NCBI RefSeq assembly: GCF_001751365.1 | Contig: NZ_LJGT01000037.1 | Coordinates: forward strand, 1 to 64,000 | DNA length: 64,000 bases | From: Streptomyces abyssalis | Lineage (GTDB): Bacteria > Actinomycetota > Actinomycetes > Streptomycetales > Streptomycetaceae | Direction of reading: 5' to 3' | In this document: positions 1 through 64,000 of the stretch, one piece after another | How positions within the stretch are numbered: position 1 is the stretch's first letter | Layout of the letters: each line of letters begins with the position of its first letter | The notes under the pieces: generated by a model | The model's input: only the letters and a program-made list of their open reading frames with translations | Database searches by the model: none | What the model was told of the DNA's origin: nothing | Translations under genes and position numbers: made by a program

Positions 1-305
1 CCGTCGTAGTGGTCGACGAGGTACTGGCACAGCTGCTGCACGCGCTTGGCCATCGAGCCCGGATAGCGGTGCACCGCGGGCTTCTGAGACAGCAGAGCCG
101 CGAACTCCTCGGGGTCGCGTGCGGCGATGGCGTGCGCGTCCAGATCGTCCTCGCCCATGCGCTGCGCGATGGTGTACGGGCCCGCGAACGCCCACTCCAT
201 GGGCACCTGCTGGTCCAGCAGCATGCCCGTCATCGCGGCGAGTGGACTGCGGCTGAGCAGTTCGTCGGCTTCCGGCTGCTGCGAGAGGCGAAGCGTGATG
301 TCCAT
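1..305 (-). CDS. HhH-GPD type base-excision DNA repair protein (C-terminus outside window)
   Basis: Read on the minus strand from the ATG at 303-305, the product begins MDITLRLSQQPEADELL. It continues through a segment like that of HhH-GPD glycosylases (DQQVPMEWAF followed by a KRVQQLCQYL helix). About 101 codons are present and the gene runs off the left edge, so the catalytic Asp region cannot be seen. The family excises damaged bases from DNA. The call rests on overall resemblance to the short actinobacterial HhH-GPD proteins, about 200 residues long. Confidence 0.75.
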   Translation of the reverse strand, partial: MDITLRLSQQPEADELLSRSPLAAMTGMLLDQQVPMEWAFAGPYTIAQRMGEDDLDAHAIAARDPEEFAALLSQKPAVHRYPGSMAKRVQQLCQYLVDHYD

Positions 306-655
306 GCACAGATGATCGCCCTCTCGGCGCCGCACCGCACGCTTGCCGCCGTGTCCTTCACAAGGGGTGACCGGCCGGCTGCCGTGAGCCAGGGTGTACG
401 CCGCTGCCCGCCGCTCGGTCGGTCCCGGGGCTCGCGTCAGCCGGCGGGAGCACGGGATGTGCGGATCGGAGCGTGGCCGATTCTTTCAAGACCGGCTGAA
501 TCAGCCTGCTTACGCTCGGGGCATGAGCACAGATGCCGGAGGCGGCCGCACGTACGACGAGCACTTCGCCTTGCGCCACCCCAGCCGTACCCCGCCGCTC
601 GACGCGCCCGGGCCCAAGGACGACCCGGGCCGGGAAAGGGACGAAGGAGGGCCCG
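306..655. other. intergenic region between divergent genes
   Basis: No gene is convincing here. It should hold the promoters of the leftward repair gene and the rightward helix-hairpin-helix gene. A 52-codon frame starts at the ATG at 523, but it has no clear ribosome binding site and overlaps the next gene, so it was not called. Confidence 0.4.
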
Positions 656-949
656 ATGAACTCGAGTCGGGTCCCGGGTGAGGATTCGGACCTCACTGAG
701 CTGGTCAACGTCGGCCGGTCCGTGGCCCGTTACTTCGAACGCATCGGCATCACTCGCATTGCGCAGTTGGTGGATCAGGAGCCGGTCGATCTGTACGAGC
801 AGATGTCAGCCGCCTTCGGCGAACGGCTCGACCCGTGCCTGCTCGACACCGTCATGTCCGCCGTGGACCAGGCCGAAGGGCGGCCTGCCCGACCGTGGTG
901 GCACTACACCCCGCAGCGCAAACGGCTGCCGGCCTGGCGCAACCGCTGA
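656..949 (+). CDS. helix-hairpin-helix domain protein, Cdd1/pathogenicity-locus family
   Basis: A 97-residue protein whose core (LVNVGRSVARYFERIGI, then LYEQM and a C-terminal PWWHYTP) fits the small Cdd1 family, which carries one helix-hairpin-helix. The family is generally assumed to bind DNA, but its role is not established. The ATG at 656 was chosen because AAGGAGG lies just upstream at about 645-651. The longer in-frame start at 533 has no such site. It converges on the oxidoreductase that ends at 1003. Confidence 0.75.
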   Translation: MNSSRVPGEDSDLTELVNVGRSVARYFERIGITRIAQLVDQEPVDLYEQMSAAFGERLDPCLLDTVMSAVDQAEGRPARPWWHYTPQRKRLPAWRNR

Positions 950-1002
950 GACCGGGCTGCCCGTGCTCCTCGTCCGTCGTGCTGCCGGACCGACGCGGCC
1001 TC

Positions 1003-2031
1003 TCAGCACGCCCGCAGTTCGGACCGGCCGACGGCGGGGAGCACTTCGGCCGCGAAGCGTTCGTTGGATTCCGTGACGAAGGACGGGTCGGCGTCGCGCG
1101 AGGCCGGGACGGCGACCAGCCGGCCGAGGCCGAGGCCGCGCAGCTCCGCGATCCGTTCCGTCAGCTCCTCCGGCGGGCCGGCGAGCGCGAACCGCCGGAG
1201 GAAGGCGTCGGGCAGCGCGCTCGCCTGGGCGGAGCGCGTGAGTCCGTGCGCCGACTCGCGATAGCCGTCCCTGAGCGCTTCGGCCGTCGACCGGTCGGCC
1301 TCGGTGAGGGGCACGCCGTGCCGGGCAGCCTCGGCCGCGAAGTGCGCGAATATCGACGCGGAGCCGCGCACCATCTCCGTGGCGCCGTCCACGTCGTCGG
1401 CGCAGGCGACGTTCACGTAGGCGCCGTAGGAGACGTCGTCCGGGTCGAGCCCGGCGCGCTCGCGGGCGCGGCGAGCAGTGCCGAGGGCCCAGGAGAGCAA
1501 GCCCGGCTCCGCGCCGAGGTTGAACGTGAGGCGCTCGGCCCGGAGGGCGCCTGCGGCGATCACCTTCGGCCCGCTCGCGGCCACGTCCAGTGGCACCTTC
1601 GTGAGCCCGGCAGGCAGCCAGGCCAGCCGTGCGCCGGTTCCCCGTACCTCGACGGTTCCGCCCCGCAGGTAGCCCTGGAGTGTCTCCAGCGCCTGCGTGA
1701 AGACATTGAGAGGCGCCGGCTCCAGCCCGATCTGCCGCAGCGCGGAGTCACCGCGGGCGAAACCGAGTACTGCCCGGCCTCCCGACTCGGCGTGCACGGT
1801 CGCTATCGCGGCCGCCGTGACGGACGGGTCGCGGGTGACGGGATTGGTGACGGCCACGCCCAGCCCGAGTCGCCCGGTGGCGCGGGCGGCCAGCGCCAGC
1901 TCGACATACGGATCGCCGACGAGATTCTGCGAATCGGCGAGAAGCAGCCCTGCGTAGCCCTGGCGCTCCGCGGAGCGGGCCGCCTGCTCCGTCGTACCGG
2001 GGAGGGGGAAGCCGTGCAGCCAGACATCCAT
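1003..2031 (-). CDS. LLM-class (luciferase-like) F420/FMN-dependent oxidoreductase
   Basis: A 342-residue TIM-barrel protein of the bacterial luciferase-like superfamily. The N-terminus (MDVWLHGFPLPGTTEQAARS), the segment LGLGVAVTNPVTRDPSVTA and the downstream RAVLGFARGDSALRQIG are typical of F420-dependent LLM reductases related to methylene-H4MPT reductase. Cofactor (F420 or FMN) and substrate cannot be read from sequence. The ATG at 2029-2031 was chosen because the sequence upstream of it does not look coding. A GTG a few codons earlier, behind a purine-rich GAGG, is an alternative. Confidence 0.85.
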   Translation of the reverse strand: MDVWLHGFPLPGTTEQAARSAERQGYAGLLLADSQNLVGDPYVELALAARATGRLGLGVAVTNPVTRDPSVTAAAIATVHAESGGRAVLGFARGDSALRQIGLEPAPLNVFTQALETLQGYLRGGTVEVRGTGARLAWLPAGLTKVPLDVAASGPKVIAAGALRAERLTFNLGAEPGLLSWALGTARRARERAGLDPDDVSYGAYVNVACADDVDGATEMVRGSASIFAHFAAEAARHGVPLTEADRSTAEALRDGYRESAHGLTRSAQASALPDAFLRRFALAGPPEELTERIAELRGLGLGRLVAVPASRDADPSFVTESNERFAAEVLPAVGRSELRAC

Positions 2032-2573
2032 GCTGCTCACACCTCGTCCTGCCAGTGGTCCGGACACCACTCGTGAACCGCTCGCACTCGGTTCGCCATC
2101 TGTGTTCGACGGTAACTCCCGACGCTGTGCCGGGGACCGCACACCCTTGATCGCCTGGTGAGACCGGCGGAGGGCGAGGGAACCATCCGCCGCGGGGCGG
2201 GGTCGCGCCGGGTCGCCCGGGGAATCCGAGCCGGCGCCCTGCGACGGATGCGAGCCGAGCCGGGGAGCGCGAAATATGACTGCCGCACGCAGGGGATAAT
2301 CGTGCAATTCGCAAGTATCAATATCAGGGAAAGGCTGCTGAGTTCGGTGAGGTTGAACCGGCCAAGCCGTCAGATACGCCAGTAGATCCTCACAACGCGC
2401 CTTGAAAACAAGGCAGTTGGTGGGCGAGCCAAGCCTTTCTGTGCTGCCTGTCCGTGGTTCGGTTCGAGAGCGGCTCGAAAAAATCCGCGAATTCGACACG
2501 TCAGTTGGCGCCTCTTCATTACGGGTATCGCCATGATATTGGATGCGCAGAAGGTAACCCTGGGAGACCGTTC
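2032..2573. promoter_or_regulatory. AT-richer leader upstream of the condensation-domain gene
   Basis: This 542-base gap lies between divergent genes. From about 2270 it is clearly richer in A and T than its surroundings, unusual in this genome and common in regulated promoter regions. It holds a perfect 6-bp hairpin at 2399-2414. The ORFs that cross it show no protein-like composition. No -10/-35 pair could be fixed with confidence. Confidence 0.4.
2399..2414. promoter_or_regulatory. perfect inverted repeat in the leader of the C-ACP-KS operon
   Basis: GCCTTG and CAAGGC arms are separated by AAAA, about 160 bases before the start of the condensation-domain gene. It could be a regulator site or a small RNA hairpin. 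It has no T-tract, so a classical terminator is unlikely. Confidence 0.4.
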
Positions 2574-4016
2574 ATGCTATTAACAACGCTGGCTGAGTAT
2601 CAGGTGCGCCCGGGGCTGCTCAGGGAGTGGAAGCTGGACGCCGCCTCGTTCCACGAGGCGGCGGGAGCGGCGGACGGGACCACGCCTCCCTCGTACAACC
2701 AGGAATGGCACCTGAAGTATGTGTCCAAGCTCGCGGAGCGCGGCATCCGGATACCGATGTGGATGGGGTTCGTATTCGAGATATCCGGGTCGCTGAGAAC
2801 CGAGATGTTCCGCGAGACGCTGCGTGTGTGTGCCGAACGCCACGAGACGCTGCGCAGCGCGTTCCGCGTGCGGGACGGGCGGACGGAGTGCTTCACGGTC
2901 GCCCCCGAGCGCCTGCGCGTGAAGGACGAGATACTGGGTGACTTCGCCGGTGGCGATGAGATGTGCCTCTGGCTTCAGGAGCGCATCGACGATGCGACGG
3001 ATGCGTTCTGCCGGCCCAGCTATGTGGTGGAGACCGTCGAGCGAGTGGATTCCACCACGGTCATTGTGGCGCTGGACCACGCACACACTGACGGTTTGTC
3101 CGTGATGACAGCCGTCCAGGAGTGGCAGGACCTGTACGCGGCCGTCGCCGGGGGGCGGACGGTCGAGCACCAACAGGTCGGCAGCTACGTGGACTTCGGC
3201 GTCGCCGAACGCGCGGCCGCCGAGAGCGTCGGCAGCGACGATCCGGCCGTCGGATGCTGGCGCCGCTTCATCGAAACCGGCGGTGAAGGGCTCCTGAGGT
3301 TTCCGCTCGACCTCGGAGTCGCAGAGGGAGAACTCCTCCCGCACACCAAACTCGACGTCCGGCTGCTGGACGGCCCGGCTGCCGAGGCGGTCGAGGAAGC
3401 GTGCCATGGCGCGGGCGGCGGCTTCCTCGCCGGACTGCTCGCGGCCTTCGCGATCGTGACCCATCAGATCACGGGCGATCCGGTCTACCGGACGGTCATG
3501 CCGTGGCACACCCGTTCCCGGCCGGAGTGGCTGCGCTCGATGGGCTGGTACGTCGGAATAGGCCCGGTCGAGATCGACCTCAGCGCGGCGGAGAGCTTCC
3601 GCGACGTGGTGCGGAGCGCCCAGCGGTCCGCGGTGACGGCACAGCTCCTGAGCCGCACACCGATCGCCAGAATCGCCCAACTTCTCGGAATTGAGGATGA
3701 GTTGGAGCAACGGATGCCCGAGGTGTTCCCGTTCGTCTCCTTCACGGACATGCGGGTGATCCCGGGAACGTTGCGGTGGAGCGAATGGAACGCCCGGCCC
3801 CTGGTCCGGATGAAGACCCGCGGAAACAGAGTCAACACCTGGATCCACCGCACCCACGAGGGCGTGTGGGTCACCGCGCGCTATCCCGGCACGGAGACCG
3901 CCGATGCCGGCGTGGCCTGCTACGCCAACGGCGTTCGGAAGGTGCTTCAGACGGTGGCGCAGACCGGTGACTACGTTCTCGGCGGATGCCCGACGACAGC
4001 CGGAGGGGCGGCATGA
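2574..4016 (+). CDS. free-standing condensation-domain / PapA-type acyltransferase
   Basis: A 480-residue protein of the condensation/WES/PapA acyltransferase superfamily. The catalytic motif HxxxDG is visible as HAHTDG at residues 169-174, and a typical opening (FEISGSLRTEMFRETLRVC then RHETLRSAFRV) precedes it. Enzymes of this fold join an acyl group on a carrier protein or CoA to an amine or hydroxyl. The ATG at 2574 has GGGAG just upstream. A longer in-frame start at 2454 lies in AT-rich leader sequence and is less likely. Its stop overlaps the ACP start (ATGA), so the two are translationally coupled. With the ACP and ketosynthase it forms a small acyl-assembly unit. Substrates are unknown. 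Confidence 0.85.
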   Translation: MLLTTLAEYQVRPGLLREWKLDAASFHEAAGAADGTTPPSYNQEWHLKYVSKLAERGIRIPMWMGFVFEISGSLRTEMFRETLRVCAERHETLRSAFRVRDGRTECFTVAPERLRVKDEILGDFAGGDEMCLWLQERIDDATDAFCRPSYVVETVERVDSTTVIVALDHAHTDGLSVMTAVQEWQDLYAAVAGGRTVEHQQVGSYVDFGVAERAAAESVGSDDPAVGCWRRFIETGGEGLLRFPLDLGVAEGELLPHTKLDVRLLDGPAAEAVEEACHGAGGGFLAGLLAAFAIVTHQITGDPVYRTVMPWHTRSRPEWLRSMGWYVGIGPVEIDLSAAESFRDVVRSAQRSAVTAQLLSRTPIARIAQLLGIEDELEQRMPEVFPFVSFTDMRVIPGTLRWSEWNARPLVRMKTRGNRVNTWIHRTHEGVWVTARYPGTETADAGVACYANGVRKVLQTVAQTGDYVLGGCPTTAGGAA

Positions 4017-4270
4017 TCCCCGTACGTGAGACGTTGGCGGCCGTTCTGACCGACCAGTTCAGGGTGCCTCCCGAGGAGATGAGCCCCGAGACGGCCCTGG
4101 CCTCCTTGGACGTGGACTCCCTGGCCGTGGTCGAACTCCTCTTCGCCCTGCAGGAGGAGCTGGGGGTGACGATCGGCGAGGACGAGGTGACTCCGCGGCA
4201 CACGCTGCAGGACCTGGTGGAGATGCTGGAGTGGAAGCTCCAGCAGAAGTCCTCGGAAGGGGACCGGTGA
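4013..4270 (+). CDS. acyl carrier protein
   Basis: An 85-residue discrete carrier protein. The phosphopantetheine attachment serine is Ser36 in LDVDSLAVVELL, and the rest follows the four-helix ACP pattern with many acidic residues. The start overlaps the stop of the upstream C-domain gene by four bases, and its own stop overlaps the GTG of the ketosynthase gene. It most likely carries the chain worked on by those two proteins. Confidence 0.92.
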   Translation: MIPVRETLAAVLTDQFRVPPEEMSPETALASLDVDSLAVVELLFALQEELGVTIGEDEVTPRHTLQDLVEMLEWKLQQKSSEGDR

Positions 4271-5493
4271 TCCGCCGCGAGGTCGCCGTGACCGGGATCG
4301 GCGCGGTCACCCCGGCCGGCGTCGGCGCAGAGAACACCTGGCGGGGCGTGATCGCGGGGACACCGACCGCCGCACCCGATCCGGAACTCGCGGGCCTGCC
4401 CGTCGACTTCTCCTGCCGCGTCCCCGGCTTCCGGCCCGAAGACCATCTCGGTCGCAAAGCCCTGTGGCGTACGGACCGCTGCTCGCAGTTCGCTGTCGCG
4501 GCGGCCCTCGAAGGCGTACGTGACGCGGGCCTGGACCCCGGCACATGGGGGGCTGCCAGGGTGGCCGTGATCATCAGTACCTGCTTCGGCGGCCAGTCTG
4601 CGTGCGAGAACGCCCACCGTGGCCTGCTGAGGGAGGGACACGAGGCCGTGCCACCGACCCTGGTGCCGAAGATGCTGCACAACATGCCGGCCGCCGAGGT
4701 CTCCATGGCCCTGGGTGCCCGCGGAGTCAGTCTGGGCGTCTCGGCAGCCTGCGCGTCGAGCGCCAATGCCCTGGAGCTTGGCAGGGGCCTGCTCGTCGCC
4801 GGCTCCTGCGACATCGTGATCGCCGGCGGCGCCGATGCGGCCGTCACACCGCTGATCTCCTCGGGCTTCCACCGGATAGGCGCCCTCTCCGGTCGCCGCG
4901 ACGACCCGGCCGCGGCCTCACGCCCCTTCGACGCCGACCGGGACGGGTTCGTCCTCGGCGAAGGAGCCGCTGCGCTGGTCCTGGAACGGATGGCCGATGC
5001 CCTGCGGCGTGGAGCGAGGCCCCGCGCGATCCTGGCGGGCTGCGGCTCCACCAACGACGCCTTCCACGCCACCGCCCCGAGTCCCGGACACCTCGTCGCG
5101 GAAGCCGCGTTGCGTGGCGCTCTGTCCCAGGCCGGTGCCACCCCCGATGAGGTGGACCACGTCAACGCACACGGCACCTCGACCCGCCTCAACGACGTCA
5201 CCGAGGCGGCCATGATCGCCCGCGTCCTCCCGCACATGCCCAGCGTGACCTCGGCCAAGGGGGCCCTCGGTCACTCCTTCGGCGCCAGCGCGGCGGTGGA
5301 AGCGGCACTCACCGTGCTGACCCTCCAGCACCAACTGGCCCCGCCCACCGCCAACCTGGAGACCGTCGCCCCGGACATCGAGATCGACCTGGTCTCCAAG
5401 TCCGCCCGAACGCAGCGGATCGACCTCGCGGTGAGCAACGCGTTCGGTTTCGGCGGGCACAACGCGGTCCTGGTCTTCCGGCGCTACCCGTAG
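4267..5493 (+). CDS. beta-ketoacyl-ACP synthase, KAS II/FabF type
   Basis: A 408-residue condensing enzyme. The full Cys-His-His triad is present: Cys162 in SAACASS, His302 in NAHGTST and His336 in LGHSFGA. It should therefore be able to catalyse decarboxylative Claisen condensation on ACP-bound acyl chains. The GTG at 4267 overlaps the ACP stop. It has no fused chain-length-factor-like partner, so a type II fatty-acid-like or single-extension role is likelier than aromatic polyketide synthesis. A housekeeping FabF is less likely because it is coupled to a condensation-domain gene. Confidence 0.9.
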   Translation: MIRREVAVTGIGAVTPAGVGAENTWRGVIAGTPTAAPDPELAGLPVDFSCRVPGFRPEDHLGRKALWRTDRCSQFAVAAALEGVRDAGLDPGTWGAARVAVIISTCFGGQSACENAHRGLLREGHEAVPPTLVPKMLHNMPAAEVSMALGARGVSLGVSAACASSANALELGRGLLVAGSCDIVIAGGADAAVTPLISSGFHRIGALSGRRDDPAAASRPFDADRDGFVLGEGAAALVLERMADALRRGARPRAILAGCGSTNDAFHATAPSPGHLVAEAALRGALSQAGATPDEVDHVNAHGTSTRLNDVTEAAMIARVLPHMPSVTSAKGALGHSFGASAAVEAALTVLTLQHQLAPPTANLETVAPDIEIDLVSKSARTQRIDLAVSNAFGFGGHNAVLVFRRYP

Positions 5494-5626
5494 CGGCTCT
5501 GCGGCCACTCCTGCTGCACCTCGTCCACGGACGGCCGCTCCGACGGGGTGAGCCAAGGGCCGGCGGAGCAGCCGCGGAGCCCGGCAGCAGGCGGTGCGAA
5601 GCAGTGGGTCCCGCCGCCCTTGCCGG

Positions 5627-5788
5627 GTTGACGAGGACGTCGACGGGGGAGACGCCGGAGCATCCCGTGGCGGCGAGGTGGGCCTCGTCACGGGCGACGA
5701 GAACGAGATCCGCTCCGCGGGCGGCGAGCCGGCGGGCGAAGGAGGCTCCGATGCCGGAACTGGCTCCGGTGATCAATACCGTGTCATG
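5627..5788 (-). pseudogene. short-chain dehydrogenase remnant
   Basis: The minus strand encodes VLITGASSGIGASFARRLAA followed by LVLVARDEAHLA. That is the glycine-rich NAD(P) motif and first half of an SDR. The sequence then jumps within about ten residues to VDVLVN, which in SDRs lies some 40-50 residues later. It degenerates straight after, with no active-site Tyr-Lys. No ATG is in frame before the motif. This is a decayed SDR with an internal deletion and a lost 3' end. Confidence 0.65.
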
Positions 5789-6106
5789 GGTCCCCGGGGG
5801 TGAGGTGTGCCGGTTCCCCCGGTGGGCCGACTGTCAGCCGGTGGGTCAACTGCCAGTACGGACAAGCTCCGTGTCCGGGGGGCGCCTGCTGAACCGGGCA
5901 GTGGTGATGGGCAAGACGAAGCGGGGACCGGGCCGCCGCAGAAATGCCTCTCCGTCACGCACGTACGGCCCTTGGGTCATGCCCGGCCCCGGACCAGGCC
6001 GGACACCGGGCCAACCCTCTCCGCACGACGGCGATTTCCACCGTCGGTCCCTGGAGTCCCGCCAAGGCGCCTCGGTGCTCATGGCGGCAGCACGGGACTC
6101 GGAACG
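5789..6106. other. region with no recognisable gene
   Basis: About 320 bases follow the SDR remnant. Frames in both directions are proline/arginine-rich shadows without ribosome binding sites or family resemblance. It may be further relic sequence. Confidence 0.4.
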
Positions 6107-6649
6107 TCAGAGCTGGAACTCGGCCGGAGGCACCTGCAGTGTCGTGCAGGCTTCCCGGATGACCGTCTGCTCGGCCGGGGAGAAGTCGCCGTCGGCACCA
6201 GCGATGACGATGCCGGTCTGCACCACGGCCCTTGCTTCGGCCGGCTTCTTGGCGGCCTTGGCGATCTCCTGCATCGCTTCGGCCTTGCCCTGCGCGAAGT
6301 TCTGCGTCAGCTGGTCCACGTGCTTGTTGAAGCGCTGCCGCAACTGCTCCGGTGGGAAGTTCTGCAGGACCTCGTTGCTGACGATCATCGACTCGACGCG
6401 CTGCCGCTCGGCGGGGTCCACATGCCCGTCCGCGGCCGCGACCAGCGCACACATCGCCATGCTCGCGTCCCGGTAGGCGCCGCTCTTCAACTCGGTCTTC
6501 AGGGAGCCGAGTTGCGTCTTCAGCGCGCTGACCAGCTGGGCACGTGAACCACCTCCGGTGCCGCTGCCGCCGCTTCGCCCGCCGGCTCGTCCGCCCTGGG
6601 ACTGCTGCAGAGTCCTGGCCTGATCCTTGAGCCGGTCCCACATTGCCAT
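6107..6649 (-). CDS. TerB-family tellurite-resistance-like protein
   Basis: A 180-residue cytoplasmic protein. After a Gly/Ser/Arg-rich linker at about residues 18-36, it has the TerB helical domain: AMCALVAAADGHVDPAERQ, then VIAGADGDFSPAEQ near the end. The two acidic ADG motifs are the family's metal-binding sites. TerB proteins belong to a stress and metal-sensing system, but no other ter genes are nearby. The ATG at 6647-6649 has GAGGTG upstream on its strand. Confidence 0.85.
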   Translation of the reverse strand: MAMWDRLKDQARTLQQSQGGRAGGRSGGSGTGGGSRAQLVSALKTQLGSLKTELKSGAYRDASMAMCALVAAADGHVDPAERQRVESMIVSNEVLQNFPPEQLRQRFNKHVDQLTQNFAQGKAEAMQEIAKAAKKPAEARAVVQTGIVIAGADGDFSPAEQTVIREACTTLQVPPAEFQL

Positions 6650-7088
6650 GGAGTCACCTCGGTATTCGTCTCGGTCGTCGTCGCGCATGCCACGCGCACG
6701 CCTACCGGCCCAACGCCCGCGCCCGGCTCAGGGTTCCGCAACGTACGCAGCCCCGCCCCCCGTTGGGGCTCCCTCCGTCACGGCTCGGGTCCTCCCGCTT
6801 CACGCCCGCTCCGCCGTCCCCCGAAGCCGGCGGCGCGGGGGGACGCACAGACCTGACGCATCATCAAGGTTCTCACCCCGCACATGACTTGTCAGAAAAC
6901 AGCACTACAGAAGGAGTTACATCAGTCAAAACATGAATCAGATCGGACAAGCCTCTTGTTTTTCCGTTCAGGGGCATCGAATACTCCCTTCGGCGCTTGT
7001 CATGAGCACGGGGCCACAGCTCCGTTGTGCTCATGGCCGCGCCTCACGGGCCCGTGAAGCGGACCCACGAATCCCCCCAGGAGGCATT
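6650..7088. promoter_or_regulatory. upstream region of the secreted protease gene
   Basis: About 440 bases contain a noticeably AT-rich stretch at about 6860-7000, the likely promoter region of the protease. An in-frame ATG at 6933 behind an AAGGAG-like sequence could lengthen the protease ORF. The product would then lack a normal signal-peptide start, so it was not used. Confidence 0.4.
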
Positions 7089-7991
7089 GTGAGGATCAGG
7101 CGCATCACCCCCACCAAGGGCACCCCGAGACGCACCCGGCTGATCGCCGTCGCGTCCGGACTGGTCGCAGCGGCAGCGCTCACCACGCCTGCCGTCGCTG
7201 CCGACGCTCCGAGCCCCAGGTTCAGCGCCTCCCAGCTGGCGGCGGCGAGCGACGCGGTGCTCGGCGCCGATGTCGCCGGCACCGCGTGGCACGTCGACAA
7301 GAAGGCCGACACCCTCGTCGTCACGGCCGACAGCACCGTGTCCCGCGCCGAGATAGCCAAGATCAAGAAGGCGGCGGGCTCCGAGGCCGCCGCCGTGAAG
7401 ATCGAGCGCACCCCGGGCAAGATCCGCAAGCTGCTGCAGGGCGGCGACGCCATCTACGCCAGCAGCTGGCGCTGCTCGGCGGGCTTCAACGTCCGCAGCG
7501 GCAGCACGTACTACATCGTCACCGCCGGGCACTGCACCGACGGCGCGGGCACCTGGTACTCCAACTCCGGCCGTACGTCGGTGATCGGCCCCACCGCCGG
7601 GTCCAGTTTCCCGGTCAACGACTACGGCCTCGTCCGCTACAGCTCCTCCTCCGCCAGCCACCCGGGCACCGCGGGAGGCGCCGACATCACCAGTGCGGCC
7701 AACGCCACCGTCGGGATGTCCGTGACCCGGCACGGCAGCACGACTGGCACCCACAGCGGCACCGTCACCGGCCTGAACGCCACCGTGAACTACGGAGGCG
7801 GCGACGTCGTCTACGGCATGATCCGGACGAACGTGTGCGCGGAGCCCGGCGACAGCGGCGGCTCCCTGCGTTCGGGGAGCAGGGCGATCGGCCTGACCTC
7901 GGGCGGCAGCGGAAACTGCTCCTCGGGCGGTACGACGTTCTTCCAGCCCGTCGTGGAGGCGCTCAACGCCTATGGCGTCAGCGTGTACTGA
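7089..7991 (+). CDS. secreted S1-family serine protease, streptogrisin type
   Basis: A 300-residue preproprotease. It has an Arg/Lys-rich N-terminus, a hydrophobic signal segment (about residues 20-38, ending AVAADA), a pro-region of the alpha-lytic/streptogrisin type ([17 protein letters not shown]), and a mature chymotrypsin-like domain starting near [11 protein letters not shown]. The triad is visible: His148 in TAGHC, Asp178 in NDYGLV and Ser256 in GDSGGS. The pro-region acts as a folding chaperone in this family. The GTG at 7089 is preceded by AGGAGG with five bases between. Confidence 0.95.
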
Positions 7992-8276
7992 CGTGAACTG
8001 ACGGCGCGGTCACCGTCGGCACGAGCCCGGGTCGTACGTCACCGCCCGGGCTCTGCCGGCTCCGCCCGGGGAAGCCGGATGCCCTGTGCGGCGGCTCGCA
8101 GAGATCCGCGAGATCCGAGTGGTGGGTGTTGTTCAGGGGTATGGCGGGAGCGAGCGGTGACAGGAAGTACGTCCTTCCAGGCACGCGAAGGGGCGGCGTG
8201 AGGCACTCCGCCAATTCGCGTGTCATGCACCGAACATGCACGTCCACGTGACGCCCAGGAGAAAGGCGCCGACGCC
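7992..8276. other. intergenic region
   Basis: About 285 bases lie between two rightward genes for secreted proteins. No gene or clear promoter was recognised. Confidence 0.3.
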
Positions 8277-8909
8277 ATGAACAGATCCGCCTCCCGCGGC
8301 TTATTCCGTACGAGCCTCGCGTTGTTCGGTGCCGCGGTGGCATCGACCGCGCTGACCACCGCGGCGAGCGCGGCCGTGCCCGCGGCGGCGTCGCACGACG
8401 CTCACGCAGGGGCGCGTGCGGCCGCCGAACACGGCTGCGCCGTCGTCTGGTTCGATCTGGGCGAGACACTGGTGCACACCGCTGAGGACTCCAGCACCGG
8501 CTACATGCCCGGCGCGGCCGCCTATCTGCGCGAGCTGCGGGAACGGAACATCGACGTCGGCCTGATCACCAACGTGCCGTCCTCATGGGGCGAGACGGAC
8601 GCCGAGCGTGCCGCCGCTCTGAAGAAGGAGGTCGACGGGACATGGAAGGGCTCCGTCCCCTTCGCCTGGGAGGACTTCGGCGACCGGATACTCACCCCGC
8701 GCGCCGAGGCGGAGCGCAAGCCCGCGCCCGCGCTCTGGGAGCGCGCCAAGGGGGACGCGAACGGCTGCCGTCTCGTCTACGAGGCCGAGACCGCCGATGA
8801 GACCGATGTCGCCGCCTCGCTGGGCTACGTGGCCTACCAGGTCGGGCAGCCCTCCCGTCCCGCCTACCTCCCGGTGCGCGTGATCGAACGCCTGGCGCAC
8901 GACTCCTGA
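8277..8909 (+). CDS. secreted HAD-like protein
   Basis: A 210-residue protein with an N-terminal signal peptide (ALFGAAVASTALTTAASAA) and a HAD-like domain. Motif I reads WFDLGETLVHT, so the usual second Asp of DxD is replaced in position (D-L-G-E-T). Motif II is probably LITNVPSS. The motif III lysine is in ERKPAPALWERA, and an acidic ETADETDV sits where motif IV should be. An exported HAD protein is unusual, since most are cytoplasmic phosphatases. It may be a degenerate or non-phosphatase member. A perfect hairpin follows the gene. Confidence 0.65.
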   Translation: MNRSASRGLFRTSLALFGAAVASTALTTAASAAVPAAASHDAHAGARAAAEHGCAVVWFDLGETLVHTAEDSSTGYMPGAAAYLRELRERNIDVGLITNVPSSWGETDAERAAALKKEVDGTWKGSVPFAWEDFGDRILTPRAEAERKPAPALWERAKGDANGCRLVYEAETADETDVAASLGYVAYQVGQPSRPAYLPVRVIERLAHDS

Positions 8910-8965
8910 CGTCCCGTGAGCCGCGACGGCGGCAGGCGAACACTCGCCTTCGCGGTCTCACGCGG

Positions 8966-8997
8966 GCACGCCCGCCCCGGAGCCGGGGCGGGCGTGC
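8966..8997. terminator. strong bidirectional hairpin between convergent genes
   Basis: Two perfectly complementary 15-base arms (GCACGCCCGCCCCGG at 8966-8980 and its complement at 8983-8997) are separated by AG. The hairpin lies between the secreted HAD-like gene and the MFS gene, which point towards each other. There is no T-tract, as is usual for actinomycete terminators. Confidence 0.75.
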
Positions 8998-9004
8998 GCC
9001 CGTT

Positions 9005-10504
9005 CTACGGGCCGGCCGTGGGGTGCGCGCCCGCTGCCGGGTGGCCCGCTCCGCCCGCGCCTGTCGTCCCCGGTGCAGGCGACGCCGCCGGCGCGGGACC
9101 CGTGTCCGCCGTCGCTGCCGGGACGGTCCGCCCGTCCGTCTCCCGGACGGCGCTCCCGTCCGCCGACCCGTCGCGACCCTGCCGCAGCATCCCGCTGCGC
9201 AGGACCAGTTGGAAGGCGCCGAGCAGCACGGCGGTCGCGAGCGCGCTGTGCCAGAGCAGGGCGTCCAGGTGTCCGGCGGAGAGATAGGCGCCGACGGCGA
9301 CGGCAGCCAGAGCGCACACCGCACGGTCGACGATCGACTCGACCGACAGCAGCGTCGCCCGCGGGGCGTGGGCGGGCACCGCGTCGTTGACCAGCTTGCG
9401 CTGGACCGGGTACGCGAAGCCGGTGGCTGCGGCGAACAGACACAGCAGGGCCACGGCCGTCCAGGGCCCGCCGAGGGTGATGCCCGCAAGGGTGCCCGCG
9501 AGGACGAGGCTGAGGACGGAGACCCAGGCAACCGGCGTCAGGCGGCGACCGAGCCACTGGGGGCGCGCGGATGCCACGGCCTCCGCCACCGTCATGGCGG
9601 CGAGCACCCCGCCGTGCGAGGACTCGCCGATGCCCTGGTCGAGCAGGATCGGCTGGAAGAGGTTGACCTGGCAGATGCGGGACAGCGTGAAGACGGCGAC
9701 GCCCTGCACCATCACCAGCGCCAGCCACGGCGAGGAGGCGACGCAACGCAGCGCGGTCTTCGCCTCGTTGAGGGAGGTGGCGCGCCCGCGGCGGCTCCGC
9801 GTCGCCCCTGATGCCTTCCCCTTCGGGTCCGGCGAGTTCCGGTCCGGCGAGTTCCGGCGCGGCGAGGCCGTACCGCCCCCGCCCGCGGAGGCGGCCAGCC
9901 GGGGCAGGGCCACGGCGCAGGCCAGGGAACCCGCCGCGCTCACGGCGCTCAGGACGTACGGGACGGAGTGGGCGAGGACCATCAGCGGCCCGACCAGCGG
10001 CCAGCACAGAACCTTCGCGGCCAGCCCGAGCGCCCGGGCCGTGCCCTCCGCCTTCAGGTAGTGCTCGTCGCACCGCTCGGCGCGCAGCCCGTCGTACAGG
10101 TAGGCGCTGGCAGCTCCCGAGGTGAGGGAGCGGCCGGCGGCGATGGCGAGGAAGTGGACGAGGAATCCGGTGTACGAGGCGCTGAACACCGGGGCGAGGT
10201 TCGCCGCCGTCATGACGACGGCGCCGGCCCGCAGGCAGTTGCGGGTGCCGATGCGGTCGGCGATCAGCCCGGTCGGGATCTCGAATAGGCAGAAGGCCAC
10301 GTAGTAGATGCTCTGGATGCCGAAGATCTGCCCGTCGGAGAGTCCGGCGTCCTTCTGGTACGCGTAGAACACCGGCATCCACCACAGCAGGTTGAACAGC
10401 AGCTGGAAGCCGTAGTTGAGGCGGATGATGCGGCGGGCGGTGGCAGTGAGGGGAGCGGCCGCCGTTCGCGCGGCGGAGCGCGGGCGCGGGAAGCGGGCGC
10501 TCAC
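9005..10504 (-). CDS. MFS transporter
   Basis: A 499-residue major-facilitator protein with about 12 predicted membrane helices. The TM2-TM3 loop region reads EIPTGLIADRIGTRN, close to the MFS motif-A consensus. A long hydrophilic central loop (about residues 205-245) contains a 15-bp tandem duplication. The C-terminal 50 residues are Ala/Pro/Gly-rich and hydrophilic. The GTG at 10502-10504 overlaps the stop of the upstream dikinase-like gene (GTGA), so it is the last gene of a three-gene operon. It probably exports the product of the two ATP-using enzymes before it. Confidence 0.88.
   Translation of the reverse strand: MSARFPRPRSAARTAAAPLTATARRIIRLNYGFQLLFNLLWWMPVFYAYQKDAGLSDGQIFGIQSIYYVAFCLFEIPTGLIADRIGTRNCLRAGAVVMTAANLAPVFSASYTGFLVHFLAIAAGRSLTSGAASAYLYDGLRAERCDEHYLKAEGTARALGLAAKVLCWPLVGPLMVLAHSVPYVLSAVSAAGSLACAVALPRLAASAGGGGTASPRRNSPDRNSPDPKGKASGATRSRRGRATSLNEAKTALRCVASSPWLALVMVQGVAVFTLSRICQVNLFQPILLDQGIGESSHGGVLAAMTVAEAVASARPQWLGRRLTPVAWVSVLSLVLAGTLAGITLGGPWTAVALLCLFAAATGFAYPVQRKLVNDAVPAHAPRATLLSVESIVDRAVCALAAVAVGAYLSAGHLDALLWHSALATAVLLGAFQLVLRSGMLRQGRDGSADGSAVRETDGRTVPAATADTGPAPAASPAPGTTGAGGAGHPAAGAHPTAGP
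9826..9855. repeat. 15-bp perfect tandem duplication in the MFS central loop
   Basis: TCCGGCGAGTTCCGG occurs twice head to tail. Read on the minus strand, it encodes a repeated RNSPD segment in the hydrophilic loop of the transporter. Confidence 0.8.
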
Positions 10505-12513
10505 AGCGCGTAGGGGCGGATCTGGACCAGGCGGAAGTCGCCCTGATCGGTCAGCAGCCACTCGATGTCCAGGGGGTCGTCCACCTCGGGTGCGCTGAAG
10601 TGGGACTGCAGCAGCCGCCCGGTCAGCGACAGGTCCGCGAGCCGGGCGCGTGTGCGGGAGGACAGCCCTTCGTTCCAGGAGCCGAGGGCGACCGTGCGGC
10701 CGCCGCCCTCGACGGTGTTGTAGAGGTACTGCTGCGGCAGGACCGTTCCCTCGACGACCTGTTCGGGCGAACCCGGCGAGCAGTTGAGATAGACGTTGCG
10801 GAAGTCCTCGCGCCGGGTCGGGTCGCAGGTCACCAGGACTCCGCCGAGCGCGGCAGGGACGTACGCCTGGACGATCACGCCCATGTACGTGTCGTCCAGG
10901 GAGATGCGCACCTGGTGGCGCAGCCGCACGCTGCGCGGCGAGAGCAGGGAGGCCCACACCTGCCGTACGGCGTCGGCGAGTTCGCCGGTGCCGCGGACGG
11001 TGGTGACGGAGTCGTAGACACCGGCAGCGGAGAAGCCCGGCAGATCCTCGGCGTTGGAGGACGAGCGCACCACGAGGCGGCCGCCGGCTGCGAGTTCGGC
11101 GGGGGAGGCCTGCGTGATCTCCCGGACGACGGACTCTGGCACGGGGGTCTGCCGGATCAGGTGCTGGATCTGCAGGCAGAGCGAGTCGAGCACGTCGCCG
11201 GCGTCGAGTTCGAGCGCCATCTTCAGCTTGCCTATGCCCTGCTGGAGCGCCGGGGAGGAGGTGAGGAAGCGGTGCTGGAGGGAGAACGGCAACGCGACGC
11301 CCTCGGGGGCCTCGACCGTGTCGGCCACGAAGGAGGCCGCGGCGGCGCGGAGTTCGGCGGCGGAGGGCGCGCGGAGGCCGAGCCGGGCGGCGAGGTGCCC
11401 GTACAGGTTCTCCCGCGGCGGGCGGGGGCGGCCGTGGAACGCGGTGAGATCGGCCGTGCGGCTGTCGAGGACGTGGTGCAGCTCTCCGAGGTTGGCCGCC
11501 TTGGTGCCGTAGCGGTCCCGGTCGGCGCTGCGCAGCCGGTGGAGGGAGAGTACGGGCGCGTCCTCCAGGAGCGGTGGTTCCAGCCGGATGCGCTGCTGGT
11601 GCCAGGCCGGGGCCCGCAGTTCGGGCGGGTGCTCCAGGCGTTCCAGGGTGATCTCGTCCTCGCGGACGCGGTAGCGGACCCAGGCGCCGTCGAGGCCGTC
11701 CTTCTCGACGAGCTGTCCGAGGTCGCGGACGATCGCGTTGGGGATGCCCCATCCGGAGGCGAGGACGTTGGTGTGGGACAGCGGGGTGATGGGCGCGGTG
11801 TTGACGAATCCGGCCACCCGCCGCACGTCGTCCGGCAGGCAGGGCATGGCGACGATGTCCGACCAGCCGAGCCCGCCGGCCGCCGCCTCGTACTCCTCCA
11901 CGGTACGGAAGCAGCGCAACCGGCCGGTGGCTTCCCCTGTGTTGAGCGCCGTCCGGGTCCTGGTGCCGAAGAGTTCGTGGCTGAGGATGCGCGGCACCTG
12001 CTGTTCGCTGACGGCGGCCAGCGCCTCCTCCTGGCTGTGGTTGGCGGGCTTGAGCAGCAGCGGCAGCCGGCCGTCGACGCGCTCCCGTACGAAGGCGTGG
12101 AAGAACTCCAGCAGCTCCGCGTGCATGGTGTCGGCCTCGGTCGTCTCCAGCACCAGGAAGGTGCGCTCGCGGCCGTCGGTGTCCTCGTCGGTGTGCAGGG
12201 AGAGCACGCCGAGCAGGAAGCGGCGCTCGGGGTCCATGTAGACGGAGGCGTTGAACTCGTCGAGGGCGGCGTCGAGTTCGGCGAGGTCCATGCCGAGGAC
12301 GGCGGTGGCGATGTAGTCGACGTGGAAGGGGTGCGCGGCCGTGTCGAGCAGGTGCCAGGTGGCCTCGGCACGGTCGACCACGACCTTGAGGTACGGGTGG
12401 CCGGCCAGGGTGCCCGACAGTGTGCGGAACAGCGGCAGCGAGAGGTTCTCGCCGACCACCGTGCGGTCGGTCGCGGGTTCCGGGGCGCCGGTGGAGAGCG
12501 GGGCGGTGCTCAC
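10501..12513 (-). CDS. PEP-synthase/dikinase-like protein, swivelling His domain before ATP domain
   Basis: A 670-residue protein. The middle segment TPLSHTNVLASGWGIPNAIV resembles the phospho-histidine swivelling domain of PEP-utilising enzymes. The later segments GTKAANLGEL, VRSSSNAEDLPGF and IEWLLT...LVQIRPYAL match the pyruvate-phosphate-dikinase N-terminal ATP-binding domain. The His domain therefore lies in front of the ATP domain, the order seen in glucan water dikinases and opposite to PPDK or PEP synthase. The family splits ATP to AMP and phosphate and passes a phosphate through the histidine to an acceptor. The acceptor here is unknown. It overlaps both neighbours through GTGA. Confidence 0.8.
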   Translation of the reverse strand: MSTAPLSTGAPEPATDRTVVGENLSLPLFRTLSGTLAGHPYLKVVVDRAEATWHLLDTAAHPFHVDYIATAVLGMDLAELDAALDEFNASVYMDPERRFLLGVLSLHTDEDTDGRERTFLVLETTEADTMHAELLEFFHAFVRERVDGRLPLLLKPANHSQEEALAAVSEQQVPRILSHELFGTRTRTALNTGEATGRLRCFRTVEEYEAAAGGLGWSDIVAMPCLPDDVRRVAGFVNTAPITPLSHTNVLASGWGIPNAIVRDLGQLVEKDGLDGAWVRYRVREDEITLERLEHPPELRAPAWHQQRIRLEPPLLEDAPVLSLHRLRSADRDRYGTKAANLGELHHVLDSRTADLTAFHGRPRPPRENLYGHLAARLGLRAPSAAELRAAAASFVADTVEAPEGVALPFSLQHRFLTSSPALQQGIGKLKMALELDAGDVLDSLCLQIQHLIRQTPVPESVVREITQASPAELAAGGRLVVRSSSNAEDLPGFSAAGVYDSVTTVRGTGELADAVRQVWASLLSPRSVRLRHQVRISLDDTYMGVIVQAYVPAALGGVLVTCDPTRREDFRNVYLNCSPGSPEQVVEGTVLPQQYLYNTVEGGGRTVALGSWNEGLSSRTRARLADLSLTGRLLQSHFSAPEVDDPLDIEWLLTDQGDFRLVQIRPYAL

Positions 12514-13967
12514 GCGGCGGCCCCCTCGGGCGCCGGCTGCGGCGCGGCGGGTACGGCGGGCGCGGACTGCGACGCGAGCGGGGCCTGCGGCGCGGGCGGG
12601 GGCTGCGATCCTGGCAGGGCGGGCGGCAGCACGGCGGGCAGGGCGTCCACCAGGGTCGTGAAGTCGCGGAGAACGGTGCGCGCATCGGTGGCGGAGAGCA
12701 GGCACAGCGCCGCCATCGTGTTCGCCCCGCCGACCGGGTCGTAGACCGGCACGGTGCTGCCGTCGTGCAGCGAACTCTCCGGAACCACGGACAGGTTGCT
12801 GCCCTCGCTCAGTGCGACTGCCTCCTTGACCACGGAAGAGTCCCAGACCCTGCGGTCCCGCCAGGCCTCGCCCCGGCCGTCCACCGCGAGGACGACGAGG
12901 GAACCCGCCGCTCCCCGCGCCTGCTCGGGGCCGAGAGTCCGCTCGGGCCAGACGACGGGGCGGCCCAGGAGGTGGTCCACGAGCATGCCGACGAGGTCGA
13001 GCCGGAAGACCTCCTCGATCTGCGGGACGGTCATCGCCCCGCCGAACCGGGCGGCCGTCTCGATGAGCCACATTTTCCCGCCGGCGCCGAGCTTGATCTC
13101 GGTGTGAGTGCCGCAATCGCGCAGGCCGAGGGCGTCCACGGCCTCGCGGGCCAGGGCCACGACGCGCTCCTGGAGGTCCGCGGGGAGCAACGCGGGGGTG
13201 ATGCCGGCCCGTTCGGTGAACGGTTCCACCGTGGGCATCCGGCCGCTGACGCAGACCGGGTGGAAGACGCCGTCGGCCACCACCCCTTCGACGCTGACGT
13301 AGTCGCCCCAGCCGGGCTCGTCGAACCACCCGGCGGTGGTGCCCGTGACGATCTGCTCGACCACGAAGTGCGCGTCCGCCTCGGCGACATGGAGTTCCGC
13401 GAAGCCCAACTGGGCGGATTCGGCCATCACTTCGCGCGAGCGCCGCCAGGCGGCGTCGGCCTCCTGCGGGGACCCGATGATCTGGTGGGCGGTGGAGCCC
13501 GCGCTCCAGGCCGACTTCAGCAGCATGGGGACGGGCAGGCCGGCGGCGGCCTCGTGGAGTTCCGCCTGCGTGGCGACAGGGCGGAACTCCGGCTGCGGCA
13601 GGCCTCGGCTGTGCCAGGTGTCGCGCATCTTCCGCTTGTCGCGGGCGAGCGCCGCGGCGCCTCCCGCCCCGGCGAGGCCGAGCACCTCGCATGCCTCGGC
13701 GACCGCCACGACCGCGTACTCGGAGAAGGTGAGCACCGCATCCGCGCCGACGGCCTCCGCCCGCGAGACGATCTGCGAGACGAGGTCGAACCGCTCCGTC
13801 CCGGCGGGAGTCACGACCGATGCGCAGAGAACCCGTGCGGACGCGTCGACAGCAGACGGAAGCGCGCTGAGCGCCAGCAGGTGCACTTCCGCTCTCGCCG
13901 CCGCCCGGGACAGGACGTGACCGAGCGGCGGACCACCCTTGGCGTGCACCAACAGCACTGTGCTCAC
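12510..13967 (-). CDS. ATP-grasp domain ligase
   Basis: A 485-residue protein. The N-terminal pre-ATP-grasp domain (residues about 1-100) is followed by an ATP-grasp fold: RDKRKMRDTWHSRGLPQPEF, VPMLLKSAWSAGST with its ATP-contacting lysine, and an acidic Mg site near LIETAARFGGAM. The last 45 residues form a Pro/Ala-rich tail. Relatives are carboxylate-amine/thiol ligases that pass through an acyl phosphate, including dipeptide-forming enzymes of secondary metabolism. The GTG at 13965-13967 has GGGAG about ten bases upstream. It is first in the operon with the dikinase-like and MFS genes. Substrates are unknown. Confidence 0.85.
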   Translation of the reverse strand: MSTVLLVHAKGGPPLGHVLSRAAARAEVHLLALSALPSAVDASARVLCASVVTPAGTERFDLVSQIVSRAEAVGADAVLTFSEYAVVAVAEACEVLGLAGAGGAAALARDKRKMRDTWHSRGLPQPEFRPVATQAELHEAAAGLPVPMLLKSAWSAGSTAHQIIGSPQEADAAWRRSREVMAESAQLGFAELHVAEADAHFVVEQIVTGTTAGWFDEPGWGDYVSVEGVVADGVFHPVCVSGRMPTVEPFTERAGITPALLPADLQERVVALAREAVDALGLRDCGTHTEIKLGAGGKMWLIETAARFGGAMTVPQIEEVFRLDLVGMLVDHLLGRPVVWPERTLGPEQARGAAGSLVVLAVDGRGEAWRDRRVWDSSVVKEAVALSEGSNLSVVPESSLHDGSTVPVYDPVGGANTMAALCLLSATDARTVLRDFTTLVDALPAVLPPALPGSQPPPAPQAPLASQSAPAVPAAPQPAPEGAAA

Positions 13968-14403
13968 TGAAGATCGTCTCCCATCGCTCGTCCTGTCGTC
14001 CTCGCCGGTGGCGGCTCGCTCCCGCGGCACGGTCGCCGGCCCGGTCCCGCTCTCGGACCCGGCCGGGCGCATGCCGACGCAACCCGCGTAGATTCACTGC
14101 GGGTAACGGGCCCCGCACACAAGGGAATCAGGCCGTCGGCCGCAGAAGTGCCGCAGCAGGCGGGTGCCGGTCAGGCAAACGCCAAAGTCACCGACATCGC
14201 CGGGTGGTCGTGAAGGCCTGGGCTCGGCCTGGCGCCGGCCGGGACTGACCGGGACTCGCCTGTGATCACATATGGCGCGCCTCACCGGGGATGCCCTCAC
14301 ACTTCGCACTCGGCCGGAAACCGGGCATGGGCGGGACCGCCACGGGATAGGCATCGCGGTGTCGACTCCCGCCGTCCGGCGGGAACATGAACGGAAGGCA
14401 GTC
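13968..14403. promoter_or_regulatory. divergent promoter region: ATP-grasp operon / PAS-LuxR gene
   Basis: About 436 bases lie between the leftward ATP-grasp operon and the rightward PAS-LuxR gene. No gene is supported. The LuxR-type protein is a natural candidate to bind here. No convincing palindrome was picked out by eye. Confidence 0.4.
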
Positions 14404-15693
14404 GTGGTTGATTCCGGTCTCGAAGCACTGCTGGAGCACCTCCCCGTGTCGTGGTGGGAGGCCGACGAGCAGTGGCGCCTCCTGGAGCGGGGCGGCGGCG
14501 CCTTCGCGGACCTGCGCACCGCGCAGCGCTTCCTCGACCGCATGCGGCAGGAGATGTCCTCGCCGGGGCACTCACTCCAGGACGGCCACTGTCTGGTCCA
14601 GTTCGACGGCCGTACCTTCGACGTGAAATGGCCGCTGGGCGAGAGCCGGGGCCAGGGCTGTACCCGCGGGCTCGCGGTGGAGTCCGGTGTGCGGCCCACG
14701 GGTGGCCGCCGGTACGCCGCCTTCGCGGAGTTCGCCGACTTCGCCCCGGCGGCGGCCTTCATCCGCGACGGCGACGGCTGCTACCTGTGGGCCAACCACT
14801 CCTACGCGCATCTCTACGGCACGACACCGGAACGGGTGGTCGGCAGTCGCATCGAGGACCTCGACGCCCCCTCCGACGCCGCGCAGTTCCGCGCCCTGGA
14901 CCAGGAGATCCTCAGCCGTGGCAAGCCGGTGCGCCACAACCTGAGCTATCACCGCTCGGACGGCAGCACGGGGCGGGCGGCCGGCCACCGCTTCCCCGTT
15001 GAAGAGGACGGCCAGACCTGCGTGGCCGGGATCTACGTCGACATCACCGAGCACACCCGCGCCATGAACCAGCGCCGGGAGGCCGAGGAGAACCTGCGGG
15101 CGCTGCGCGACCACAGCGGTCTGCCCTGCGCGCTGCTCTCGGCCAACGGCCGTATCGAGCAGGCGGGTACGGCGACCGCCGAACTGTTCCGGACACGCCT
15201 GTCCGAGCTCGTCGGCCGCCGCGCACACACCCTGCTCGCCACCACGCCCGACCTGCGCCAACTGCGCCTCGCATGGGAGGCGTTGATAACCCGCCGCATA
15301 AGACGGGTGGAGACGTCCGCCGTACTTCTCGATGCCCGGGGGCGCCAGCGCCGTGCGCAGCTCCACCTGGCCGCGGTGAGCCGGTCCTCCGGCCGGGCCG
15401 CGCACGTGTGGGCCGTCGTCACCCACCAGAGCCTCGCCCACGAGGCCCACCCCCCGCTCACCGCCGCGCAGATCCGGATACTGTCCCTCCTCGCGGAAGG
15501 CAGCACCAACGGCGAGATCGCCACCTCGCTCAAGCTGTCCCGGCAGGCAGTCGACTACCACCTCAGCCGGCTCCGCGACCTCCTGGGAGCCGCGACGAGA
15601 CCAGCCCTCGTCGCCCGCGCCTACGTCCTCGGCATTCTCGCCCCCCGCGCCTGGCCCCCGCGTTCGGCCGCGACCACCCGGCCCCTCGGCTGA
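14404..15693 (+). CDS. PAS-domain LuxR-type transcriptional regulator
   Basis: A 429-residue regulator. An N-terminal region of unknown fold is followed by a PAS domain (about residues 103-220, with AAAFIRDGDGCYLWANHSYA and ending VAGIYVDITEHTRA). A second weaker PAS-like domain follows (about 235-340), and then a LuxR-type helix-turn-helix (about 350-405, LTAAQIRILSLLAEGSTNGE through LSRQAVDYHLSRL). The PAS domains probably sense a small molecule. The GTG at 14404 has GGAAGG five bases upstream. An earlier in-frame ATG at 14272 is less convincing. Its position between the ATP-grasp operon and the megasynthase makes it a candidate pathway regulator. Confidence 0.85.
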   Translation: MVDSGLEALLEHLPVSWWEADEQWRLLERGGGAFADLRTAQRFLDRMRQEMSSPGHSLQDGHCLVQFDGRTFDVKWPLGESRGQGCTRGLAVESGVRPTGGRRYAAFAEFADFAPAAAFIRDGDGCYLWANHSYAHLYGTTPERVVGSRIEDLDAPSDAAQFRALDQEILSRGKPVRHNLSYHRSDGSTGRAAGHRFPVEEDGQTCVAGIYVDITEHTRAMNQRREAEENLRALRDHSGLPCALLSANGRIEQAGTATAELFRTRLSELVGRRAHTLLATTPDLRQLRLAWEALITRRIRRVETSAVLLDARGRQRRAQLHLAAVSRSSGRAAHVWAVVTHQSLAHEAHPPLTAAQIRILSLLAEGSTNGEIATSLKLSRQAVDYHLSRLRDLLGAATRPALVARAYVLGILAPRAWPPRSAATTRPLG

Positions 15694-15696
15694 CCC

Positions 15697-15719
15697 CGGG
15701 ACCGGCCGCGCAGGTCCCG
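15697..15719. terminator. candidate terminator after the PAS-LuxR gene
   Basis: CGGGACC (15697-15703) and GGTCCCG (15713-15719) form a 7-bp stem with a 9-base loop, a few bases after the stop and before a convergent gene. Confidence 0.5.
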
Positions 15720-15801
15720 CAGCCGCGGACGGTCGGCGACTACCGGACCTGCGCAGCATTCCCGCAGCTCCCGCGGCCGGTTCCACAGGCGAGATGACGG
15801 T

Positions 15802-16302
15802 CTACGGCTGGAGCAGCAGGTCGCGCCGATACCAGGTGCTGGGCTCACCACCGAAGGCGGCAGGGTCGGCCGGGCCGACCGCGACGAAACCCGTCTTGGC
15901 CAATACCCTGCGGGACGCCGCATTGTTGCTGGAGGTGGCCGCCCGCAGGACGCGCAGCCCGTACCGCGTCGCCGCCAGCCGGCACAGCTCCAGTACGGCC
16001 GCGGTCGCGACGCCACGGCCGGCGGCATGCTGCGCGACACGGTAACCGAGCTCGGCGGAGCCGCCCTCGAAGTCGTACAGGTTGAACCGGCCCAGAACCG
16101 AACCGTCCTCAGCGGTGAGCACGTGGAAGGCGCTGATGCCGGCGTCTTGCTCGGCCAGCAGGGCGCTGAACCGGTCGGCGAACCGGTCGAAGAATTCGTC
16201 ACCGCGGTCGGTAACCGAGGCAGCGAAGTAGGCCCGGTTGGCCAGCTCGAAGGCCAGCACCGCCGGTGCGTCACCGGCCTGCAGCCGCTTCAGCTCGGGC
16301 AC
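15802..16302 (-). CDS. GNAT-family N-acetyltransferase
   Basis: A 166-residue acetyltransferase. The acetyl-CoA loop is visible as ELGYRVAQHAAGRGVATAAV (motif A), followed by LRAATSSNNAASRRVLAKTGF (motif B). This is the RimJ/RimL-like subgroup that acetylates amino groups of proteins or small molecules. The substrate cannot be told. It stands alone and converges on the LuxR gene. Confidence 0.9.
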   Translation of the reverse strand: MPELKRLQAGDAPAVLAFELANRAYFAASVTDRGDEFFDRFADRFSALLAEQDAGISAFHVLTAEDGSVLGRFNLYDFEGGSAELGYRVAQHAAGRGVATAAVLELCRLAATRYGLRVLRAATSSNNAASRRVLAKTGFVAVGPADPAAFGGEPSTWYRRDLLLQP

Positions 16303-16486
16303 GGCCCGACTCTACCCGTACAGCCTCAGGACCAGGGCGATGACGATCTTCTCCTGACGGCACCGTGGGCCGTCCCTCGCGCCGTCCCCGCGTCACGGCT
16401 CGCGTGCACCCGGCACCCGCGTCGTCCGCGGCTGCGGCCGGCGGCCAGAATGAGGCGAAGACACTGATGAACGGGGCGGGGGCGGA

Positions 16487-16999
16487 ATGCTTTTGAAGGT
16501 GAAGTCGTGGCAGTGGGGGTACGCCGCGTGTTCGTGGGCGGTCGTCTTCGCCGGAACACATTTCTACTGGGCCCTCGGCGGCAGTGCGGGGTTGAAGGTG
16601 TCCGCCGGGGAGCAGCTCGCCACCGGGCGGCCGCTCTGGTTCGTGCTGACGGGCCTGTGGGGCGTGGGGGCTCTCTGCCTTGTCGGCGCCTGGCTCGGAT
16701 GGCTGCTCGCCCGGTCACGGCCGCGTGGGGCGGCGTTGCGCATCGTTGAGTATCTGGGCTGGGTCCTGGGCTTCGTCCTGCTTGCCAGAGGCATCGCGGT
16801 GGAGTTCCTCCTGCTGACGAACGTGACGGACCTGGACGGCGTGACTGCGGACCAGCGGTTCTGGACCCATGTGCTGTGGAATCCCTGGTTCTTCGCGGGC
16901 GGGCTGGCGTTCGGGTTGGCCGCCCGCGACGCCCGCAGGCGCAGTCGCTCCTCAGCACCTCAGGCAGGGCGGAGCTTGCATACGGTGAACTCGCGCTGA
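16487..16999 (+). CDS. DUF3995-type integral membrane protein
   Basis: A 170-residue protein with four predicted membrane helices (around residues 8-28, 48-70, 83-105 and 125-145). The first helix contains WAVVFAGTHFYWALGG, the recognisable opening of DUF3995 proteins. The C-terminus is a basic cytoplasmic tail. Function is unknown. It lies just before the megasynthase, separated by a gap with a palindrome, so it is probably transcribed independently. Confidence 0.75.
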   Translation: MLLKVKSWQWGYAACSWAVVFAGTHFYWALGGSAGLKVSAGEQLATGRPLWFVLTGLWGVGALCLVGAWLGWLLARSRPRGAALRIVEYLGWVLGFVLLARGIAVEFLLLTNVTDLDGVTADQRFWTHVLWNPWFFAGGLAFGLAARDARRRSRSSAPQAGRSLHTVNSR

Positions 17000-17063
17000 A
17001 ACGGGGACGGCCCTCCGGCCAGGGAAGCCGGCCGGGGTCGTTGCCGTGGACGCTGCCCGTCTG

Positions 17064-17083
17064 ATCCCCTCGGCCAAGGGGAT
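17064..17083. promoter_or_regulatory. 20-bp near-palindrome in front of the megasynthase
   Basis: ATCCCCT (17064-17070) and AGGGGAT (17077-17083) are perfectly complementary around a CGGCCA core that is itself nearly symmetric (18 of 20 positions pair). It ends about 40 bases before the preferred start at 17125. It could be a repressor operator or a hairpin that masks the translation start. Confidence 0.5.
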
Positions 17084-17124
17084 TGATCGTCCATGAGGGA
17101 CATGGGGAGCGAAGCGGGGGAATC

Positions 17125-20100
17125 TTGACGACAGGACCGAACGGCGAGACGACGCTCCTGCAGGTGTTGCTGGACGCCGCCGCCGACGCCCCCGGCCAGG
17201 TGCTGGTGCATGTGGGGGGAGACGGCGGGGAACGGGCTGTCACCTTCGCGCAGTTGCGGGACGATGCGCTGCGCGTCGCGGGCGGATACCTGGCATCCGG
17301 CGTGGCACCCGGTACCTGCGTGCCGCTGCTCGCCGACCGTGGCGACGACTTCCAGGCGCTGTTCTGGGGCGCCCTGGCAGCTGGCGTCGTCCCGGTGCCG
17401 CTCGCCCCCGACGTGCGACGGTTGCTGCCGGTGTGGGAACTGCTCGGCCGTCCTCCCGTGGCCGTCGACGGGGCGAGCGAATCCCTGCTGGAGGAACTGT
17501 CCGGCGGTGTACGGGCATTGAGGCTGGCGGAGCTTCGGCAGGGGCATCCGCCGCCTCGGCTGCCGGACGTCTCCTCCGATTCGCTCGCCCTTCTTCAGTT
17601 CTCGTCGGGCAGCACCGGAGCGCCCAAGGGCGTGAGGCTGACACATGGCGCGGTCCTGGCCAATCTGGAGCAGATCCGCCTCGCCGCGGCCATCACGTCC
17701 GGCGACGTGGTGGTGAGCTGGATGCCGTACTTCCACGACATGGGGCTCATCGGCACACATCTGGCCCCGCTCGCCGCACGCATCAAGCAGGTGAGGCTGG
17801 AGCCGTTGTCGTTCGCGAAACGGCCCGCACTGTGGCTGGAGGTCGCGGAACGGCACAGGGCGACGCTGCTGTCGGCGGCGAACTTCGCTCTGGCCCTGGC
17901 CGTGCGGCGCATTCCCGACGAGGGGTTCGCCCGGTTCGACCTGGCCGCGGTGCGGCTGCTGCTGGTGGGCGCGGAGCCGATCGCTCCGGCCGTGTGGCGG
18001 CGGTTCCTGCGCAAGGCGGAACGTTCCGGTCTCGACGCGTCGGCGCCACAGCCGGTGTACGGCCTCGCGGAGGCCACGTTGGCGGTCACGTTCCCGCCGC
18101 CGGACGAGGTGGCTGTGCCGCTGGTCCTCGACCGGGCCGCACTCAGCCGCGGCCGCGCGGTGGACACCGTCCGGGGCCCGTCCGCCGTGGAGCTCATGGA
18201 CGTCGGCGTGCCGGTGCCCGGATGCGAGGTCCGCATCGTGGACGACGCGGACCGCCCGCTGGAGGACGGACGGGTGGGACATCTGCAGGTGCGCGGGCCC
18301 CAGATCGCGCAGGGCTACCACAACGCACCCGAGGCGAGCGCCGGTGCGTTCGCCGGCGGCTGGCTGCGCACAGGCGACCTGGGGTTCCTGCGCGACGGGC
18401 GGCTGTGCGTGACGGGCCGCCACAAGGACGTGCTGTTCGTCGGCGGCCGCACCTTCCACGCCCCCGACCTGGAGGAAGTCGCGGTCGGCACCTCCGGCCT
18501 GCCGTCCTCCGTGGCGGCGGTCGTGGGCTCCACCGACCCTGAGGAGGGCGGGGAGCGAGTCGTCGTCTTCGTGCAGTGGGCGAGACCGCCCCGCGAGGCG
18601 GCCGATGTGCTGGAGCGGGTGGCAGGGCGGGTGCGGCAGGCTCTGGCCCACGACGACGTACGGGTGCTGCCGCTGCCGGCGGGTGCCTTCCCGCGGACGA
18701 CGAGCGGCAAGCTGCGTCGGCGTGCGATGCGCGAGCGCTTCGAAGCGGGGGCCTACGCCGCGGTCGGGGAACGCTGGGCCCGCCGTGCGCCCGGCACCGC
18801 ACCGACGGCGGACTCCCCGGTGGCGCCCGGCGGGTCGGTGACGCCTGCTCAGCCGGTGGCGTCCGACGGGTCGGTGACGGCGCGCTCGCGGGAAGAGGCC
18901 GAGCAGACCGTTGCCGGACTCTGGGCGCGGGTGCTGGGCCGCTCCCGGGACTCCATCGGGCCGCATGACCGGTTCCTGGCCATCGGCGGCTCGTCGCTGA
19001 AAGCCATGGAGGTGCTCGCCGCGCTGGAGGACACCTTCGGCGTCACCGTTCCACCGGCAGCGATGCGCGATCACGACACCGTCGCCGCGCTCACCGAACA
19101 CGTTCTCGCGTCCCGGCGCGGCGGGCCGCCGGAGCCCGCCGCCCGCTCCGTCACCCCGGGCGGGGACGGCGACCCGGCGCCGCTTGCGGTCGTCTCCATG
19201 GCCTGCCGCTTTCCCGGTGCGGACTCTCCGGAGGCCTTCTGGGACCTGCTCGCGGCCGGCCACGACGCCGTCGGCACCGTACCGGCGTCCAGGTGGAGTA
19301 CCCCTCCGGAGGCCGCTGCCCGCTGGGGTGCCTTCCTCGACGATCCGGCGGGCTTCGACGCCGCGTACTTCGGCATCGACGAGCAGGAGGCGACGGCGAC
19401 GGACCCGCAGGCCCGGATCTTCCTGGAGCTGGCCCACGAAGCCCTGGAACGGGCGGGCTATGCGGGCGTACGGCGGTCGGGCCGCCGTATCGGCGTCTTC
19501 GCCGCGACAGGGGAGAGCGGCTACCGCGAACTGCTGGCGCAGGCTCACGGGCCGGGATGCGAGCTGCCTCCCGGCGCGCTGGTCGGCAACCTCCCCAACC
19601 TCGTCGCAGCCCGCGTGGCGCAGAGCCTGGACCTGACCGGACCTGCCCTCGCCGTCGACACCGCCTGTTCTTCCGCCCTGGTGGCACTGCATCTCGCGCG
19701 CCGCAGCCTCCAGTCCGGTGAGTGCGACGTCGCCGTCGTCGGCGGCGTCAACCTGACGCTGGCACCGACCGGCCACCGGCTGCTGGAGGCAGCGGGTGCC
19801 CTGTCGCCGACCGGGCGCTGCCGTCCCTTCAGTGCCGCCGCCGACGGTTTCGTCCCCGGGGAGGGCGGCGCGGCGATCGTCCTGGCCCGGCTGGAAGACG
19901 CGCACCGCGCCGACGACCCGGTCCTGGCCCTGCTGCGCGGCACCGCGGTGAACAACGACGGACGCTCACTGAGCCTCATGGCTCCCAACGCTCTGACACA
20001 GCGGGAGATCATCGTCCAGGCCTACCGGGACGCGGGCGTCGACCCGGGCACGGTGTCCTACATCGAGGCGCACGGCACCGGAACCGCCCTCGGTGACCCC

Positions 20101-23100
20101 GTCGAACTGCGCTCCCTGGCCCATGCGTTCGCACCGCGCAGCGACGGGCAGCCCCGACTGCTCGGCTCGGTGAAGAGCAACCTCGGCCATCTGCTCAACG
20201 CCGCCGCCATGCCGGGCCTGGTGAAGGTGGTCCTCGCCCTGGGCCACCGGCAGTTGCCCGCCTCGCTGCACCATGAGCCGCTCGCCTCCCTCCCCGACGG
20301 CGCGGCCGGCGCCTTCGAGGTGGTCACCGAGCACCGTGAATGGACGGCGTCCGGCCCGCTTGCGGCCGGGATCAACGCGTTCGGATTCGGCGGCACCAAC
20401 GCGCACGCCGTTCTCGAACAGGCGCCCGCGCGCCCGGCGTCCGGCTCGCGCGGGCGGAAAGAGGCCCAGGCCGGGGCCGGTTCGCGGGACGAAGACGGGC
20501 CGTACCTGCTGGCGCTGTCCGCGCGCAGCGCCGCCGCGCTGGGCGCGGCGTCCCGCGACCTCGCGGCTCACCTTCGCACCCATCCGGCCCTCGACGAGCG
20601 CGACGTGTGCGCCACCGTCAGCACTGCCCGCGACCACGGCCGCCACCGCCTGGCGTTGGCGGGCCACGGCCGAGGCGACCTGGCCGAACGCCTGGAGGCA
20701 GGCCCGGCCCCCGTGGTGGCGCGCTCCCGGCCTCGGCTGGTGTTCCTCCTGCCGGGTCAGGGCACCGTGCGTCCCGGGGCGGGCCGGGACCTGTACCGGT
20801 CGGCTCCGGAGTTCCGCCGTGTCATGGAGGAGGCCTCCGAACTCACCGGTCCGGTCGGCGGACGGACTCTCGCCGAGTGGTGCCTGGAGCCCGGCATCCC
20901 GCGAGCCGGCCTTGCCCGTACGGAGGTCGCGCAGCCGCTGCTCGTCGCGTTCGGCGTCGCGCTCGCCCGTCAGCTGAACGCATGGGGCCTGAGCGCCGAT
21001 GCGGTCGCCGGTCACAGCGTGGGCGAGATCAGCGCTGCGTGCGTCGCCGGTTCGCTCACCCTTGCCGAGGCCGTGGGGTTCGCCGCCGAGCGTGGCAGGC
21101 TGATGCGCGACCTGGCCGCACCGGGCGCGATGGCTGCCGTGGCCGGCGGCGAGGAGACCGTCGCCACTGTTCTGGCCGGCTCGGGCGACGCGCTGTGCGT
21201 CGCCGCGGTCAACGCCCCCGGCCAGGTGGTGATCGCCGGGACCGCCGACGCCGTGGACCGGGCCGTCGCACAGCTGGACGCCGAGGGGGTCCCGGCCCGC
21301 GGACTCCACGTCTCACACGGCTTCCACTCGCCGGCGATGCGCCCGGTGGCGGACCCGGTCGCCGCCGCGGCAGCGGCACTCACTCCCCGCCCGTCGTCGG
21401 TGCCGCTGCTGAGCACGCTGAACGCGCGGTGGCAGCCGTCCCTGGACCCGGCGCACTGGCGTGAGCACACCTTGCGACCGGTGCGATTCGCCGACGCCGT
21501 CGAACGCCTGCTGGACGACGGATACGACACCTTCGTCGAGCTCGGCCCCGGCACCACGCTGCCAGGGCCGGTCCGCGCCGTGGCCGCCCAACGCGACCCG
21601 TCTGCCGAGGTGTTCGCCCTGGCGGCCCCGGGCACGGACTCCGACGCGGGACACGCTCTTCTGACGTCCGTCGGGCAACTGTGGGCGCGCGGTGCGGAAG
21701 TGGACCACGCGGCGTTGGCCGGCGGGCGGGCCCGGGTCCCCGTTCCGGCATACCCCTTCCAGCGCCGCCGGTACTGGCCCGGACGCGCACCATCGTCACT
21801 GCTGCACCGCCTCACCTGGCGCGATACGTCCACGACGGCGGGCGGCGGCGCCCCGTCTGCCGTCCGGCTGGCCGGGCCGGACTCGGAACTGGCCCGGGCG
21901 TTCGCACATCGGCTGGAGAACCGGGGCACCGTCGTCCGGCGGGAGTCCGACGCCGACGGGCCGGACGCGTCCCCGCAGATCACCGTGCTGATCACCGGGC
22001 CGGCCGCCGACTGCGAAACCGTCGCGGATCTCGACACCGCGACGGGCGCCGCGCTGTCCACCGTGCCGGGCCTGTGCACGCCGCCGGCCGGAAACGGTGC
22101 GCGGCTCGTGGTCGTCACGGAGGACGTCCACGCCACCGGCACGGCCCCCGAACGGCTGCGCCCCGCCCAGGCCCTGATGACGGGTCTGACGCTTGCGCTC
22201 CCCGAGGAATATCCGGGCCGCACCGCCTACAGCGTCGACCTGTCCTCGTACGACTCCCTGGACGTCCGACTCGACGCCCTCGAACAGGAGTTGCTCCGGC
22301 AGCACGCGCAGGCGAGCCCGGAGGTGGTCGCGTGGCGCGGGGGCCGACGCCTGGCCCGTGTGCCCACGCCGGTGGGGACCGGCGCACCGTCCTCCCCGTC
22401 TCTGCCGCCTTTGCCGCCGCTGCCGCCCGGCGGGACGTATCTGATCACGGGTGGTACGGGCGGGGTCGGCGCCGAGCTTGCCCGCCATCTGGCGGGGCGC
22501 GGCCGGCCGGTGCTGGTGCTGGTCGGGCGTTCTGCCGGCCCGCCGGGACGCCTGATGGCCGAACTCCGGGCAATGGGGGCCATGGTGGAGTACCGCGCGG
22601 CGGACGTGGCGGTCGAAGCCGATGTCGAGGTTCTGGCATCGGAGTTGCCGCCCCTGGACGGGGTGTTCCACGCCGCCGGTGTGCTGCGGCCCGGCACGCT
22701 GCGGGCCAAGTCGCAACAGGAGATGGCCGATGTCCTCGCGGCCAAGGTGCGCGGCAGCCACCTGCTGTCCCGGACGCTGTGGCGACACGGGCACCGTCCG
22801 GCGGTGTGTGTCGCCTTCTCGTCCGTCGCCTCGGTGCTGCCCGGGCTTGCGGGCGCGATCGGCGACTACGCCGCGGCCAACGCCTTTCTCGACTCGTTCG
22901 CCGCCTCCGAGCGAGCTGCCGGCAGGCCCTGGCAGTCGCTGAACTTCGCCGCGTTCGCCTCGACGGGGCTCGCTGCCGGACAGCGGACGCGGACGTCCGT
23001 CGCGGCAGGCGGTCTCCCGCCGCTGACTCCCGGCACGGGGCTCGCGGCGCTGCACGAGGCATGCGGCATCGATGCCGCCCAACTGGTCGTGGCGGAGCTG

Positions 23101-26100
23101 GACGACGCGTCTCGCAGCGCGGCGGCCACGAGCGCGGCGAACTCCGAGGCGGAAGCGAATGCCGGGGCGGAAGCGAACACCGAGGCACCGGTAGGGGCAG
23201 GGACAGCGGCCGTGGCTGGAACCGCCTTGCCCGCGACCACCGTTGGGCGGGCACCCGCATCGCAGCCCACGCCTGCCACGGGCGCGGCCGGTGCCGCCTC
23301 GCACGGGACACACGAGGCGCACGAGACGCCCGAGTACGAGACATACGAGGCGCACGAGGCGCACGAGATCACGGAGGTGGTGAGCCGGCTCCTGGCCGAG
23401 GCCCTGCACCGCGCCCCGGCCGACATCGCCGACGACGAGCCGTTCCTCACCGTGGGACTGGACTCACTCACCGCCGTGGACCTCGTCAGACGGCTGGAGT
23501 CGGAACTGGGCCGTCCCCTGCCGCCCACGCTGTTCTTCGAGTACCGGACGATCGGCGAGCTGGCCGACCATCTGAGCGCCGGTTCCCCCGGTGCGCAGCT
23601 TCCCGCGGGAGAGCGGCGACAACTCGCTGCCGGGAGGGGCACGTTCGACGACCGAGCCGCGCTGCCCCTCACTCCCGTGCAGCTGGCCTTCCACGCGGGC
23701 GGCAGACTGCACCCCGGCGTCACCGCCTACGCCTTCGTGCGTCTGACCGTGAACGGCCCTCTCGACACCGGGTTGCTGGGCCGCGCCTTCGCCGTCCTGG
23801 CAGCCCGCCACCCGATGTTGCGCCTCAGGATCGAACCCGGCAGCGGCTCGCCACCCGTGCAGAACGCGGCACCGGCCGAGCCGGAGGACTCTGTGCCGTC
23901 CTGGTACGAAGTCCGTGACACCGACGGCTCGTTGGCGGATCTGGAGGAAGGGCTGTGCAACCGCCCGTTCGACCTCGCCGTCGAGGCACCCGTGCGCGCG
24001 GTCCTGGTGCGTGAGGGCGCGGAACACGCCCATCTGCTGCTGGTACTGCACCACGCGGCCGCGGACGGATTCAGCCTGAACGTCCTCGGCGAGGAGCTGT
24101 GGTCGGTCTACACCGCCCTTGCCGACGGCCGCTCACCGCAACTGCCGCCGCTGGAGGCCGACTTCGCCGACTACGCGGCCGCCGTCGAGGTCGAGCGTTC
24201 CTCACCGGAGTTCGCCGGGGACCTGCGGTACTGGCGTGAGAAGTTCACCGAGCACCCCGGGCTCCAGGGAGACCTGCCGTACGACGGCGCCCCGGACGCG
24301 CCGCACACCGCGCCGCTCACGGCCCACCAGGTGCCCACCGACCCGGAGTTCACCGACGCATTGCGCAAGTGCGCCGCCGCGCACGGCGTCTCACTCTTCC
24401 ACCTGCTGCTGGCCGCGTATGCACGCTGCCTGTCGCGGTGGAGCGGCCGGCGCGACGTCACGGTCAACGTCGCCCGCGCCCGCCGCGATCTGCGGCTGGC
24501 GGGTATCGGCCGGCTGATCGGTCCGATCGCGGACACCCTGCCGCTCCTCGCCTCGGTCGACGTGGACGAGCCGGTGCCGGACCTTGCTCGGCGGCTGCAC
24601 GGGATCTGGCTGGATGCCGAGCGGCACGCCCGTCCATCGAGCATCGACGTCTCGCGGCTGCCGCCCGCCACGGGCAACAGATCCCGCACGCCATCACGCA
24701 CGCCGACCCCGGCGGGATTCAGTTTCGCCCGCTTCCCCGCCACGGTGGACCCCCGCTGCCCGGTCACGGTGCGCCCGGCCGCGGCACGCAGCGCCTCCGC
24801 CGCCACGCGCCTGGGACTGCTGTGCTGGGAGAGCGACCAGGCTCTGCACTTCTCCTGGAACTTCCCGTCCCGGCTGTTCACCCGTACCACCGTCGAGCGC
24901 CTTGCGCGCGAACACCTCGCGGAACTCGCCGGACTCGTCGCACCTGCTCCACCCGGAGCTCCGGCAGAGACGGAGCAGCAGGAAGTACGGGCGGGGGCGG
25001 TGGCACGGGCGGAGGCAGAGGTACAGACACAGGCAGAAGTACACGCAGAGACACCGGTCCCCGTGCCTGCGACCGAGCGGGGCGGAGTCGTCGAGCGCCT
25101 GTGCGCGCAGTTCCTGGCGGCCCCCGATCACGTGGCCGTCGACACGGGTGGGGCAACCATGACCTACCGGGAACTCGACCGCGCCTCGTCCGTACTCGCG
25201 GACAGGCTGCACGCCCGGGGTGTCGCAGCCGGGGACCTCGTCGGACTGCTCACCGCACCGGGTGCCGACACCGTCGCCGGCGTCGTCGGCATCCTCCGCG
25301 CGGGCGCGGGGTGGGTGCCGATGGATCCCTCCCACCCCGCCGGACGCCTGGCCGACCAGCTCCGGCGGTCCACGGCCCGCACCGTGGTGTGCCACGCCGC
25401 CTCCCGCGCAGTGGCCGACGCACTCGACGACGTGACGAGGATCGCCGTCGACGACCCGTCGCCGGTCCCGGTCCCGGCCCCTTCGGCCGGTCATGTACCC
25501 GACGGTCCCGTACCCGACGGTCCCGTACCCCCCGATCCCGGCGCTCCCGCCTACGTCATCTTCACCTCGGGCTCCACCGGCCGCTCCAAGGCCGTGCCGA
25601 TCACGCACCGGGCGATGGCGAACTACCTGGACTGGGCACTGGACACTTTCGGCTATCGCCGCGGCGACAGGCTCGTCCAGACCGCCTCCGTCTGCTTCGA
25701 CGCCTCCGTGCGGCAGCTGCTGGCGCCGCTGCTGGCCGGGGCCACCGTTCACACCCTGCCCCCGGACCTGGTGCGCGACCCCGAGGCGCTGCTGGAGCGA
25801 CTCGTGAGGGACCGGATCACCGTGTGGAGTTCGGTGCCGACCCTGTGGGAGCGACTGCTGAGAGCCGCCGAGACCCGCGTACGGCGGGGTGCGCCCCCGC
25901 CTGACCTGTCCGCGTTGCGCTGGATCCATGTGGGCGGCGAGGCGCTGTCCCCCGGACATGTGCGTCGCTGGTACGACCTGTTCGGGTCCGGCCACCGCAT
26001 CACCAACCTGTACGGGCCGACCGAGGCCACCATCAACGCGACCTGCCACATCATCGACGCCCGTCCCGCCGACGACGTGCGGCGGCTGCCGATCGGCCGT

Positions 26101-29100
26101 CCCGTCGCCGGCACCGAGGTGGCGGTCCTGTCCCCGGACGGGCGTCGCTGCGGCACCGGTGAACCGGGTGAACTGCTCATCAGCGGAACGGGACTGACGC
26201 CGGGTTACCTCGGCGATCCCGGGCTCACCGCAGCCGCGTTCACCGAGCGGGACGGGAAGCGCTGGTACCGCAGCGGCGACCGGGTCAGCCAACGGCCCGA
26301 CGGCGAGCTGGAGTTCCTGGGCCGCCTCGACGACCAGGTGAAGATCCGTGGCCACCGGGTGGAACCGGGGGAGATCGAGGCCGTACTCCGCACCCACCCC
26401 GGCGTCGTCCAGTCCGCCGTACTGCACCGGGACGGCCGGCTGACCGCGTTCGTGGAGCCCCTGCCCGGTGTTCCCGCGCCCGGTCCCGTACAACTCCGTG
26501 CCCATCTGCGCGAGGCCTTGCCCGACTTCATGGTCCCGGGCCGGTTCCGCTTCCTCGACGCGCTGCCCCTCACCGGCACCGGAAAGATCGACCGCCGGCG
26601 GCTCGATGCCTCGCCCGTCGGCGAGCGGTGCACACGCGCGGCGGACGACGAACCCGACGAGGCCGCCTACGGGACTCCGCCCGCCACACCGACCGAGCGC
26701 ACTCTCGCGCGCATCTGGTCGGAGGTTCTGGGGGGCGTTGCCGTCGGCCGTGAAGACGACTTCTTCGAGCTGGGCGGAGATTCCATCCTCGTCCTGGACG
26801 TGTTCGCACGCCTGGAGAAGGCGAACGGACTGCGACGGCACGACGCCGTGCTGCCCAGACCGACGGTCGTCTACGAACACAGCACCCTCGCCGCCCTCGC
26901 CTCCGCCATCGACGAGACCGTAAGGGACGGTGCCGTCCTCGACGAGGCCGCCAGGGACGCCACCGATGTCACCGATGTCACCGCGCTTGACGCCGGGGAC
27001 CGAAGTGCCCTTCCGTTCCCCCTCACTCCCACCCAGCGGGGCTTTCTGATCGCTGAGGCCGTCGCGCCCGGATCCGGTTCGGCGTGGCTGGCCCGGCTGC
27101 GCCTGCGCGGTCCGCTGCGGCCCGACGTCTTTCAGCGCGCGGTCGATGTCCTGGTCGAGCGTCATCCCATGCTGCGCACGGTGTTTCCCGCCGGCACCCG
27201 GCCCCCGGTGCAGCAGGTACTGCCGCCCGCGCTCCGGCTGCCCGTCGAGTTCGAGACGCGGGCCTCGCCCGGCCTGGTCGACGAACGCGTATCCGCCGAA
27301 CGCCGCCGCCGGTTCGAGCCCTGGGCCTGGCCGCTGCTGCGCCTGCGGGTGATGAGCCTGGGACCCGAGGACCACGTGCTGATCGCCCACGCCCATCACC
27401 TCATCGGCGACGGCTACAGCGTGGCCCTGTTCGGGAGGGAACTGCTCACCGTCCACGACCGGCTCGCCCGTGGCGAACCGGCAGGACTGCCGCCGTTGCG
27501 GGGCACCTTCCGCGACTACGTCGACTTCCTCCAGGAGCCGGCCGTGGACCGGCGTCCGGACCCGGTGAAGGCCGCGCGGACGGCACGTCACCAGCGCCCC
27601 TACCGCCGGCCCGACCTGCGCCAGGGCAAGGCAGGGGCCACCGTCTCCCCGGATGAGGGCTGTGCCGGGTTCAGGTCGGAGGGGTTCACCCTCGATACCG
27701 GGCTGACGGACGCACTGCTGCGGTCCACCACCGTCCGCGCGGCGCCGTACGCCCCTGTCCTGACCGCCTACTACCGGGCTCTGGCCGGCCTCACCGGGCA
27801 GCAGGACCTCGTTCTCGGGCTCGCGGTCACCGGACGCGACCATCCCCTGCCAGATATCAGCCGCCAGTTCGGACCGTTCGCCGCCGTGGTGTCGCTGCGC
27901 CCCGCCGTCGCCGAGCCCGATGCCTCAAGTGGCGCCTCCCGCCCGTCCTTCGGTGACGACCTGCGACGGATCACCGACGAGGTCGTGGCCGCACGGACGC
28001 GCGGCACCGACGGGATGTTGTCCGACGGGCCGCCGATGGCCACTCAGTTCCTCTTCAGCCACCTGGACTTCTCCGCTCTGGGCCCTCCCGCAGGCGAAAC
28101 CCTGACTCTCGACTGGGAGGACCAGGACACGGAGCTCGCCGCGCCGCCGGCGGGGAACGACGTGTTCCTGGCTGCCCGGCCGGTACGGGACGGACTGCGC
28201 CTGACCCTGCGCGCATCAGCCGCCGCACTTGCGCCGGAGACCTTCACCGCGCTCAGCCGCGCCTTGCGGGACGAGGTCGCCCGGGCCGCCGCACCCCATT
28301 CGGCCCCGGGTCCGGGTCCGGCCCCGGGTCCGGGTCCGGGTCCGGCCCCCGCCCCGCCGTCGGCCCTCGCCCCGGCGCCGCCCGGCAGCGCACGCTCGTC
28401 CGTCACGGATGCGGCGCTCGTCGGTTACCTGCCGGCTCCCGGGCAGCTGGCCGCGCTCGCCGGGATGCCGGCGGCGGCCCTCCCCCGCGAGCAGCTGCGT
28501 GCCCTGCTCTTCCCGGACGGAGGTCCACGCCTGCTGGAGGAGATCACCACGCCGCTCGGACGCTCGGGCTTCGTCGCGCTGCCCCTGTTCGCCGACGAGC
28601 TGGCCCCCGGAAGCACGCTCAGCGCCCACACCGCCCGCGCCGTGACCCACGCGGCGTCCCTCGGCGCGCGCTGCGTCTCGATGGCGGGCATGATCCCGGC
28701 GCTCACCGGCTACGGATTCGAGGTCCTGCGCGAGGAGACAGTGACGACTGCGGTCACCACAGGCCATGCGGCCACCGCCGTGTCGGTGGTCGGGACCGTC
28801 CAGAGCGCGCTCGCCGCAACCGGACGAGACCTGGGGGAACTTGCTGTGGCCGTCGTCGGACTCGGCTCGATCGGCACCGCCTCCCTCAACCTGCTGCTCG
28901 ACCGCGCCCCGCGCCCGCCTGCCCGGCTGCTGCTGTGCGACGTCGCCGGCAGCGCGCCCCGTCTGCGTACTCTCGCGGCGGAGTTGCACAGGAGCGGCCT
29001 CGCGCGGTCGGTGGCGACTGCCGAGTCCGGCCAGGTCCTGCCCGCCGCGGTGTACGAAGCCGACCTGATCGTCACCGCCGTCAGCGGCGGCACGGCCGTC

Positions 29101-29532
29101 CTCGACGTGGACCGGCTGCGGGCCGGCTCCGTCGTGGTCGACGACTCCTTCCCGCACTGCTTCGACACCGCTCGCGCCGTTGCCCGGATGCGGCAGCACG
29201 GCGACGTGCTGACCGTCGGCGGCGGACTCCTGGCAGTCGGAGACACCGAGCGGCATGTCGCCGGCGACCTGCCGGCTGCGGCCGCCTCCGGATACGCGGC
29301 GTGGTCCACGGTGCCGGGCACCGTCGCTTCCTGCCGGCTCGAATCCCTGCTCCATGCAGCCGTGTCCGGCCTTCCCCTGGTGCACGGTCTGGTCGACGGC
29401 GCATGCGCACAGGCTTATTGGGACGCGGCTGAGACGGCCGGGGTGAGCGCCGCGCCGCTCCATCTGCTCGGGCACACCGTCGAGGACAGCTCCCTGCGGC
29501 AGTTCCCGCGCAGCCGGCTGAGTCGCGGCTGA
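17125..29532 (+). CDS. hybrid PKS-NRPS: FAAL-ACP-KS-AT-KR-ACP-C-A-PCP-C-acyl-ACP-reductase-like
   Basis: About 4135 residues, cytoplasmic. Domains in order: fatty acyl-AMP ligase (about 8-560; SSGSTGAPKG 160-169); ACP1 (Ser624); KS (Cys848 in DTACSS, both histidines present); AT (Ser1298 in GHSVGE; SHGFHSP suggests malonyl-CoA); KR (TGGTGGVG from 1775, Tyr1915); ACP2 (Ser2114); C1 (HHAAADG 2309-2315); A (about 2650-3160, FTSGSTGRSKAV); PCP (Ser3220); C2 (HHLIGDG 3424-3430); Pro/Gly linker; and a terminal domain (3763-4135) with TTGHAATA and VVGLGSIG like cyanobacterial acyl-ACP reductase. There is no TE, ordinary R or DH. Expected path: fatty acid loading, one malonyl extension, ketoreduction, amidation with one amino acid, release. 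The TTG at 17125 was preferred to the TTG at 17083, which lies in a palindrome. The start is uncertain. Confidence 0.92.
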   Translation: MTTGPNGETTLLQVLLDAAADAPGQVLVHVGGDGGERAVTFAQLRDDALRVAGGYLASGVAPGTCVPLLADRGDDFQALFWGALAAGVVPVPLAPDVRRLLPVWELLGRPPVAVDGASESLLEELSGGVRALRLAELRQGHPPPRLPDVSSDSLALLQFSSGSTGAPKGVRLTHGAVLANLEQIRLAAAITSGDVVVSWMPYFHDMGLIGTHLAPLAARIKQVRLEPLSFAKRPALWLEVAERHRATLLSAANFALALAVRRIPDEGFARFDLAAVRLLLVGAEPIAPAVWRRFLRKAERSGLDASAPQPVYGLAEATLAVTFPPPDEVAVPLVLDRAALSRGRAVDTVRGPSAVELMDVGVPVPGCEVRIVDDADRPLEDGRVGHLQVRGPQIAQGYHNAPEASAGAFAGGWLRTGDLGFLRDGRLCVTGRHKDVLFVGGRTFHAPDLEEVAVGTSGLPSSVAAVVGSTDPEEGGERVVVFVQWARPPREAADVLERVAGRVRQALAHDDVRVLPLPAGAFPRTTSGKLRRRAMRERFEAGAYAAVGERWARRAPGTAPTADSPVAPGGSVTPAQPVASDGSVTARSREEAEQTVAGLWARVLGRSRDSIGPHDRFLAIGGSSLKAMEVLAALEDTFGVTVPPAAMRDHDTVAALTEHVLASRRGGPPEPAARSVTPGGDGDPAPLAVVSMACRFPGADSPEAFWDLLAAGHDAVGTVPASRWSTPPEAAARWGAFLDDPAGFDAAYFGIDEQEATATDPQARIFLELAHEALERAGYAGVRRSGRRIGVFAATGESGYRELLAQAHGPGCELPPGALVGNLPNLVAARVAQSLDLTGPALAVDTACSSALVALHLARRSLQSGECDVAVVGGVNLTLAPTGHRLLEAAGALSPTGRCRPFSAAADGFVPGEGGAAIVLARLEDAHRADDPVLALLRGTAVNNDGRSLSLMAPNALTQREIIVQAYRDAGVDPGTVSYIEAHGTGTALGDPVELRSLAHAFAPRSDGQPRLLGSVKSNLGHLLNAAAMPGLVKVVLALGHRQLPASLHHEPLASLPDGAAGAFEVVTEHREWTASGPLAAGINAFGFGGTNAHAVLEQAPARPASGSRGRKEAQAGAGSRDEDGPYLLALSARSAAALGAASRDLAAHLRTHPALDERDVCATVSTARDHGRHRLALAGHGRGDLAERLEAGPAPVVARSRPRLVFLLPGQGTVRPGAGRDLYRSAPEFRRVMEEASELTGPVGGRTLAEWCLEPGIPRAGLARTEVAQPLLVAFGVALARQLNAWGLSADAVAGHSVGEISAACVAGSLTLAEAVGFAAERGRLMRDLAAPGAMAAVAGGEETVATVLAGSGDALCVAAVNAPGQVVIAGTADAVDRAVAQLDAEGVPARGLHVSHGFHSPAMRPVADPVAAAAAALTPRPSSVPLLSTLNARWQPSLDPAHWREHTLRPVRFADAVERLLDDGYDTFVELGPGTTLPGPVRAVAAQRDPSAEVFALAAPGTDSDAGHALLTSVGQLWARGAEVDHAALAGGRARVPVPAYPFQRRRYWPGRAPSSLLHRLTWRDTSTTAGGGAPSAVRLAGPDSELARAFAHRLENRGTVVRRESDADGPDASPQITVLITGPAADCETVADLDTATGAALSTVPGLCTPPAGNGARLVVVTEDVHATGTAPERLRPAQALMTGLTLALPEEYPGRTAYSVDLSSYDSLDVRLDALEQELLRQHAQASPEVVAWRGGRRLARVPTPVGTGAPSSPSLPPLPPLPPGGTYLITGGTGGVGAELARHLAGRGRPVLVLVGRSAGPPGRLMAELRAMGAMVEYRAADVAVEADVEVLASELPPLDGVFHAAGVLRPGTLRAKSQQEMADVLAAKVRGSHLLSRTLWRHGHRPAVCVAFSSVASVLPGLAGAIGDYAAANAFLDSFAASERAAGRPWQSLNFAAFASTGLAAGQRTRTSVAAGGLPPLTPGTGLAALHEACGIDAAQLVVAELDDASRSAAATSAANSEAEANAGAEANTEAPVGAGTAAVAGTALPATTVGRAPASQPTPATGAAGAASHGTHEAHETPEYETYEAHEAHEITEVVSRLLAEALHRAPADIADDEPFLTVGLDSLTAVDLVRRLESELGRPLPPTLFFEYRTIGELADHLSAGSPGAQLPAGERRQLAAGRGTFDDRAALPLTPVQLAFHAGGRLHPGVTAYAFVRLTVNGPLDTGLLGRAFAVLAARHPMLRLRIEPGSGSPPVQNAAPAEPEDSVPSWYEVRDTDGSLADLEEGLCNRPFDLAVEAPVRAVLVREGAEHAHLLLVLHHAAADGFSLNVLGEELWSVYTALADGRSPQLPPLEADFADYAAAVEVERSSPEFAGDLRYWREKFTEHPGLQGDLPYDGAPDAPHTAPLTAHQVPTDPEFTDALRKCAAAHGVSLFHLLLAAYARCLSRWSGRRDVTVNVARARRDLRLAGIGRLIGPIADTLPLLASVDVDEPVPDLARRLHGIWLDAERHARPSSIDVSRLPPATGNRSRTPSRTPTPAGFSFARFPATVDPRCPVTVRPAAARSASAATRLGLLCWESDQALHFSWNFPSRLFTRTTVERLAREHLAELAGLVAPAPPGAPAETEQQEVRAGAVARAEAEVQTQAEVHAETPVPVPATERGGVVERLCAQFLAAPDHVAVDTGGATMTYRELDRASSVLADRLHARGVAAGDLVGLLTAPGADTVAGVVGILRAGAGWVPMDPSHPAGRLADQLRRSTARTVVCHAASRAVADALDDVTRIAVDDPSPVPVPAPSAGHVPDGPVPDGPVPPDPGAPAYVIFTSGSTGRSKAVPITHRAMANYLDWALDTFGYRRGDRLVQTASVCFDASVRQLLAPLLAGATVHTLPPDLVRDPEALLERLVRDRITVWSSVPTLWERLLRAAETRVRRGAPPPDLSALRWIHVGGEALSPGHVRRWYDLFGSGHRITNLYGPTEATINATCHIIDARPADDVRRLPIGRPVAGTEVAVLSPDGRRCGTGEPGELLISGTGLTPGYLGDPGLTAAAFTERDGKRWYRSGDRVSQRPDGELEFLGRLDDQVKIRGHRVEPGEIEAVLRTHPGVVQSAVLHRDGRLTAFVEPLPGVPAPGPVQLRAHLREALPDFMVPGRFRFLDALPLTGTGKIDRRRLDASPVGERCTRAADDEPDEAAYGTPPATPTERTLARIWSEVLGGVAVGREDDFFELGGDSILVLDVFARLEKANGLRRHDAVLPRPTVVYEHSTLAALASAIDETVRDGAVLDEAARDATDVTDVTALDAGDRSALPFPLTPTQRGFLIAEAVAPGSGSAWLARLRLRGPLRPDVFQRAVDVLVERHPMLRTVFPAGTRPPVQQVLPPALRLPVEFETRASPGLVDERVSAERRRRFEPWAWPLLRLRVMSLGPEDHVLIAHAHHLIGDGYSVALFGRELLTVHDRLARGEPAGLPPLRGTFRDYVDFLQEPAVDRRPDPVKAARTARHQRPYRRPDLRQGKAGATVSPDEGCAGFRSEGFTLDTGLTDALLRSTTVRAAPYAPVLTAYYRALAGLTGQQDLVLGLAVTGRDHPLPDISRQFGPFAAVVSLRPAVAEPDASSGASRPSFGDDLRRITDEVVAARTRGTDGMLSDGPPMATQFLFSHLDFSALGPPAGETLTLDWEDQDTELAAPPAGNDVFLAARPVRDGLRLTLRASAAALAPETFTALSRALRDEVARAAAPHSAPGPGPAPGPGPGPAPAPPSALAPAPPGSARSSVTDAALVGYLPAPGQLAALAGMPAAALPREQLRALLFPDGGPRLLEEITTPLGRSGFVALPLFADELAPGSTLSAHTARAVTHAASLGARCVSMAGMIPALTGYGFEVLREETVTTAVTTGHAATAVSVVGTVQSALAATGRDLGELAVAVVGLGSIGTASLNLLLDRAPRPPARLLLCDVAGSAPRLRTLAAELHRSGLARSVATAESGQVLPAAVYEADLIVTAVSGGTAVLDVDRLRAGSVVVDDSFPHCFDTARAVARMRQHGDVLTVGGGLLAVGDTERHVAGDLPAAAASGYAAWSTVPGTVASCRLESLLHAAVSGLPLVHGLVDGACAQAYWDAAETAGVSAAPLHLLGHTVEDSSLRQFPRSRLSRG
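23311..23370. repeat. low-complexity His/Glu-rich linker before ACP2
   Basis: Repeated GAGGCGCACGAG-like units encode HEAHE, YETYEAHEAHE and similar in the KR-ACP2 linker. They follow an Ala/Thr/Pro-rich stretch. The repeat is in frame and its length may vary. Confidence 0.7.
25495..25531. repeat. 15-bp tandem repeat inside the A domain
   Basis: GTACCCGACGGTCCC occurs twice perfectly, followed by a partial third copy. It encodes VPDGPVPDGPVP directly before the A3 core motif, in a surface loop. Confidence 0.8.
28303..28346. repeat. CCGGGT-type repeat encoding a Pro/Gly linker
   Basis: Repeats of the hexamer CCGGGT, mixed with GCCCCG, encode PGPGPAPGPGPGP. This is the flexible tether between the last C domain and the reductase-like domain. 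Confidence 0.8.
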
Positions 29533-29623
29533 ACGACCGGACGGCTCCGTGCTCCACTCCGTGTTCCCCTCGAGTACGTGCAACACCCGGACCCGCCTGG
29601 AGCCCGCTCGGTAGGGTCGTCGC

Positions 29624-29989
29624 ATGGTGCAGAGCAAGGCCGAGAGCGTCGACGCGTACCTCGCCGAAGCCGAGGAGGGGCGGCGAGCGGCCCTGACCCG
29701 GCTGCGGGAGCTGTGCCGGGAGGAGCTGGAAGGCTTCACCGAAGTGATGGCGTACGGCATGCCCGTCTATGAACGGGACGGCAGCGGCGAGGTCGCCTTC
29801 GCCGGCCAGAAGCAGTACATCTCCTTCTACCTGATGCGCAGTGACGTCCGCGCGGCCTTCGCGGAGCGGCTCGCAGGGCACGACATGGGCAAGGGGTGTC
29901 TGCGCTTCAAGAAGCCCGAGCTGATCGACTTCGACCTGGTGCGTGACCTGCTCCGGGCCACGGCGGCGGAGCGGGGCAAGATCTGCTGA
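29624..29989 (+). CDS. DUF1801-family protein
   Basis: A 121-residue small globular protein. The segments EVMAYGMPVYERDG and QYISFYLM and the end GKGCLRFKKPELIDFDLVR are typical of DUF1801 (YdhG-like) proteins, whose function is unknown. It starts 91 bases after the megasynthase stop with an ATG. A link with the megasynthase is not supported. Confidence 0.85.
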   Translation: MVQSKAESVDAYLAEAEEGRRAALTRLRELCREELEGFTEVMAYGMPVYERDGSGEVAFAGQKQYISFYLMRSDVRAAFAERLAGHDMGKGCLRFKKPELIDFDLVRDLLRATAAERGKIC

Positions 29990-30218
29990 CGCCGTAAGGG
30001 CCGTGACGGCTGTGACGTCGGGGGAACACCGGCCGCGCCGCCGCACGGCGGCAGGGCGCGCACGTCGGCCGCGGGCACTGCACCGGTCATGGCGTCCCCG
30101 TGGCCGTATCGCACCCGCTTCGCCCGGTTGGCGCACAGTCTCCTGTACGTGCGCTTCCGGCGCGGTCACTCTTGGACGGGTGCACCGAGCACCGCACGTC
30201 CATTCCGAGGGGGCACCC

Positions 30219-30458
30219 GTGGACGGTGAGCGTCCGCAGCCCGCCGGCAGCGGCGGGAACGGCGACGCCGACCGCTGTTGCGCCGACCGCGATCGCGGCG
30301 ATCGCTGCACGAGCACGAGCACGAGCACGAGCACAGGACGGGCCGGCAGCCACAGCCACGGCCACGGCCACGGACGTGCCGTGGCGGTCGCGATGCTGGT
30401 GCTGACCGTGCTCACAGTCGTGATGGCTGCCGCCGCGGCCTGGCAACTCGTCTCCTAG
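30219..30458 (+). CDS. small His-rich protein with one C-terminal membrane helix
   Basis: A 79-residue frame starting at the GTG at 30219, with GAGGGGG five bases upstream. The N-terminal half is hydrophilic and holds three Cys, a TSTSTSTST stretch and a HSHGHGHG stretch. The C-terminal 28 residues form a hydrophobic helix (AVAVAMLVLTVLTVVMAAAAAW). The composition fits a tail-anchored membrane protein, possibly metal-binding through the histidines. No family was recognised. Confidence 0.5.
   Translation: MDGERPQPAGSGGNGDADRCCADRDRGDRCTSTSTSTSTGRAGSHSHGHGHGRAVAVAMLVLTVLTVVMAAAAAWQLVS
30307..30334. repeat. hexamer repeat GCACGA x4.5
   Basis: Four and a half copies of the same hexamer lie inside the small His-rich gene and encode Thr-Ser repeats. 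Such arrays are prone to slippage. Confidence 0.75.
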
Positions 30459-30562
30459 GCCCGCGAATCGGCCGGCCGGGAGCCGCTGTACACCAAGATC
30501 ACGCTGCTCTAATCTTGTGCGCCTGCCCGGTGGTTGACGCTTTGTTCGGGAGGTTGGTTCGG

Positions 30563-31804
30563 GTGGATCCGGAGCAGCAGGACGAGGACGTCCGTACTTC
30601 CGTGTCCCCGTCGGGTGCCGGTGCCACTTCCGTCGTCGTCATCGGCGCGGGTCCCGCCGGGCTCACCCTCGCGAACCTGCTCCACGCCGAGGGCATCGAC
30701 TGCGTGCTTCTGGAGGCGGAGAGCCGGGACTGCATCGAAGCGCTGCCGCGCGCGGGCTTCCTGGAGGAGTGGGCCGTACGTGCGCTGGAGCGGCGCGGCC
30801 TCGCCGGGCCGGGGCTGCTCGCTGCGGAGGCGCAGGGCGACTGCGAGTTCCGGCTGGACGGGACGCGCCACGTCTTCCGCTACGGGGCGCTCTCCGGCCA
30901 GCGCCACATCGTCTACCCGCAGCAGCGGCTGGTGACGGACCTGGTGCGCTCGTACGCCGACGAGGCGGGCGGCGACGTGCGGTTCTCGGCACGGGACGTG
31001 GCCGTGCACGGCATACGCACCGAGCGCCCGTCCGTCTCCTGGACCGACCCGGCGACCGGTGAACAGCGCAGCATCGCCTGCGACTTCGTCGCCGGCTGCG
31101 ACGGCGCGCGCGGCTCGGCCCGCAGCGCGATACCGGAGGGCGGCGTCGAGGTCTTCCGGCACGATCTGGGTGTCGGCTGGCTCGCCCTGCTCGCCGAGGC
31201 GCCGCCGTCGGCCGAGAGGGTCGTGTTCGGGCTCCACACGCAGGGGTTCGCGGCCCACATGGCGCGCGGCCCGCAGGTCACCCGTTACTACCTGGAGTGC
31301 CCGCCGGGCGACTCCACCGCCAACTGGCCGCACGAGCGCGTCTGGAGCGAGCTGCGCACGCGACTCGGCGCCCGCGACGCGGCGCCGCTCAACGAGGGCG
31401 AACTGACCGAGCGCCGCGTGCTCGACATGCACAACTACGTGGTCGAGCCGATGAGTTACGGCCGGCTGCATCTCGCAGGCGACGCGGCGCACCTGGTGGC
31501 ACCCGTAGCCGCCAAGGGCATGAACCTCGCTCTGAACGACGCGCTGCTGCTGGCCGACGCCCTGCGCGCGTACTACCGGGAGGGCGACGAGAGCGGGATC
31601 GAGGGCTACTCGGACGCCTGCCTGCGACGGGTGTGGCAGTACCAGGACTTCAACAACTGGGTCTCGGAACTCGTGCACGGCCCGTCCTCCGGCGACCCTT
31701 TCCGCGCGGGCGTGACGGCCGCCAGGCTCCGGCGAATGACCCGTTCGGAGAAGGCGGGCCGAGCGGTCGCCGGCCTCTACATCGGCAGCGACGCGGACCA
31801 CTGA
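30563..31804 (+). CDS. pobA: 4-hydroxybenzoate 3-monooxygenase-like FAD hydroxylase
   Basis: A 413-residue flavoprotein monooxygenase. The FAD Rossmann motif VVVIGAGPAGLTLANLLHAE is near residue 25. The DG motif is in FVAGCDGARGSAR, and the second FAD site is GDAAHLVAPVAAKGMNLALN. The segment IVYPQQRLVTDLVR is characteristic of PobA. The known reaction is NADPH- and O2-dependent hydroxylation of 4-hydroxybenzoate to protocatechuate. Related hydroxylases with other aromatic acids are possible. The GTG at 30563 has GGGAGG nine bases upstream. No other protocatechuate-pathway genes are nearby. Confidence 0.85.
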   Translation: MDPEQQDEDVRTSVSPSGAGATSVVVIGAGPAGLTLANLLHAEGIDCVLLEAESRDCIEALPRAGFLEEWAVRALERRGLAGPGLLAAEAQGDCEFRLDGTRHVFRYGALSGQRHIVYPQQRLVTDLVRSYADEAGGDVRFSARDVAVHGIRTERPSVSWTDPATGEQRSIACDFVAGCDGARGSARSAIPEGGVEVFRHDLGVGWLALLAEAPPSAERVVFGLHTQGFAAHMARGPQVTRYYLECPPGDSTANWPHERVWSELRTRLGARDAAPLNEGELTERRVLDMHNYVVEPMSYGRLHLAGDAAHLVAPVAAKGMNLALNDALLLADALRAYYREGDESGIEGYSDACLRRVWQYQDFNNWVSELVHGPSSGDPFRAGVTAARLRRMTRSEKAGRAVAGLYIGSDADH

Positions 31805-31824
31805 CGGCGCGGACCACTGACGGC
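31793..31824. repeat. 16-bp perfect tandem repeat spanning the pobA stop codon
   Basis: GCGGACCACTGACGGC is repeated head to tail. The first copy holds the real stop (ADH-stop) and the second repeats the same codons just downstream. Confidence 0.85.
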
Positions 31825-31870
31825 GAGGGCCGGGCGGGCGGCTCCGGGCGTGCTACGCGGCCCCGCCCTC
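31825..31870. terminator. candidate terminator between convergent genes
   Basis: GAGGGCCGGGC (31825-31835) pairs with GCCCCGCCCTC (31860-31870) with one mismatch. The right arm lies in the last codons of the DUF1330 gene. Confidence 0.35.
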
Positions 31871-32149
31871 CACGAAGAGCAGACGGCGGTCGAGCGCCGT
31901 GGCACGCAGCGCGAGGGCCTCCGCGTACTCCGGGGAGGCGTACCAGCGCCGGGCCGTCTCCATGTCGGGGAACTCCAGGACGATCAGGAGGGCTTCGTCC
32001 GGCCAGGCGCCTTCGACGGCTTCGGGGTGCCGCCCACGGGAGAGATACCGCCCGCCGTGCTTCTCAACGGACACTGCCGCCAGTTCGCGGTATTCGCGGG
32101 CCGACTCCTCGTCGAGCACGGTGGTTTCGGAGATGACATACGCAGGCAT
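31853..32149 (-). CDS. DUF1330-family protein
   Basis: A 98-residue protein of the ferredoxin-like dimeric barrel type. It opens MPAYVISETTVLDEESAREY and contains ALLIVLEFPDMETARRWYAS, both standard for DUF1330. Function is unknown. It is monocistronic and converges on pobA. Confidence 0.9.
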   Translation of the reverse strand: MPAYVISETTVLDEESAREYRELAAVSVEKHGGRYLSRGRHPEAVEGAWPDEALLIVLEFPDMETARRWYASPEYAEALALRATALDRRLLFVEGGAA

Positions 32150-32180
32150 ACGACGAAGTTACAGATGCGCGCTGCCGTCG

Positions 32181-32768
32181 TCAGTCGCGGGGGAAGTTCT
32201 CCGTCGAGAGGGTGAGACCGACGGGGGTGTCGGAGAGGTCGATCTCCTCGCCGAAGTCGACGGTGAGGTCCCTGCCGTAGTCGCCGTCCTTCGGGTGTGT
32301 GAAGAGCCGGGAGCGGCCGACGTACGGGTCGACGATCAGGTACGCGGGGACACCCGACGAGGCGTAGGTCCTCAGCTTGGGCCCGTAGTCGTTGGCGGCG
32401 GTCGAGCGGGAGATGACCTCGACGACCAACTCGATGTCATTCGGGGAGAAGAGCCCGCGCGAGTCCGGGGTGGCGCCGTCGGCGATCTTGACGAGATCGG
32501 GGGCGAATCCGTTGAGGTGGCCGGGGAAGTCGATCCGGACGTCGGAGTCGATCTCGGCCTCCTCGCCGAGATGACCCTCCAACTGCCTCAGCACCTTCCG
32601 GATGATCTTCCAGTGCGTACGGCGCTGTGGCGACGTGTGCACGGACCCCTCGACGATCTCGACCTTGTAGCCCTCGGGGACGGGCATCCGCTCCAGCCGC
32701 TCGAACAAGTCGTCCAAGGTGAGCTCGTCGGGCTCTGTCATCTCGATCCTGTCGGTCATGACGGTCAC
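32181..32768 (-). CDS. Uma2-family putative restriction endonuclease
   Basis: About 195 residues of the Uma2 (PD-(D/E)xK-like) family, common in multiple copies in Streptomyces. Visible elements are EGYKVEIVEGSVHTSP, SDVRIDFPG followed by FAPDLVKI, and ELVVEVISRSTAANDYGPK with the Glu and Lys of the nuclease core. Biological role is unknown. The GTG at 32766-32768 lies nine bases after GGGAGG. The ATG three codons later (32757-32759) is the alternative. Confidence 0.85.
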   Translation of the reverse strand: MTVMTDRIEMTEPDELTLDDLFERLERMPVPEGYKVEIVEGSVHTSPQRRTHWKIIRKVLRQLEGHLGEEAEIDSDVRIDFPGHLNGFAPDLVKIADGATPDSRGLFSPNDIELVVEVISRSTAANDYGPKLRTYASSGVPAYLIVDPYVGRSRLFTHPKDGDYGRDLTVDFGEEIDLSDTPVGLTLSTENFPRD

Positions 32769-32876
32769 GGTGACGCTCCTCCCCGCCGCGCCGGATCGCG
32801 CAGCCGCGCAGTACAACGATACGCACGGTTCGTCGGTTACGGACTGCCCCGCCGTGTAAAGCACACCGTCCCGGCG

Positions 32877-33145
32877 CTCAACTCAGGCGCAGGGCGAGGA
32901 AGAAGTCGAGTTTGTCCTCCAGGCGGGACAGGTCGCGGCCGGTGAGCTGTTCTATCCGGCCCGTGCGGTAGCGGAGGGTGTTGACGTGCAGATGGAGCCG
33001 GTCGGCACAGCGCGTCCAGGAGCCGTCGGCGTCGAGGAACGCGGCGAGGGTGGGGAGGAGTTCGGCACGGTGCCGGCGGTCGTAGTCGTGCAGGGGAGCC
33101 AGCAGTCGGGCGGTGAACGCGCGCCGTACGTCGTCGGGGACGAAG
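32877..33145. repeat. 269-bp direct repeat, copy 1 (pucR 3' end)
   Basis: It matches 34996-35264 base for base except at 32963 (G here, A at 35082). Both copies have the same orientation. It is the last 89 codons of pucR with the stop. Confidence 0.95.
32878..33145 (-). pseudogene. truncated pucR 3' fragment
   Basis: Encodes the C-terminal PucR helix-turn-helix (FTARLLAPLHDYDRRHRAEL and onward to LDFFLALRLS), but the 5' part of the gene is missing. Homology stops abruptly at 33145. One change (Met to Thr in the YRMGRI motif) distinguishes it from the intact gene at 34997-36862. It probably cannot be expressed as a regulator. Confidence 0.9.
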
Positions 33146-33206
33146 CGGAAGGGCCGGTACGGGGCCGGAGAACCGCTGCGAACGGCGTGCGTGTAATTTC
33201 CTTCCG

Positions 33207-33836
33207 GTGCCGATTCACCAGGATGAGACCAGGGCGGCCTACGACGGGGTCGTCGAGCTGTATGCGTCGATGTTCGCCGATCGGCTGGAGACGAAGCCGT
33301 TCGCGCGGAACATGATCGGCACCTTCGCCGAGCTCGTGCGTGGCACGGGAAACCTGCGGGCAGCCGACGTCGGGTGCGGACCCGGTCATCTGACGGCGAT
33401 GCTGCACGACTTGGGGCTGGACGCCTTCGGGCTCGACCTCTCCCCGGCCATGGTCGACCACGCTCGGCAGGCCCATCCGTTGCTGCGGTTCGACGAAGCG
33501 CGAATGGAGAACCTGCCGGTCGAGGACGGCGCGCTCGGCGGGGTGCTGGCCCACTACTCCATGATCCATACCCCACCCGGAGAACTGCCCGCGCTGCTCG
33601 CTGAGCAGGTACGTGTCCTGGCATCAGGGGGCCTGATCCTGGTGTCCTTCTTCGGGACCGAGGGGCCGGAGCCGGTCCGCTTCGATCACAAGGTGACGCC
33701 CGCCTACAGCTGGCCGACGGAACTGTTTGCCGGGTTGCTGGCCGGGGCGGGACTCGTCACGGTGGCTCGGTTGCTCCACGACCCGGTGTCCGAGCGGGGC
33801 TTCCTTGACGCCCACTTGCTGGCCCGCCGCCCGTAG
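33207..33836 (+). CDS. class I SAM-dependent methyltransferase
   Basis: A 209-residue methyltransferase. The SAM-binding motif I is ADVGCGPGHLTAML, and motif II acidic contacts are in LDAFGLDLSPAMVD. It resembles the Methyltransf_11/25 group acting on small molecules. The start is a GTG at 33207. It lies between the two copies of the 269-bp repeat, together with the PIG-L gene it converges on. Substrate unknown. Confidence 0.9.
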   Translation: MPIHQDETRAAYDGVVELYASMFADRLETKPFARNMIGTFAELVRGTGNLRAADVGCGPGHLTAMLHDLGLDAFGLDLSPAMVDHARQAHPLLRFDEARMENLPVEDGALGGVLAHYSMIHTPPGELPALLAEQVRVLASGGLILVSFFGTEGPEPVRFDHKVTPAYSWPTELFAGLLAGAGLVTVARLLHDPVSERGFLDAHLLARRP

Positions 33837-33872
33837 GACGCGGCTGTGCGGGCCCGGTCCCGGACGGGCGGA

Positions 33873-34706
33873 TCAGCGAAGTCCGGCGAAGAGATCGTTC
33901 TCGGGTACGGCCGCGCCGGTGACGTCCCTGACTCGCAGGAAGGTCTCCATGCCCATCAACTCGCCGAACCTCTCCTTGCCCATCCTGAGGAAGAAGATGT
34001 TCTCGCCCTGACTGGCGTGCGCGGCCAGCGCATCGAACTTCTGGCCGCTGAACGCGGTGGTGTCCACCCACGTGGTGATCTCGTCGTCGGGGAGGCCGAT
34101 CTCGGCCATCGCGGCGGTCTCGGCGGGATCCGGCTCCGGCATGTCCTCCTGAAACTCCCGCATGGTCTCCCCGAACCGCCGCATCATCGAGCGGGGCACC
34201 GTCGTCCAGTACGTCTTCGGCGTCAGCGCGGTCATCTCCAGCGCCGCCATGGTGATGCGGTGGGCCTGGATGTGGTCGGGGTGCCCGTAGAAGCCGTTCT
34301 CGTCGTAGGTGACGACCACGTCGGGCCGGTAGTGCCGCATGAGTTCCGCGAGCCGTGCGGCGCCTTCCTCCACGGGGGTCTGCCAGAACGATCCGGGTGC
34401 GTCGTTGCTCAGCCAGCCGGTCATCCCGGAGTCGGCATAATCCAGCATCTCCAGGTCGCTGACCTTCAGGACGTCGCAGCTCGCCTTGAGTTCTTCACGG
34501 CGCATCAAGGCGACGGCCGCCGGATCGTGCTCGGGATCGCCCGGCTTGACACCCCCCGGCCCGTCGCCGCAACCGCCGTCGGTACACGTCACGAGAACCG
34601 TGCGGACGCCCTCCGCCGCGTACCGCGCGAGGATGCCTCCGGTTCCGGTGGCCTCGTCGTCGGGGTGGGCGTGTACTGCCATGAGCGTCAAGGGCCGGTC
34701 AGTCAT
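33873..34706 (-). CDS. PIG-L family deacetylase, mycothiol-conjugate-amidase-like
   Basis: A 277-residue zinc hydrolase. Zinc ligands are in AVHAHPDDEATGTG, and the later metal/active-site motif is FYGHPDHIQAH. The segment VVVTYDENGFYGHPDH is typical of the MshB/Mca group, which cleaves N-acyl glucosamine amides in mycothiol metabolism or detoxification. A role in natural-product tailoring is also possible. The ATG at 34704-34706 has AGGAGG eight bases upstream. It lies between the 269-bp repeats. Confidence 0.87.
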   Translation of the reverse strand: MTDRPLTLMAVHAHPDDEATGTGGILARYAAEGVRTVLVTCTDGGCGDGPGGVKPGDPEHDPAAVALMRREELKASCDVLKVSDLEMLDYADSGMTGWLSNDAPGSFWQTPVEEGAARLAELMRHYRPDVVVTYDENGFYGHPDHIQAHRITMAALEMTALTPKTYWTTVPRSMMRRFGETMREFQEDMPEPDPAETAAMAEIGLPDDEITTWVDTTAFSGQKFDALAAHASQGENIFFLRMGKERFGELMGMETFLRVRDVTGAAVPENDLFAGLR

Positions 34707-34995
34707 GAAAGGGTCCTCCTGCCGAATACATCTTGGTCCGGGTGAGCGGCGGGCGTACCGCTGTCCTGGGCCGGGGTGGCGGGGCGGACGACCTCGTGGT
34801 CTCCGCCTTCCCCGCCCGTGCGGCGCCGGCCGTCCGTCGATGCAACCGTGCCGGTGGGACCGGCTGCTGCGGACGGCAAGCAGCACGAGGCACCGGCTCC
34901 TTCGGCAGTCGGTGCGATCGCTTGCATGACTGCTCCAACCCCCGCCCGGGGTGGATCAATTCCGCGGTCTGTGGCGCATACGCGGCGGCGGTCTC

Positions 34996-35264
34996 CTCAA
35001 CTCAGGCGCAGGGCGAGGAAGAAGTCGAGTTTGTCCTCCAGGCGGGACAGGTCGCGGCCGGTGAGCTGTTCTATCCGGCCCATGCGGTAGCGGAGGGTGT
35101 TGACGTGCAGATGGAGCCGGTCGGCACAGCGCGTCCAGGAGCCGTCGGCGTCGAGGAACGCGGCGAGGGTGGGGAGGAGTTCGGCACGGTGCCGGCGGTC
35201 GTAGTCGTGCAGGGGAGCCAGCAGTCGGGCGGTGAACGCGCGCCGTACGTCGTCGGGGACGAAG
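34996..35264. repeat. 269-bp direct repeat, copy 2 (inside intact pucR)
   Basis: This is the authentic 3' end of pucR and identical to 32877-33145 except for one base at 35082. Recombination between the copies would delete about 2.1 kb containing the methyltransferase and PIG-L genes. Confidence 0.95.
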
Positions 35265-36862
35265 GGGAGGAGCAGTACGTGCGACGCCAGTTCCTCGTGT
35301 CCGGCCGCGCACACGCGCCCTTCGCGGGCGGCGGCGACCCGCCGTGCGTGGCGGGCCTCTTCGAGTGCGCCGTGCAGCCCGCCCGCGGAGTGCACGGTGG
35401 CGCTGACTCCGAGAGTGAGACGTTCGCCTTCGGTCAGGCCCTGTTCCAGCGGTTCGCGGACCGCGGCGAGCAGCGTGCCCGCGTCCAGTCCGGAGGCCGG
35501 GCCGGGACCGGACGGGGAGCCGGACTCCGCGGTCCGCGGTGTGCCGGGCTCCGGCGCGTCGTGCCCGGGGGTGAGTGCCGGGAGGGGGAGGAGGGCGACG
35601 GCTTCGCGGCCGGCGTGCGCGACCGCTGCCCGGTCGGCCGACTCCACGCCGGTCGTACGGGGATCGAGGAGGATCTCCTCCAGCAGTGACCGGCATTCGC
35701 GGCCGCCCTCGTGGCGTGAGCCGTCGAGCCGCGCGACGACGACCTGCCAGTGCGGTGCCCCGCCCAGGCCGGGGAGCAGCACCGGAGCCGCGACGCGCAG
35801 GCGTGCCGCGGTCTCGGCGGGCGGCGCGCCGGCGTGCAGAAGCTCCAGGACCTCCGTGGCGAGACGGCGGCGCACGGTGCGGGCCGCGTCGCGGCGCTCG
35901 CGTTCGACCGCGATGAGCTGTGTGACGCCGTCCACGAGGTCGAGGCGTTCGTCCGGCCAGTCGGCGGCGTCGTCCTCGACCGCGAGGAACCAGTCGGCGA
36001 GGCCCGGGGGACCGGGGGAGCCGGAGTGGCCGGAGGAGCTGGAGGCGTCCGCTGGAGAGGGGTCGCGCCGGTCGGGCCCGGCGGTCGTCTCCGTTCCCTG
36101 GCCGCCGCTGCGGACGGGGAAGAGCGAGTAGGTGGTCCCGGCCACGGCGATCCGGTGCGGGCGGTGGCCGGGCCGTCCTGCGCGCGCGGCGGCGAGGTGC
36201 TCGCCGGCGAGCCGGGCGCGTACGCCGGGGGACAGCGACACGGGAGCGGGCGTGCCCCCGGACAGCGGGCCCCCGCCGGTGCGCGCCTCCCCGCCCCCGG
36301 TCCTGTCCCCGCCCGCGGCCCTCTCCCTCCCCGGGCCCGCCACCGTACGGCCCGTGACGGACAGGACCCATGCCCGCAGGTCGAGGTCCGATCCGAGCAG
36401 ATCGAGCACGGCGTCGGGGCCGCTGCCCGCGGGTCCGGACGACATCATCCGCCGGTGCCGCGCCACCACGGCGGCGAGGTCGCCCGCGCGCTCCTGGGAG
36501 ACCTGCCGCAGCACGTGCTCGGTGACGGTCGCGAAGGCAACTTCCTCCATCACCGCGAACAGCGGAAGCCGGTGCTCGGCGCAGGCCGTCACCAGGGCGT
36601 CCGGCACCATGCCCAGCTCTGCCTCGCCCGCCGCGAGCCCCGCCACTCCGGCCGTCGCGAGGATGCGGACGAAGGGCTCGGCGTCCTGCGGCTCCCGGTA
36701 CCAGGCGAGGCCGGTCAGGACCAGCTCGTCGCCCGAGAGATAACGGCCGGGGTCGCGCAGGTCGGTCGTCATGACGCCGCGCACCGTACGGTCCAGCTCG
36801 GCGTCCCCGGTGAGCAGACGCAGCCCGAGAGAGCCGGTCTCCAGAAGTGCACGCAGGCGCAT
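34997..36862 (-). CDS. pucR: PucR-family transcriptional regulator
   Basis: A 621-residue regulator. The N-terminal PucR domain (about residues 1-125, with RGVMTTDLRDPGRYLSGDEL and LPLFAVMEEVAFATVTEHVL) is followed by a variable Gly/Pro-rich middle with a GGDEF-like region. A C-terminal HTH_30 domain ends the protein (about 550-615, RCADRLHLHVNTLRYRMGRI). The family controls purine catabolism in response to metabolites. It is divergent from xanthine dehydrogenase genes, which fits. The ATG at 36860-36862 was chosen because the PucR domain begins there. It should bind the 36.9-37.2 kb region. Confidence 0.92.
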   Translation of the reverse strand: MRLRALLETGSLGLRLLTGDAELDRTVRGVMTTDLRDPGRYLSGDELVLTGLAWYREPQDAEPFVRILATAGVAGLAAGEAELGMVPDALVTACAEHRLPLFAVMEEVAFATVTEHVLRQVSQERAGDLAAVVARHRRMMSSGPAGSGPDAVLDLLGSDLDLRAWVLSVTGRTVAGPGRERAAGGDRTGGGEARTGGGPLSGGTPAPVSLSPGVRARLAGEHLAAARAGRPGHRPHRIAVAGTTYSLFPVRSGGQGTETTAGPDRRDPSPADASSSSGHSGSPGPPGLADWFLAVEDDAADWPDERLDLVDGVTQLIAVERERRDAARTVRRRLATEVLELLHAGAPPAETAARLRVAAPVLLPGLGGAPHWQVVVARLDGSRHEGGRECRSLLEEILLDPRTTGVESADRAAVAHAGREAVALLPLPALTPGHDAPEPGTPRTAESGSPSGPGPASGLDAGTLLAAVREPLEQGLTEGERLTLGVSATVHSAGGLHGALEEARHARRVAAAREGRVCAAGHEELASHVLLLPFVPDDVRRAFTARLLAPLHDYDRRHRAELLPTLAAFLDADGSWTRCADRLHLHVNTLRYRMGRIEQLTGRDLSRLEDKLDFFLALRLS

Positions 36863-37219
36863 GGTCGGTGGCCGCCGTTTCTGTGGGTGACGAGTGTGCT
36901 GCAGTGCCGGGCGCGCCGGGAGAGCGACGGCCGGGAGCGTAGCGGTGCGCCCGGCACGGAGGCGGGAGAGGGTGCCCTTCGGCCCGTGCGATGGCGCGAG
37001 CGGCGTGCACGCGCGCCTTCGTGCGAATCTACAAGACTGCGGCGGACAGCGGCCCGGAGCTTCATGGTTTCGGTGACTGCCCGTGCCGGGGCATGCATCG
37101 ATGTACTGATCCGGAATCGCCCGCACGGCGCGTACGCCGACTGCCCGCAGACACCCCTCGACCCCGAGTACGTCAGAGAACGCGCACGCCAGCGACCTGA
37201 AGCGAAACGAGAAGAGCCA
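36863..37219. promoter_or_regulatory. divergent pucR / xanthine dehydrogenase promoter region
   Basis: A 357-base gap without a gene. It holds a 14-bp inverted repeat with one mismatch (36904-36917 and 36944-36957), a reasonable candidate operator for PucR. Confidence 0.5.
36904..36957. promoter_or_regulatory. 14-bp inverted repeat, candidate PucR operator
   Basis: GTGCCGGGCGCGCC and GGTGCGCCCGGCAC pair at 13 of 14 positions across a 26-base spacer. The repeat lies about 45 bases upstream of the pucR start. Confidence 0.4.
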
Positions 37220-38140
37220 ATGGAGTTCCTGCGCCCCGCCCGGTGGGAGGAGGCGCTCGCCGCGAAGGCCGAGCACCCCGGAGCCGTGCCCATCGCGGGC
37301 GGCACCGACGTCATGGTCGAGATCAACTTCGACCAGCGCCGCCCCGAACAGCTGCTGGACCTGAACCGCGTCACCGAGCTGCACGAATGGGAGACCGGCG
37401 AGGAGGAGGTCGCCCTCGGCGCCTGCGTCCCGTACACGAGGATCATCGAGGACCTACGCCGTGAGCTGCCGGGCCTGGCCCTCGCCGCCCACACGGTCGG
37501 CTCGCCGCAGATCCGCAACCGCGGCAGCGTCGGCGGCAACCTCGGAGCCGCCTCGCCGGCGGGCGACTCGCACCCGCCGCTGCTCACCGCGGGTGCGGAG
37601 GTCGAGGCCGAGTCCGTGCGCGGCTCGCGCCGTATCCCCGTCGAGGACTTCTTCACCGGCGTCAAGCGCAACGCACTCGCCGACGACGAACTGATCAAGC
37701 GCGTGCACATCAAGAAGGCGAGCGGGCCGCAGCAGTTCTCCAAGATCGGCACCCGCAACGCCATGGTCATCGCCGTCTGCGGCTTCTCCGTCGCGCTGCA
37801 TCCCGAGAGCCGCAGCGTGCGGGCCGCGGTCGGATCGGCCGCGCCGACGCCCTTCCGTGCCCTGGCGGCCGAGGACTTCCTGGGCGCCGCGCTGGAGGAG
37901 GAAGGCCTCTGGGACAGCGGCGGGGCCCTCCCGCCGTCCGTGACCAAGGAGTTCGCCGGGCTCTGCTCGGCGGCCTGCAACCCCATCGACGACGTACGCG
38001 GCAGCGCCGCGTACCGCCGGCACGCTGTCGGCGTCATGGCCCGCCGCACGCTGGGCTGGGTCTGGGACGACTACCGCGGAGGCGCCGGCAGCGGTGCCGG
38101 CCGTGCCGCGGGCGACGAAGGAGGCTCGCGATGCGCGTGA
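37220..38140 (+). CDS. xanthine dehydrogenase, FAD-binding subunit
   Basis: A 306-residue medium subunit of the molybdenum hydroxylase family. The FAD pyrophosphate loop is VPIAGGTDVMVE, and the second FAD contact is TVGSPQIRNRGSVGGNLGAA. It passes electrons from the iron-sulfur subunit to NAD or another acceptor. The ATG at 37220 has a weak GAAGAG upstream. The gene overlaps the next by ten bases, and the three subunits form an operon. Confidence 0.93.
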   Translation: MEFLRPARWEEALAAKAEHPGAVPIAGGTDVMVEINFDQRRPEQLLDLNRVTELHEWETGEEEVALGACVPYTRIIEDLRRELPGLALAAHTVGSPQIRNRGSVGGNLGAASPAGDSHPPLLTAGAEVEAESVRGSRRIPVEDFFTGVKRNALADDELIKRVHIKKASGPQQFSKIGTRNAMVIAVCGFSVALHPESRSVRAAVGSAAPTPFRALAAEDFLGAALEEEGLWDSGGALPPSVTKEFAGLCSAACNPIDDVRGSAAYRRHAVGVMARRTLGWVWDDYRGGAGSGAGRAAGDEGGSRCA

Positions 38141-38784
38141 CATTCACCGTCAACGGACGCCGGCACGAGGCCGACGACGTGTGGGAGGGCGAGTCGCTCC
38201 TCTACGTCCTGCGTGAGCGCATGGGTCTGCCCGGCTCCAAGAACGCCTGCGAGCAGGGCGAATGCGGTTCCTGCACGGTACGCCTGGACGGTGAGTCCGT
38301 GTGCGCGTGCCTGGTGGCCGCCGGGCAGGTCGAGGGGCGCGACGTCGTGACCGTCGAAGGGCTCGCCGACTACGCGAGGCAGCGTGCGGAGGCCGCCTCC
38401 GCGGGCGGCACGGCTGCTGAATCCGCGTCCGTCTCCACCTCCGCCGCCGACGAGCAGCGCTGGGCGGCGGCGCCCGCCGCGGACGGCGTCCCGCTCTCGC
38501 CCGTACAGGAGGCGTTCATCGACGCGGGCGCCGTCCAGTGCGGCTTCTGCACCCCGGGTCTGCTCGTCGCCGCCGACGAACTGATCGAGCGCAACGCGCG
38601 GCCCTCCGACGCGGACATCCGCGAGGCCCTCTCCGGGAACCTCTGCCGCTGCACCGGTTACGAGAAGATCCTCGACGCGGTACGGCTGGCTGCCGCCCGT
38701 ACGGATCACGCGGAAGCACCCGGAGACGGAAACGGCCCCGGCCCCCACTCCGGACATGGCCCCGCACAGGGAGAGGTGGTCTGA
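38131..38784 (+). CDS. xanthine dehydrogenase, 2Fe-2S subunit
   Basis: A 217-residue small subunit. The plant-type cluster ligands are in CEQGECGSC followed by SVCACL. The second cluster is CGFCTPG followed by CRCTGY. An Ala/Ser-rich insertion (about residues 80-110) between the two cluster domains and a Gly/His-rich tail lengthen the protein relative to the usual 160-180 residues. The start overlaps the FAD subunit gene. Confidence 0.93.
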   Translation: MRVTFTVNGRRHEADDVWEGESLLYVLRERMGLPGSKNACEQGECGSCTVRLDGESVCACLVAAGQVEGRDVVTVEGLADYARQRAEAASAGGTAAESASVSTSAADEQRWAAAPAADGVPLSPVQEAFIDAGAVQCGFCTPGLLVAADELIERNARPSDADIREALSGNLCRCTGYEKILDAVRLAAARTDHAEAPGDGNGPGPHSGHGPAQGEVV

Positions 38785-38785
38785 G

Positions 38786-41203
38786 ATGCCCGGAGCGTCC
38801 CCGACCCGCATCCCCACCGCCCTCACGCAGGGAACCGTCACCAAGGGCGGCATCGGCGAGTCCACGCTGCGCCCCGACGGGACGCTGAAGGTCACCGGGG
38901 AGTTCGCCTACGCCTCCGACCTGTGGCACGAGGACATGCTGTGGGGCTGCACCCTGCGCAGCCCGTACCCGCACGCCGAGATCCGCTCCGTCGACGTGTC
39001 GGAGGCGCTGAAGCTTCCGGGTGTGTACAGCGTGATGACGCACGACGACCTTCCCGCGACGACCCACTTCGGCCTGGAGATCCACGACCAGCCGGTGCTG
39101 GCCAAGGACCGGGTGCGCTACCACGGCGAGGCCGTCGCCATCGTCGCGGCCGACCATCCGGAGACCGCGCGCCGCGCCGCCGCGAAGATCCGCGTCGAGT
39201 ACGCCGAACTGCCTCCCGTGCACGACGAGGACAGCGCGACCGGGCCCGGCGCCCCGGTGCTGCATCCGGGCCGTGACGACCATCACGCGCCCCACGTCAC
39301 GCACCCCAACATCGTCCACCGGCAGCCCATCGTCCGCGGCGACGTGGCGGCGGCGAAGGCGCGGGCCGATGTCGTCGTGCGCGGCGAGTACGAAGTCGGC
39401 ATGCAGGACCAGGCGTTCCTCGGACCCGAGTCCGGTCTGGCGGTGCCCGCAGAGGACGGCGGCATCGACCTCTACATCGCCACGCAGTGGCTGCACGTCG
39501 ACCGCGACCAGCTCGCGCCCGTCCTCGGACTGCCCCAGGACAAGGTGCGGTTGACGCTCTCCGGCGTCGGCGGCGCGTTCGGCGCGCGCGAGGACCTGTC
39601 GATGCAGGCACACGCGTGCCTGCTGGCGATGGCCACGGGCAAGCCCGTCAAGATCGTCTACAACCGCTATGAGTCCTTCTTCGGCCACGTGCACCGCCAC
39701 CCCGCCAAGCTCACCTACGAGCACGGCGCCTCACGCGACGGCAAGCTCCTCTACATGACGTGCCGCATCGTGCTGGACGGCGGCGCGTACGCCTCCTCCT
39801 CGCCTGCGGTCGTCGGCAACGCCGTGTCACTGGGCGCCGGCCCGTACGAGGTGGACAACGTCGATATGGAGGCGCTCGCCCTCTACACCAACAACCCTCC
39901 GTGCGGCGCGATGCGCGGCTTCGGCGCAGTTCAGGCCTGCTTCGCGTACGAGGCACAGATGGACCGCCTCGCCGCCGAACTCGGTATGGACCCGGTCGAG
40001 TTGAGGCAGCGGAACGCCATGTCGCAGGGCTCGCTGATGCCCACCGGGCAGGAGGTCGACTCTCCCGCGCCCGTCGCGGAGATCCTGCGCCGCGTCAAGG
40101 CGATGCCGATGCCGCCGGAGCGCCAGTGGGAGAGCTCGCAGAGCTCCGGCGCGGCGGGCGGCAGCACCGGAGTGGACGTACGGGCGCTGCCGGGCGGCCT
40201 GTCGAACACCACGCACGGAGAAGGCGTGGTGCGCGGAGTGGGCTACGCCGTCGGCATCAAGAACGTCGGCTTCTCCGAGGGGTTCGACGACTACTCGACG
40301 GCGCGTGTACGTCTCGAAGTGGCCGGCGGAGAACCCGTCGCCGTCGTGCACACCGCGATGGCGGAGGTCGGGCAGGGCGGCGTCACCGTGCACGCGCAGA
40401 TCGCCCGTACCGAACTGGGCGTCTCCGGCGTGAGCATCCTGCCCGCGGACACGCAGGTCGGATCGGCCGGTTCGACGTCCGCGTCGCGGCAGACCTACAT
40501 GACCGGCGGCGCGGTCAAGAAGGCCTGCGAGGCCGTACGCGAGAAGGCCGTCCGGCTCGGCCGGGAGAAGTTCGCGGGCCACCACCCCGCGTGGGTGTCC
40601 GGCGGTGAACTCCTGCTGGAGGGCGGCAAGGTCGTCACCGGGGACGGTGAGGTCCTCGCCGCGCTCGCCGACGTACTCGGCGACGAAGTCATCGACGAGG
40701 AGCTGGAGTTCAGGCACCGGCCGACCGAACGGCTCGACCTGGAGACCGGGCAGGGCTTCGGCCACGTCCAGTACTCCTTCGCGGCGCACCGTGCCGTCGT
40801 CGAGGTCGACACCGAACTGGGCCTCGTCAAGGTCGTCGAACTCGCCTGCGCGCAGGACGTCGGCAAGGCCATCAACCCGCTCTCGACGATCGGCCAGATC
40901 CAGGGCGGTACGACACAGGGCCTGGGCCTGGCCGTCATGGAAGAGATCCTCGTCGACCCGGGCGGCAAGGTACGCAACCCCTCCTTCACCGACTATCTGA
41001 TCCCCACCATCCTCGACACCCCCGCCATCCCCGTGGATGTCCTGGAACTCGCCGACGAGCACGCCCCGTACGGGCTGCGCGGTGTCGGCGAGGCGCCGAC
41101 GCTCTCCTCCACCCCGGCAGTCGTCGCCGCGATCCGCAACGCGACCGGTCTCGCCCTGAACAGGGTCCCGGTCCGTCCCGAGCATCTGACCGATACCCGA
41201 TAG
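38786..41203 (+). CDS. xanthine dehydrogenase, molybdopterin-binding subunit
   Basis: An 805-residue large subunit. The Mo-cofactor regions are visible (GVGGAFGAREDLSMQAHACL, CGAMRGFGAVQA, AEVGQGGVTVHAQ), and the catalytic Glu lies in LRGVGEAPTLSSTP near the C-terminus. It hydroxylates hypoxanthine or xanthine towards urate. The ATG at 38786 directly follows the stop of the small-subunit gene. Its maturation probably needs the XdhC protein encoded downstream. Confidence 0.93.
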   Translation: MPGASPTRIPTALTQGTVTKGGIGESTLRPDGTLKVTGEFAYASDLWHEDMLWGCTLRSPYPHAEIRSVDVSEALKLPGVYSVMTHDDLPATTHFGLEIHDQPVLAKDRVRYHGEAVAIVAADHPETARRAAAKIRVEYAELPPVHDEDSATGPGAPVLHPGRDDHHAPHVTHPNIVHRQPIVRGDVAAAKARADVVVRGEYEVGMQDQAFLGPESGLAVPAEDGGIDLYIATQWLHVDRDQLAPVLGLPQDKVRLTLSGVGGAFGAREDLSMQAHACLLAMATGKPVKIVYNRYESFFGHVHRHPAKLTYEHGASRDGKLLYMTCRIVLDGGAYASSSPAVVGNAVSLGAGPYEVDNVDMEALALYTNNPPCGAMRGFGAVQACFAYEAQMDRLAAELGMDPVELRQRNAMSQGSLMPTGQEVDSPAPVAEILRRVKAMPMPPERQWESSQSSGAAGGSTGVDVRALPGGLSNTTHGEGVVRGVGYAVGIKNVGFSEGFDDYSTARVRLEVAGGEPVAVVHTAMAEVGQGGVTVHAQIARTELGVSGVSILPADTQVGSAGSTSASRQTYMTGGAVKKACEAVREKAVRLGREKFAGHHPAWVSGGELLLEGGKVVTGDGEVLAALADVLGDEVIDEELEFRHRPTERLDLETGQGFGHVQYSFAAHRAVVEVDTELGLVKVVELACAQDVGKAINPLSTIGQIQGGTTQGLGLAVMEEILVDPGGKVRNPSFTDYLIPTILDTPAIPVDVLELADEHAPYGLRGVGEAPTLSSTPAVVAAIRNATGLALNRVPVRPEHLTDTR

Positions 41204-41380
41204 TGCCGCTCCCGGCACAGCTTGCCGGGAGGGGCACGAGCCGCCCGGCCGGTGCGGAAGAACCGCACCGGCCCAGGGCACTCCCCGTACCGTCTCGGGC
41301 CGTCCCCCGGGTCGTGCATCCCAAATCTCCGCAGTGCCGAGGCACTTCGGGGTGCCCCGACGAAACTTGGGAGCGCAACC

Positions 41381-42874
41381 ATGACCCAGTCCAAGACAGC
41401 ATCCGGCGGAAGCGCGGAAGACACGACCGCGGCCGCTCCCGGCCCCGCGGCCCAGTCGGCCGGACACTCCCGGCTCGACCGCTGGTTCCGCATATCGGAG
41501 CGGCACTCGACCCTGGCGCGTGAAGTACGCGGCGGTGCGACGACGTTCATGGCGATGGCCTACATCGTCCTGCTCAACCCGGTGATCCTCTCCGTTCCCG
41601 ACGCGACGGGGGCCACCCTCGACGCCGGTCAGGTCACCACCGCCACCGCCTTCGCCGCCGCGGCCACCACCCTGGTGATGGGCGTGCTCGGCAACGTGCC
41701 GCTGGCGCTGGCCGCCGGGCTCAGCGTCTCTGCCGTGCTCGCCTACCAGGTGGCGCCGGAGATGAGCTGGGCCGGCGCCTTCGGCATGTGCGTCATCTAC
41801 GGTGCCGTGATCATCCTGCTCGTCGTCACGGGACTGCGACGGCTGATCATGGACGCCATTCCCCTGGCGATGAAGCACGCCATCACCATGGGCATCGGAC
41901 TGTTCGTCACCCTCATCGGGCTGGTACAGGCGGGCTTCGTGACGAGCATGCCGGGACCGGGCGGAGTCGCGGGCGCGAAGCCGCTCCAACTGGGCACCCA
42001 CGACATGCTCACGGGCTGGCCCGTGCTGTGCTTCGCCGTCACGGTGCTGCTCGTATTCGTGCTCCAGGTGCGGCGCGTACCCGGTGCGATCCTCACCGGC
42101 ATCGTCGGGGGCACCCTCGTCGCGGGGCTGGTGCACCACTTCGCGGGGCTGGAGAAGAAGGACTGGGGCGGACGGAACGCCCCGGAGATCACCGGAAGCA
42201 TCGTGAGCACCCCCGACTTCGGCCTCTTCGGGAAGATCTCCTTCGACGGTGTCACCGAGGCCGGCGCGGTCACCGTCGGCGTCATCGTCTTCACCCTCGT
42301 GCTGGCGGGCTTCTTCGACGCCATCGGCACCATCATCGGAATCGGCCAGCAGGCCGGACTGGCCGACGACGAGGGACGGATGCCGGGTCTGAACAGGGCC
42401 CTGGCCATCGACGGCGCGGGCGGTGTCGCCGGCGGTGTCGCGGGCGCCTCCGGACAGACCGTCTTCGTGGAGTCGACGGCCGGTGTCGGCGACGGCGCCC
42501 GCACCGGACTGGCAAGCGTCGTCACCGGACTCGGTTTCACGCTCTGCCTGTTCTTCACGCCGCTCGCCCAGGTCATCCCCACGCAGGTCGCCGCGGCGGC
42601 GCTCGTCGTCATCGGATCGATGATGATGAGCAACGCCAGGCACATCGACTGGAGCGACATCGCCACCACCGTGCCGGTCTTCCTGACGATGGTGCTGATG
42701 CCCTTCACGTACTCCATCACCGCCGGCATCGCCGCGGGCAGCATCTCCTACGTCGTGATCAAGGCCGCCCAGGGCCGGTGGCGCGACGTGGGCCCGCTGA
42801 TGTGGGGACTGGCCGCCGTCTTCCTGCTGTACTTCGCGCTCAGCCCGCTCGAAGGATGGCTCGGCGTGAAGTGA
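41381..42874 (+). CDS. NCS2-family purine permease, AzgA type
   Basis: A 497-residue permease with about 12-14 membrane helices. The opening LAREVRGGATTFMAMAYIVL and the central FFDAIGTIIGIGQQAGL are typical of AzgA-like hypoxanthine/guanine/adenine transporters. Lying directly after the xanthine dehydrogenase genes, it likely imports their substrate. GGGAG precedes the ATG by about eight bases. Confidence 0.92.
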   Translation: MTQSKTASGGSAEDTTAAAPGPAAQSAGHSRLDRWFRISERHSTLAREVRGGATTFMAMAYIVLLNPVILSVPDATGATLDAGQVTTATAFAAAATTLVMGVLGNVPLALAAGLSVSAVLAYQVAPEMSWAGAFGMCVIYGAVIILLVVTGLRRLIMDAIPLAMKHAITMGIGLFVTLIGLVQAGFVTSMPGPGGVAGAKPLQLGTHDMLTGWPVLCFAVTVLLVFVLQVRRVPGAILTGIVGGTLVAGLVHHFAGLEKKDWGGRNAPEITGSIVSTPDFGLFGKISFDGVTEAGAVTVGVIVFTLVLAGFFDAIGTIIGIGQQAGLADDEGRMPGLNRALAIDGAGGVAGGVAGASGQTVFVESTAGVGDGARTGLASVVTGLGFTLCLFFTPLAQVIPTQVAAAALVVIGSMMMSNARHIDWSDIATTVPVFLTMVLMPFTYSITAGIAAGSISYVVIKAAQGRWRDVGPLMWGLAAVFLLYFALSPLEGWLGVK

Positions 42875-42950
42875 CGAGTGGGGCCCTGGACGCCCGTCGC
42901 GCGTAAACTCGCAGGTCGCAGCCTCAGCGCTTGCCCGTAAGGAGCCAACG

Positions 42951-44105
42951 ATGCTGGACATCGCCGCCGAACTGCACCACTGGTGCGAGCAGGAGCGCGA
43001 TTTCGCCGTCGCGACGGTCGTCGCCGTGAGCGGCAGCGCGCCCCGCCAGCCGGGTGCCGCGCTCGCCGTGGACGGCGCCGGCGAGGCGGTGGGCAGCGTC
43101 TCCGGAGGGTGCGTCGAGGGTGCGGTCTACGAACTGTGCCGGGAGGCCATGGAATCCGGCCGCAGCGTCGTCCAGCGCTTCGGCTACAGCGACGAGGACG
43201 CCTTCGCCGTGGGGCTGACCTGCGGCGGCGTCATCGACATCCTCGTCACGCCCGTACGCGCGGGCACCGGGGCCTACGCGATGTACGCGGAAGCGGTCGC
43301 GGCCGCGGCCGATGGCCGGGCCGTGGCGCTCACCCGCGTCGTGGAGGGGCCGGAGCAGCTGATGGGCGGCGCGATGTACGTGCCGGCCGCCGGCGAGGTC
43401 TCCGGCACCCTCGGCGGTTCCGCCGCGCTTGACGAGACGGCCGCCGCCGAGTCCCGGGCGCTGCTGGACGCGGGGCGCACCGCCACGGTCGAGACGGGTA
43501 CGGAGGGCGGCGCGCCGGGTGCCGGAGGCCGGGCCGGCGCAGGCGAGGGCGACCCGATGTGCGGCCCGTCGGTGACGCTGCTGGTCGAGTCGAGTGCGCC
43601 GCCGCCCCGGATGCTCGTCTTCGGTGCCATCGACTTCGCGAGCGCGCTCGCGCGCACCGGCGCCTTCCTCGGCTACCGGGTCACCGTGTGCGACGCCCGC
43701 CCCGTCTTCGCCACCGCCGCCCGCTTCCCCGACGCGGACGAGGTCGTCGTGGAGTGGCCGCACCGCTATCTCGACTCCCAGGAACTGGACGGCCGTACGG
43801 TCGTGTGCGTACTGACACACGACGTCAAGTTCGATGTGCCGCTGCTGGAGCGGGCACTGCGGCTGCCCATCGCGTATGTGGGGGCCATGGGCTCGCGCCG
43901 TACCCATCTGGCCCGGCTGGAACAGCTGCGTGAGGAGGGCGTCGGCGAGGACGAACTGGCGCGGCTGCACTCGCCGATCGGCCTCGACCTCGGTGCCCGT
44001 ACGCCCGAGGAGACGGCACTGTCGATCGCCGCCGAGATCGTCGCCGTACGGCACGGCGGCACCGGAACCCCGCTGACGGGGGCGCACATCCCGATCCACC
44101 GCTAG
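42951..44105 (+). CDS. xdhC: XdhC/CoxI-family molybdenum-cofactor insertion protein
   Basis: A 384-residue protein. The N-terminal XdhC/CoxI domain has FAVATVVAVSGSAPRQPGAA and GSVSGGCVEGAVYE, with the conserved Cys. The C-terminal Rossmann-like XdhC_C domain includes VAYVGAMGSRR-like sequence (IAYVGAMGSRRTHLARL). The family sulfurates and inserts the Mo cofactor into xanthine dehydrogenase. A Gly/Ala-rich linker at about residues 180-200 joins the two halves. It ends the purine block. Confidence 0.92.
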   Translation: MLDIAAELHHWCEQERDFAVATVVAVSGSAPRQPGAALAVDGAGEAVGSVSGGCVEGAVYELCREAMESGRSVVQRFGYSDEDAFAVGLTCGGVIDILVTPVRAGTGAYAMYAEAVAAAADGRAVALTRVVEGPEQLMGGAMYVPAAGEVSGTLGGSAALDETAAAESRALLDAGRTATVETGTEGGAPGAGGRAGAGEGDPMCGPSVTLLVESSAPPPRMLVFGAIDFASALARTGAFLGYRVTVCDARPVFATAARFPDADEVVVEWPHRYLDSQELDGRTVVCVLTHDVKFDVPLLERALRLPIAYVGAMGSRRTHLARLEQLREEGVGEDELARLHSPIGLDLGARTPEETALSIAAEIVAVRHGGTGTPLTGAHIPIHR

Positions 44106-44232
44106 GGCGTCCGCAAAGCTCCTGGCCCGGCTGGTCCGCCGGCCGAACCGCCTGCTGCGGCGTTCCCGGGCGTCCCGGACCCGGACGCTTCAGGCCCTCG
44201 CGCTCGCCCATCGTGTCACTTAATGCCATACT

Positions 44233-44245
44233 GTCGCTTGGCGAC
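44233..44245. promoter_or_regulatory. short inverted repeat before the TetR gene
   Basis: GTCGC and GCGAC flank TTG, overlapping a possible -10 (CATACT) and 27 bases before the TetR start. A candidate autoregulatory site only; the arms are short. Confidence 0.3.
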
Positions 44246-44271
44246 GTGCAATGGGGAGGTGACGCGGCGTC

Positions 44272-44931
44272 ATGACGACGGAGAAGCGCAGCGGTGGGGG
44301 GATGAGCGAGCACCGGCGTGCGCGGCTGCGGCTGGAGATCTCCCGGGAGGCGTCGCGCCTGTTCTGGGAGCAGGGTGTGGCCGCTACGAGCGGCGACCAG
44401 ATCGCGAATGCCGTGGGGCTCTCCACGCGCACCATCTGGCGGCACTTCCGCAGCAAGGAGAGCTGTGCCGAGCCGGTCGTCATGCAGGGCGTCGTGACCC
44501 TGCTGACGGTGCTGCGCAGCTGGCCCAGGCAGAGCTCCCTGGAGGACCACCTGGCCACGGAGCTGGCCAGGCTCCGTCACGAGGAGCCGCCCGTCGACAT
44601 CGCCGACGAGATGCTGGCGATGAAGATGATCCGGCTCGCCGACACCGAGCCGGCACTCCGCACGGCCTGGCTGATGGCCTGCGACCAGACCGAACGGGAC
44701 ATGCGCGTGATCGTCGGCGACCGTCTCGGACGTCCGGGCGGTGATCTGGAGGTGCGGCTGCACGCCGCGGCCGCCGCCTCGGTCGTGCGGGTGATGGACG
44801 AGCACATCGGTGCCGCCATCCTCGCCGGCGCCGACGTCACGGAGTTCCAGGACGTGACGGCCCTCGCGCGGCGCTTCGCCCGTGCGATCCGCACGGCCAC
44901 CGGCGGAGCCGTCGGAGACCCCGTCGCATGA
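44272..44931 (+). CDS. TetR-family transcriptional regulator
   Basis: A 219-residue regulator. The N-terminal TetR helix-turn-helix is seen at about residues 20-66 (LEISREASRLFWEQGVAATS to STRTIWRHFRSKESC). The C-terminal ligand domain is unclassified. The ATG at 44272 was chosen with GGGGAGG upstream; Met11 is an alternative. Its usual neighbour target may be the degenerate small frame that follows. Confidence 0.88.
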   Translation: MTTEKRSGGGMSEHRRARLRLEISREASRLFWEQGVAATSGDQIANAVGLSTRTIWRHFRSKESCAEPVVMQGVVTLLTVLRSWPRQSSLEDHLATELARLRHEEPPVDIADEMLAMKMIRLADTEPALRTAWLMACDQTERDMRVIVGDRLGRPGGDLEVRLHAAAAASVVRVMDEHIGAAILAGADVTEFQDVTALARRFARAIRTATGGAVGDPVA

Positions 44932-44999
44932 GGGCGTCGAGCAGAGCGAGGACCGTAAAGCGCGCCGGCCGAACCGGGACCGACCCAGGGAGTGTCCGT

Positions 45000-45146
45000 A
45001 TGACCGCCGTTCCGCGCGAGACCCCGCATCTCGCCGTCGAGGACCTCTTCGGCCCGCCCGCCACCTGGGCGGACAGCCGGACGCGGAGTAGCCGCGGCAC
45101 GCAGCGCGGCACCTGCAACCCGTACACACGAACGACTACTTGGTGA
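45000..45146 (+). pseudogene. possible 5' remnant of a gene after the TetR regulator
   Basis: The ATG at 45000, behind GGGAG, starts MTAVPRETPHLAVEDLFGPP. It reads like the N-terminus of a real protein, then turns into Arg/Thr-rich low-quality sequence and stops after 48 codons. It may be the start of a gene deleted between the TetR and DUF3159 genes, or a chance frame. No family was recognised. Confidence 0.3.
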
Positions 45147-45160
45147 GTTGATCCCGCATC

Positions 45161-45874
45161 ATGACTGAATCCGCGTTTCCCGCCACCGAGAAGGCCCGCC
45201 ACCATGAGCCGGACGGGGCCCCCTCAGCACGCCGGGCGAAGCAGACACCCCTCGACCACATGGGCGGCACGACCGGCCTGGTGTACACGATGCTCCCGAT
45301 CGTGGCGTTCATCCTGGCCAACGGCTCCTTCGGGCTGACGGCCGCCATATGCGCCGCCGTCGGTGTCGCGCTGGTGATCTCAGTGCTGCGCCTGGTGCGC
45401 AAGGAACCGCTCCAGCCGGCTCTCTCCGGTCTGTTCGGTGTCGCGGTCGCCGCGTTCGTCTCCTGGCAGACCGGGTCGGCCAAGGGCTTCTTCCTGCTGG
45501 GCATCTGGAGCAACCTCGCCCTCGGTGTGCTCTTCCTGGTCTCGGTCCTCGTCCGCCGGCCGCTGGCGGGAGTCGTCTGGGGCGCGCTCAACGGCACCGG
45601 GACGGCCTGGCTCAAGGACAAGCCGTCACGGCACTGCTACGACATCGCCACGCTCACCCTCGTGGGAGTCTTCGCGGCCCGGTTCGTGGTCTGGCAGTGG
45701 CTGTACGAGGACGACGAGACTGGCTGGCTGGGCGTCGCGAGGATCGCGATGGGCTACCCGCTCCTCGGGCTGGCGTTGCTGGTGGTGCTGTGGGCGGGCA
45801 GGCGCTCCGGCAAGCGGCTGAAGGCCCTGGCCGCACAGCAGCCGGCCGGACAGCAGCCGGCCGGGTCGGCCTGA
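45161..45874 (+). CDS. DUF3159-family integral membrane protein
   Basis: A 237-residue actinobacterial membrane protein with five or six helices. The recognisable core is MGGTTGLVYTMLPIVAFILA and, later, a charged loop before AARFVVWQWLYEDDETGWLG. Function is unknown. The C-terminal tail carries a 15-bp tandem repeat (QQPAG twice). A perfect hairpin overlaps its stop codon. Confidence 0.88.
   Translation: MTESAFPATEKARHHEPDGAPSARRAKQTPLDHMGGTTGLVYTMLPIVAFILANGSFGLTAAICAAVGVALVISVLRLVRKEPLQPALSGLFGVAVAAFVSWQTGSAKGFFLLGIWSNLALGVLFLVSVLVRRPLAGVVWGALNGTGTAWLKDKPSRHCYDIATLTLVGVFAARFVVWQWLYEDDETGWLGVARIAMGYPLLGLALLVVLWAGRRSGKRLKALAAQQPAGQQPAGSA
45836..45865. repeat. 15-bp tandem repeat at the end of the DUF3159 gene
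   Basis: CAGCAGCCGGCCGGA/G occurs twice head to tail and encodes QQPAGQQPAG. It runs into the terminator stem. Confidence 0.75.
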
Positions 45875-45887
45875 CCGGCCGACCCGG
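45861..45887. terminator. bidirectional terminator overlapping a stop codon
   Basis: CCGGGTCGGCC (45861-45871) pairs perfectly with GGCCGACCCGG (45877-45887) around TGACC, which contains the stop of the DUF3159 gene. It lies between convergent genes. Confidence 0.75.
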
Positions 45888-45898
45888 TCAGGCACAGC

Positions 45899-46990
45899 TC
45901 AGCTGCTGTCCGCACCGGCCGCGGCCGCCGTCTCCGCGACGGCGGCACCGAGGGCGGCGCGAGGGCGCCCGTCGTCCCGTCCGGTGGCAGGGCCCGCGAT
46001 GACGACGCCCGGCCGTTCGTCCAGCAGCGCGAGACCGACAGGCGTCAGCATGTGCCGCACCGCATTGCGCTCCCGGCTGCTCGCGATCAGCCCAGCCCCC
46101 CGCAGCACCGCCGCGTGCTCGCTCGCCGAGGAGACCGAGACCCCGGCTCTCCGTGCCAGTTCGGTCGTGGTGCAGTTGCCGCCGACGGACTGCAGGACGG
46201 CCGCCCTCGTGACCCCGAGGAGCCGCGCGAGGTGGGCGCCCGTCTCCTCCGCGGTGCTGCCGGTCATGTGACCCGAACGGTCGGGCGCGCGTGCCGGATA
46301 CACCAGGGTCGGCGGCAGGGTCGGATCGGCCAGCGCCACCGGCGTACGGCGGCAGAAGTAGGACGGGACCAGCAGCAGCCCGCGACCCCGCAGATGCATG
46401 TCGCTCTCCATGGGGTAGTCGCACTCGAGCACCGGCGGATTCCAGCGTATGCGGGGTGCGAACGTGCGCAGCATCGCCTCCGTGCCGCTGTACCACTGCA
46501 CGCGTGCCCGCCACGTACGGTCGCCCTCGATGCCGGCACAGAGGCGCTGCCACGATGCGCCGAACGCGACGCGCCGGTAGTCGCGCATCGCCTCGCCCAG
46601 CCGGTGCAGCACGGGTGCGGAGCCCTCGGCGACGGAACGCGTCCAGGAGCAGGGAGGACGAGGCTGTCCCCTGCTCAGCTTCTCGATCTCGGCCCGTAAC
46701 TGACTGCGGGGTGTGGAGAGCATCGACTCCAGGCCCGCCTCGAAACCCTCCGAACCCTCGGGCGGAGTCAGGAAGTCGGGAAAATAGCCGCGGGCCGGCA
46801 CGAGCGGCAGCAGCAGCCGGAGCGAAGCGGAGCCGTGCCCCAGCACATGACTGCGCCAGTCGTCCAGCGCGCGCTCCCGGTTCCTCTCCCGGAGTTGATG
46901 AAGGCTCAGTACGGACTCCCAGAGCGGGTCCGGTCCGTCGGCGACCCTCGTACGGGCAATGTCGCCCGCGGTGAAATGCACACGCAGCAT
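45899..46990 (-). CDS. ArsR-type winged-helix regulator with DUF5937-like N-terminus
   Basis: A 363-residue protein. The N-terminus MLRVHFTAGDIARTRVADGP is the signature opening of the actinobacterial DUF5937/ArsR family. The C-terminal winged helix (about residues 255-330) shows GGNCTTTELARRAGVSVSSA and ASEHAAVLRGAGLIASSRE. There is no Cys metal site of the ArsR type. The ligand is unknown. It diverges from the XRE-glycosidase-like gene across a gap with a striking inverted repeat. Confidence 0.85.
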   Translation of the reverse strand: MLRVHFTAGDIARTRVADGPDPLWESVLSLHQLRERNRERALDDWRSHVLGHGSASLRLLLPLVPARGYFPDFLTPPEGSEGFEAGLESMLSTPRSQLRAEIEKLSRGQPRPPCSWTRSVAEGSAPVLHRLGEAMRDYRRVAFGASWQRLCAGIEGDRTWRARVQWYSGTEAMLRTFAPRIRWNPPVLECDYPMESDMHLRGRGLLLVPSYFCRRTPVALADPTLPPTLVYPARAPDRSGHMTGSTAEETGAHLARLLGVTRAAVLQSVGGNCTTTELARRAGVSVSSASEHAAVLRGAGLIASSRERNAVRHMLTPVGLALLDERPGVVIAGPATGRDDGRPRAALGAAVAETAAAAGADSS

Positions 46991-47109
46991 GAATCCCCCG
47001 ATTTCTCAAGCGTGTTCGCGCAGTACCGCATTGCGGCGCGCCGCCCGGCCGTGTCCTGTTGTTCCTGCAGGCGGAACACGGCGACGGCTGCACTCGACGT
47101 TGGTGTGCG

Positions 47110-47158
47110 GGATGTCCCGTTGCAAGGGAAAAGCCACTCTTGGGACAACGGGACATCC
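47110..47158. promoter_or_regulatory. perfect 13-bp inverted repeat in a divergent regulator gap
   Basis: GGATGTCCCGTTG (47110-47122) and CAACGGGACATCC (47146-47158) are perfectly complementary across 23 bases. The spacer itself contains CAAG and CTTG. It lies 88 bases before the XRE-GH start and 119 bases from the ArsR-type start, as expected for an operator used by one of those regulators. A stable RNA hairpin is also possible. Confidence 0.6.
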
Positions 47159-47246
47159 TGGACGCCGTGAGCTGCTATTTTCCATCGATGTGGGACGGCC
47201 CGGCCGCCGTCCCGCCGGGCCGGGGGGCCGGCAGGAGGGGGAGGCC

Positions 47247-49013
47247 ATGTCATCGGGGAGGGAAGCTCCCGTGCCGTCGCGGCTGGGTGAGGAGCTGGAG
47301 GACCTCAAGCGGCGCAGCGGACGCAGCTACGCGGCGCTGGCTCACCGCACCGGCCTGAGCCGGTCCACGCTTCACCGGTACTGCCAGGGCGCCACCGTTC
47401 CGGGCAGCTTCGGCGTCGTCGAGCGGATCGCGCGCGTGTGCGGGGCGAGTGATGAGGAGGTCGACCGTCTCTACCGCGCCTGGCGGAGCCCGGACGGCAG
47501 GCAGAGCCCCGTCGGGCAGGAGAGCGCCGGGCAGGACGACTCCGGTCAGGTCCACGGAGGGCCGGACGACACCGGCCCCGAGCCCCCTCCGCACGACGGA
47601 GCGGAAGCCGCAGCCGGCGGTCAGTACGGCGGGCACGGTCAACGCTCAGCCCTCGCAGCGCCGTTGCGCACCTTCTACTGGCTGCGGGCGGCCGCGCTGC
47701 TGCTCGCCTTCGTCGTCACCTCCGCGGTCAGCGTCACCTCGTACCCGGGCGTCTGGCAGTTGCCGGGCAGGGCAGCCGGGAAGGCCGGTGGCCAGCGGTC
47801 CCCGGCCGTACCCGGGGAGCAGCAGTTCAAGGGGCCGTTGTGGTCCCTCGCTCCGAAGCCCGTGCCACCGGAGTTCCTGGGGCTGACCCTGAACACGGAC
47901 ACCGGGCTGATGCCCGGCTTCCGTACCGGCTCAGTTCGTCTGTGGAACAGCGAGACCCGCTGGGGCACCATCGAACGCCGCCGCGGGGACTACGACTGGA
48001 CGATCCTCGACAGGATGGTCGAGAGCGCTGAGCGCGAGCGGCTGCCGGTCCTCTTCACCTTCGGCGGCACGCCGCTGTGGGCGGCTTCCGACGGCCGCAA
48101 TCCCATCTTCAAGGATTCGCTGGCCTCACCTCCGGACGATCTGGACGACTGGGACCGCTTCGTGGAGAAGGTCGTCGAGCGCTACCGGGGCCGCATCGAG
48201 TCCTACGAACTGTGGGACTACCCCAGCCACGAGGGCATGTTCTCCGGCACCGTCTCCCTCCTGGCCCGGATGGCCGAGCGGGCCGCCCGCATCATCCGCC
48301 GCCTCGACCCGGACGCCCGGGTGGCCTGCCCGTCGTTCGGACACCTGCGCAGCGAGCGGGGCCGCTCCCTGCTCCGGGAGTTCGCTCGCACAGACGCGCT
48401 TGAGAGCTGCGACGCGCTCGCGCTGAAGATGCCGCCCCGCAAGCCTGACGGGCCGCCGGAGGAGATCATCGAACTCGCCGCAGATGTGCACAGGCTCCTC
48501 CACGAGGAGGGCTACAACGACATGCACTTGTGGAACACCGGCCCTGACATGAGCATCGTCCTCGCCGAGCCGCTCGACGCCCGCCGGGCCCGCGACTACG
48601 CGGTGCGCTTCTACCTCTCGGGTCTGTTCAGCAGGCACTACGGCATGCGGCGCATGTACTTCTACAACTGGGGAGGCACCGGACTGCCCATCGTCGTGCA
48701 GCCGGTGGGCGGCCGGCCGACGGAAGCCGGGCTGCGGATGGGCAGGCTCGCGCGATGGCTCAAGGACACCAGCATCGTCTCCTGCGGCGAGGGCGGACGG
48801 AGCGGGCTTGCGGAAGGCGCCTACACCTGCCGCTTCGAGCGTGACGGCAGGGCCCTGCGGGTGTACTGGACGACCCGTGGCCGCGCGGAGGTGACCCTCG
48901 GCCGGGGCGCGCAGCGCCTGCGGCACATGGACGGCAGCACGACGCCCGCCCGGGAGGGCGACCGGATCGGCTTCGGCGAGGAGCCGGTGATGATCGAGTA
49001 CCGCGCGAAGTGA
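47247..49013 (+). CDS. XRE helix-turn-helix / transmembrane / glycosidase-like fusion protein
   Basis: A 588-residue protein. An N-terminal XRE-type HTH (about residues 10-65, SYAALAHRTGLSRSTLHRYC) is followed by a hydrophilic Gly/Gln/Asp-rich linker, one membrane helix (about 142-165, LRAAALLLAFVVTSAV) and a large external clan-A (GH39/GH5-like) barrel (about 205-585). Clan-A enzymes have W-N-E-P at the acid/base; here W323-D324-Y325-P326 stands there. The strand where the nucleophile Glu is expected reads LWNTG (Asn430). It may sense or bind sugar rather than cut it. The ATG has AGGAGGGGGAGG upstream. Confidence 0.75.
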   Translation: MSSGREAPVPSRLGEELEDLKRRSGRSYAALAHRTGLSRSTLHRYCQGATVPGSFGVVERIARVCGASDEEVDRLYRAWRSPDGRQSPVGQESAGQDDSGQVHGGPDDTGPEPPPHDGAEAAAGGQYGGHGQRSALAAPLRTFYWLRAAALLLAFVVTSAVSVTSYPGVWQLPGRAAGKAGGQRSPAVPGEQQFKGPLWSLAPKPVPPEFLGLTLNTDTGLMPGFRTGSVRLWNSETRWGTIERRRGDYDWTILDRMVESAERERLPVLFTFGGTPLWAASDGRNPIFKDSLASPPDDLDDWDRFVEKVVERYRGRIESYELWDYPSHEGMFSGTVSLLARMAERAARIIRRLDPDARVACPSFGHLRSERGRSLLREFARTDALESCDALALKMPPRKPDGPPEEIIELAADVHRLLHEEGYNDMHLWNTGPDMSIVLAEPLDARRARDYAVRFYLSGLFSRHYGMRRMYFYNWGGTGLPIVVQPVGGRPTEAGLRMGRLARWLKDTSIVSCGEGGRSGLAEGAYTCRFERDGRALRVYWTTRGRAEVTLGRGAQRLRHMDGSTTPAREGDRIGFGEEPVMIEYRAK

Positions 49014-49053
49014 CCCGCTGCCGTGCGGCTGAGCCCCTTCGTCCTTCCCCTGG

Positions 49054-50088
49054 TCAGAACAGCTTCACGTCGGCCAGTACGGCGAGGTGGTCGGAGCCGT
49101 CCAGTTCGAGGAACTCGGCCTCGACCGCCGTGAGCGGGTCGCTGACCAGGACGTGGTCGATCTGCGCCCCCATCGGACGCAGCGGCGTGTTGTTGGGCCA
49201 GGTCGGCGTGCGGGACTGGCCGGTGAGGCGGGCGGCGTCGTTCAGCCCGGTCTGCAGGACGGCGCGGAAGGAGGCGTGGTCCTGCGAGGAGTTGAAGTCG
49301 CCCGCGACGATCGCGGGGGTCTCGCCGCGCGAAGCGCTGTACGAGCGCAGCGCGCCGAGCTCCTTGCGCCAGGTGCCCAGGGCGTCCGGATTCGGCGGCA
49401 TCGGATGGGCGACCTGCACCTTGACAGGCGTGCCGGAGACGTCCGCGACCGCGTTCGGCATGGCCAGCTGCCCCGGCAGCGAGGCCTTCTCCTCCAGCGG
49501 GAACGCGCTCAGCAGAGCCGAACCGCCCGCCCCGGGGGCCTCCATGATGTGCCGGTAGGGGTAGGCCTCCTGCATCCGCGCTCCGCGCAGCGCCTCCGCG
49601 CACCGGTTGTCGCACTCCTGGACGGCGACGAGCTGCGGGCGCTCCCGGCGCAGCGTATCGACGAGTGACTCCGTCGCGGTGCCGAGGCGCAGGTTGGCGG
49701 TGAGGACGCGGAAGCGCGCCTTGCCGGTGCGTTCGGCGGCGCCGGCCGGTGCGTCGGGGCCCTGGGGGAGGGTGTAGCCGACGGTCGCCGCGAGGACGGC
49801 GATGGCCCAGAAGGCGAGGAGGCCGCGGCGGGCCAGCACCGTGTACAGCAGCGCCAGCCATCCCGGTACGAGGAACCACGGCAGGAAGGCGAGGAGTTGG
49901 GCGATGGGCGTGGGCCCGTCGTCGTTCATGCCGCGGAAGGTGAGCGGCACGCTCAGGAGGGCCAGTACGAAGCCGACGAACCAGGCCATCGGACGCCGGC
50001 GCGTCCGCCGCGGTGTCTCTTCGCGCCGTACGCGCTCATAGCGGGGGCGGACGGGCCGTGCGGTGGGCTGGAGCGGATGCCCCGTCAC
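49054..50088 (-). CDS. membrane-anchored endonuclease/exonuclease/phosphatase family protein
   Basis: About 344 residues. A basic N-terminus is followed by three membrane helices (about residues 35-120) and a C-terminal EEP domain: FRVLTANLRLGTATESLVDT with the Asn, PQLVAVQE with the catalytic Glu, IVAGDFNSSQDHASFRAV with the Asp-Asn pair, and the terminal SDHLAVLADVKLF with the Asp-His. The membrane topology places the hydrolase outside the cell. Substrates could be nucleic acids or phosphodiesters. The start is uncertain: GTG at 50088 was used, and GTG at 50142 would add 18 residues. Confidence 0.85.
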   Translation of the reverse strand: MTGHPLQPTARPVRPRYERVRREETPRRTRRRPMAWFVGFVLALLSVPLTFRGMNDDGPTPIAQLLAFLPWFLVPGWLALLYTVLARRGLLAFWAIAVLAATVGYTLPQGPDAPAGAAERTGKARFRVLTANLRLGTATESLVDTLRRERPQLVAVQECDNRCAEALRGARMQEAYPYRHIMEAPGAGGSALLSAFPLEEKASLPGQLAMPNAVADVSGTPVKVQVAHPMPPNPDALGTWRKELGALRSYSASRGETPAIVAGDFNSSQDHASFRAVLQTGLNDAARLTGQSRTPTWPNNTPLRPMGAQIDHVLVSDPLTAVEAEFLELDGSDHLAVLADVKLF

Positions 50089-50578
50089 CGTGCCACGGCC
50101 GCCGCCTCGCTTGATGCGCTGGTTCCGGTCCCCCGTCAACACGTTCTTGATGGTGCCTTATCGCACTCGTCTTCGGGCGCACGTCCTTCTGATCTTTTCT
50201 TCGTCCGCGCATTCACGACGAGACCTGACGGTGACGGTCGCGTGACCGTCAAGAACTCCCCCCACACGGCTTCATATGCGGGTGCCATGGCCCTCCTTGC
50301 CCCTTTCGGAAGGTGCGGGCGGTTCTGGGCGATGAGTTCCGGCGTCACCGGATGTCCATCACTCGTACAGGCCCCCGAAGCGGGGCGAGAACGCGAGTGA
50401 GGAGACCCGCCGTGAAGTTCATGATCCTTCTCCAGGGGACGCAGTCCGACTACGACGCCATGGACGGCAGCGCGTCCGGGGACACACCCGTCTGGACGGA
50501 GGACGACGTGAAGGCGATGGTCGGTTTCATGGGGAGGCTCAACGAGGACCTGGCCGCGTCCGGCGAACTGAGGTTGTC

Positions 50579-51083
50579 CCGTAACTGATTTTGAGGGTGT
50601 TCGGTCAGGACCGGGTTCTGGGCTCCGACGCCAGGATCGCATCGTTCTCGCGGAAGGTCCGGGTTGGTCGCCTGGCGTCAAAGGTGGTTCAGGGCGCGAC
50701 CGGGTTCCAGCTGATCTATCTGGAGAAACGACTGCCAGCCCCTTGCTACGGTGCGCTGATGCCAGCGCGGTACGGGCGCACTTTCACGAAGATCGGACGC
50801 TTCGAGCCGACCTCGCAGGTCTGCTCCGTGTGCGGAGTCAAGGGCGGCCCCAAGCCCCTCCATATTCGGACGTGGACGTGCGGGGCGTGCGGGGCCGTCC
50901 TCGATCGGGACATCAACGCGGCGGTCAGCGTCGCCAAGGCCGCCGGACTGGCGGTGACAGCCTGTCGAGCGCAGGTAAGACCGGTACTCCTACCGGCACA
51001 GCGCGATGAAGCAGGAACCCACCGAGACGGTCAACCGACCGTGGCAGGAATCCCCACCCGTTGAGGCAGGGAGCGGAAGTCAA
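50579..51083 (+). mobile_element. IS200/IS605-type insertion sequence remnant
   Basis: About 500 bases break the YCII gene. The right part encodes the C-terminus of a TnpB protein. The end (ggaatccccacccgttgagg and the following gcagggag...gtcaa, 51048-51083) resembles the right end of IS605-family elements. The left part (from gttgtcccgtaac) is not TnpB and could come from another insertion sequence. No TnpA gene is present. Confidence 0.7.
50753..51064 (+). pseudogene. TnpB C-terminal fragment
   Basis: Encodes ARYGRTFTKIGRFEPTSQVC, a zinc ribbon with CSVCG and CGACG, and the RuvC-III-like DRDINAAVSV. The tail includes PAQRDEAGTHR, typical of TnpB proteins of actinomycete IS605-family elements. 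The N-terminal two thirds with RuvC-I and -II are gone, so it cannot act as the RNA-guided nuclease. Confidence 0.8.
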
Positions 51084-51515
51084 TGGCTGCTGGAGTGCGA
51101 GAGAGCTTCGACCGGGCGACCGAGATCACGGCCCGTATCCACCAGTGCCCGGTCCCGGCGGGCACGGTCAGCCCTCCGGTGATCGTGCGCCCCGTGGGGG
51201 AGGCGCCCCCGGTCGCCGAGTAGAAGCCGACGTGGGTGTGCCCGGACGCGAGTGGAACGGAGCCGAGCTGCCGGGACCGGCATCCTCGGCCGCGGTAGGA
51301 ACTGCTGCCCGGGGGTGGTGCCCGGCCGCCGCGTGACTCAGGATGATCCGCAGTGTGACCAGCGGCGTACGGGCGCACCGACGTGCGGGCGCCCGGTGCA
51401 CGCCCGTACGGGCGGAGCCGGACAGGCGGGCCGGCGAAGGCCCGGGGCCTGCGAAGCCCGGCGGAAGCGCCGATGGCGCACCGGCAGCGGAGAAAGCGCC
51501 ACCCGAGGAGTGACG

Positions 51516-53204
51516 ATGACGGCGACCGAGCCCACCAGCCCCACCGACGCCTTCCGCGCCGCCCGGGACACCCTGCTGCGGCACCGGACGGACTACGACG
51601 CGGCGCGCACCGCCTTCTCCTGGCCCAGGCCCGAGCACTTCAACTGGGCGCTGGACTGGTTCGACGCCGTGGCCCGTGACAACGACCGCACCGCGCTGCA
51701 CATCGTCGAGGAGGACGGCGCCGCCGCCCGCTACTCCTTCGCCGAGATGCGCGACCGCTCGGCGCAGACCGCCAACTGGCTGCGCGCGCGGGGCGTCGCG
51801 CCCGGCCACCGCGTCATCGTGATGCTGGGAAACCAGGTCGAGTTGTGGGAGACCCTGCTGGCCTGCATGAAACTGCGCGCAGTCGTCATCCCCGCCACTC
51901 CGCTGCTCGGCCCCGCCGACCTGACCGACAGGATCGAGCGGGGCGAGGCGCGGCACGTGGTCGTACGGGCGGAGGACACCGGCAAGTTCGCAGACGTGGA
52001 GGGCGGCTACACCCGTATCGCCGTGGGAGGTGCCGACGGCCCGGGAGACGGCTGGCTCGCCTACGAGGACGCCTACGGCGCGTCCGCCGACTTCGAGCCG
52101 GACGGCCCGACGCGCGCCGACGACACGCTCCTGCTCTACTTCACCTCCGGGACGACGGCCCGTCCGAAGCTCGTCGAGCACACTCATGTCTCGTACCCCG
52201 TCGGTCACTTGGCGACGATGTACTGGATCGGGCTGCAGCCCGGCGACGTACACCTCAACATCTCCTCGCCGGGCTGGGCCAAACACGCGTGGTCCAACGT
52301 CTTCGCCCCGTGGAACGCCGAGGCGACGATCTTCATCTACAACTACACGCGCTTCGACCCGGACCGCCTCCTCGCCGAGATCGAGTCGGCCGGCGTCAGC
52401 AGCTTCTGCGCACCGCCGACCGTGTGGCGCATGCTCATCCAGGCCGACTTGAGCAAGCTGACGGCCGTGCCCCGCGAGGTGGTCGCGGCGGGCGAGCCGC
52501 TCAACCCCGAGGTGATCGAGCACGTACGCCGCGCCTGGGGCAGGACCATCCGCGACGGGTTCGGGCAGACGGAGACGGCGGTGCAGGTCGCCAACTCGCC
52601 AGGGCAGCAGCTCAAGCCGGGCTCCATGGGACGTGCCATGCCCGGATTCGAGGTGACGCTGCTCGATGGGGTGTCGGGCGAGGCCGGCGCCGACGAGGGT
52701 GAGATCTGCCTCGATCTGTCGGCCCGTCCCGTCGGTCTGATGACCGGCTACCGAGGGAGCGGCGAGCGCACCGACGAGGCCATGGCCGGCGGCTACTACC
52801 GTACGGGCGACATCGGTTCGCGCGACGAGGACGGCTACATCACCTACGTCGGCCGCTCCGACGACGTCTTCAAGGCGAGCGACTACAAGATCTCACCGTT
52901 CGAGCTGGAGAGCGCTCTGCTGGAGCACGAGGCGGTCGCCGAGGCCGCGGTCGTGCCCTCGCCCGACGAACTGCGGCTGGCCGTACCCAAGGCGTACGTG
53001 GTGCTCGCCGAGGGATGGGAGGCGGGGCAGGAGACGGCCGAGGCGATCTTCGCGCACTCCAGGGAGACGCTGGCGCCGTACAAGCGGGTCCGCGTCGTCG
53101 AGTTCGCCGAGCTGCCGAAGACGATCTCCGGCAAGATCCGCCGCGTCGAGCTGCGGGCGCACGCGGCTCAGGGGCCGGGGGAGGAGTTCCGCGAGAAGCG
53201 CTGA
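51516..53204 (+). CDS. AMP-binding acyl-CoA synthetase, medium-chain/acetyl-CoA synthetase type
   Basis: A 562-residue adenylate-forming enzyme. The phosphate loop is YFTSGTTARPKLVEHTH, the substrate region includes NISSPGWAKHAWSNVFAPW, and the adenylate motif is YYRTGDIGSRDEDGYITYVG. The C-terminal lysine is in LPKTISGKIRRVEL. It activates a carboxylic acid to an acyl-CoA. The tryptophan-rich pocket segment resembles MACS and AcsA-like enzymes. The ATG at 51516 has GAGGAG upstream. It is monocistronic. Confidence 0.92.
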   Translation: MTATEPTSPTDAFRAARDTLLRHRTDYDAARTAFSWPRPEHFNWALDWFDAVARDNDRTALHIVEEDGAAARYSFAEMRDRSAQTANWLRARGVAPGHRVIVMLGNQVELWETLLACMKLRAVVIPATPLLGPADLTDRIERGEARHVVVRAEDTGKFADVEGGYTRIAVGGADGPGDGWLAYEDAYGASADFEPDGPTRADDTLLLYFTSGTTARPKLVEHTHVSYPVGHLATMYWIGLQPGDVHLNISSPGWAKHAWSNVFAPWNAEATIFIYNYTRFDPDRLLAEIESAGVSSFCAPPTVWRMLIQADLSKLTAVPREVVAAGEPLNPEVIEHVRRAWGRTIRDGFGQTETAVQVANSPGQQLKPGSMGRAMPGFEVTLLDGVSGEAGADEGEICLDLSARPVGLMTGYRGSGERTDEAMAGGYYRTGDIGSRDEDGYITYVGRSDDVFKASDYKISPFELESALLEHEAVAEAAVVPSPDELRLAVPKAYVVLAEGWEAGQETAEAIFAHSRETLAPYKRVRVVEFAELPKTISGKIRRVELRAHAAQGPGEEFREKR

Positions 53205-53257
53205 GCGGCGCCGCGGCGGCCCGGCGGTTGGGGAGGAAGCGAGGCGCGGGCCGTGCG

Positions 53258-54082
53258 TCAGCAGACGGAGCGGATCAGGGCGTCGGCCGGGTCGTTGACG
53301 GCCTGCGGCATGCCCGTCAGGTCGAGGACGAAGAGGGCGACGGACAGCGAGTCCGCGCGGGTGCGGGCCTCACGCGAGTAGCCGGCCAGGGAGAAACAGG
53401 CCGTGTCGACGTCTTCGTTGAGGCCGTTCAGCCAGAGCGTCTCGACCTCGCGCATCGTCGTCGGGGCGGTCGTGGGATCGACGTGCGCGATGATGCCGGC
53501 GCCGCGCACGTCCACGCCGGAGGCCGGGCGCTTCTCCGTCACCCGCACCTCGGGGAATCCCAGCCAGCGCAGATACTCCGCGGCGGCGGTACGCGCGTCC
53601 TGTGCGGTACGGATCGTGACGGGGCGGAAGGCCGGACGCGTCCGGTGCCGGGGCTGCTCCTGGGCGCCGTGCGGCTTGACCGGGGCGGGGGCGGAGGGGC
53701 CGCCGCTCCCGCTTCCCGGCGTCGTGCCCGCCGTGGCGGGCCGGCCCGTTCCGCCGTCGTCCGGCCCCGGGCCGGACGCGGCTTCCGCCGCGGGCAGCTC
53801 GCCGGGCGCGGGGCCCGGCTGCGGCGGCAGGACGGGCATCCTCAGCAACGTGCCGCATCCGCAGCCGAGTTCGGGCTGCGGCCACTCCTTCGACATGCCG
53901 CAGGAGGGGCAGCGGACCTCGACCCAGGATCCGTCCCATGTCCGGTGCCGCACCTGCGCGGGCACCCCGTCACGCATCAGCGGAAGCGCGACGGGAGCAC
54001 CGCAGTCACACGGATAGACCGGCGGCGTGTAGTTGTGCTCGCGACTGCACTCCGGGCAGCTCACGGGCACGCTTTCTGCCAT
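53258..54082 (-). CDS. zinc-ribbon protein with a restriction-endonuclease-like C-terminal domain
   Basis: A 274-residue protein. The N-terminal part has Cys clusters (CPEC and CDCG, then CPSCG and CGCG) suggesting two zinc ribbons. A Pro/Gly/Ser-rich linker leads to a C-terminal domain (about residues 160-274) with ASGVDVRGAGIIAHVDPTTA and TACFSLAGYSREARTRADSL, which resembles Mrr-like nuclease folds. The position normally occupied by the catalytic Lys (QVK-like) reads HVD. Function is uncertain. Start at the ATG 54080-54082; an ATG at 54142 would add 20 residues. Confidence 0.6.
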   Translation of the reverse strand: MAESVPVSCPECSREHNYTPPVYPCDCGAPVALPLMRDGVPAQVRHRTWDGSWVEVRCPSCGMSKEWPQPELGCGCGTLLRMPVLPPQPGPAPGELPAAEAASGPGPDDGGTGRPATAGTTPGSGSGGPSAPAPVKPHGAQEQPRHRTRPAFRPVTIRTAQDARTAAAEYLRWLGFPEVRVTEKRPASGVDVRGAGIIAHVDPTTAPTTMREVETLWLNGLNEDVDTACFSLAGYSREARTRADSLSVALFVLDLTGMPQAVNDPADALIRSVC

Positions 54083-54863
54083 CTCTTCGGCTCCAGCGGC
54101 ATCAGCGGGACTTCGGGCAAAGGGCATTGAGGGCCTGCTCATATCGTCGCCGAAAGGGCGGGGTTTCCGAAGAGGAACGGAACAGAAAATGGTGCGAAGA
54201 GGGACGCGGCGGGGTCCCTTGGCGGGACTGCCCCCCGCGTTCCTTCGGTTGATACGAGGGCGCGATGGGGCGCGGTGCGCGGGGGCGCGACGGTCCGTGG
54301 GTGGCCGGGAGCGGCGACTTGGTGCGCGGTGAAGTGCCTTACTTCGCGGGGTACTTCCGTTGGTCGCGACGGGGCGGCGCGGGATGTGGTGCTCGGGGGT
54401 GGTGAGGTTCGGGCGGTCCGTGGGCGGCTGGGCCCGACCGGGCGCGTGCGAAGTGCCGTACCTCGGGGGGTACTTCCGTCGGTCGCGACCGGGGGCGCCC
54501 GGGGCGGAGAGTCCGGCGGTCCGTGGGCGGCCCGGGTGTGGTGCGACTGCTGGCCCAGGCGTCGGGGTGGCCCCGTTGCCGGGGCCCTGGGCGGTGGGGC
54601 CGTACCGCTGCCTCTGCCGTGGCGACGGTGGCGCGCCCGCGGTCCGTCGGCGGCCGGGAGCCGCGGACTTGGGCGTGCCGCGAAGTGACGTGAGCCGCAC
54701 GGCACTTCCGCTCGCGGCGGCGGCATGCGCGGCCCGCGAGGGCCGACCGCGCACGAGGGCCGGACCGCGAAGGTCCGGCCCCGTGACGGCGGCGGACGGG
54801 GCGGAGGCGGCGCCGCCCCGTCCGCACATGCCCCGGAAGGCGACCGCGCCGCCCGCCAGGGCG
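54083..54863. other. gene-free region with degenerate repeats
   Basis: About 780 bases without a credible gene. Long frames on both strands are Arg/Pro/Gly-rich, lack ribosome binding sites and are products of the GC-rich repeats at 54291-54709. The promoter of the zinc-ribbon gene should lie near 54083-54190. Confidence 0.5.
54291..54709. repeat. four degenerate ~100-120 bp repeats with hairpin cores
   Basis: CGGTCCGTSGG recurs at 54291, 54414, 54517 and 54640 (spacing 123, 103, 123). Copies 1 and 2 are followed about 36-40 bases later by GAAGTGCC and then GGTACTTC (54331/54350 and 54450/54469), and then by TCGCGAC. Copy 4 has GAAGTG at 54682 and CACTTCCG near 54703. Copy 3 lacks the hairpin. 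Confidence 0.65.
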
Positions 54864-56582
54864 TCACGCCTCTTCGAACTCCCGCACCGCGTCGATGTCC
54901 GGACCGTGCGGCGTGTTCGCCTCGCGCTCGATCATGATCTCCACGAGAACCGGGCGGGATGTGGCCACCGCCTCCTTACGCGCCCAGGTGATCGCCCCGG
55001 CGATGTCCTCCGGTTCCCACACGCGGCGCCCGGAACACCCGTACGCCTCCATGACCTTGACGTTGTCCGTGCCGAAGTCGTCGTAGTGGATGTCGACCTG
55101 GTAGTTCATGCCGTAGCCGATCTCCGCCTGCCTGATCAGGCCCAGATACTCGTTGTTGAGCATGATGAGCACGTAAGGCACGTGGTACTGGGCGGCCACC
55201 GCCAGCTCTTCCACCAGGTACTGGAAGCCGTAGTCGCCGACGATGCCCACGACTTCGGCGTCCGGTTGGCCCATCCCCTCCAGCGCCTTCTTCACGCCGA
55301 TGGCCGCCGGCACCTCCCAGCCCAGCGGGCCCGCCTGCCCGCAGACCTGGTAGTGCCGCGGCAGATACGCCTTCTGATGCTGTCCGCCCCAGATCTGGTA
55401 CAGCCCGATGGCCGTGACGAACCAGGTGTTCTCGTCGAAGGCCTCGTTGATCTCCTTGTACGCGCGCGGCGCCTTCACCGGCGTCGAGTCGAAGTCCTCG
55501 CGGCGCACCAGCGTCCGCTTCAGCTCCTTGCAGCGCTCGACCCAACCCTCCACGTCCGCACGTGCCTTGCGCTTGCGCGCGGCCGCCAGCAGGGCCGTGA
55601 GGAACAGCCCGGCGTCGGAGACGATGCCCAGATCGGGTTCGAAGACCTTGCCGATCTGGCCGGGTTCGATGTCGACGTGCACGAAGGTGCGTCCGCCGCG
55701 GTAGACGTCGATGTTCGCGCCCGTGTGCCGGTCGCCGAAGCGCGCGCCCACGGCGAGTACGAAGTCGGCTTCCAGGAAGGAGGCGTTCGCGTACTTCTGC
55801 GAGGTCTGGATGCCGGTCGTGCCGAGGTTCAGCTCGTGGTCGTCCTCGATGACGCCCTTGCCCATCAGCGTCACCTGGAAGGGCACCCGCAACTCCTCGA
55901 CCAGTTCCCGCAGTTCGGCGCCCGCATCCGCGAGGATGACGCCGCCGCCCGCCAGCACCATCGGCCGCTCGGCGGCCAGCAGCATGTCCAGCGCCCGTTC
56001 CACACGCGGCAGATGAGGTTCGACAGCGGGGACGGGCAGCCGCGCGTCGATCTCCGCGTCGTAGGTGATCTCCCGCTTGGCCAGATCCAGCGGCAGATCG
56101 ATGAGCACGGGCCCGGGACGGCCCGTACGGGCGACGCGGAACGCCTCGCGGAAGACCCACGGGATCTGTGCGGGCTCCTTGATCTGCACGGCCCACTTGG
56201 TGACCGGTTTGGCGATCTCCACGATGTCGACCGCCTGGAACGCCTCCTGGTGCAGCTTCGGCGAGACCGCCTGGCCGGTGAGGCACACCATCGGGATCGA
56301 GTCGGCCTGCGCGGTGTAGAGGCCGGTGACGAGGTTGGTCGCGCCCGGCCCGGAGGTCGCGATGGCGACGCCGACCTTCCCGTTCGTACGGGCCCAGCCG
56401 TCGGCCATGTGGGTCGCGCCCTCCTCGTGGCGGACCGTCAAGTGCTCGATGCGGCCGTCCACTTCCATTGCCTTGTAGAGCGGCAGGATCGCCGCGCCGG
56501 GGCAGCCGAAGGCGATGTCCACACCTTCGTCGACCATGATCGCGACCGCGGCGTTCATCGCGGGCATCCTCTTCGGGGCCAT
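54864..56582 (-). CDS. gcl: glyoxylate carboligase (tartronate-semialdehyde synthase)
   Basis: A 572-residue ThDP-dependent enzyme. The N-terminal Pyr domain opens RMPAMNAAVAIMVDEGVD with AFGCPGAAILPLY. The C-terminal PP domain holds GDYGFQYLVEELAVAAQYHV and NNEYLGLIRQAE, the ThDP/Mg site. The sequence and the neighbours (reductase and hydroxypyruvate isomerase) identify Gcl, which joins two glyoxylates to tartronate semialdehyde with CO2 release. Residue 53 in VRHEEGATHM is Glu, where E. coli Gcl is known for Val51. It starts three bases after the reductase gene and is the last gene of the operon. Confidence 0.92.
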   Translation of the reverse strand: MAPKRMPAMNAAVAIMVDEGVDIAFGCPGAAILPLYKAMEVDGRIEHLTVRHEEGATHMADGWARTNGKVGVAIATSGPGATNLVTGLYTAQADSIPMVCLTGQAVSPKLHQEAFQAVDIVEIAKPVTKWAVQIKEPAQIPWVFREAFRVARTGRPGPVLIDLPLDLAKREITYDAEIDARLPVPAVEPHLPRVERALDMLLAAERPMVLAGGGVILADAGAELRELVEELRVPFQVTLMGKGVIEDDHELNLGTTGIQTSQKYANASFLEADFVLAVGARFGDRHTGANIDVYRGGRTFVHVDIEPGQIGKVFEPDLGIVSDAGLFLTALLAAARKRKARADVEGWVERCKELKRTLVRREDFDSTPVKAPRAYKEINEAFDENTWFVTAIGLYQIWGGQHQKAYLPRHYQVCGQAGPLGWEVPAAIGVKKALEGMGQPDAEVVGIVGDYGFQYLVEELAVAAQYHVPYVLIMLNNEYLGLIRQAEIGYGMNYQVDIHYDDFGTDNVKVMEAYGCSGRRVWEPEDIAGAITWARKEAVATSRPVLVEIMIEREANTPHGPDIDAVREFEEA

Positions 56583-56585
56583 GTG

Positions 56586-57491
56586 TCAGTCCTCCACCTT
56601 CTCGCCGGACAGGCGTCGCACGCCGCGCACCAGCGCGGAATGGTCGAGGCCCCCGTCGCCCTGCTGCCGCAGCGCGGCGACGAGCTGTGCCAGCAGCGCG
56701 CCCGCGGGGACGGCCGCGCCGACGTCGCGGGCGGCGTCCGTGACGATGCCCATGTCCTTGTGGTGCAGGTCGGTCTTGAACCCGGGCCGGAAGTCGCCCG
56801 CGAGAATGTTCTCCTTCTTGCGGGCGAGCACGGTGGAGCCCGCGAGCCCGCCGCCCAGCACGTCCAGTGCCGCCGGCAGGTCGACGCCCGACTTCTCCAG
56901 GAAGACCACGGCCTCGGCGACAGCCTCGATGTTGACGGCGACGATCAGCTGGTTGGCGGCCTTCACCGTCTGTCCCGAGCCGTGCGGGCCGCACAGCACG
57001 ATCGTCCTGCCCAGCGCTTCGAACACGGGCTTCGCGGCGTCGAAGACCTCCTGTTCGCCGCCCACCATGATGGAAAGGGCCCCTTCCACCGCTCCTGCCT
57101 CACCGCCGGAGACGGGCGCGTCGAGCACGTCGACTCCCTTCAGCGCGGCGGCCTTCGCCACGTTCACGGACGTCTGCGGAGTGATGGACGACATGTCGAT
57201 GATCAGGGCGCCGGAGCGGACGTTCTCCAGCACGCCTCCCTCGTGCAGCACGACCTCTTCGACCTCCGGTGAGGCCGGAACCATGGTGATGACGACGTCC
57301 GCCTCACGCACCGCCTCCGCGACGGACGGGGCTCCCTTGCCGCCGTCCTCGACGAACGCCTCGACCTTGGCCTGGCTGCGGTTGTACGCCGTGACGTCGT
57401 AGCCGGCGCCGATGAGGTTGCGCGCCATCGGCGCGCCCATGATGCCGAGGCCGATGAAGGCGACCTTGGTCTTTTCCGGGGTGTGGCTCAT
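56586..57491 (-). CDS. glxR: 2-hydroxy-3-oxopropionate (tartronate semialdehyde) reductase
   Basis: A 301-residue beta-hydroxyacid dehydrogenase. The NAD(P) motif is FIGLGIMGAPMARNL, the substrate signature DAPVSGGEAGAVEG is in the middle, and the catalytic Lys is in GQTVKAANQLIVA. It reduces tartronate semialdehyde made by Gcl to glycerate. It sits between hyi and gcl on the same strand. The ATG at 57489-57491 was chosen because the Rossmann motif follows closely. Confidence 0.93.
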   Translation of the reverse strand: MSHTPEKTKVAFIGLGIMGAPMARNLIGAGYDVTAYNRSQAKVEAFVEDGGKGAPSVAEAVREADVVITMVPASPEVEEVVLHEGGVLENVRSGALIIDMSSITPQTSVNVAKAAALKGVDVLDAPVSGGEAGAVEGALSIMVGGEQEVFDAAKPVFEALGRTIVLCGPHGSGQTVKAANQLIVAVNIEAVAEAVVFLEKSGVDLPAALDVLGGGLAGSTVLARKKENILAGDFRPGFKTDLHHKDMGIVTDAARDVGAAVPAGALLAQLVAALRQQGDGGLDHSALVRGVRRLSGEKVED

Positions 57492-57567
57492 GAGCTTCTC
57501 GCCTTCCGATTCTCGGAGTACGGGACGACGGGGGAGCGGGTGGAACAGCAGCGCGGTGCCGGGCAGT

Positions 57568-58431
57568 TCAGGCGCGGCGCAGCGGACGCGGCAGCCACTC
57601 GAAGCTTTCGGCGCTCGGCAGATCGCCGGGCTTGTACTCCAGGCCGATGCGGCCCTCGTAGCCCGACTTGGCAAGCCGTTCCAGCAGGTCGGGGAAGTCG
57701 AGTTCACCGGTGCCGGGGGCGCCCCGGCCGGGGCTGTCGGCGATCTGCACATGACCGGTGCGGCCGGTGTGCTCGTCGATGACCCGGTGCAGGTCCTCGC
57801 CGTTCATCGCCAGGTGGTACAGGTCCATCAGGAACTTCGCATTGCCCAGCCCCGTGGCCTCGTTGACCCTGTCGGCGACCTCGACGGCCTTGGGCGCGCT
57901 CACGATCGGGCACTTCGGCGACTCGATGGCGTTGAGCGCCTCGATGAGCAGCACCGCTCCGATGGAGTCGGCCGCGCGGGCCGCCGACACCAGGTTCTCC
58001 AGGGCGAGTTCGTCCTGCTCCTGGGGTGTGGCGCCGGGAACGCGGTTGCCGTAGAGGGCGTTGAGCGCCGTGCAGCCCGTCGACTGGGCGAAGCCGACGG
58101 CCACGTCGATGTTCCGGCGGAAGCGCAGCGACTCCTCGCCCGGCACCGACAGCGCGCCGCGGTCCGGGCCCGGCAGCTGTCCGGCGTAGAAGTTCAGGCC
58201 GGTCAGCCTGGTGCCCGCGTCGCTCAACGCCCGCCGCAGCGCGTCCAGTTCGGACTTCTCCGGTACGGGCGCGTCCACCCACGGCCACCACAGCTCGACG
58301 GCGGTGAAGCCGGCTGCGGCGGCTGCGGCGGGGCGTTCGAGCAGGGGCAGCTCGGTGAAGAGGATCGAGAGATTGACGGTGTATCGGTGATCGGTGCCGC
58401 CGGTGCCGGCGAACTCTGAAAGGGGCGCCAC
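57568..58431 (-). CDS. hyi: hydroxypyruvate isomerase
   Basis: A 287-residue TIM-barrel enzyme of the xylose-isomerase-like family. The opening TVNLSILFTELPLLERPAAA and the segments GAVLLIEALNAIE and FLMDLYHLAMNGEDL with its Asp and His metal ligands are typical of Hyi. It converts hydroxypyruvate to tartronate semialdehyde. It is first in the three-gene glyoxylate operon. The N-terminal extension of about 17 residues before the barrel may mean the true start is further in. Confidence 0.92.
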   Translation of the reverse strand: MAPLSEFAGTGGTDHRYTVNLSILFTELPLLERPAAAAAAGFTAVELWWPWVDAPVPEKSELDALRRALSDAGTRLTGLNFYAGQLPGPDRGALSVPGEESLRFRRNIDVAVGFAQSTGCTALNALYGNRVPGATPQEQDELALENLVSAARAADSIGAVLLIEALNAIESPKCPIVSAPKAVEVADRVNEATGLGNAKFLMDLYHLAMNGEDLHRVIDEHTGRTGHVQIADSPGRGAPGTGELDFPDLLERLAKSGYEGRIGLEYKPGDLPSAESFEWLPRPLRRA

Positions 58432-58459
58432 GGCGATCGCCTTCCCTCCGGGACTGTAG

Positions 58460-58495
58460 TTCCGTATCGTGAAAGTCAGTTTCTACTTTACGGAA
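58460..58495. promoter_or_regulatory. inverted repeat operator of the glyoxylate operon
   Basis: TTCCGTA (58460-58466) pairs with TACGGAA (58489-58495). The space between holds a second dyad, GAAA and TTTC. The whole AT-rich element starts 29 bases upstream of hyi. Sites of this look are used by IclR-type regulators (AllR) of allantoin/glyoxylate genes in Streptomyces, but no such regulator is in the window. Confidence 0.55.
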
Positions 58496-58623
58496 GAGTG
58501 CTCTCGTGTCCCGGCAGCTGTCAAGAGGTCTGCGGAGCCGGAGGTCTCACGTCCGGCGGCCGCCGGCCCTCCGCCGCCCGCCTCCGATGGCCTCCGCCGA
58601 GGGCGTTGCCGTAGGTTGACGAC

Positions 58624-58908
58624 GTGCGATTGCGAGTTGAGTTCACGACCGAGCCCTTCGATCTGGATGAGCCCCCGCAGCATGCGCTGGTGGCCCGTGA
58701 GGTCGTGCAGAGCGCGCCGCTGGACTCCGTCGACGTGGGCCCGTTCGGCAATACGGCGGAGGGCCCGGCCGAGGAGGTGCTCGGCACCGTCCAGGCCCTG
58801 CTGCGCGACTCGCTCGGCGCCGGCGCGACCCGTATCTCGCTGCAGCTCAACGTCCTCCCGGACACGGGAGGCGATCCCGCTCCGGACGCCGCGGGCGGCG
58901 GGTCATGA
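58624..58908 (+). CDS. conserved small protein of unknown function
   Basis: A 94-residue protein, mostly alternating strands and one helix (FTTEPFDLDEPPQHALVARE, then VLGTVQALLRDSLGAGATR and ISLQLNVLP). The pattern resembles small alpha-beta ligand-binding proteins such as the thiamine-binding YkoF/MTH1187 fold, but this is only a guess. It overlaps the next gene by four bases (ATGA), so the two are coupled. It diverges from the glyoxylate operon. Confidence 0.7.
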   Translation: MRLRVEFTTEPFDLDEPPQHALVAREVVQSAPLDSVDVGPFGNTAEGPAEEVLGTVQALLRDSLGAGATRISLQLNVLPDTGGDPAPDAAGGGS

Positions 58909-59312
58909 CCGGCGCCGGAGGCGGTGACGGCCACCCCTTCGCGGACGCGGTCAAGCCGCTGGTCGACGCCATGGGCGGCGAGATGATCGCCCCGGAGGAG
59001 GCTCAGGGCGACGACGTGGTCCTCAGCTGGGAAGGCCGGGAAGTCGTCGCCGTGCGGCTGCCCCACCTCTCCGACTCCCTCGACCACATCCTCGCGGAGC
59101 TGGAACGCCGCCACGGCAAGCCGCTCTCCGAACTCGACCGCAGGACGAAGCAGTCGGTCGTCCGCGTCCTGGAGACACGCGGCGCCTTCTCCGTCCGGCA
59201 CGGCGTCGAGACCGTGGCGAGCGCGCTGGGCGTCAGCCGTTTCACCGTCTACAACTACCTCAACCGCGAGACCCGAGGCGACGCCGCCGAGCAGCCACCC
59301 CCCGGGGGCTGA
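58905..59312 (+). CDS. helix-turn-helix DNA-binding protein
   Basis: A 135-residue protein. The C-terminal segment TKQSVVRVLETRGAFSVRHG to VASALGVSRFTVYNYLNRE is a clear Fis/YdhQ-like helix-turn-helix (about residues 83-125). The N-terminal half (residues 10-70) is an alpha-beta domain with EMIAPEEAQGDDVVLSWEGR. The family is common in Streptomyces without assigned targets. The start overlaps the upstream gene. Its place beside the glyoxylate promoter makes it one candidate regulator. Confidence 0.8.
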   Translation: MTGAGGGDGHPFADAVKPLVDAMGGEMIAPEEAQGDDVVLSWEGREVVAVRLPHLSDSLDHILAELERRHGKPLSELDRRTKQSVVRVLETRGAFSVRHGVETVASALGVSRFTVYNYLNRETRGDAAEQPPPGG

Positions 59313-59375
59313 CCTTCCCGGGGACCGGACCCGCAGGGCCGCCGGCCGGCGCCGCGCAGCCCGCTCCCTCCGCGC

Positions 59376-60221
59376 TCACTGGTCCCGTCGGTGCACCGCG
59401 ATCAGGGCGAGGGCGGCACCCGCGGCCGCCCACAGTGCGTACACCGTCCACGCTCCGGCGGCCGTCCACGGATGGACGCCCGGCTGAGCGCTGCCGACCT
59501 GAACCAGCCGGGTCCACGCGCTGTAGGGCAGCGAGTGGTCGACGACCGCCGCCACGTACCGGTCGTCGCTCAGGCCCATGGGCAGCAGGAAGAGAAGGAC
59601 GGACTGCGTGACCATGGTGATTGCGCCGTGCCGGACGAGAGCGCCGAGGGCCAGGCCCGCGAGCGCCGCCACCGGACCCAGCAGCGCGGACGCCACGACG
59701 ACGCGCAGTGCTCCCGGATCACCGAGCGACAGACCGGCGTGGCGCTCGCCGAGGATGGCCTGCGTGAGTCCGAAGGAGGCCGCCGCCACTGTCCCGCCCA
59801 GGGCCGTGGTCACCACCGTGACGACGGTCGCCTTGGCCGCCATCACCGAACGGCGGTCGGGGACGGCCGCGAACGTCGTGCGGATCGATCCCGTGCCGTA
59901 CTCACCGACGATGACGAGGGCACCGATGGTGCCCGCCGTGACCATGAGACCGAGTGCGGCGGCGTCCGTGAAGGCGTCCAGCATCGCCCACTTGGGAACG
60001 AAGGCGGCACGCATGCGCGCGTCCCACCCCGGCCAGTGGCGGTAATCCTCGTACGCCGTACCGGCGTTGAAGCCGATGACCGTCAGCGCGCCGATCACCA
60101 GCGTCCACACGGTGGAGCGCAGCGACCACAGCTTCGTCCACTCCGCCGCCAGAACGCAGCGGAACCCTGCGGAGGGCTCGCCGTGTGGCGGCCGTGGCTC
60201 TGCCGCCGTCGTCGCGGTCAC
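59376..60221 (-). CDS. ABC-2 type transporter permease
   Basis: A 281-residue membrane protein with six predicted helices. It opens with the usual CVLAAEWTKLWSLRSTVWTL and contains VIVGEYGTGSIRTTFAAVP, the coupling segment of Streptomyces ABC-2 permeases. The GTG start overlaps the ATPase stop (GTGA). The cargo is unknown. Many such pairs next to two-component systems handle cell-envelope antibiotics. Confidence 0.9.
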   Translation of the reverse strand: MTATTAAEPRPPHGEPSAGFRCVLAAEWTKLWSLRSTVWTLVIGALTVIGFNAGTAYEDYRHWPGWDARMRAAFVPKWAMLDAFTDAAALGLMVTAGTIGALVIVGEYGTGSIRTTFAAVPDRRSVMAAKATVVTVVTTALGGTVAAASFGLTQAILGERHAGLSLGDPGALRVVVASALLGPVAALAGLALGALVRHGAITMVTQSVLLFLLPMGLSDDRYVAAVVDHSLPYSAWTRLVQVGSAQPGVHPWTAAGAWTVYALWAAAGAALALIAVHRRDQ

Positions 60222-61126
60222 CGGCGCTCTCCGGCGAGGTGTTCGGCGCTTCCCGCGGTCAGTTGCATGAAGGCCTCCTCAAGGGAGGACGTACGGGTGG
60301 TCAGTTCGTTCAGCAACACGCCCTGCTGCAGCGCGAGTTCACCGATCCGTGCGGCTGTCAGGCCGGTCACGGCGAGCGCTTCGCCGTCCGGCCGCACCGC
60401 CGCACCCTCGGCGGCCAGCGCCGCGGTCAGGGCGGCCGGGTCGGGCGTGCGCACGGCCACGGCCGTGCGCACGCCGCGGGCCGCGAACTCGGCGAGGCTC
60501 TCCGCGGCGATCAGCTCGCCCCGGCCGATGACGACCAGCTGGTCCGCGGTGTTCTCCATCTCCGACATCAGGTGGCTGGAGACGAACACCGTACGGCCCT
60601 GTGCGGCCAGCCGCTGGAAGAGGCCGCGTACCCAGGTCACGCCCTCGGGGTCGAGGCCGTTGAGCGGCTCGTCGAAGAGCAGCACCGGCGGGTCACCCAG
60701 CAGCGCGGCGGCGATTCCCAGGCGTTGCTTCATGCCCAGGGAGAAGCCGGCGATGCGCCGTCCCGTCACGCCTGCCAGACCTGCCTCCTCCAGCACCTCG
60801 GCGACCCTGCGCCGCGGGATGCCGTTGCTGCGGGCCAGCGCCGTCAGGTGGGCCGCCGCGCTGCGGCCCCCGTGGACGTCGCCCGCGTCGAGCAGAGCAC
60901 CGACGTGCCGCAGGCCACGCCTTCGGTTCCGGAAGGGAACTCCGCCGACGGTGGCTGTCCCGCTCGTGGGATCGCTCAGCCCCAGGATGATCCGCAACGT
61001 GGTGCTTTTTCCCGCCCCGTTGGGGCCGAGAAACCCGGTGACGTGCCCGGGGCGCACGGTGAAGCTGAGGCCGTTCACAGCGGTGGTCCTGCTGTAACGC
61101 TTCGTCAGTTCTTCGGTTTCGATCAC
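60218..61126 (-). CDS. ABC transporter ATP-binding protein
   Basis: A 302-residue ATPase. Walker A is GPNGAGKSTT, the signature is FSLGMKQRLGIAAALL, and Walker B is VLLFDEPLNGLDPEG; the switch His lies in VSSHLMSEME. The C-terminal extension (about residues 215-302) is typical of drug/antibiotic exporters. The GTG at 61124-61126 gives MIETEELTKRYSRTTAV. It is divergent from the histidine kinase gene. Confidence 0.93.
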   Translation of the reverse strand: MIETEELTKRYSRTTAVNGLSFTVRPGHVTGFLGPNGAGKSTTLRIILGLSDPTSGTATVGGVPFRNRRRGLRHVGALLDAGDVHGGRSAAAHLTALARSNGIPRRRVAEVLEEAGLAGVTGRRIAGFSLGMKQRLGIAAALLGDPPVLLFDEPLNGLDPEGVTWVRGLFQRLAAQGRTVFVSSHLMSEMENTADQLVVIGRGELIAAESLAEFAARGVRTAVAVRTPDPAALTAALAAEGAAVRPDGEALAVTGLTAARIGELALQQGVLLNELTTRTSSLEEAFMQLTAGSAEHLAGERR

Positions 61127-61257
61127 ATGCTCACGGTGCCGCGCGGCATCCGCGCACGTCGTCCGGCCGGTGGTGACAATCGGCGCGGCCGTTGCCGCCC
61201 CAGGGTGTACACCCGTGGTCCGATGACCGCATGGCAGTGCGTCGTTACGATCGGCGC

Positions 61258-62535
61258 ATGTCCGCCGAATCCTCACTTGCCCTGCTCGGTGAGTCCTCCC
61301 GTGCCGGGGGCCGGCGGAATCCGGGTGTGTGGACGGCCGTGGTCTGGTGCGCGGCGATGATCTGGCCCGTCGTGGAGTTCGTGTGGCTCGTGCCGGGGCA
61401 CGGCGTTTCCTACGACTACCCCCGTACTGCTCTGGATTCGGGCACGTCCAGGGCGTTGCTGGTCTCGGCGACCGTGCTGGCGCTCGCCGGCAGCGTCCTG
61501 CTGCGCCGGCGGCCGGCCGCGGGCTTCGGCCTGGTCGTCGCCGGCACCGTCGTCTCGACGGCGGCGTGGCGGCAGAGCGAGATTCCGCCCCCGCAGTTCC
61601 TCGCGGTGGACGTCGCCCTGTGCTTCGTCGCGGCCGTTCGGCCACCCCGCAGCTCACTCGGCTCCGCCGCACTGGCGCTGGCCGTGCAGTCCGGGTACCT
61701 GGTCGTGCGGATGCTCATCCACGGCGGCCATGAAGGGACGTCGCCGGAGCCGTACATGGGCCTCACCGTCGTCATCGCCTGGCTCGTCGGGAACTCGGTG
61801 CGTCAGCGCCGCGACCACGCCGAGAAGCTGCGCGCTCAGGCGGCGACCCAGGCGGCGACCCAGGCCGTGACCGCCGAACGGCTCCGCATCGCACGGGAGT
61901 TGCACGACATGGTCGCGCACAGTATCGGCATCATCGCGCTTCAGGCCGGTGCGGCGAGGCGCGTCATCGACTCCCAGCCGGCCGCAGCGCGCGACGCGCT
62001 CGAGAACATCGAGACGGCGGGACGGGAGACGTTGTCCGGGCTGCGCAGGATGCTCGGCGCGCTCCGGCAGGCCGAGCCGGAACGACGCCCACAGGCCGCG
62101 CCGTCCCCCGGCTCCGGTCCCGGAGGCCTGGCGGACGTCGGTGTGCTGGCCCGGAGGACGACGGACGCCGGAGTCCGCGTCGACGTCCGCTGGCTGGGCG
62201 AACCCAGCCCGCTTCCACCGGAGATCGACATGTCCGCCTTCCGCATCGTCCAGGAGGCGGTCACCAACGTGGTGCGGCACGCAGGCAGCGATTCCTGCCG
62301 GGTGTCCATCGACCGCCGGGGCGGCGAGGTGTTCATCGAGGTCGTCGACAGCGGGCACGGCGACAGCGTCGGCGGCGGCGCCCGCAACGGGACCGGCGGC
62401 GAGGCCGGCTGGGGTCTGGCCGGAATGCGCGAGCGAGTGGCCCTGCTGCACGGGGAGTTCACTGCCGGGCCCCGGTCCGGCAGCGGCTTCCGCGTGGCCG
62501 CCCGCCTTCCGGTACCGGCCCGCGAGGCCCGATGA
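61258..62535 (+). CDS. NarL-type sensor histidine kinase
   Basis: A 425-residue membrane kinase. The N-terminus has four or five membrane helices (to about residue 185), then a HisKA_3 dimerisation domain with the phospho-acceptor His in RIARELHDMVAHSIGIIALQ. The ATPase domain shows IVQEAVTNVVRHAG and GLAGMRERVALLHG. There is a short QAAT tandem repeat before the H box. Its stop overlaps the response-regulator start (ATGA). Together they likely control the divergent ABC exporter. Confidence 0.92.
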   Translation: MSAESSLALLGESSRAGGRRNPGVWTAVVWCAAMIWPVVEFVWLVPGHGVSYDYPRTALDSGTSRALLVSATVLALAGSVLLRRRPAAGFGLVVAGTVVSTAAWRQSEIPPPQFLAVDVALCFVAAVRPPRSSLGSAALALAVQSGYLVVRMLIHGGHEGTSPEPYMGLTVVIAWLVGNSVRQRRDHAEKLRAQAATQAATQAVTAERLRIARELHDMVAHSIGIIALQAGAARRVIDSQPAAARDALENIETAGRETLSGLRRMLGALRQAEPERRPQAAPSPGSGPGGLADVGVLARRTTDAGVRVDVRWLGEPSPLPPEIDMSAFRIVQEAVTNVVRHAGSDSCRVSIDRRGGEVFIEVVDSGHGDSVGGGARNGTGGEAGWGLAGMRERVALLHGEFTAGPRSGSGFRVAARLPVPAREAR

Positions 62536-63197
62536 CGGTCCGCGTCGTACTGGCCGACGACCAGCCGCTCGTACGGGCCGCACTGCGGATGGTCATCACC
62601 GACGCCCCGGACATCGAAGTCGCCGGTGAGGCCGCGACCGGCGACGAGGCGGTACGGCTGACAGCGGACGAGCAGCCCGACGTCGTGGTGATGGACATCC
62701 GCATGCCGGGCATGGACGGCATCCAGGCCACCCGGCAGATCACCGCTGCCGGCAGCGGAGCCCACGTCATCGTCCTCACGACGTTCGACGACGACGACTA
62801 CGTCTACGGTGCGCTCCGCGCCGGAGCCGCTGGTTTCCTCGTCAAGGACATGGCGCTGGAGGACATCCTCGCGGCGGTCCGCGTGGTTGCCGCGGGGGAC
62901 GGCCTCATCGCACCGGGGGTCACCCGGCGCCTGATCAAGGCGTTCGCGCAACGCCCCGCACCGGCACAGCCGGCTGGGCCGCCGGGTGAACCCGCCGGCA
63001 TCACCGGCCGGGAACGTGAGGTGCTGACCCTCATCGGAAGCGGCCTGTCCAACACCGAGATCGCAGCGGAGCTGTTCATCAGCGTCGCGACCGCGAAGAC
63101 CTACGTGACCCGGCTGCTCGCCAAGCTCGGTGCCCGCGACAGGGTGCACCTCGTGATCATCGCGTACGAGGCGGGACTCGTCGCTCCCTCCGGGTGA
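62532..63197 (+). CDS. NarL/LuxR-family response regulator
   Basis: A 221-residue regulator. The receiver domain (residues 1-120) has ADDQPLVRAALRM, the phospho-acceptor Asp in VVVMDIRMPGMDG and the Lys in AGFLVKDM. The C-terminal LuxR helix-turn-helix is ITGREREVLTLIGSGLSNTE to FISVATAKTYVTRLLAKL. It is translationally coupled to the upstream kinase. Confidence 0.95.
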   Translation: MTVRVVLADDQPLVRAALRMVITDAPDIEVAGEAATGDEAVRLTADEQPDVVVMDIRMPGMDGIQATRQITAAGSGAHVIVLTTFDDDDYVYGALRAGAAGFLVKDMALEDILAAVRVVAAGDGLIAPGVTRRLIKAFAQRPAPAQPAGPPGEPAGITGREREVLTLIGSGLSNTEIAAELFISVATAKTYVTRLLAKLGARDRVHLVIIAYEAGLVAPSG

Positions 63198-63226
63198 CGT
63201 CCGCGAGGGGCGGGAGCGCGAGGGCA

Positions 63227-63243
63227 GCCGGGGCGGCCCCGGC
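63227..63243. terminator. candidate terminator after the two-component genes
   Basis: GCCGGGG and CCCCGGC pair across CGG, about 30 bases after the response-regulator stop and before a convergent gene. Confidence 0.45.
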
Positions 63244-63289
63244 AGCCGGAGCCGCGCGGGCAGCCGCAGCCCCGCGGAAACTGCCCCCC

Positions 63290-63967
63290 TCATGCGGGCT
63301 CCGCCCGCCCCGTCACGGCGACGGTCACCCCGAGGCCGATCATGCCGATGCCGCCCGTCGCCCCGAGCAGGGACGCGCGGCGCGGTGAGCGGGCGAGCCA
63401 GTCCCTCGCCGCGGAAGCCGCGAGACCCCACATGCTGTCCGAGGCGAGCTGCAGCAGTGCGCCCGCCATCCCCAGCAGCAGCATCTGAACGACGACATGA
63501 CCCGCTGCGCGGTCGACGAACTGGGGCAGGACAGCCATCAGGAAGACGATGCTCTTGGGGTTCGTCACCCCGACCGTGAACCCTTCCCACCCCTGCCGCA
63601 GGCCGCCCGGCGCAGCGGTCTCCGGGGCCGTACGCGTCGGGGCCGCGCGCCCCCGGGCCGTGCCCTCCCGGAGGGTGCTCCGGCTGCCGCGTACCGCCCG
63701 CACGCCCAGCAGGATCAGATACGCCGCTCCCACGATCTTGACGGCGCCGAAGAGGAAGGCCGACCGGGACACCACGCTCCCCAGCCCCAGCGCCACCGCG
63801 ACGACGAGGACATAGCCGCCGACGGCGTTGCCGGTCACGGAGGCGAGCGCCGCACGGCGTCCGTGTGCCAGGGCCCTGCCGACCACGAAGAGCACACTCG
63901 GTCCGGGTACTGCGGACAGCAGCAGTGACATCGCGCAGAAGGCTGCCAGGCGGTGGAGGTCGACCAT
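63290..63967 (-). CDS. LysE/RhtB-family exporter
   Basis: A 225-residue membrane protein with five or six helices. The N-terminal LLLSAVPGPSVLFVVGRALA with its PGP motif and the segment GVTNPKSIVFLMAVLPQFVD are diagnostic of LysE-type amino-acid/homoserine exporters. The hydrophilic loop at about residues 98-125 is Thr/Arg/Pro-rich. It starts 33 bases from the right edge, so its promoter is outside. The cargo is not predictable. Confidence 0.93.
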   Translation of the reverse strand: MVDLHRLAAFCAMSLLLSAVPGPSVLFVVGRALAHGRRAALASVTGNAVGGYVLVVAVALGLGSVVSRSAFLFGAVKIVGAAYLILLGVRAVRGSRSTLREGTARGRAAPTRTAPETAAPGGLRQGWEGFTVGVTNPKSIVFLMAVLPQFVDRAAGHVVVQMLLLGMAGALLQLASDSMWGLAASAARDWLARSPRRASLLGATGGIGMIGLGVTVAVTGRAEPA

Positions 63968-64000
63968 GACCCGGAAGCATTCCGCAGGCCGCCCCCGCGC

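Follow-up and report, generated by a model that had tools for sequence, protein, structure and literature searches.

To our knowledge, living systems seldom contain N–P bonds, and only a small number of enzymes are known to form them. The N–P-bond-forming kinase of the phosphoramidon/talopeptin (tal) pathway, TalE, was reportedly described by Baulig et al. 2019. In glucan, water dikinase, the His domain stands before the ATP domain. Other authors have tied PPDK-like proteins to the N–P bond of phaseolotoxin (PhtL) and to that of agrocin 84 (AgnD1/AgnD2) (PMC4530439). On pAgK84, the gene of the PEP-utilizers (His-domain) protein precedes and overlaps that of the PPDK_N ATP-grasp protein. FMPI, or phosphophenylalanylarginine, is a phosphoramidate metalloprotease inhibitor of Streptomyces rishiriensis, according to a review (PMC6429109).

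The window analysed here, a 64,000-nt stretch at the beginning of a Streptomyces contig of 952 kb, carries on its minus strand, from 13967 down to 9005, the genes of a ligase, a dikinase-like protein and an MFS protein in this order. All three start with GTG, and both junctions are 4-nt GTGA stop/start overlaps, which bears out the three-gene operon with double overlaps of the preliminary description, whose coordinates were correct. The features of this cassette and its surroundings are as follows.

14272..15693, plus strand: divergent PAS-LuxR regulator (Pfam PAS_4, E 7e-19; GerE, E 1e-8); its true start is perhaps further in
14171..14186, minus strand: putative operator TTTGGCGTTTGCCTGA (family consensus TCAGGCAWWTGCCTGA)
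12510..13967, minus strand: BacD-like ATP-grasp L-amino-acid ligase, 485 aa (PDB phmmer match to BacD, E 2e-51; NCBIfam BacD, 178.5 bits; invariant residues)
10501..12513, minus strand: permuted phosphohistidine dikinase, 670 aa (Pfam PPDK_N, E 5e-38; structure model; invariant residues)
9005..10504, minus strand: MFS transporter, 499 aa, presumed exporter (Pfam MFS_1, E 5.5e-15; with the other two genes in 80/80 loci)
8277..8909, plus strand: convergent HAD-like hydrolase (motif residues; Pfam Hydrolase, E 6.6e-4, below the cut-off)

The cassette resembles the phaseolotoxin system in that a PPDK-like protein for the postulated N–P bond (PhtL) is accompanied by L-amino-acid ligases (PhtQ/PhtU), and the agrocin 84 system in that the His-then-ATP order of the two genes on pAgK84 is the order within the cassette dikinase, whereas both of these systems belong to larger clusters and differ in the N-terminal region. 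AgnD2 (ATP) matches the dikinase with E 2.4e-7, as expected of any PPDK_N protein, and AgnD1 (His) resembles it at the His motif only (E 0.16), the N-terminal domain being unlike AgnD1.

Conservation and spread of the cassette

A genome scan yielded 194 relatives of the dikinase, and the best 80, all within the genus or family, were used as loci. The ligase, dikinase and MFS genes stand together in 80/80 of these Streptomyces loci (the best 80 of 194), and the PAS-LuxR regulator adjoins them in 79/80, as the neighbourhood comparison proposed in the preliminary description showed. The 4-nt overlap (ATGA or GTGA) recurs between ligase and dikinase genes in 78/80 named relatives and between dikinase and MFS genes in 72/80, and the trio is under purifying selection (dN/dS 0.18–0.34; 15 gene pairs, five loci). 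Eight loci have 58–59% dikinase identity, and seven of them carry the regulator on the opposite side of the operon; the operon of locus L052 runs dikinase-MFS-ligase with the 4-nt overlaps kept. The association thus survives rearrangement. The outer neighbours differ between loci; beyond trio and regulator, the conserved gene content is limited to the HAD gene, present in 31 of these best 80 loci (out of 194), and a methyltransferase-like gene specific to one clade. Two copies of the cassette were found on large plasmids.

Among 199 Streptomyces genomes, some of which also supplied loci to the best 80, the full-length dikinase is present in 26 (13%, or about 1 in 7, the genome of the window counted). 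The whole-protein profile detected it in 3/396 phylum genomes at E 1e-35, and the N-terminal domain was found in 57/391 order genomes (1/10 genera) and 7/394 class genomes (1/137 genera), in overlapping draws with few candidates per genome scored; in the genome samples scanned, this domain occurs in Streptomyces only. The gene set is common in Streptomyces and hidden by the standard labels ATP-grasp, PEP/pyruvate-binding and MFS. No paper on it was found in the open-licence literature, which does not prove that none exists.

Several neighbouring genes deserve mention. The methyltransferase-like gene, which by eye is SAM-methyltransferase-like, lies directly 3' of the MFS gene (L089, 13367-14188; L091, 13430-14239; a related gene in L124), is confined to one clade (S. 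sioyaensis, S. lydicus and S. nigrescens) and could provide a tailoring step. In the window, a 4149-aa ORF that adjoins the cassette (17083-29532, plus strand) appears by eye to be a hybrid PKS/NRPS with adenylating, ketosynthase, acyltransferase and condensation-like parts; it was excluded from the cassette because matches occur in just 4/80 loci, at 30–42% identity. The gene at 7257-7991 (plus strand) encodes a secreted protease of the S1 type, whose prodomain is of the alpha-lytic type (Pfam).

The permuted dikinase and the BacD-like ligase

The second protein of the operon is an intact swivelling phosphohistidine dikinase with a permuted order, consisting of an N-terminal domain (aa 1-184), a His swivel domain (aa 185-294, with H247) and an ATP-grasp domain (aa 317-670), in which Pfam recognised PPDK_N alone (aa 398-668, E 5e-38). 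In a structure model built from 44 sequences (mean pLDDT 75.8), aa 317-670 matched the ATP domain of rifampin phosphotransferase (RPH) with a VIA Z of 24.2 (280 residues, 3.2 A) and aa 185-294 matched its His domain with a VIA Z of 10.9 (98 residues, 2.8 A), confirming the earlier proposal that the phospho-His domain stands ahead of the ATP domain. The His in TPLSHTN, for which a structure prediction had been suggested as a check, is H247; it lies in this RPH-like His domain and aligns with the catalytic His of 10 Streptomyces RPH-like proteins in a profile alignment, the comparison of the His-domain profiles giving a global hhalign E of 1.8e-4 (one comparison). H247, K338, R483, S502, E651 and Q664 are invariant across 44 dikinase sequences. 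By-eye mapping equates Q664 with RPH Gln309, whose role in RPH we assume, and K338, R483, S502 and E651 with RPH K22, R117, T136 and E297. The roles of Lys22, Arg117, Thr136 and Glu297 in the ATP site of RPH are described in PMC4844700. With its PPDK_N ATP-grasp and a swivelling His domain that carries an invariant His, the protein belongs to the PEP-synthase/PPDK superfamily.

The N-terminal 184 residues, presumed to be the acceptor domain, were modelled alone with a pLDDT of 87.8. They gave no trustworthy match among solved folds; the best was polyphosphate kinase at Z 4.9, and kinship with polyphosphate kinase or cofilin is not claimed, this value being under the trust level. Domain order was further compared in 30 other Streptomyces PPDK_N proteins (10 + 20), 28 of which have the ATP domain first and then a remainder of at least 158 aa. 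His-first order was seen in none of the 30, the motif search finding no motif in 13 of the later 20. In the protein of L195, little sequence follows the ATP domain, and no His motif is seen. That of L193, a short PPDK_N protein in a 435-aa frame, has the His motif directly after the ATP domain, with little room for an acceptor domain.

RPH shares with the cassette dikinase the ATP-grasp and swivelling His domains and the same ATP-site residues, but its order is ATP-grasp, rifampin-binding, His. The likeness to glucan, water dikinases drawn in the preliminary description lies in domain order only, and the starch-binding domain of glucan/phosphoglucan water dikinases was not matched in Pfam at E 1; the earlier statement that the protein has no recognised glucan-binding or PEP-binding domain held at the same threshold. 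It could still be asked whether the dikinase is an RPH, glucan dikinase or PEP synthase in other guise, serving resistance, a storage polymer or PEP metabolism, given that its ATP-grasp is homologous to those of RPH and PEP synthase. We regard this as very improbable, since every specific NCBIfam model scored far under its cut-off, with 108.7 bits vs 999 for RPH (NF041857; domain order reversed) and 90.3 bits vs 739.75 for PEP synthase (TIGR01418, PEP_synth; its C-terminal PEP/pyruvate-binding barrel unseen in Pfam), no carbohydrate-binding or PEP-binding domain was matched at E 1 in Pfam, and the coupling to a peptide ligase is fixed. Moreover, Pfam, NCBIfam and PADLOC did not reveal any known system of resistance or of polymer storage in the module, and the PADLOC models of known anti-phage defence gave 0 matches for the ligase, dikinase, MFS and HAD proteins, with weak matches in the helix-turn-helix region of the regulator.

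The phosphate might also serve for activation only: like the prodigiosin ligases PigC/RedH, the dikinase would then prime a carboxyl or an amide for another condensation, and the exported product would be free of phosphate. PigC and RedH are PPDK-like, and the NCBIfam search of the ATP domain matched them weakly (E 7e-19 and 3e-19, respectively). However, their domain order, judged from profile positions, differs, no acyl-binding domain was recognised, and the co-occurring HAD phosphatase would be left without an obvious task, so that this course appears quite improbable to us.

The first protein is, by sequence, a BacD-like L-amino-acid ligase, as its nearest relative in PDB (phmmer, E 2e-51) is the L-amino-acid ligase BacD. 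Its ATP-grasp contains E290, E303 and R307, which are invariant, as is S155, in 65 ligase sequences (the window and 64 of the 80 loci, the remainder being dropped for stops or short matches), and which place it among the BacD-like ATP-grasp L-amino-acid ligases; we take E290 and E303 to be the metal-binding Glu residues and R307 to be the substrate Arg. While the cassette ligase thus resembles BacD as an ATP-grasp dipeptide ligase with conserved metal-site glutamates, it scores far under the cut-off of the BacD equivalog NF053745 (alanine-anticapsin ligase; 178.5 bits vs 850), and two positions aligned to substrate-pocket residues are changed, H to G/S/T and W to A/V, the roles of both positions in BacD being presumed here. 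The pocket tryptophan of BacD limits the first residue of the dipeptide. Since the cassette ligases have A or V at this position, where the W of BacD 3wnz is A in the 3wo1 sequence, a bulky first residue such as Phe is plausible. A ligase paralogue with 47% identity (L139, 12001-13302 of NZ_CP109562) lies in a different plasmid cluster beside two further ATP-grasp genes, an MFS gene, a cysteine synthase gene and a TauD-like dioxygenase gene, possibly another peptide pathway.

The PAS-LuxR regulator and the HAD hydrolase

The PAS-LuxR regulator was found in 24/26 cassette-positive vs 0/173 cassette-negative Streptomyces genomes. Between its gene and the operon lies a near-palindrome with the consensus TCAGGCAWWTGCCTGA, present with at most 3 mismatches in 73/81 upstream regions. 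When no more than 1 mismatch is allowed, 11/17 genomes have a single site, which in each of them is the one at the cassette operon; it was not found in the other six, and the reversed control pattern gave 0 matches in all 17; as the consensus occurs once per genome in those 11, no further regulon member is seen in these genomes. A scan of the window's own genome at up to 2 mismatches returned 14 matches vs 27 for the reversed control, and therefore only the zero-mismatch site counts there. The regulator has both the PAS domain and the LuxR helix-turn-helix of the PimM type, and the operator is like that of PAS-LuxR proteins in its palindromic form but different in its letters, the 16-bp palindrome CTVGGGAWWTCCCBAG being the consensus given in PMC9774167. 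The regulator may bind the palindrome upstream of the cassette operon. Another perfect palindrome upstream of the window operon, TGTGATCACA, was rejected as the operator, the same or a similar pattern occurring in only 7/81 regions.

The HAD-like protein has an N-terminal stretch that by eye resembles a signal peptide, and its HAD motif residues D60, T64, T98, K148, E171 and E175 each show at least 97% conservation across 32 sequences. They suggest a putative phosphatase, the Pfam Hydrolase match (E 6.6e-4, 20.6 bits) lying under its cut-off of 26.4 and the NCBIfam matches likewise under theirs. In the 199 Streptomyces genomes, a homologue (E 1e-15) occurs in 19/26 cassette genomes vs 2/173 others (Fisher p 8e-19, and 8e-9 without the 11 genomes with an adjacent copy, both uncorrected for kinship), and part of this co-occurrence may be due to shared ancestry. 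In eight of the 19, the gene is at a distant locus; such unlinked genes have no operator within 3 mismatches and no neighbours in common. In the HAD tree, few of whose branches are well supported, they fall on several branches, and some of them group with copies that adjoin the cassette. Two genomes (G058 and G188; L225 and L226) have a secreted HAD homologue without the cassette.

These observations bear on a reading in which the dipeptide itself is the active compound and the dikinase phosphorylates it (on O or N) for safety. The MFS protein would then export an inactive compound, to be unmasked outside the cell by the secreted HAD phosphatase. This reading would account for the co-occurrence, including the unlinked genes scattered over the HAD tree; in addition, RPH, which among functional analogues is nearest by sequence, phosphorylates an antibiotic and so inactivates it (PMC4844700). 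Nevertheless, we hold this masking to be rather unlikely, since a HAD homologue is undetected at E 1e-15 in 7/26 cassette genomes, the HAD function is read from motifs with a sub-cut-off Pfam match, and the co-occurrence is perhaps in part a matter of kinship.

The proposed N-phosphorylated dipeptide and FMPI

The BacD-type ligase, the permuted dikinase, the MFS protein and the regulator with its operator support the earlier view of a small biosynthesis-and-export module for peptide-bond or phosphate-transfer chemistry. As no other enzyme is conserved, the pathway should start from common amino acids and lead to a dipeptide that carries phosphate, or to something near it. We therefore propose, with about an even chance of being right, that the cassette turns ordinary amino acids into an N-phosphorylated dipeptide, a phosphoramidate, and exports it. 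The PAS-LuxR protein would act on the upstream palindrome to switch on the one operon, and the BacD-type ligase would join two amino acids, the first probably bulky, via an acyl-phosphate. The dikinase would be phosphorylated at His247 from ATP, giving AMP and Pi, and its His domain would swing to the N-terminal domain, where the dipeptide would sit, and pass the phosphate to the amino end of the dipeptide. The MFS protein would carry the product out of the cell, where the secreted HAD hydrolase, if present, would remove the phosphate. Here we infer the chemistry and the sequence of its steps, phosphorylation on N and not on O, what the N-terminal domain does, the direction of export and the action of the HAD protein.

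The phosphoramidon/talopeptin product is likewise an N-phosphorylated dipeptide metalloprotease inhibitor of Streptomyces, but bears a deoxysugar, whereas the cassette has no conserved glycosyltransferase gene. FMPI (phospho-Phe-Arg) would need just a dipeptide ligase, an N-phosphotransferase and export, and in the genome of S. rishiriensis NBRC 13407 (L071) the cassette is complete and intact and is preceded by a perfect operator, the HAD gene not being adjacent to it. No genes for FMPI are known to us. The proposed pathway would yield FMPI in S. rishiriensis, and the identity of the cassette with the FMPI genes of this species is a tentative assignment that we find somewhat doubtful. The species match is suggestive only, FMPI being from strain NK-122 and the cassette read in NBRC 13407, and since 26/199 Streptomyces genomes have the cassette, such a match alone is about a 1-in-7 coincidence.

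New with respect to the preliminary description are the regulator, the putative operator, the secreted HAD hydrolase that co-occurs with the cassette, and a possible pathway, to N-phospho-dipeptides such as FMPI. In its fullest form, which we put forward as a rather speculative picture and unlikely to hold in every part, about one in seven Streptomyces would possess a minimal three-enzyme natural-product pathway. Its permuted dikinase, confined to the genus and equipped with an acceptor domain of new fold, would N-phosphorylate dipeptides (FMPI and congeners); after their export, these would be switched outside the cell by a secreted HAD phosphatase inherited along with the cassette. If the proposed pathway is correct, the cassette would supply the genes for an inhibitor reported in 1982 and a small system in which to study a permuted swivelling dikinase whose acceptor domain has no recognised fold, and the link to a secreted hydrolase would make an extracellular phosphate switch directly testable.

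Follow-up and report, generated by a model that had tools for sequence, protein, structure and literature searches.

How an assembly line lets go of its finished chain sets the end of the product, be it an acid, an amide, an aldehyde or an alcohol, and a release domain for which there is no Pfam model is easily overlooked. The window (the whole stretch of Streptomyces abyssalis DNA that was analysed, 64,000 nucleotides in length) raises this question with a single-protein FAAL-PKS-NRPS assembly line whose C-terminal end was originally predicted to resemble the cyanobacterial long-chain acyl-ACP reductase (AAR) and to release an aldehyde or alcohol. The comparisons described below place this end in the TAD/AAR-fold terminal release family in the broad sense, and endings of this kind have already been described in cyanobacterial lipopeptide synthetases and already been crystallised. 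What appears to be new here, as judged from sequence, is a separate clade sister to TAD, its apparently obligate second condensation domain, and a wide one-gene occurrence with a probably conserved product.

Layout of the assembly line

The gene occupies positions 17125-29532 of the forward strand, where ORF translation gives one frame of 4135 residues with no interruption. Its TTG start at 17125 has a GGGGGA/GGGGG-rich stretch resembling a ribosome-binding site just 5' of it, and an in-frame TTG at 17083 is an alternative start. Pfam recognizes two AMP-binding domains, a KS, an AT, a KR, two condensation domains and three carrier domains in the protein, and zero families beyond residue ~3740, i.e., in the last ~370 residues. 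Together with the uninterrupted frame, this bears out the predicted order FAAL-ACP-KS-AT-KR-ACP-C-A-PCP-C followed by an end of ~370 residues.

The line opens with a fatty acyl-AMP ligase (FAAL) loading domain (17152-18759; Pfam AMP-binding, with NCBIfam PRK09192, fatty acyl-AMP ligase, and PRK07768), followed by ACP1 (18892-19119, with the GGSS(L) serine kept), a ketosynthase (19174-20454, with the DTACSS cysteine kept), an acyltransferase (20722-21624) with a GHSVGE and an HGFH motif, the latter of which suggests malonyl specificity, a ketoreductase (22417-22974, with GGTGGVG and S...Y...N present) and ACP2 (23362-23580, a Pfam carrier); no DH or ER domain was found in the 4135-residue protein. 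The remainder comprises the condensation domain C1 (23647-24924, HHAAADG), an adenylation domain (25057-26604), a PCP (26692-26919, LGGDS), a second condensation domain, C2 (26974-28365), lying between the PCP and the release domain, and the C-terminal release domain itself (28396-29529, residues 3758-4135), all on the forward strand. Every active-site motif checked along the protein is conserved in the family. The adenylation code, DARSIVLINK, conforms to a pattern, DARS[IV][VL]L[IV]NK, that holds for all readable members, those of Chloroflexota, Sericytochromatia and Myxococcota among them; it is not known to equal any described code, and its Arg at position 239 may be reminiscent of aminoadipate-activating domains.

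The chemical steps, the cofactor and the product are inferred, those steps up to C1 from the accepted logic of such lines and the release through Cys4070 with NAD(H) from homology. The FAAL would activate a fatty acid and load ACP1, following which KS-AT-KR would add and reduce one malonyl unit to give a 3-hydroxyacyl-ACP2, the product staying at the 3-hydroxy level because a DH is missing, and C1 would couple the 3-hydroxyacyl chain to the single amino acid carried by the A-PCP module. From there the chain would move from the PCP to Cys4070 of the C-terminal domain, with NAD(H) adjacent, and its acyl group would be released by this domain.

Relatives and active site of the release domain

In a phmmer search of solved structures, the last 378 residues match the carmabin TAD (9e4x/9e4s) with an E-value of 1e-36, leaving AAR (6jzq) far behind at ~1e-3, and a 20-member profile of the domain gives 3e-51 for TAD and 8e-4 for AAR. 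The AF2 model made from the 20-member alignment (mean pLDDT 85) retrieved, by Foldseek, chains of the "TAD from Carmabin Biosynthetic Pathway" at ranks 1-10 (E 6e-31, TM 0.87), followed by AAR (E 1e-13, TM 0.68) and then by general Rossmann enzymes with TM <0.4. The PDB entries for TAD (9E4S, 9E4U, 9E4X, 9E50 and 9E56) include NAD-bound and NADH-bound forms as well as a Cys2238-dephospho-CoA disulfide; the abbreviation, which the PDB title does not spell out, is read here as terminal amidation domain. In NCBIfam, the domain is matched by PigE (E 1e-12) and by the AAR model TIGR04058 (E 1e-6), both below cut-off, with scores of 47 against a cut-off of 850 and of 28.1 bits against a curated cut-off of 449.7, respectively. 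These cut-offs, together with the residues considered below, rule out membership of either PigE or AAR.

The original prediction thus stands in part. The end belongs neither to the thioesterases nor to the SDR-type thioester reductases, the latter having no match there in Pfam or NCBIfam, and the quoted motifs sit where they had been placed, genuine AARs reading TTGNTHTA where this domain has TTGHAATA. The proposed likeness to AAR is upheld for the fold, as recovered by Foldseek, and for the catalytic cysteine, but the nearest relative, and the better structural match, is TAD and not AAR. The statement that no described assembly line ends in this way is refuted by the carmabin TAD and by VatR and HcaD, which carry putative terminal-amidation domains (PMC10949194).

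Active-site residues were compared across 99 aligned domains. The cysteine that aligns with Cys294 of AAR, where it is the acyl-enzyme nucleophile (PMC9743570, PMC9594044), is invariant in all 99 sequences and is here Cys4070 of ASCRLES (29332-29334); Cys2238 of the carmabin TAD may be its equivalent. The window's clade and TAD have in common a TTGH motif (here with His3881, 28765-28767), which in AAR is TTGN, and, beyond the GLGSIG dinucleotide-binding loop (28858-28875), an Asp closing the second Rossmann strand (Asp182, which is Asp3939 of the whole protein, 28939-28941), where AAR reads IARD. An Asp at that strand end usually goes with NAD(H), and the nucleotide site of the release domain looks to be of the NAD(H) type, like that of TAD. 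A second cysteine, Cys4012 of DDSFPHCF (29158-29160), belongs to a DDSxPHCF motif that is a hallmark of the window clade and TAD, in place of which AAR has DGGYPKN; it is not strictly required, because a few TAD-like members (e.g., L090 and L066) lack it or its neighbours. Glu316, three residues past the catalytic cysteine (CxxE), is instead common to the window clade and AAR, with TAD having Ser or Ala at this position (CxxS).

Spread of the family and its second condensation domain

A contig scan yielded 185 relatives of the release domain, and 79 loci were retained. The check for the domain at the ends of NRPS genes, which had been put forward with the original prediction, was run on these 79 loci. 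In most of them, many being from MAGs, the domain ends an NRPS or PKS protein; the phyla concerned are Cyanobacteriota, Chloroflexota, Bacillota, Verrucomicrobiota, Pseudomonadota, Planctomycetota, Bacteroidota, Gemmatimonadota and Nitrospirota, so that TAD-like ends are no cyanobacterial oddity. A quick maximum-likelihood tree puts 51 TAD-like domains (support 97) apart from 32 that are of the window's kind, and both apart from AAR; the TAD-like and window clades group together, away from AAR, and the window domain falls outside the TAD-like clade that holds the carmabin TAD. The window clade as a whole has a support of 63, which is weak because three long branches (Chloroflexota, Sericytochromatia and Myxococcota) join it, while its actinobacterial core of 29 has a support of 98.

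The two clades differ in what stands upstream. A carrier directly precedes the domain in 42 of 45 TAD-like members that have another domain upstream in frame (unclear in the other 3), the members outside these 45 being 4 stand-alone proteins and 6 truncated by contig ends, whereas a condensation domain precedes it in 23 of the 23 window-clade members with upstream sequence. C2 is never missing from the window clade and, because of this, probably has a role there; it stands immediately before the release domain and would belong to the release unit. Its motifs (HHLIGDG, LAVTGRDHPLPD and RQFGPF) are C-type, with HHxxxDG kept in nearly all family members. An epimerization domain is ruled out by these motifs, E-type motifs such as EGHGRE, markers of such domains, being absent. 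The AF2 model of C2 has a C-domain fold but, at a pLDDT of 72, is of too low confidence to distinguish subtypes; its closest structures are drawn from ordinary C, E and Cy domains and from terminal C domains, HtmB2-CT being one of the latter.

Several TAD-like loci depart from the usual arrangement. Stand-alone proteins of 430-456 residues, possibly a trans-acting form of the release domain, occur in Hahella, Erwinia, Robbsia and Pantoea (L064:9620-10987, L069:9680-10972, L070:9680-10972 and L077:9644-10981, and in Pantoea stewartii pCN101 L206:14692-15981), where they adjoin a KS-containing gene and NRPS genes; the Pantoea locus also has an FMN monooxygenase of the MupA/Atu3671 type. In a Brocadiia MAG (L060:5213-10984), KS-AT-KR-ACP is followed directly by a TAD-like domain, making this a polyketide line with such an ending, and Oscillatoria PCC 10802 and Laspinema have a genuine AAR as well as TAD-like NRPS ends (L156 and L157 with L053 and L048).

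Within the genus, a strong match (~63-77% identity) is present in 22 of 150 sampled genomes, the window excluded, i.e., in about 15% or ~1 in 7, and in 19 of these 22 it lies inside a frame of ~3,900-4,600 residues. The nearest named relatives are from Streptomyces (L106, L109 and L113), and a wider draw from the class gave mainly the same genus, with two weaker matches elsewhere; named loci beyond Streptomyces are from Nocardioidaceae, Micromonosporaceae, Nonomuraea and Ornithinimicrobium. In two congeners, no more than short fragments of the domain are present (G055:C3:3499535-3500049 and G093:C1:7921789-7922178, 64-79% identity), apparently decayed copies, and two lone relatives of ~35% identity are found in Streptomyces (L207:9812-11008 and G065:C1:7977709-7978698), one of them on a linear plasmid near ACP and KS genes.

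Clustering of the neighbourhoods in 19 genomes and the window revealed no conserved neighbour gene: neighbour families recur in at most 7 of the 20 genomes, and the window is in none of them. In the window, genes for DUF3995 and DUF1801 proteins flank the synthase gene, whereas its S. fungicidicus counterpart (WP_121549379.1) has a WGR-domain gene on one side and a TerB gene on the other. This lack of conserved neighbours suggests that the pathway is probably encoded by one gene. Elsewhere in the window, 12510-14072 on the reverse strand encodes an ATP-grasp protein, possibly a dipeptide ligase, whose similarity to the alanine-anticapsin ligase BacD falls below the cut-off, and 30278-31804 on the forward strand encodes a 4-hydroxybenzoate 3-monooxygenase-like protein with ~115 N-terminal residues outside the family model if the first TTG is taken as its start. 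The occurrence of a distinct clade with a second C domain, on a putative single-gene pathway in ~15% of the sampled species of the genus, is of practical interest, as one gene with one module is unusually simple to express and assay.

Release chemistry and comparison with known endings

A self-contained one-gene lipopeptide pathway, in which a TAD-type Cys/NAD(H) domain releases a derivative of an N-(3-hydroxyacyl) amino acid, has, in our estimate, an even chance of being the correct description of this locus; the conserved catalytic motifs, the nearly invariant adenylation code and the absence of conserved neighbours fit with it. The product predicted most readily is the primary amide of the N-(3-hydroxyacyl) amino acid, on which we would place a little under half of our confidence. 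Terminal amides are found in carmabin A, vatiamides E and F and the dragonamides, and in HcaD (hectoramide B) and VatR (vatiamide) a related domain follows the PCP and is believed to offload by terminal amidation, a mechanism that had not been studied according to the hectoramide B paper (PMC10949194); the C-terminal amide of carmabin A is also described separately (PMC6164609). No paper on the structure or enzymology of TAD was found in the literature searched, and its amide function is itself deduced from product structures. An amidation domain has no evident need to bind NAD(H), and the ~30% identity to TAD, the CxxE motif and the C domain in place of a PCP upstream speak against an amide, as the chemistry may have changed.

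Homology does not separate an amide from an aldehyde, because the cysteine and the nucleotide site are common to TAD and AAR. The release domain might work like AAR, PigE and TamH, with a thioester on Cys4070 receiving hydride from NAD(P)H to give an N-(3-hydroxyacyl)amino aldehyde, or an alcohol after further reduction, an outcome to which we would give a sizeable minority share. The AAR fold, the invariant AAR cysteine, the GxGSIG loop and the NCBIfam matches to PigE and AAR are in line with such a reduction, as is the precedent of the N-terminal domain of PigE and the C-terminal domain of TamH, thioester reductases of the same fold class (PMC8341465, PMC9594044), and it is the AAR-like Glu after the cysteine and the insertion of C2 that make an aldehyde quite possible. 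TAD is closer in sequence, in fold and in most of the diagnostic residues, however, and no aldehyde-processing gene is conserved nearby. The aldehyde or alcohol release of the original prediction is therefore possible but not favoured; the amide appears somewhat more likely, because more of the residues that discriminate TAD from AAR follow TAD, with only Glu316 following AAR.

The strict linkage of C2 to the clade, along with its HHxxxDG motif, bears on two further readings. C2 and the AAR-fold Cys/NAD(H) domain might be obligate partners in a two-domain release unit of undescribed chemistry, in a one-gene pathway whose conserved adenylation code would imply that much of Streptomyces, and a few members of three other lineages, make one and the same lipo-amino acid; we regard this as a tentative and, on the whole, unlikely proposal. 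It is distinctly improbable that C2 itself performs the release, joining the PCP-bound chain to a free amine or alcohol in the manner of terminal C domains elsewhere, with the AAR-fold domain serving at an earlier or later step or as a structural partner only: HtmB2-CT among the nearest structures of the low-confidence model would agree with it, but the release domain is more conserved than C2 (mean identity within the family of 65% vs 55%) and has an invariant catalytic Cys, which disfavours a passive role, and neither an amine donor nor a second carrier is encoded by a linked gene. Reductive amination of an aldehyde to a primary amine, by analogy to the amino acid dehydrogenases that follow AAR in the ranking of folds and share the Rossmann part, is very hard to credit, as their TM of <0.4 reflects the common Rossmann fold only and no amination residues were identified.

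Among known systems, the SDR-type R domains at NRPS ends share the position and a possibly reductive release with the window domain but are of a different family, of which Pfam and NCBIfam detect no match in it. PigE and TamH have in common with it the fold class and carrier- or CoA-bound thioester substrates in natural product pathways, but they are fused to a class III aminotransferase and not to an NRPS module; no aminotransferase domain is found by Pfam in the 4135-residue protein and none is conserved beside the gene. The cyanobacterial AAR (6JZQ/6JZU, TIGR04058) has the same fold and catalytic Cys and differs in its TTGN, in a DGGYPKN without the second Cys, in the absence of the strand-2 Asp and in being a stand-alone enzyme. 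The closest counterparts are the carmabin TAD, VatR and HcaD, with which the window domain shares its position at the C-terminus of an assembly line, the AAR fold, TTGH, the strand-2 Asp, DDSxPHCF and the invariant Cys; a Moorena locus (L041) with 91% identity to the TAD sequence has the order C-A-MT-PCP-TAD, as described for VatR and HcaD. With an identity of only ~26-30%, the window domain forms a separate sister clade and reads CxxE instead of CxxS, and it follows a C domain, whereas TAD stands directly after the PCP; unlike the hosts of TAD, VatR and HcaD, the line that bears it consists of one FAAL-PKS-NRPS protein from Actinomycetota.
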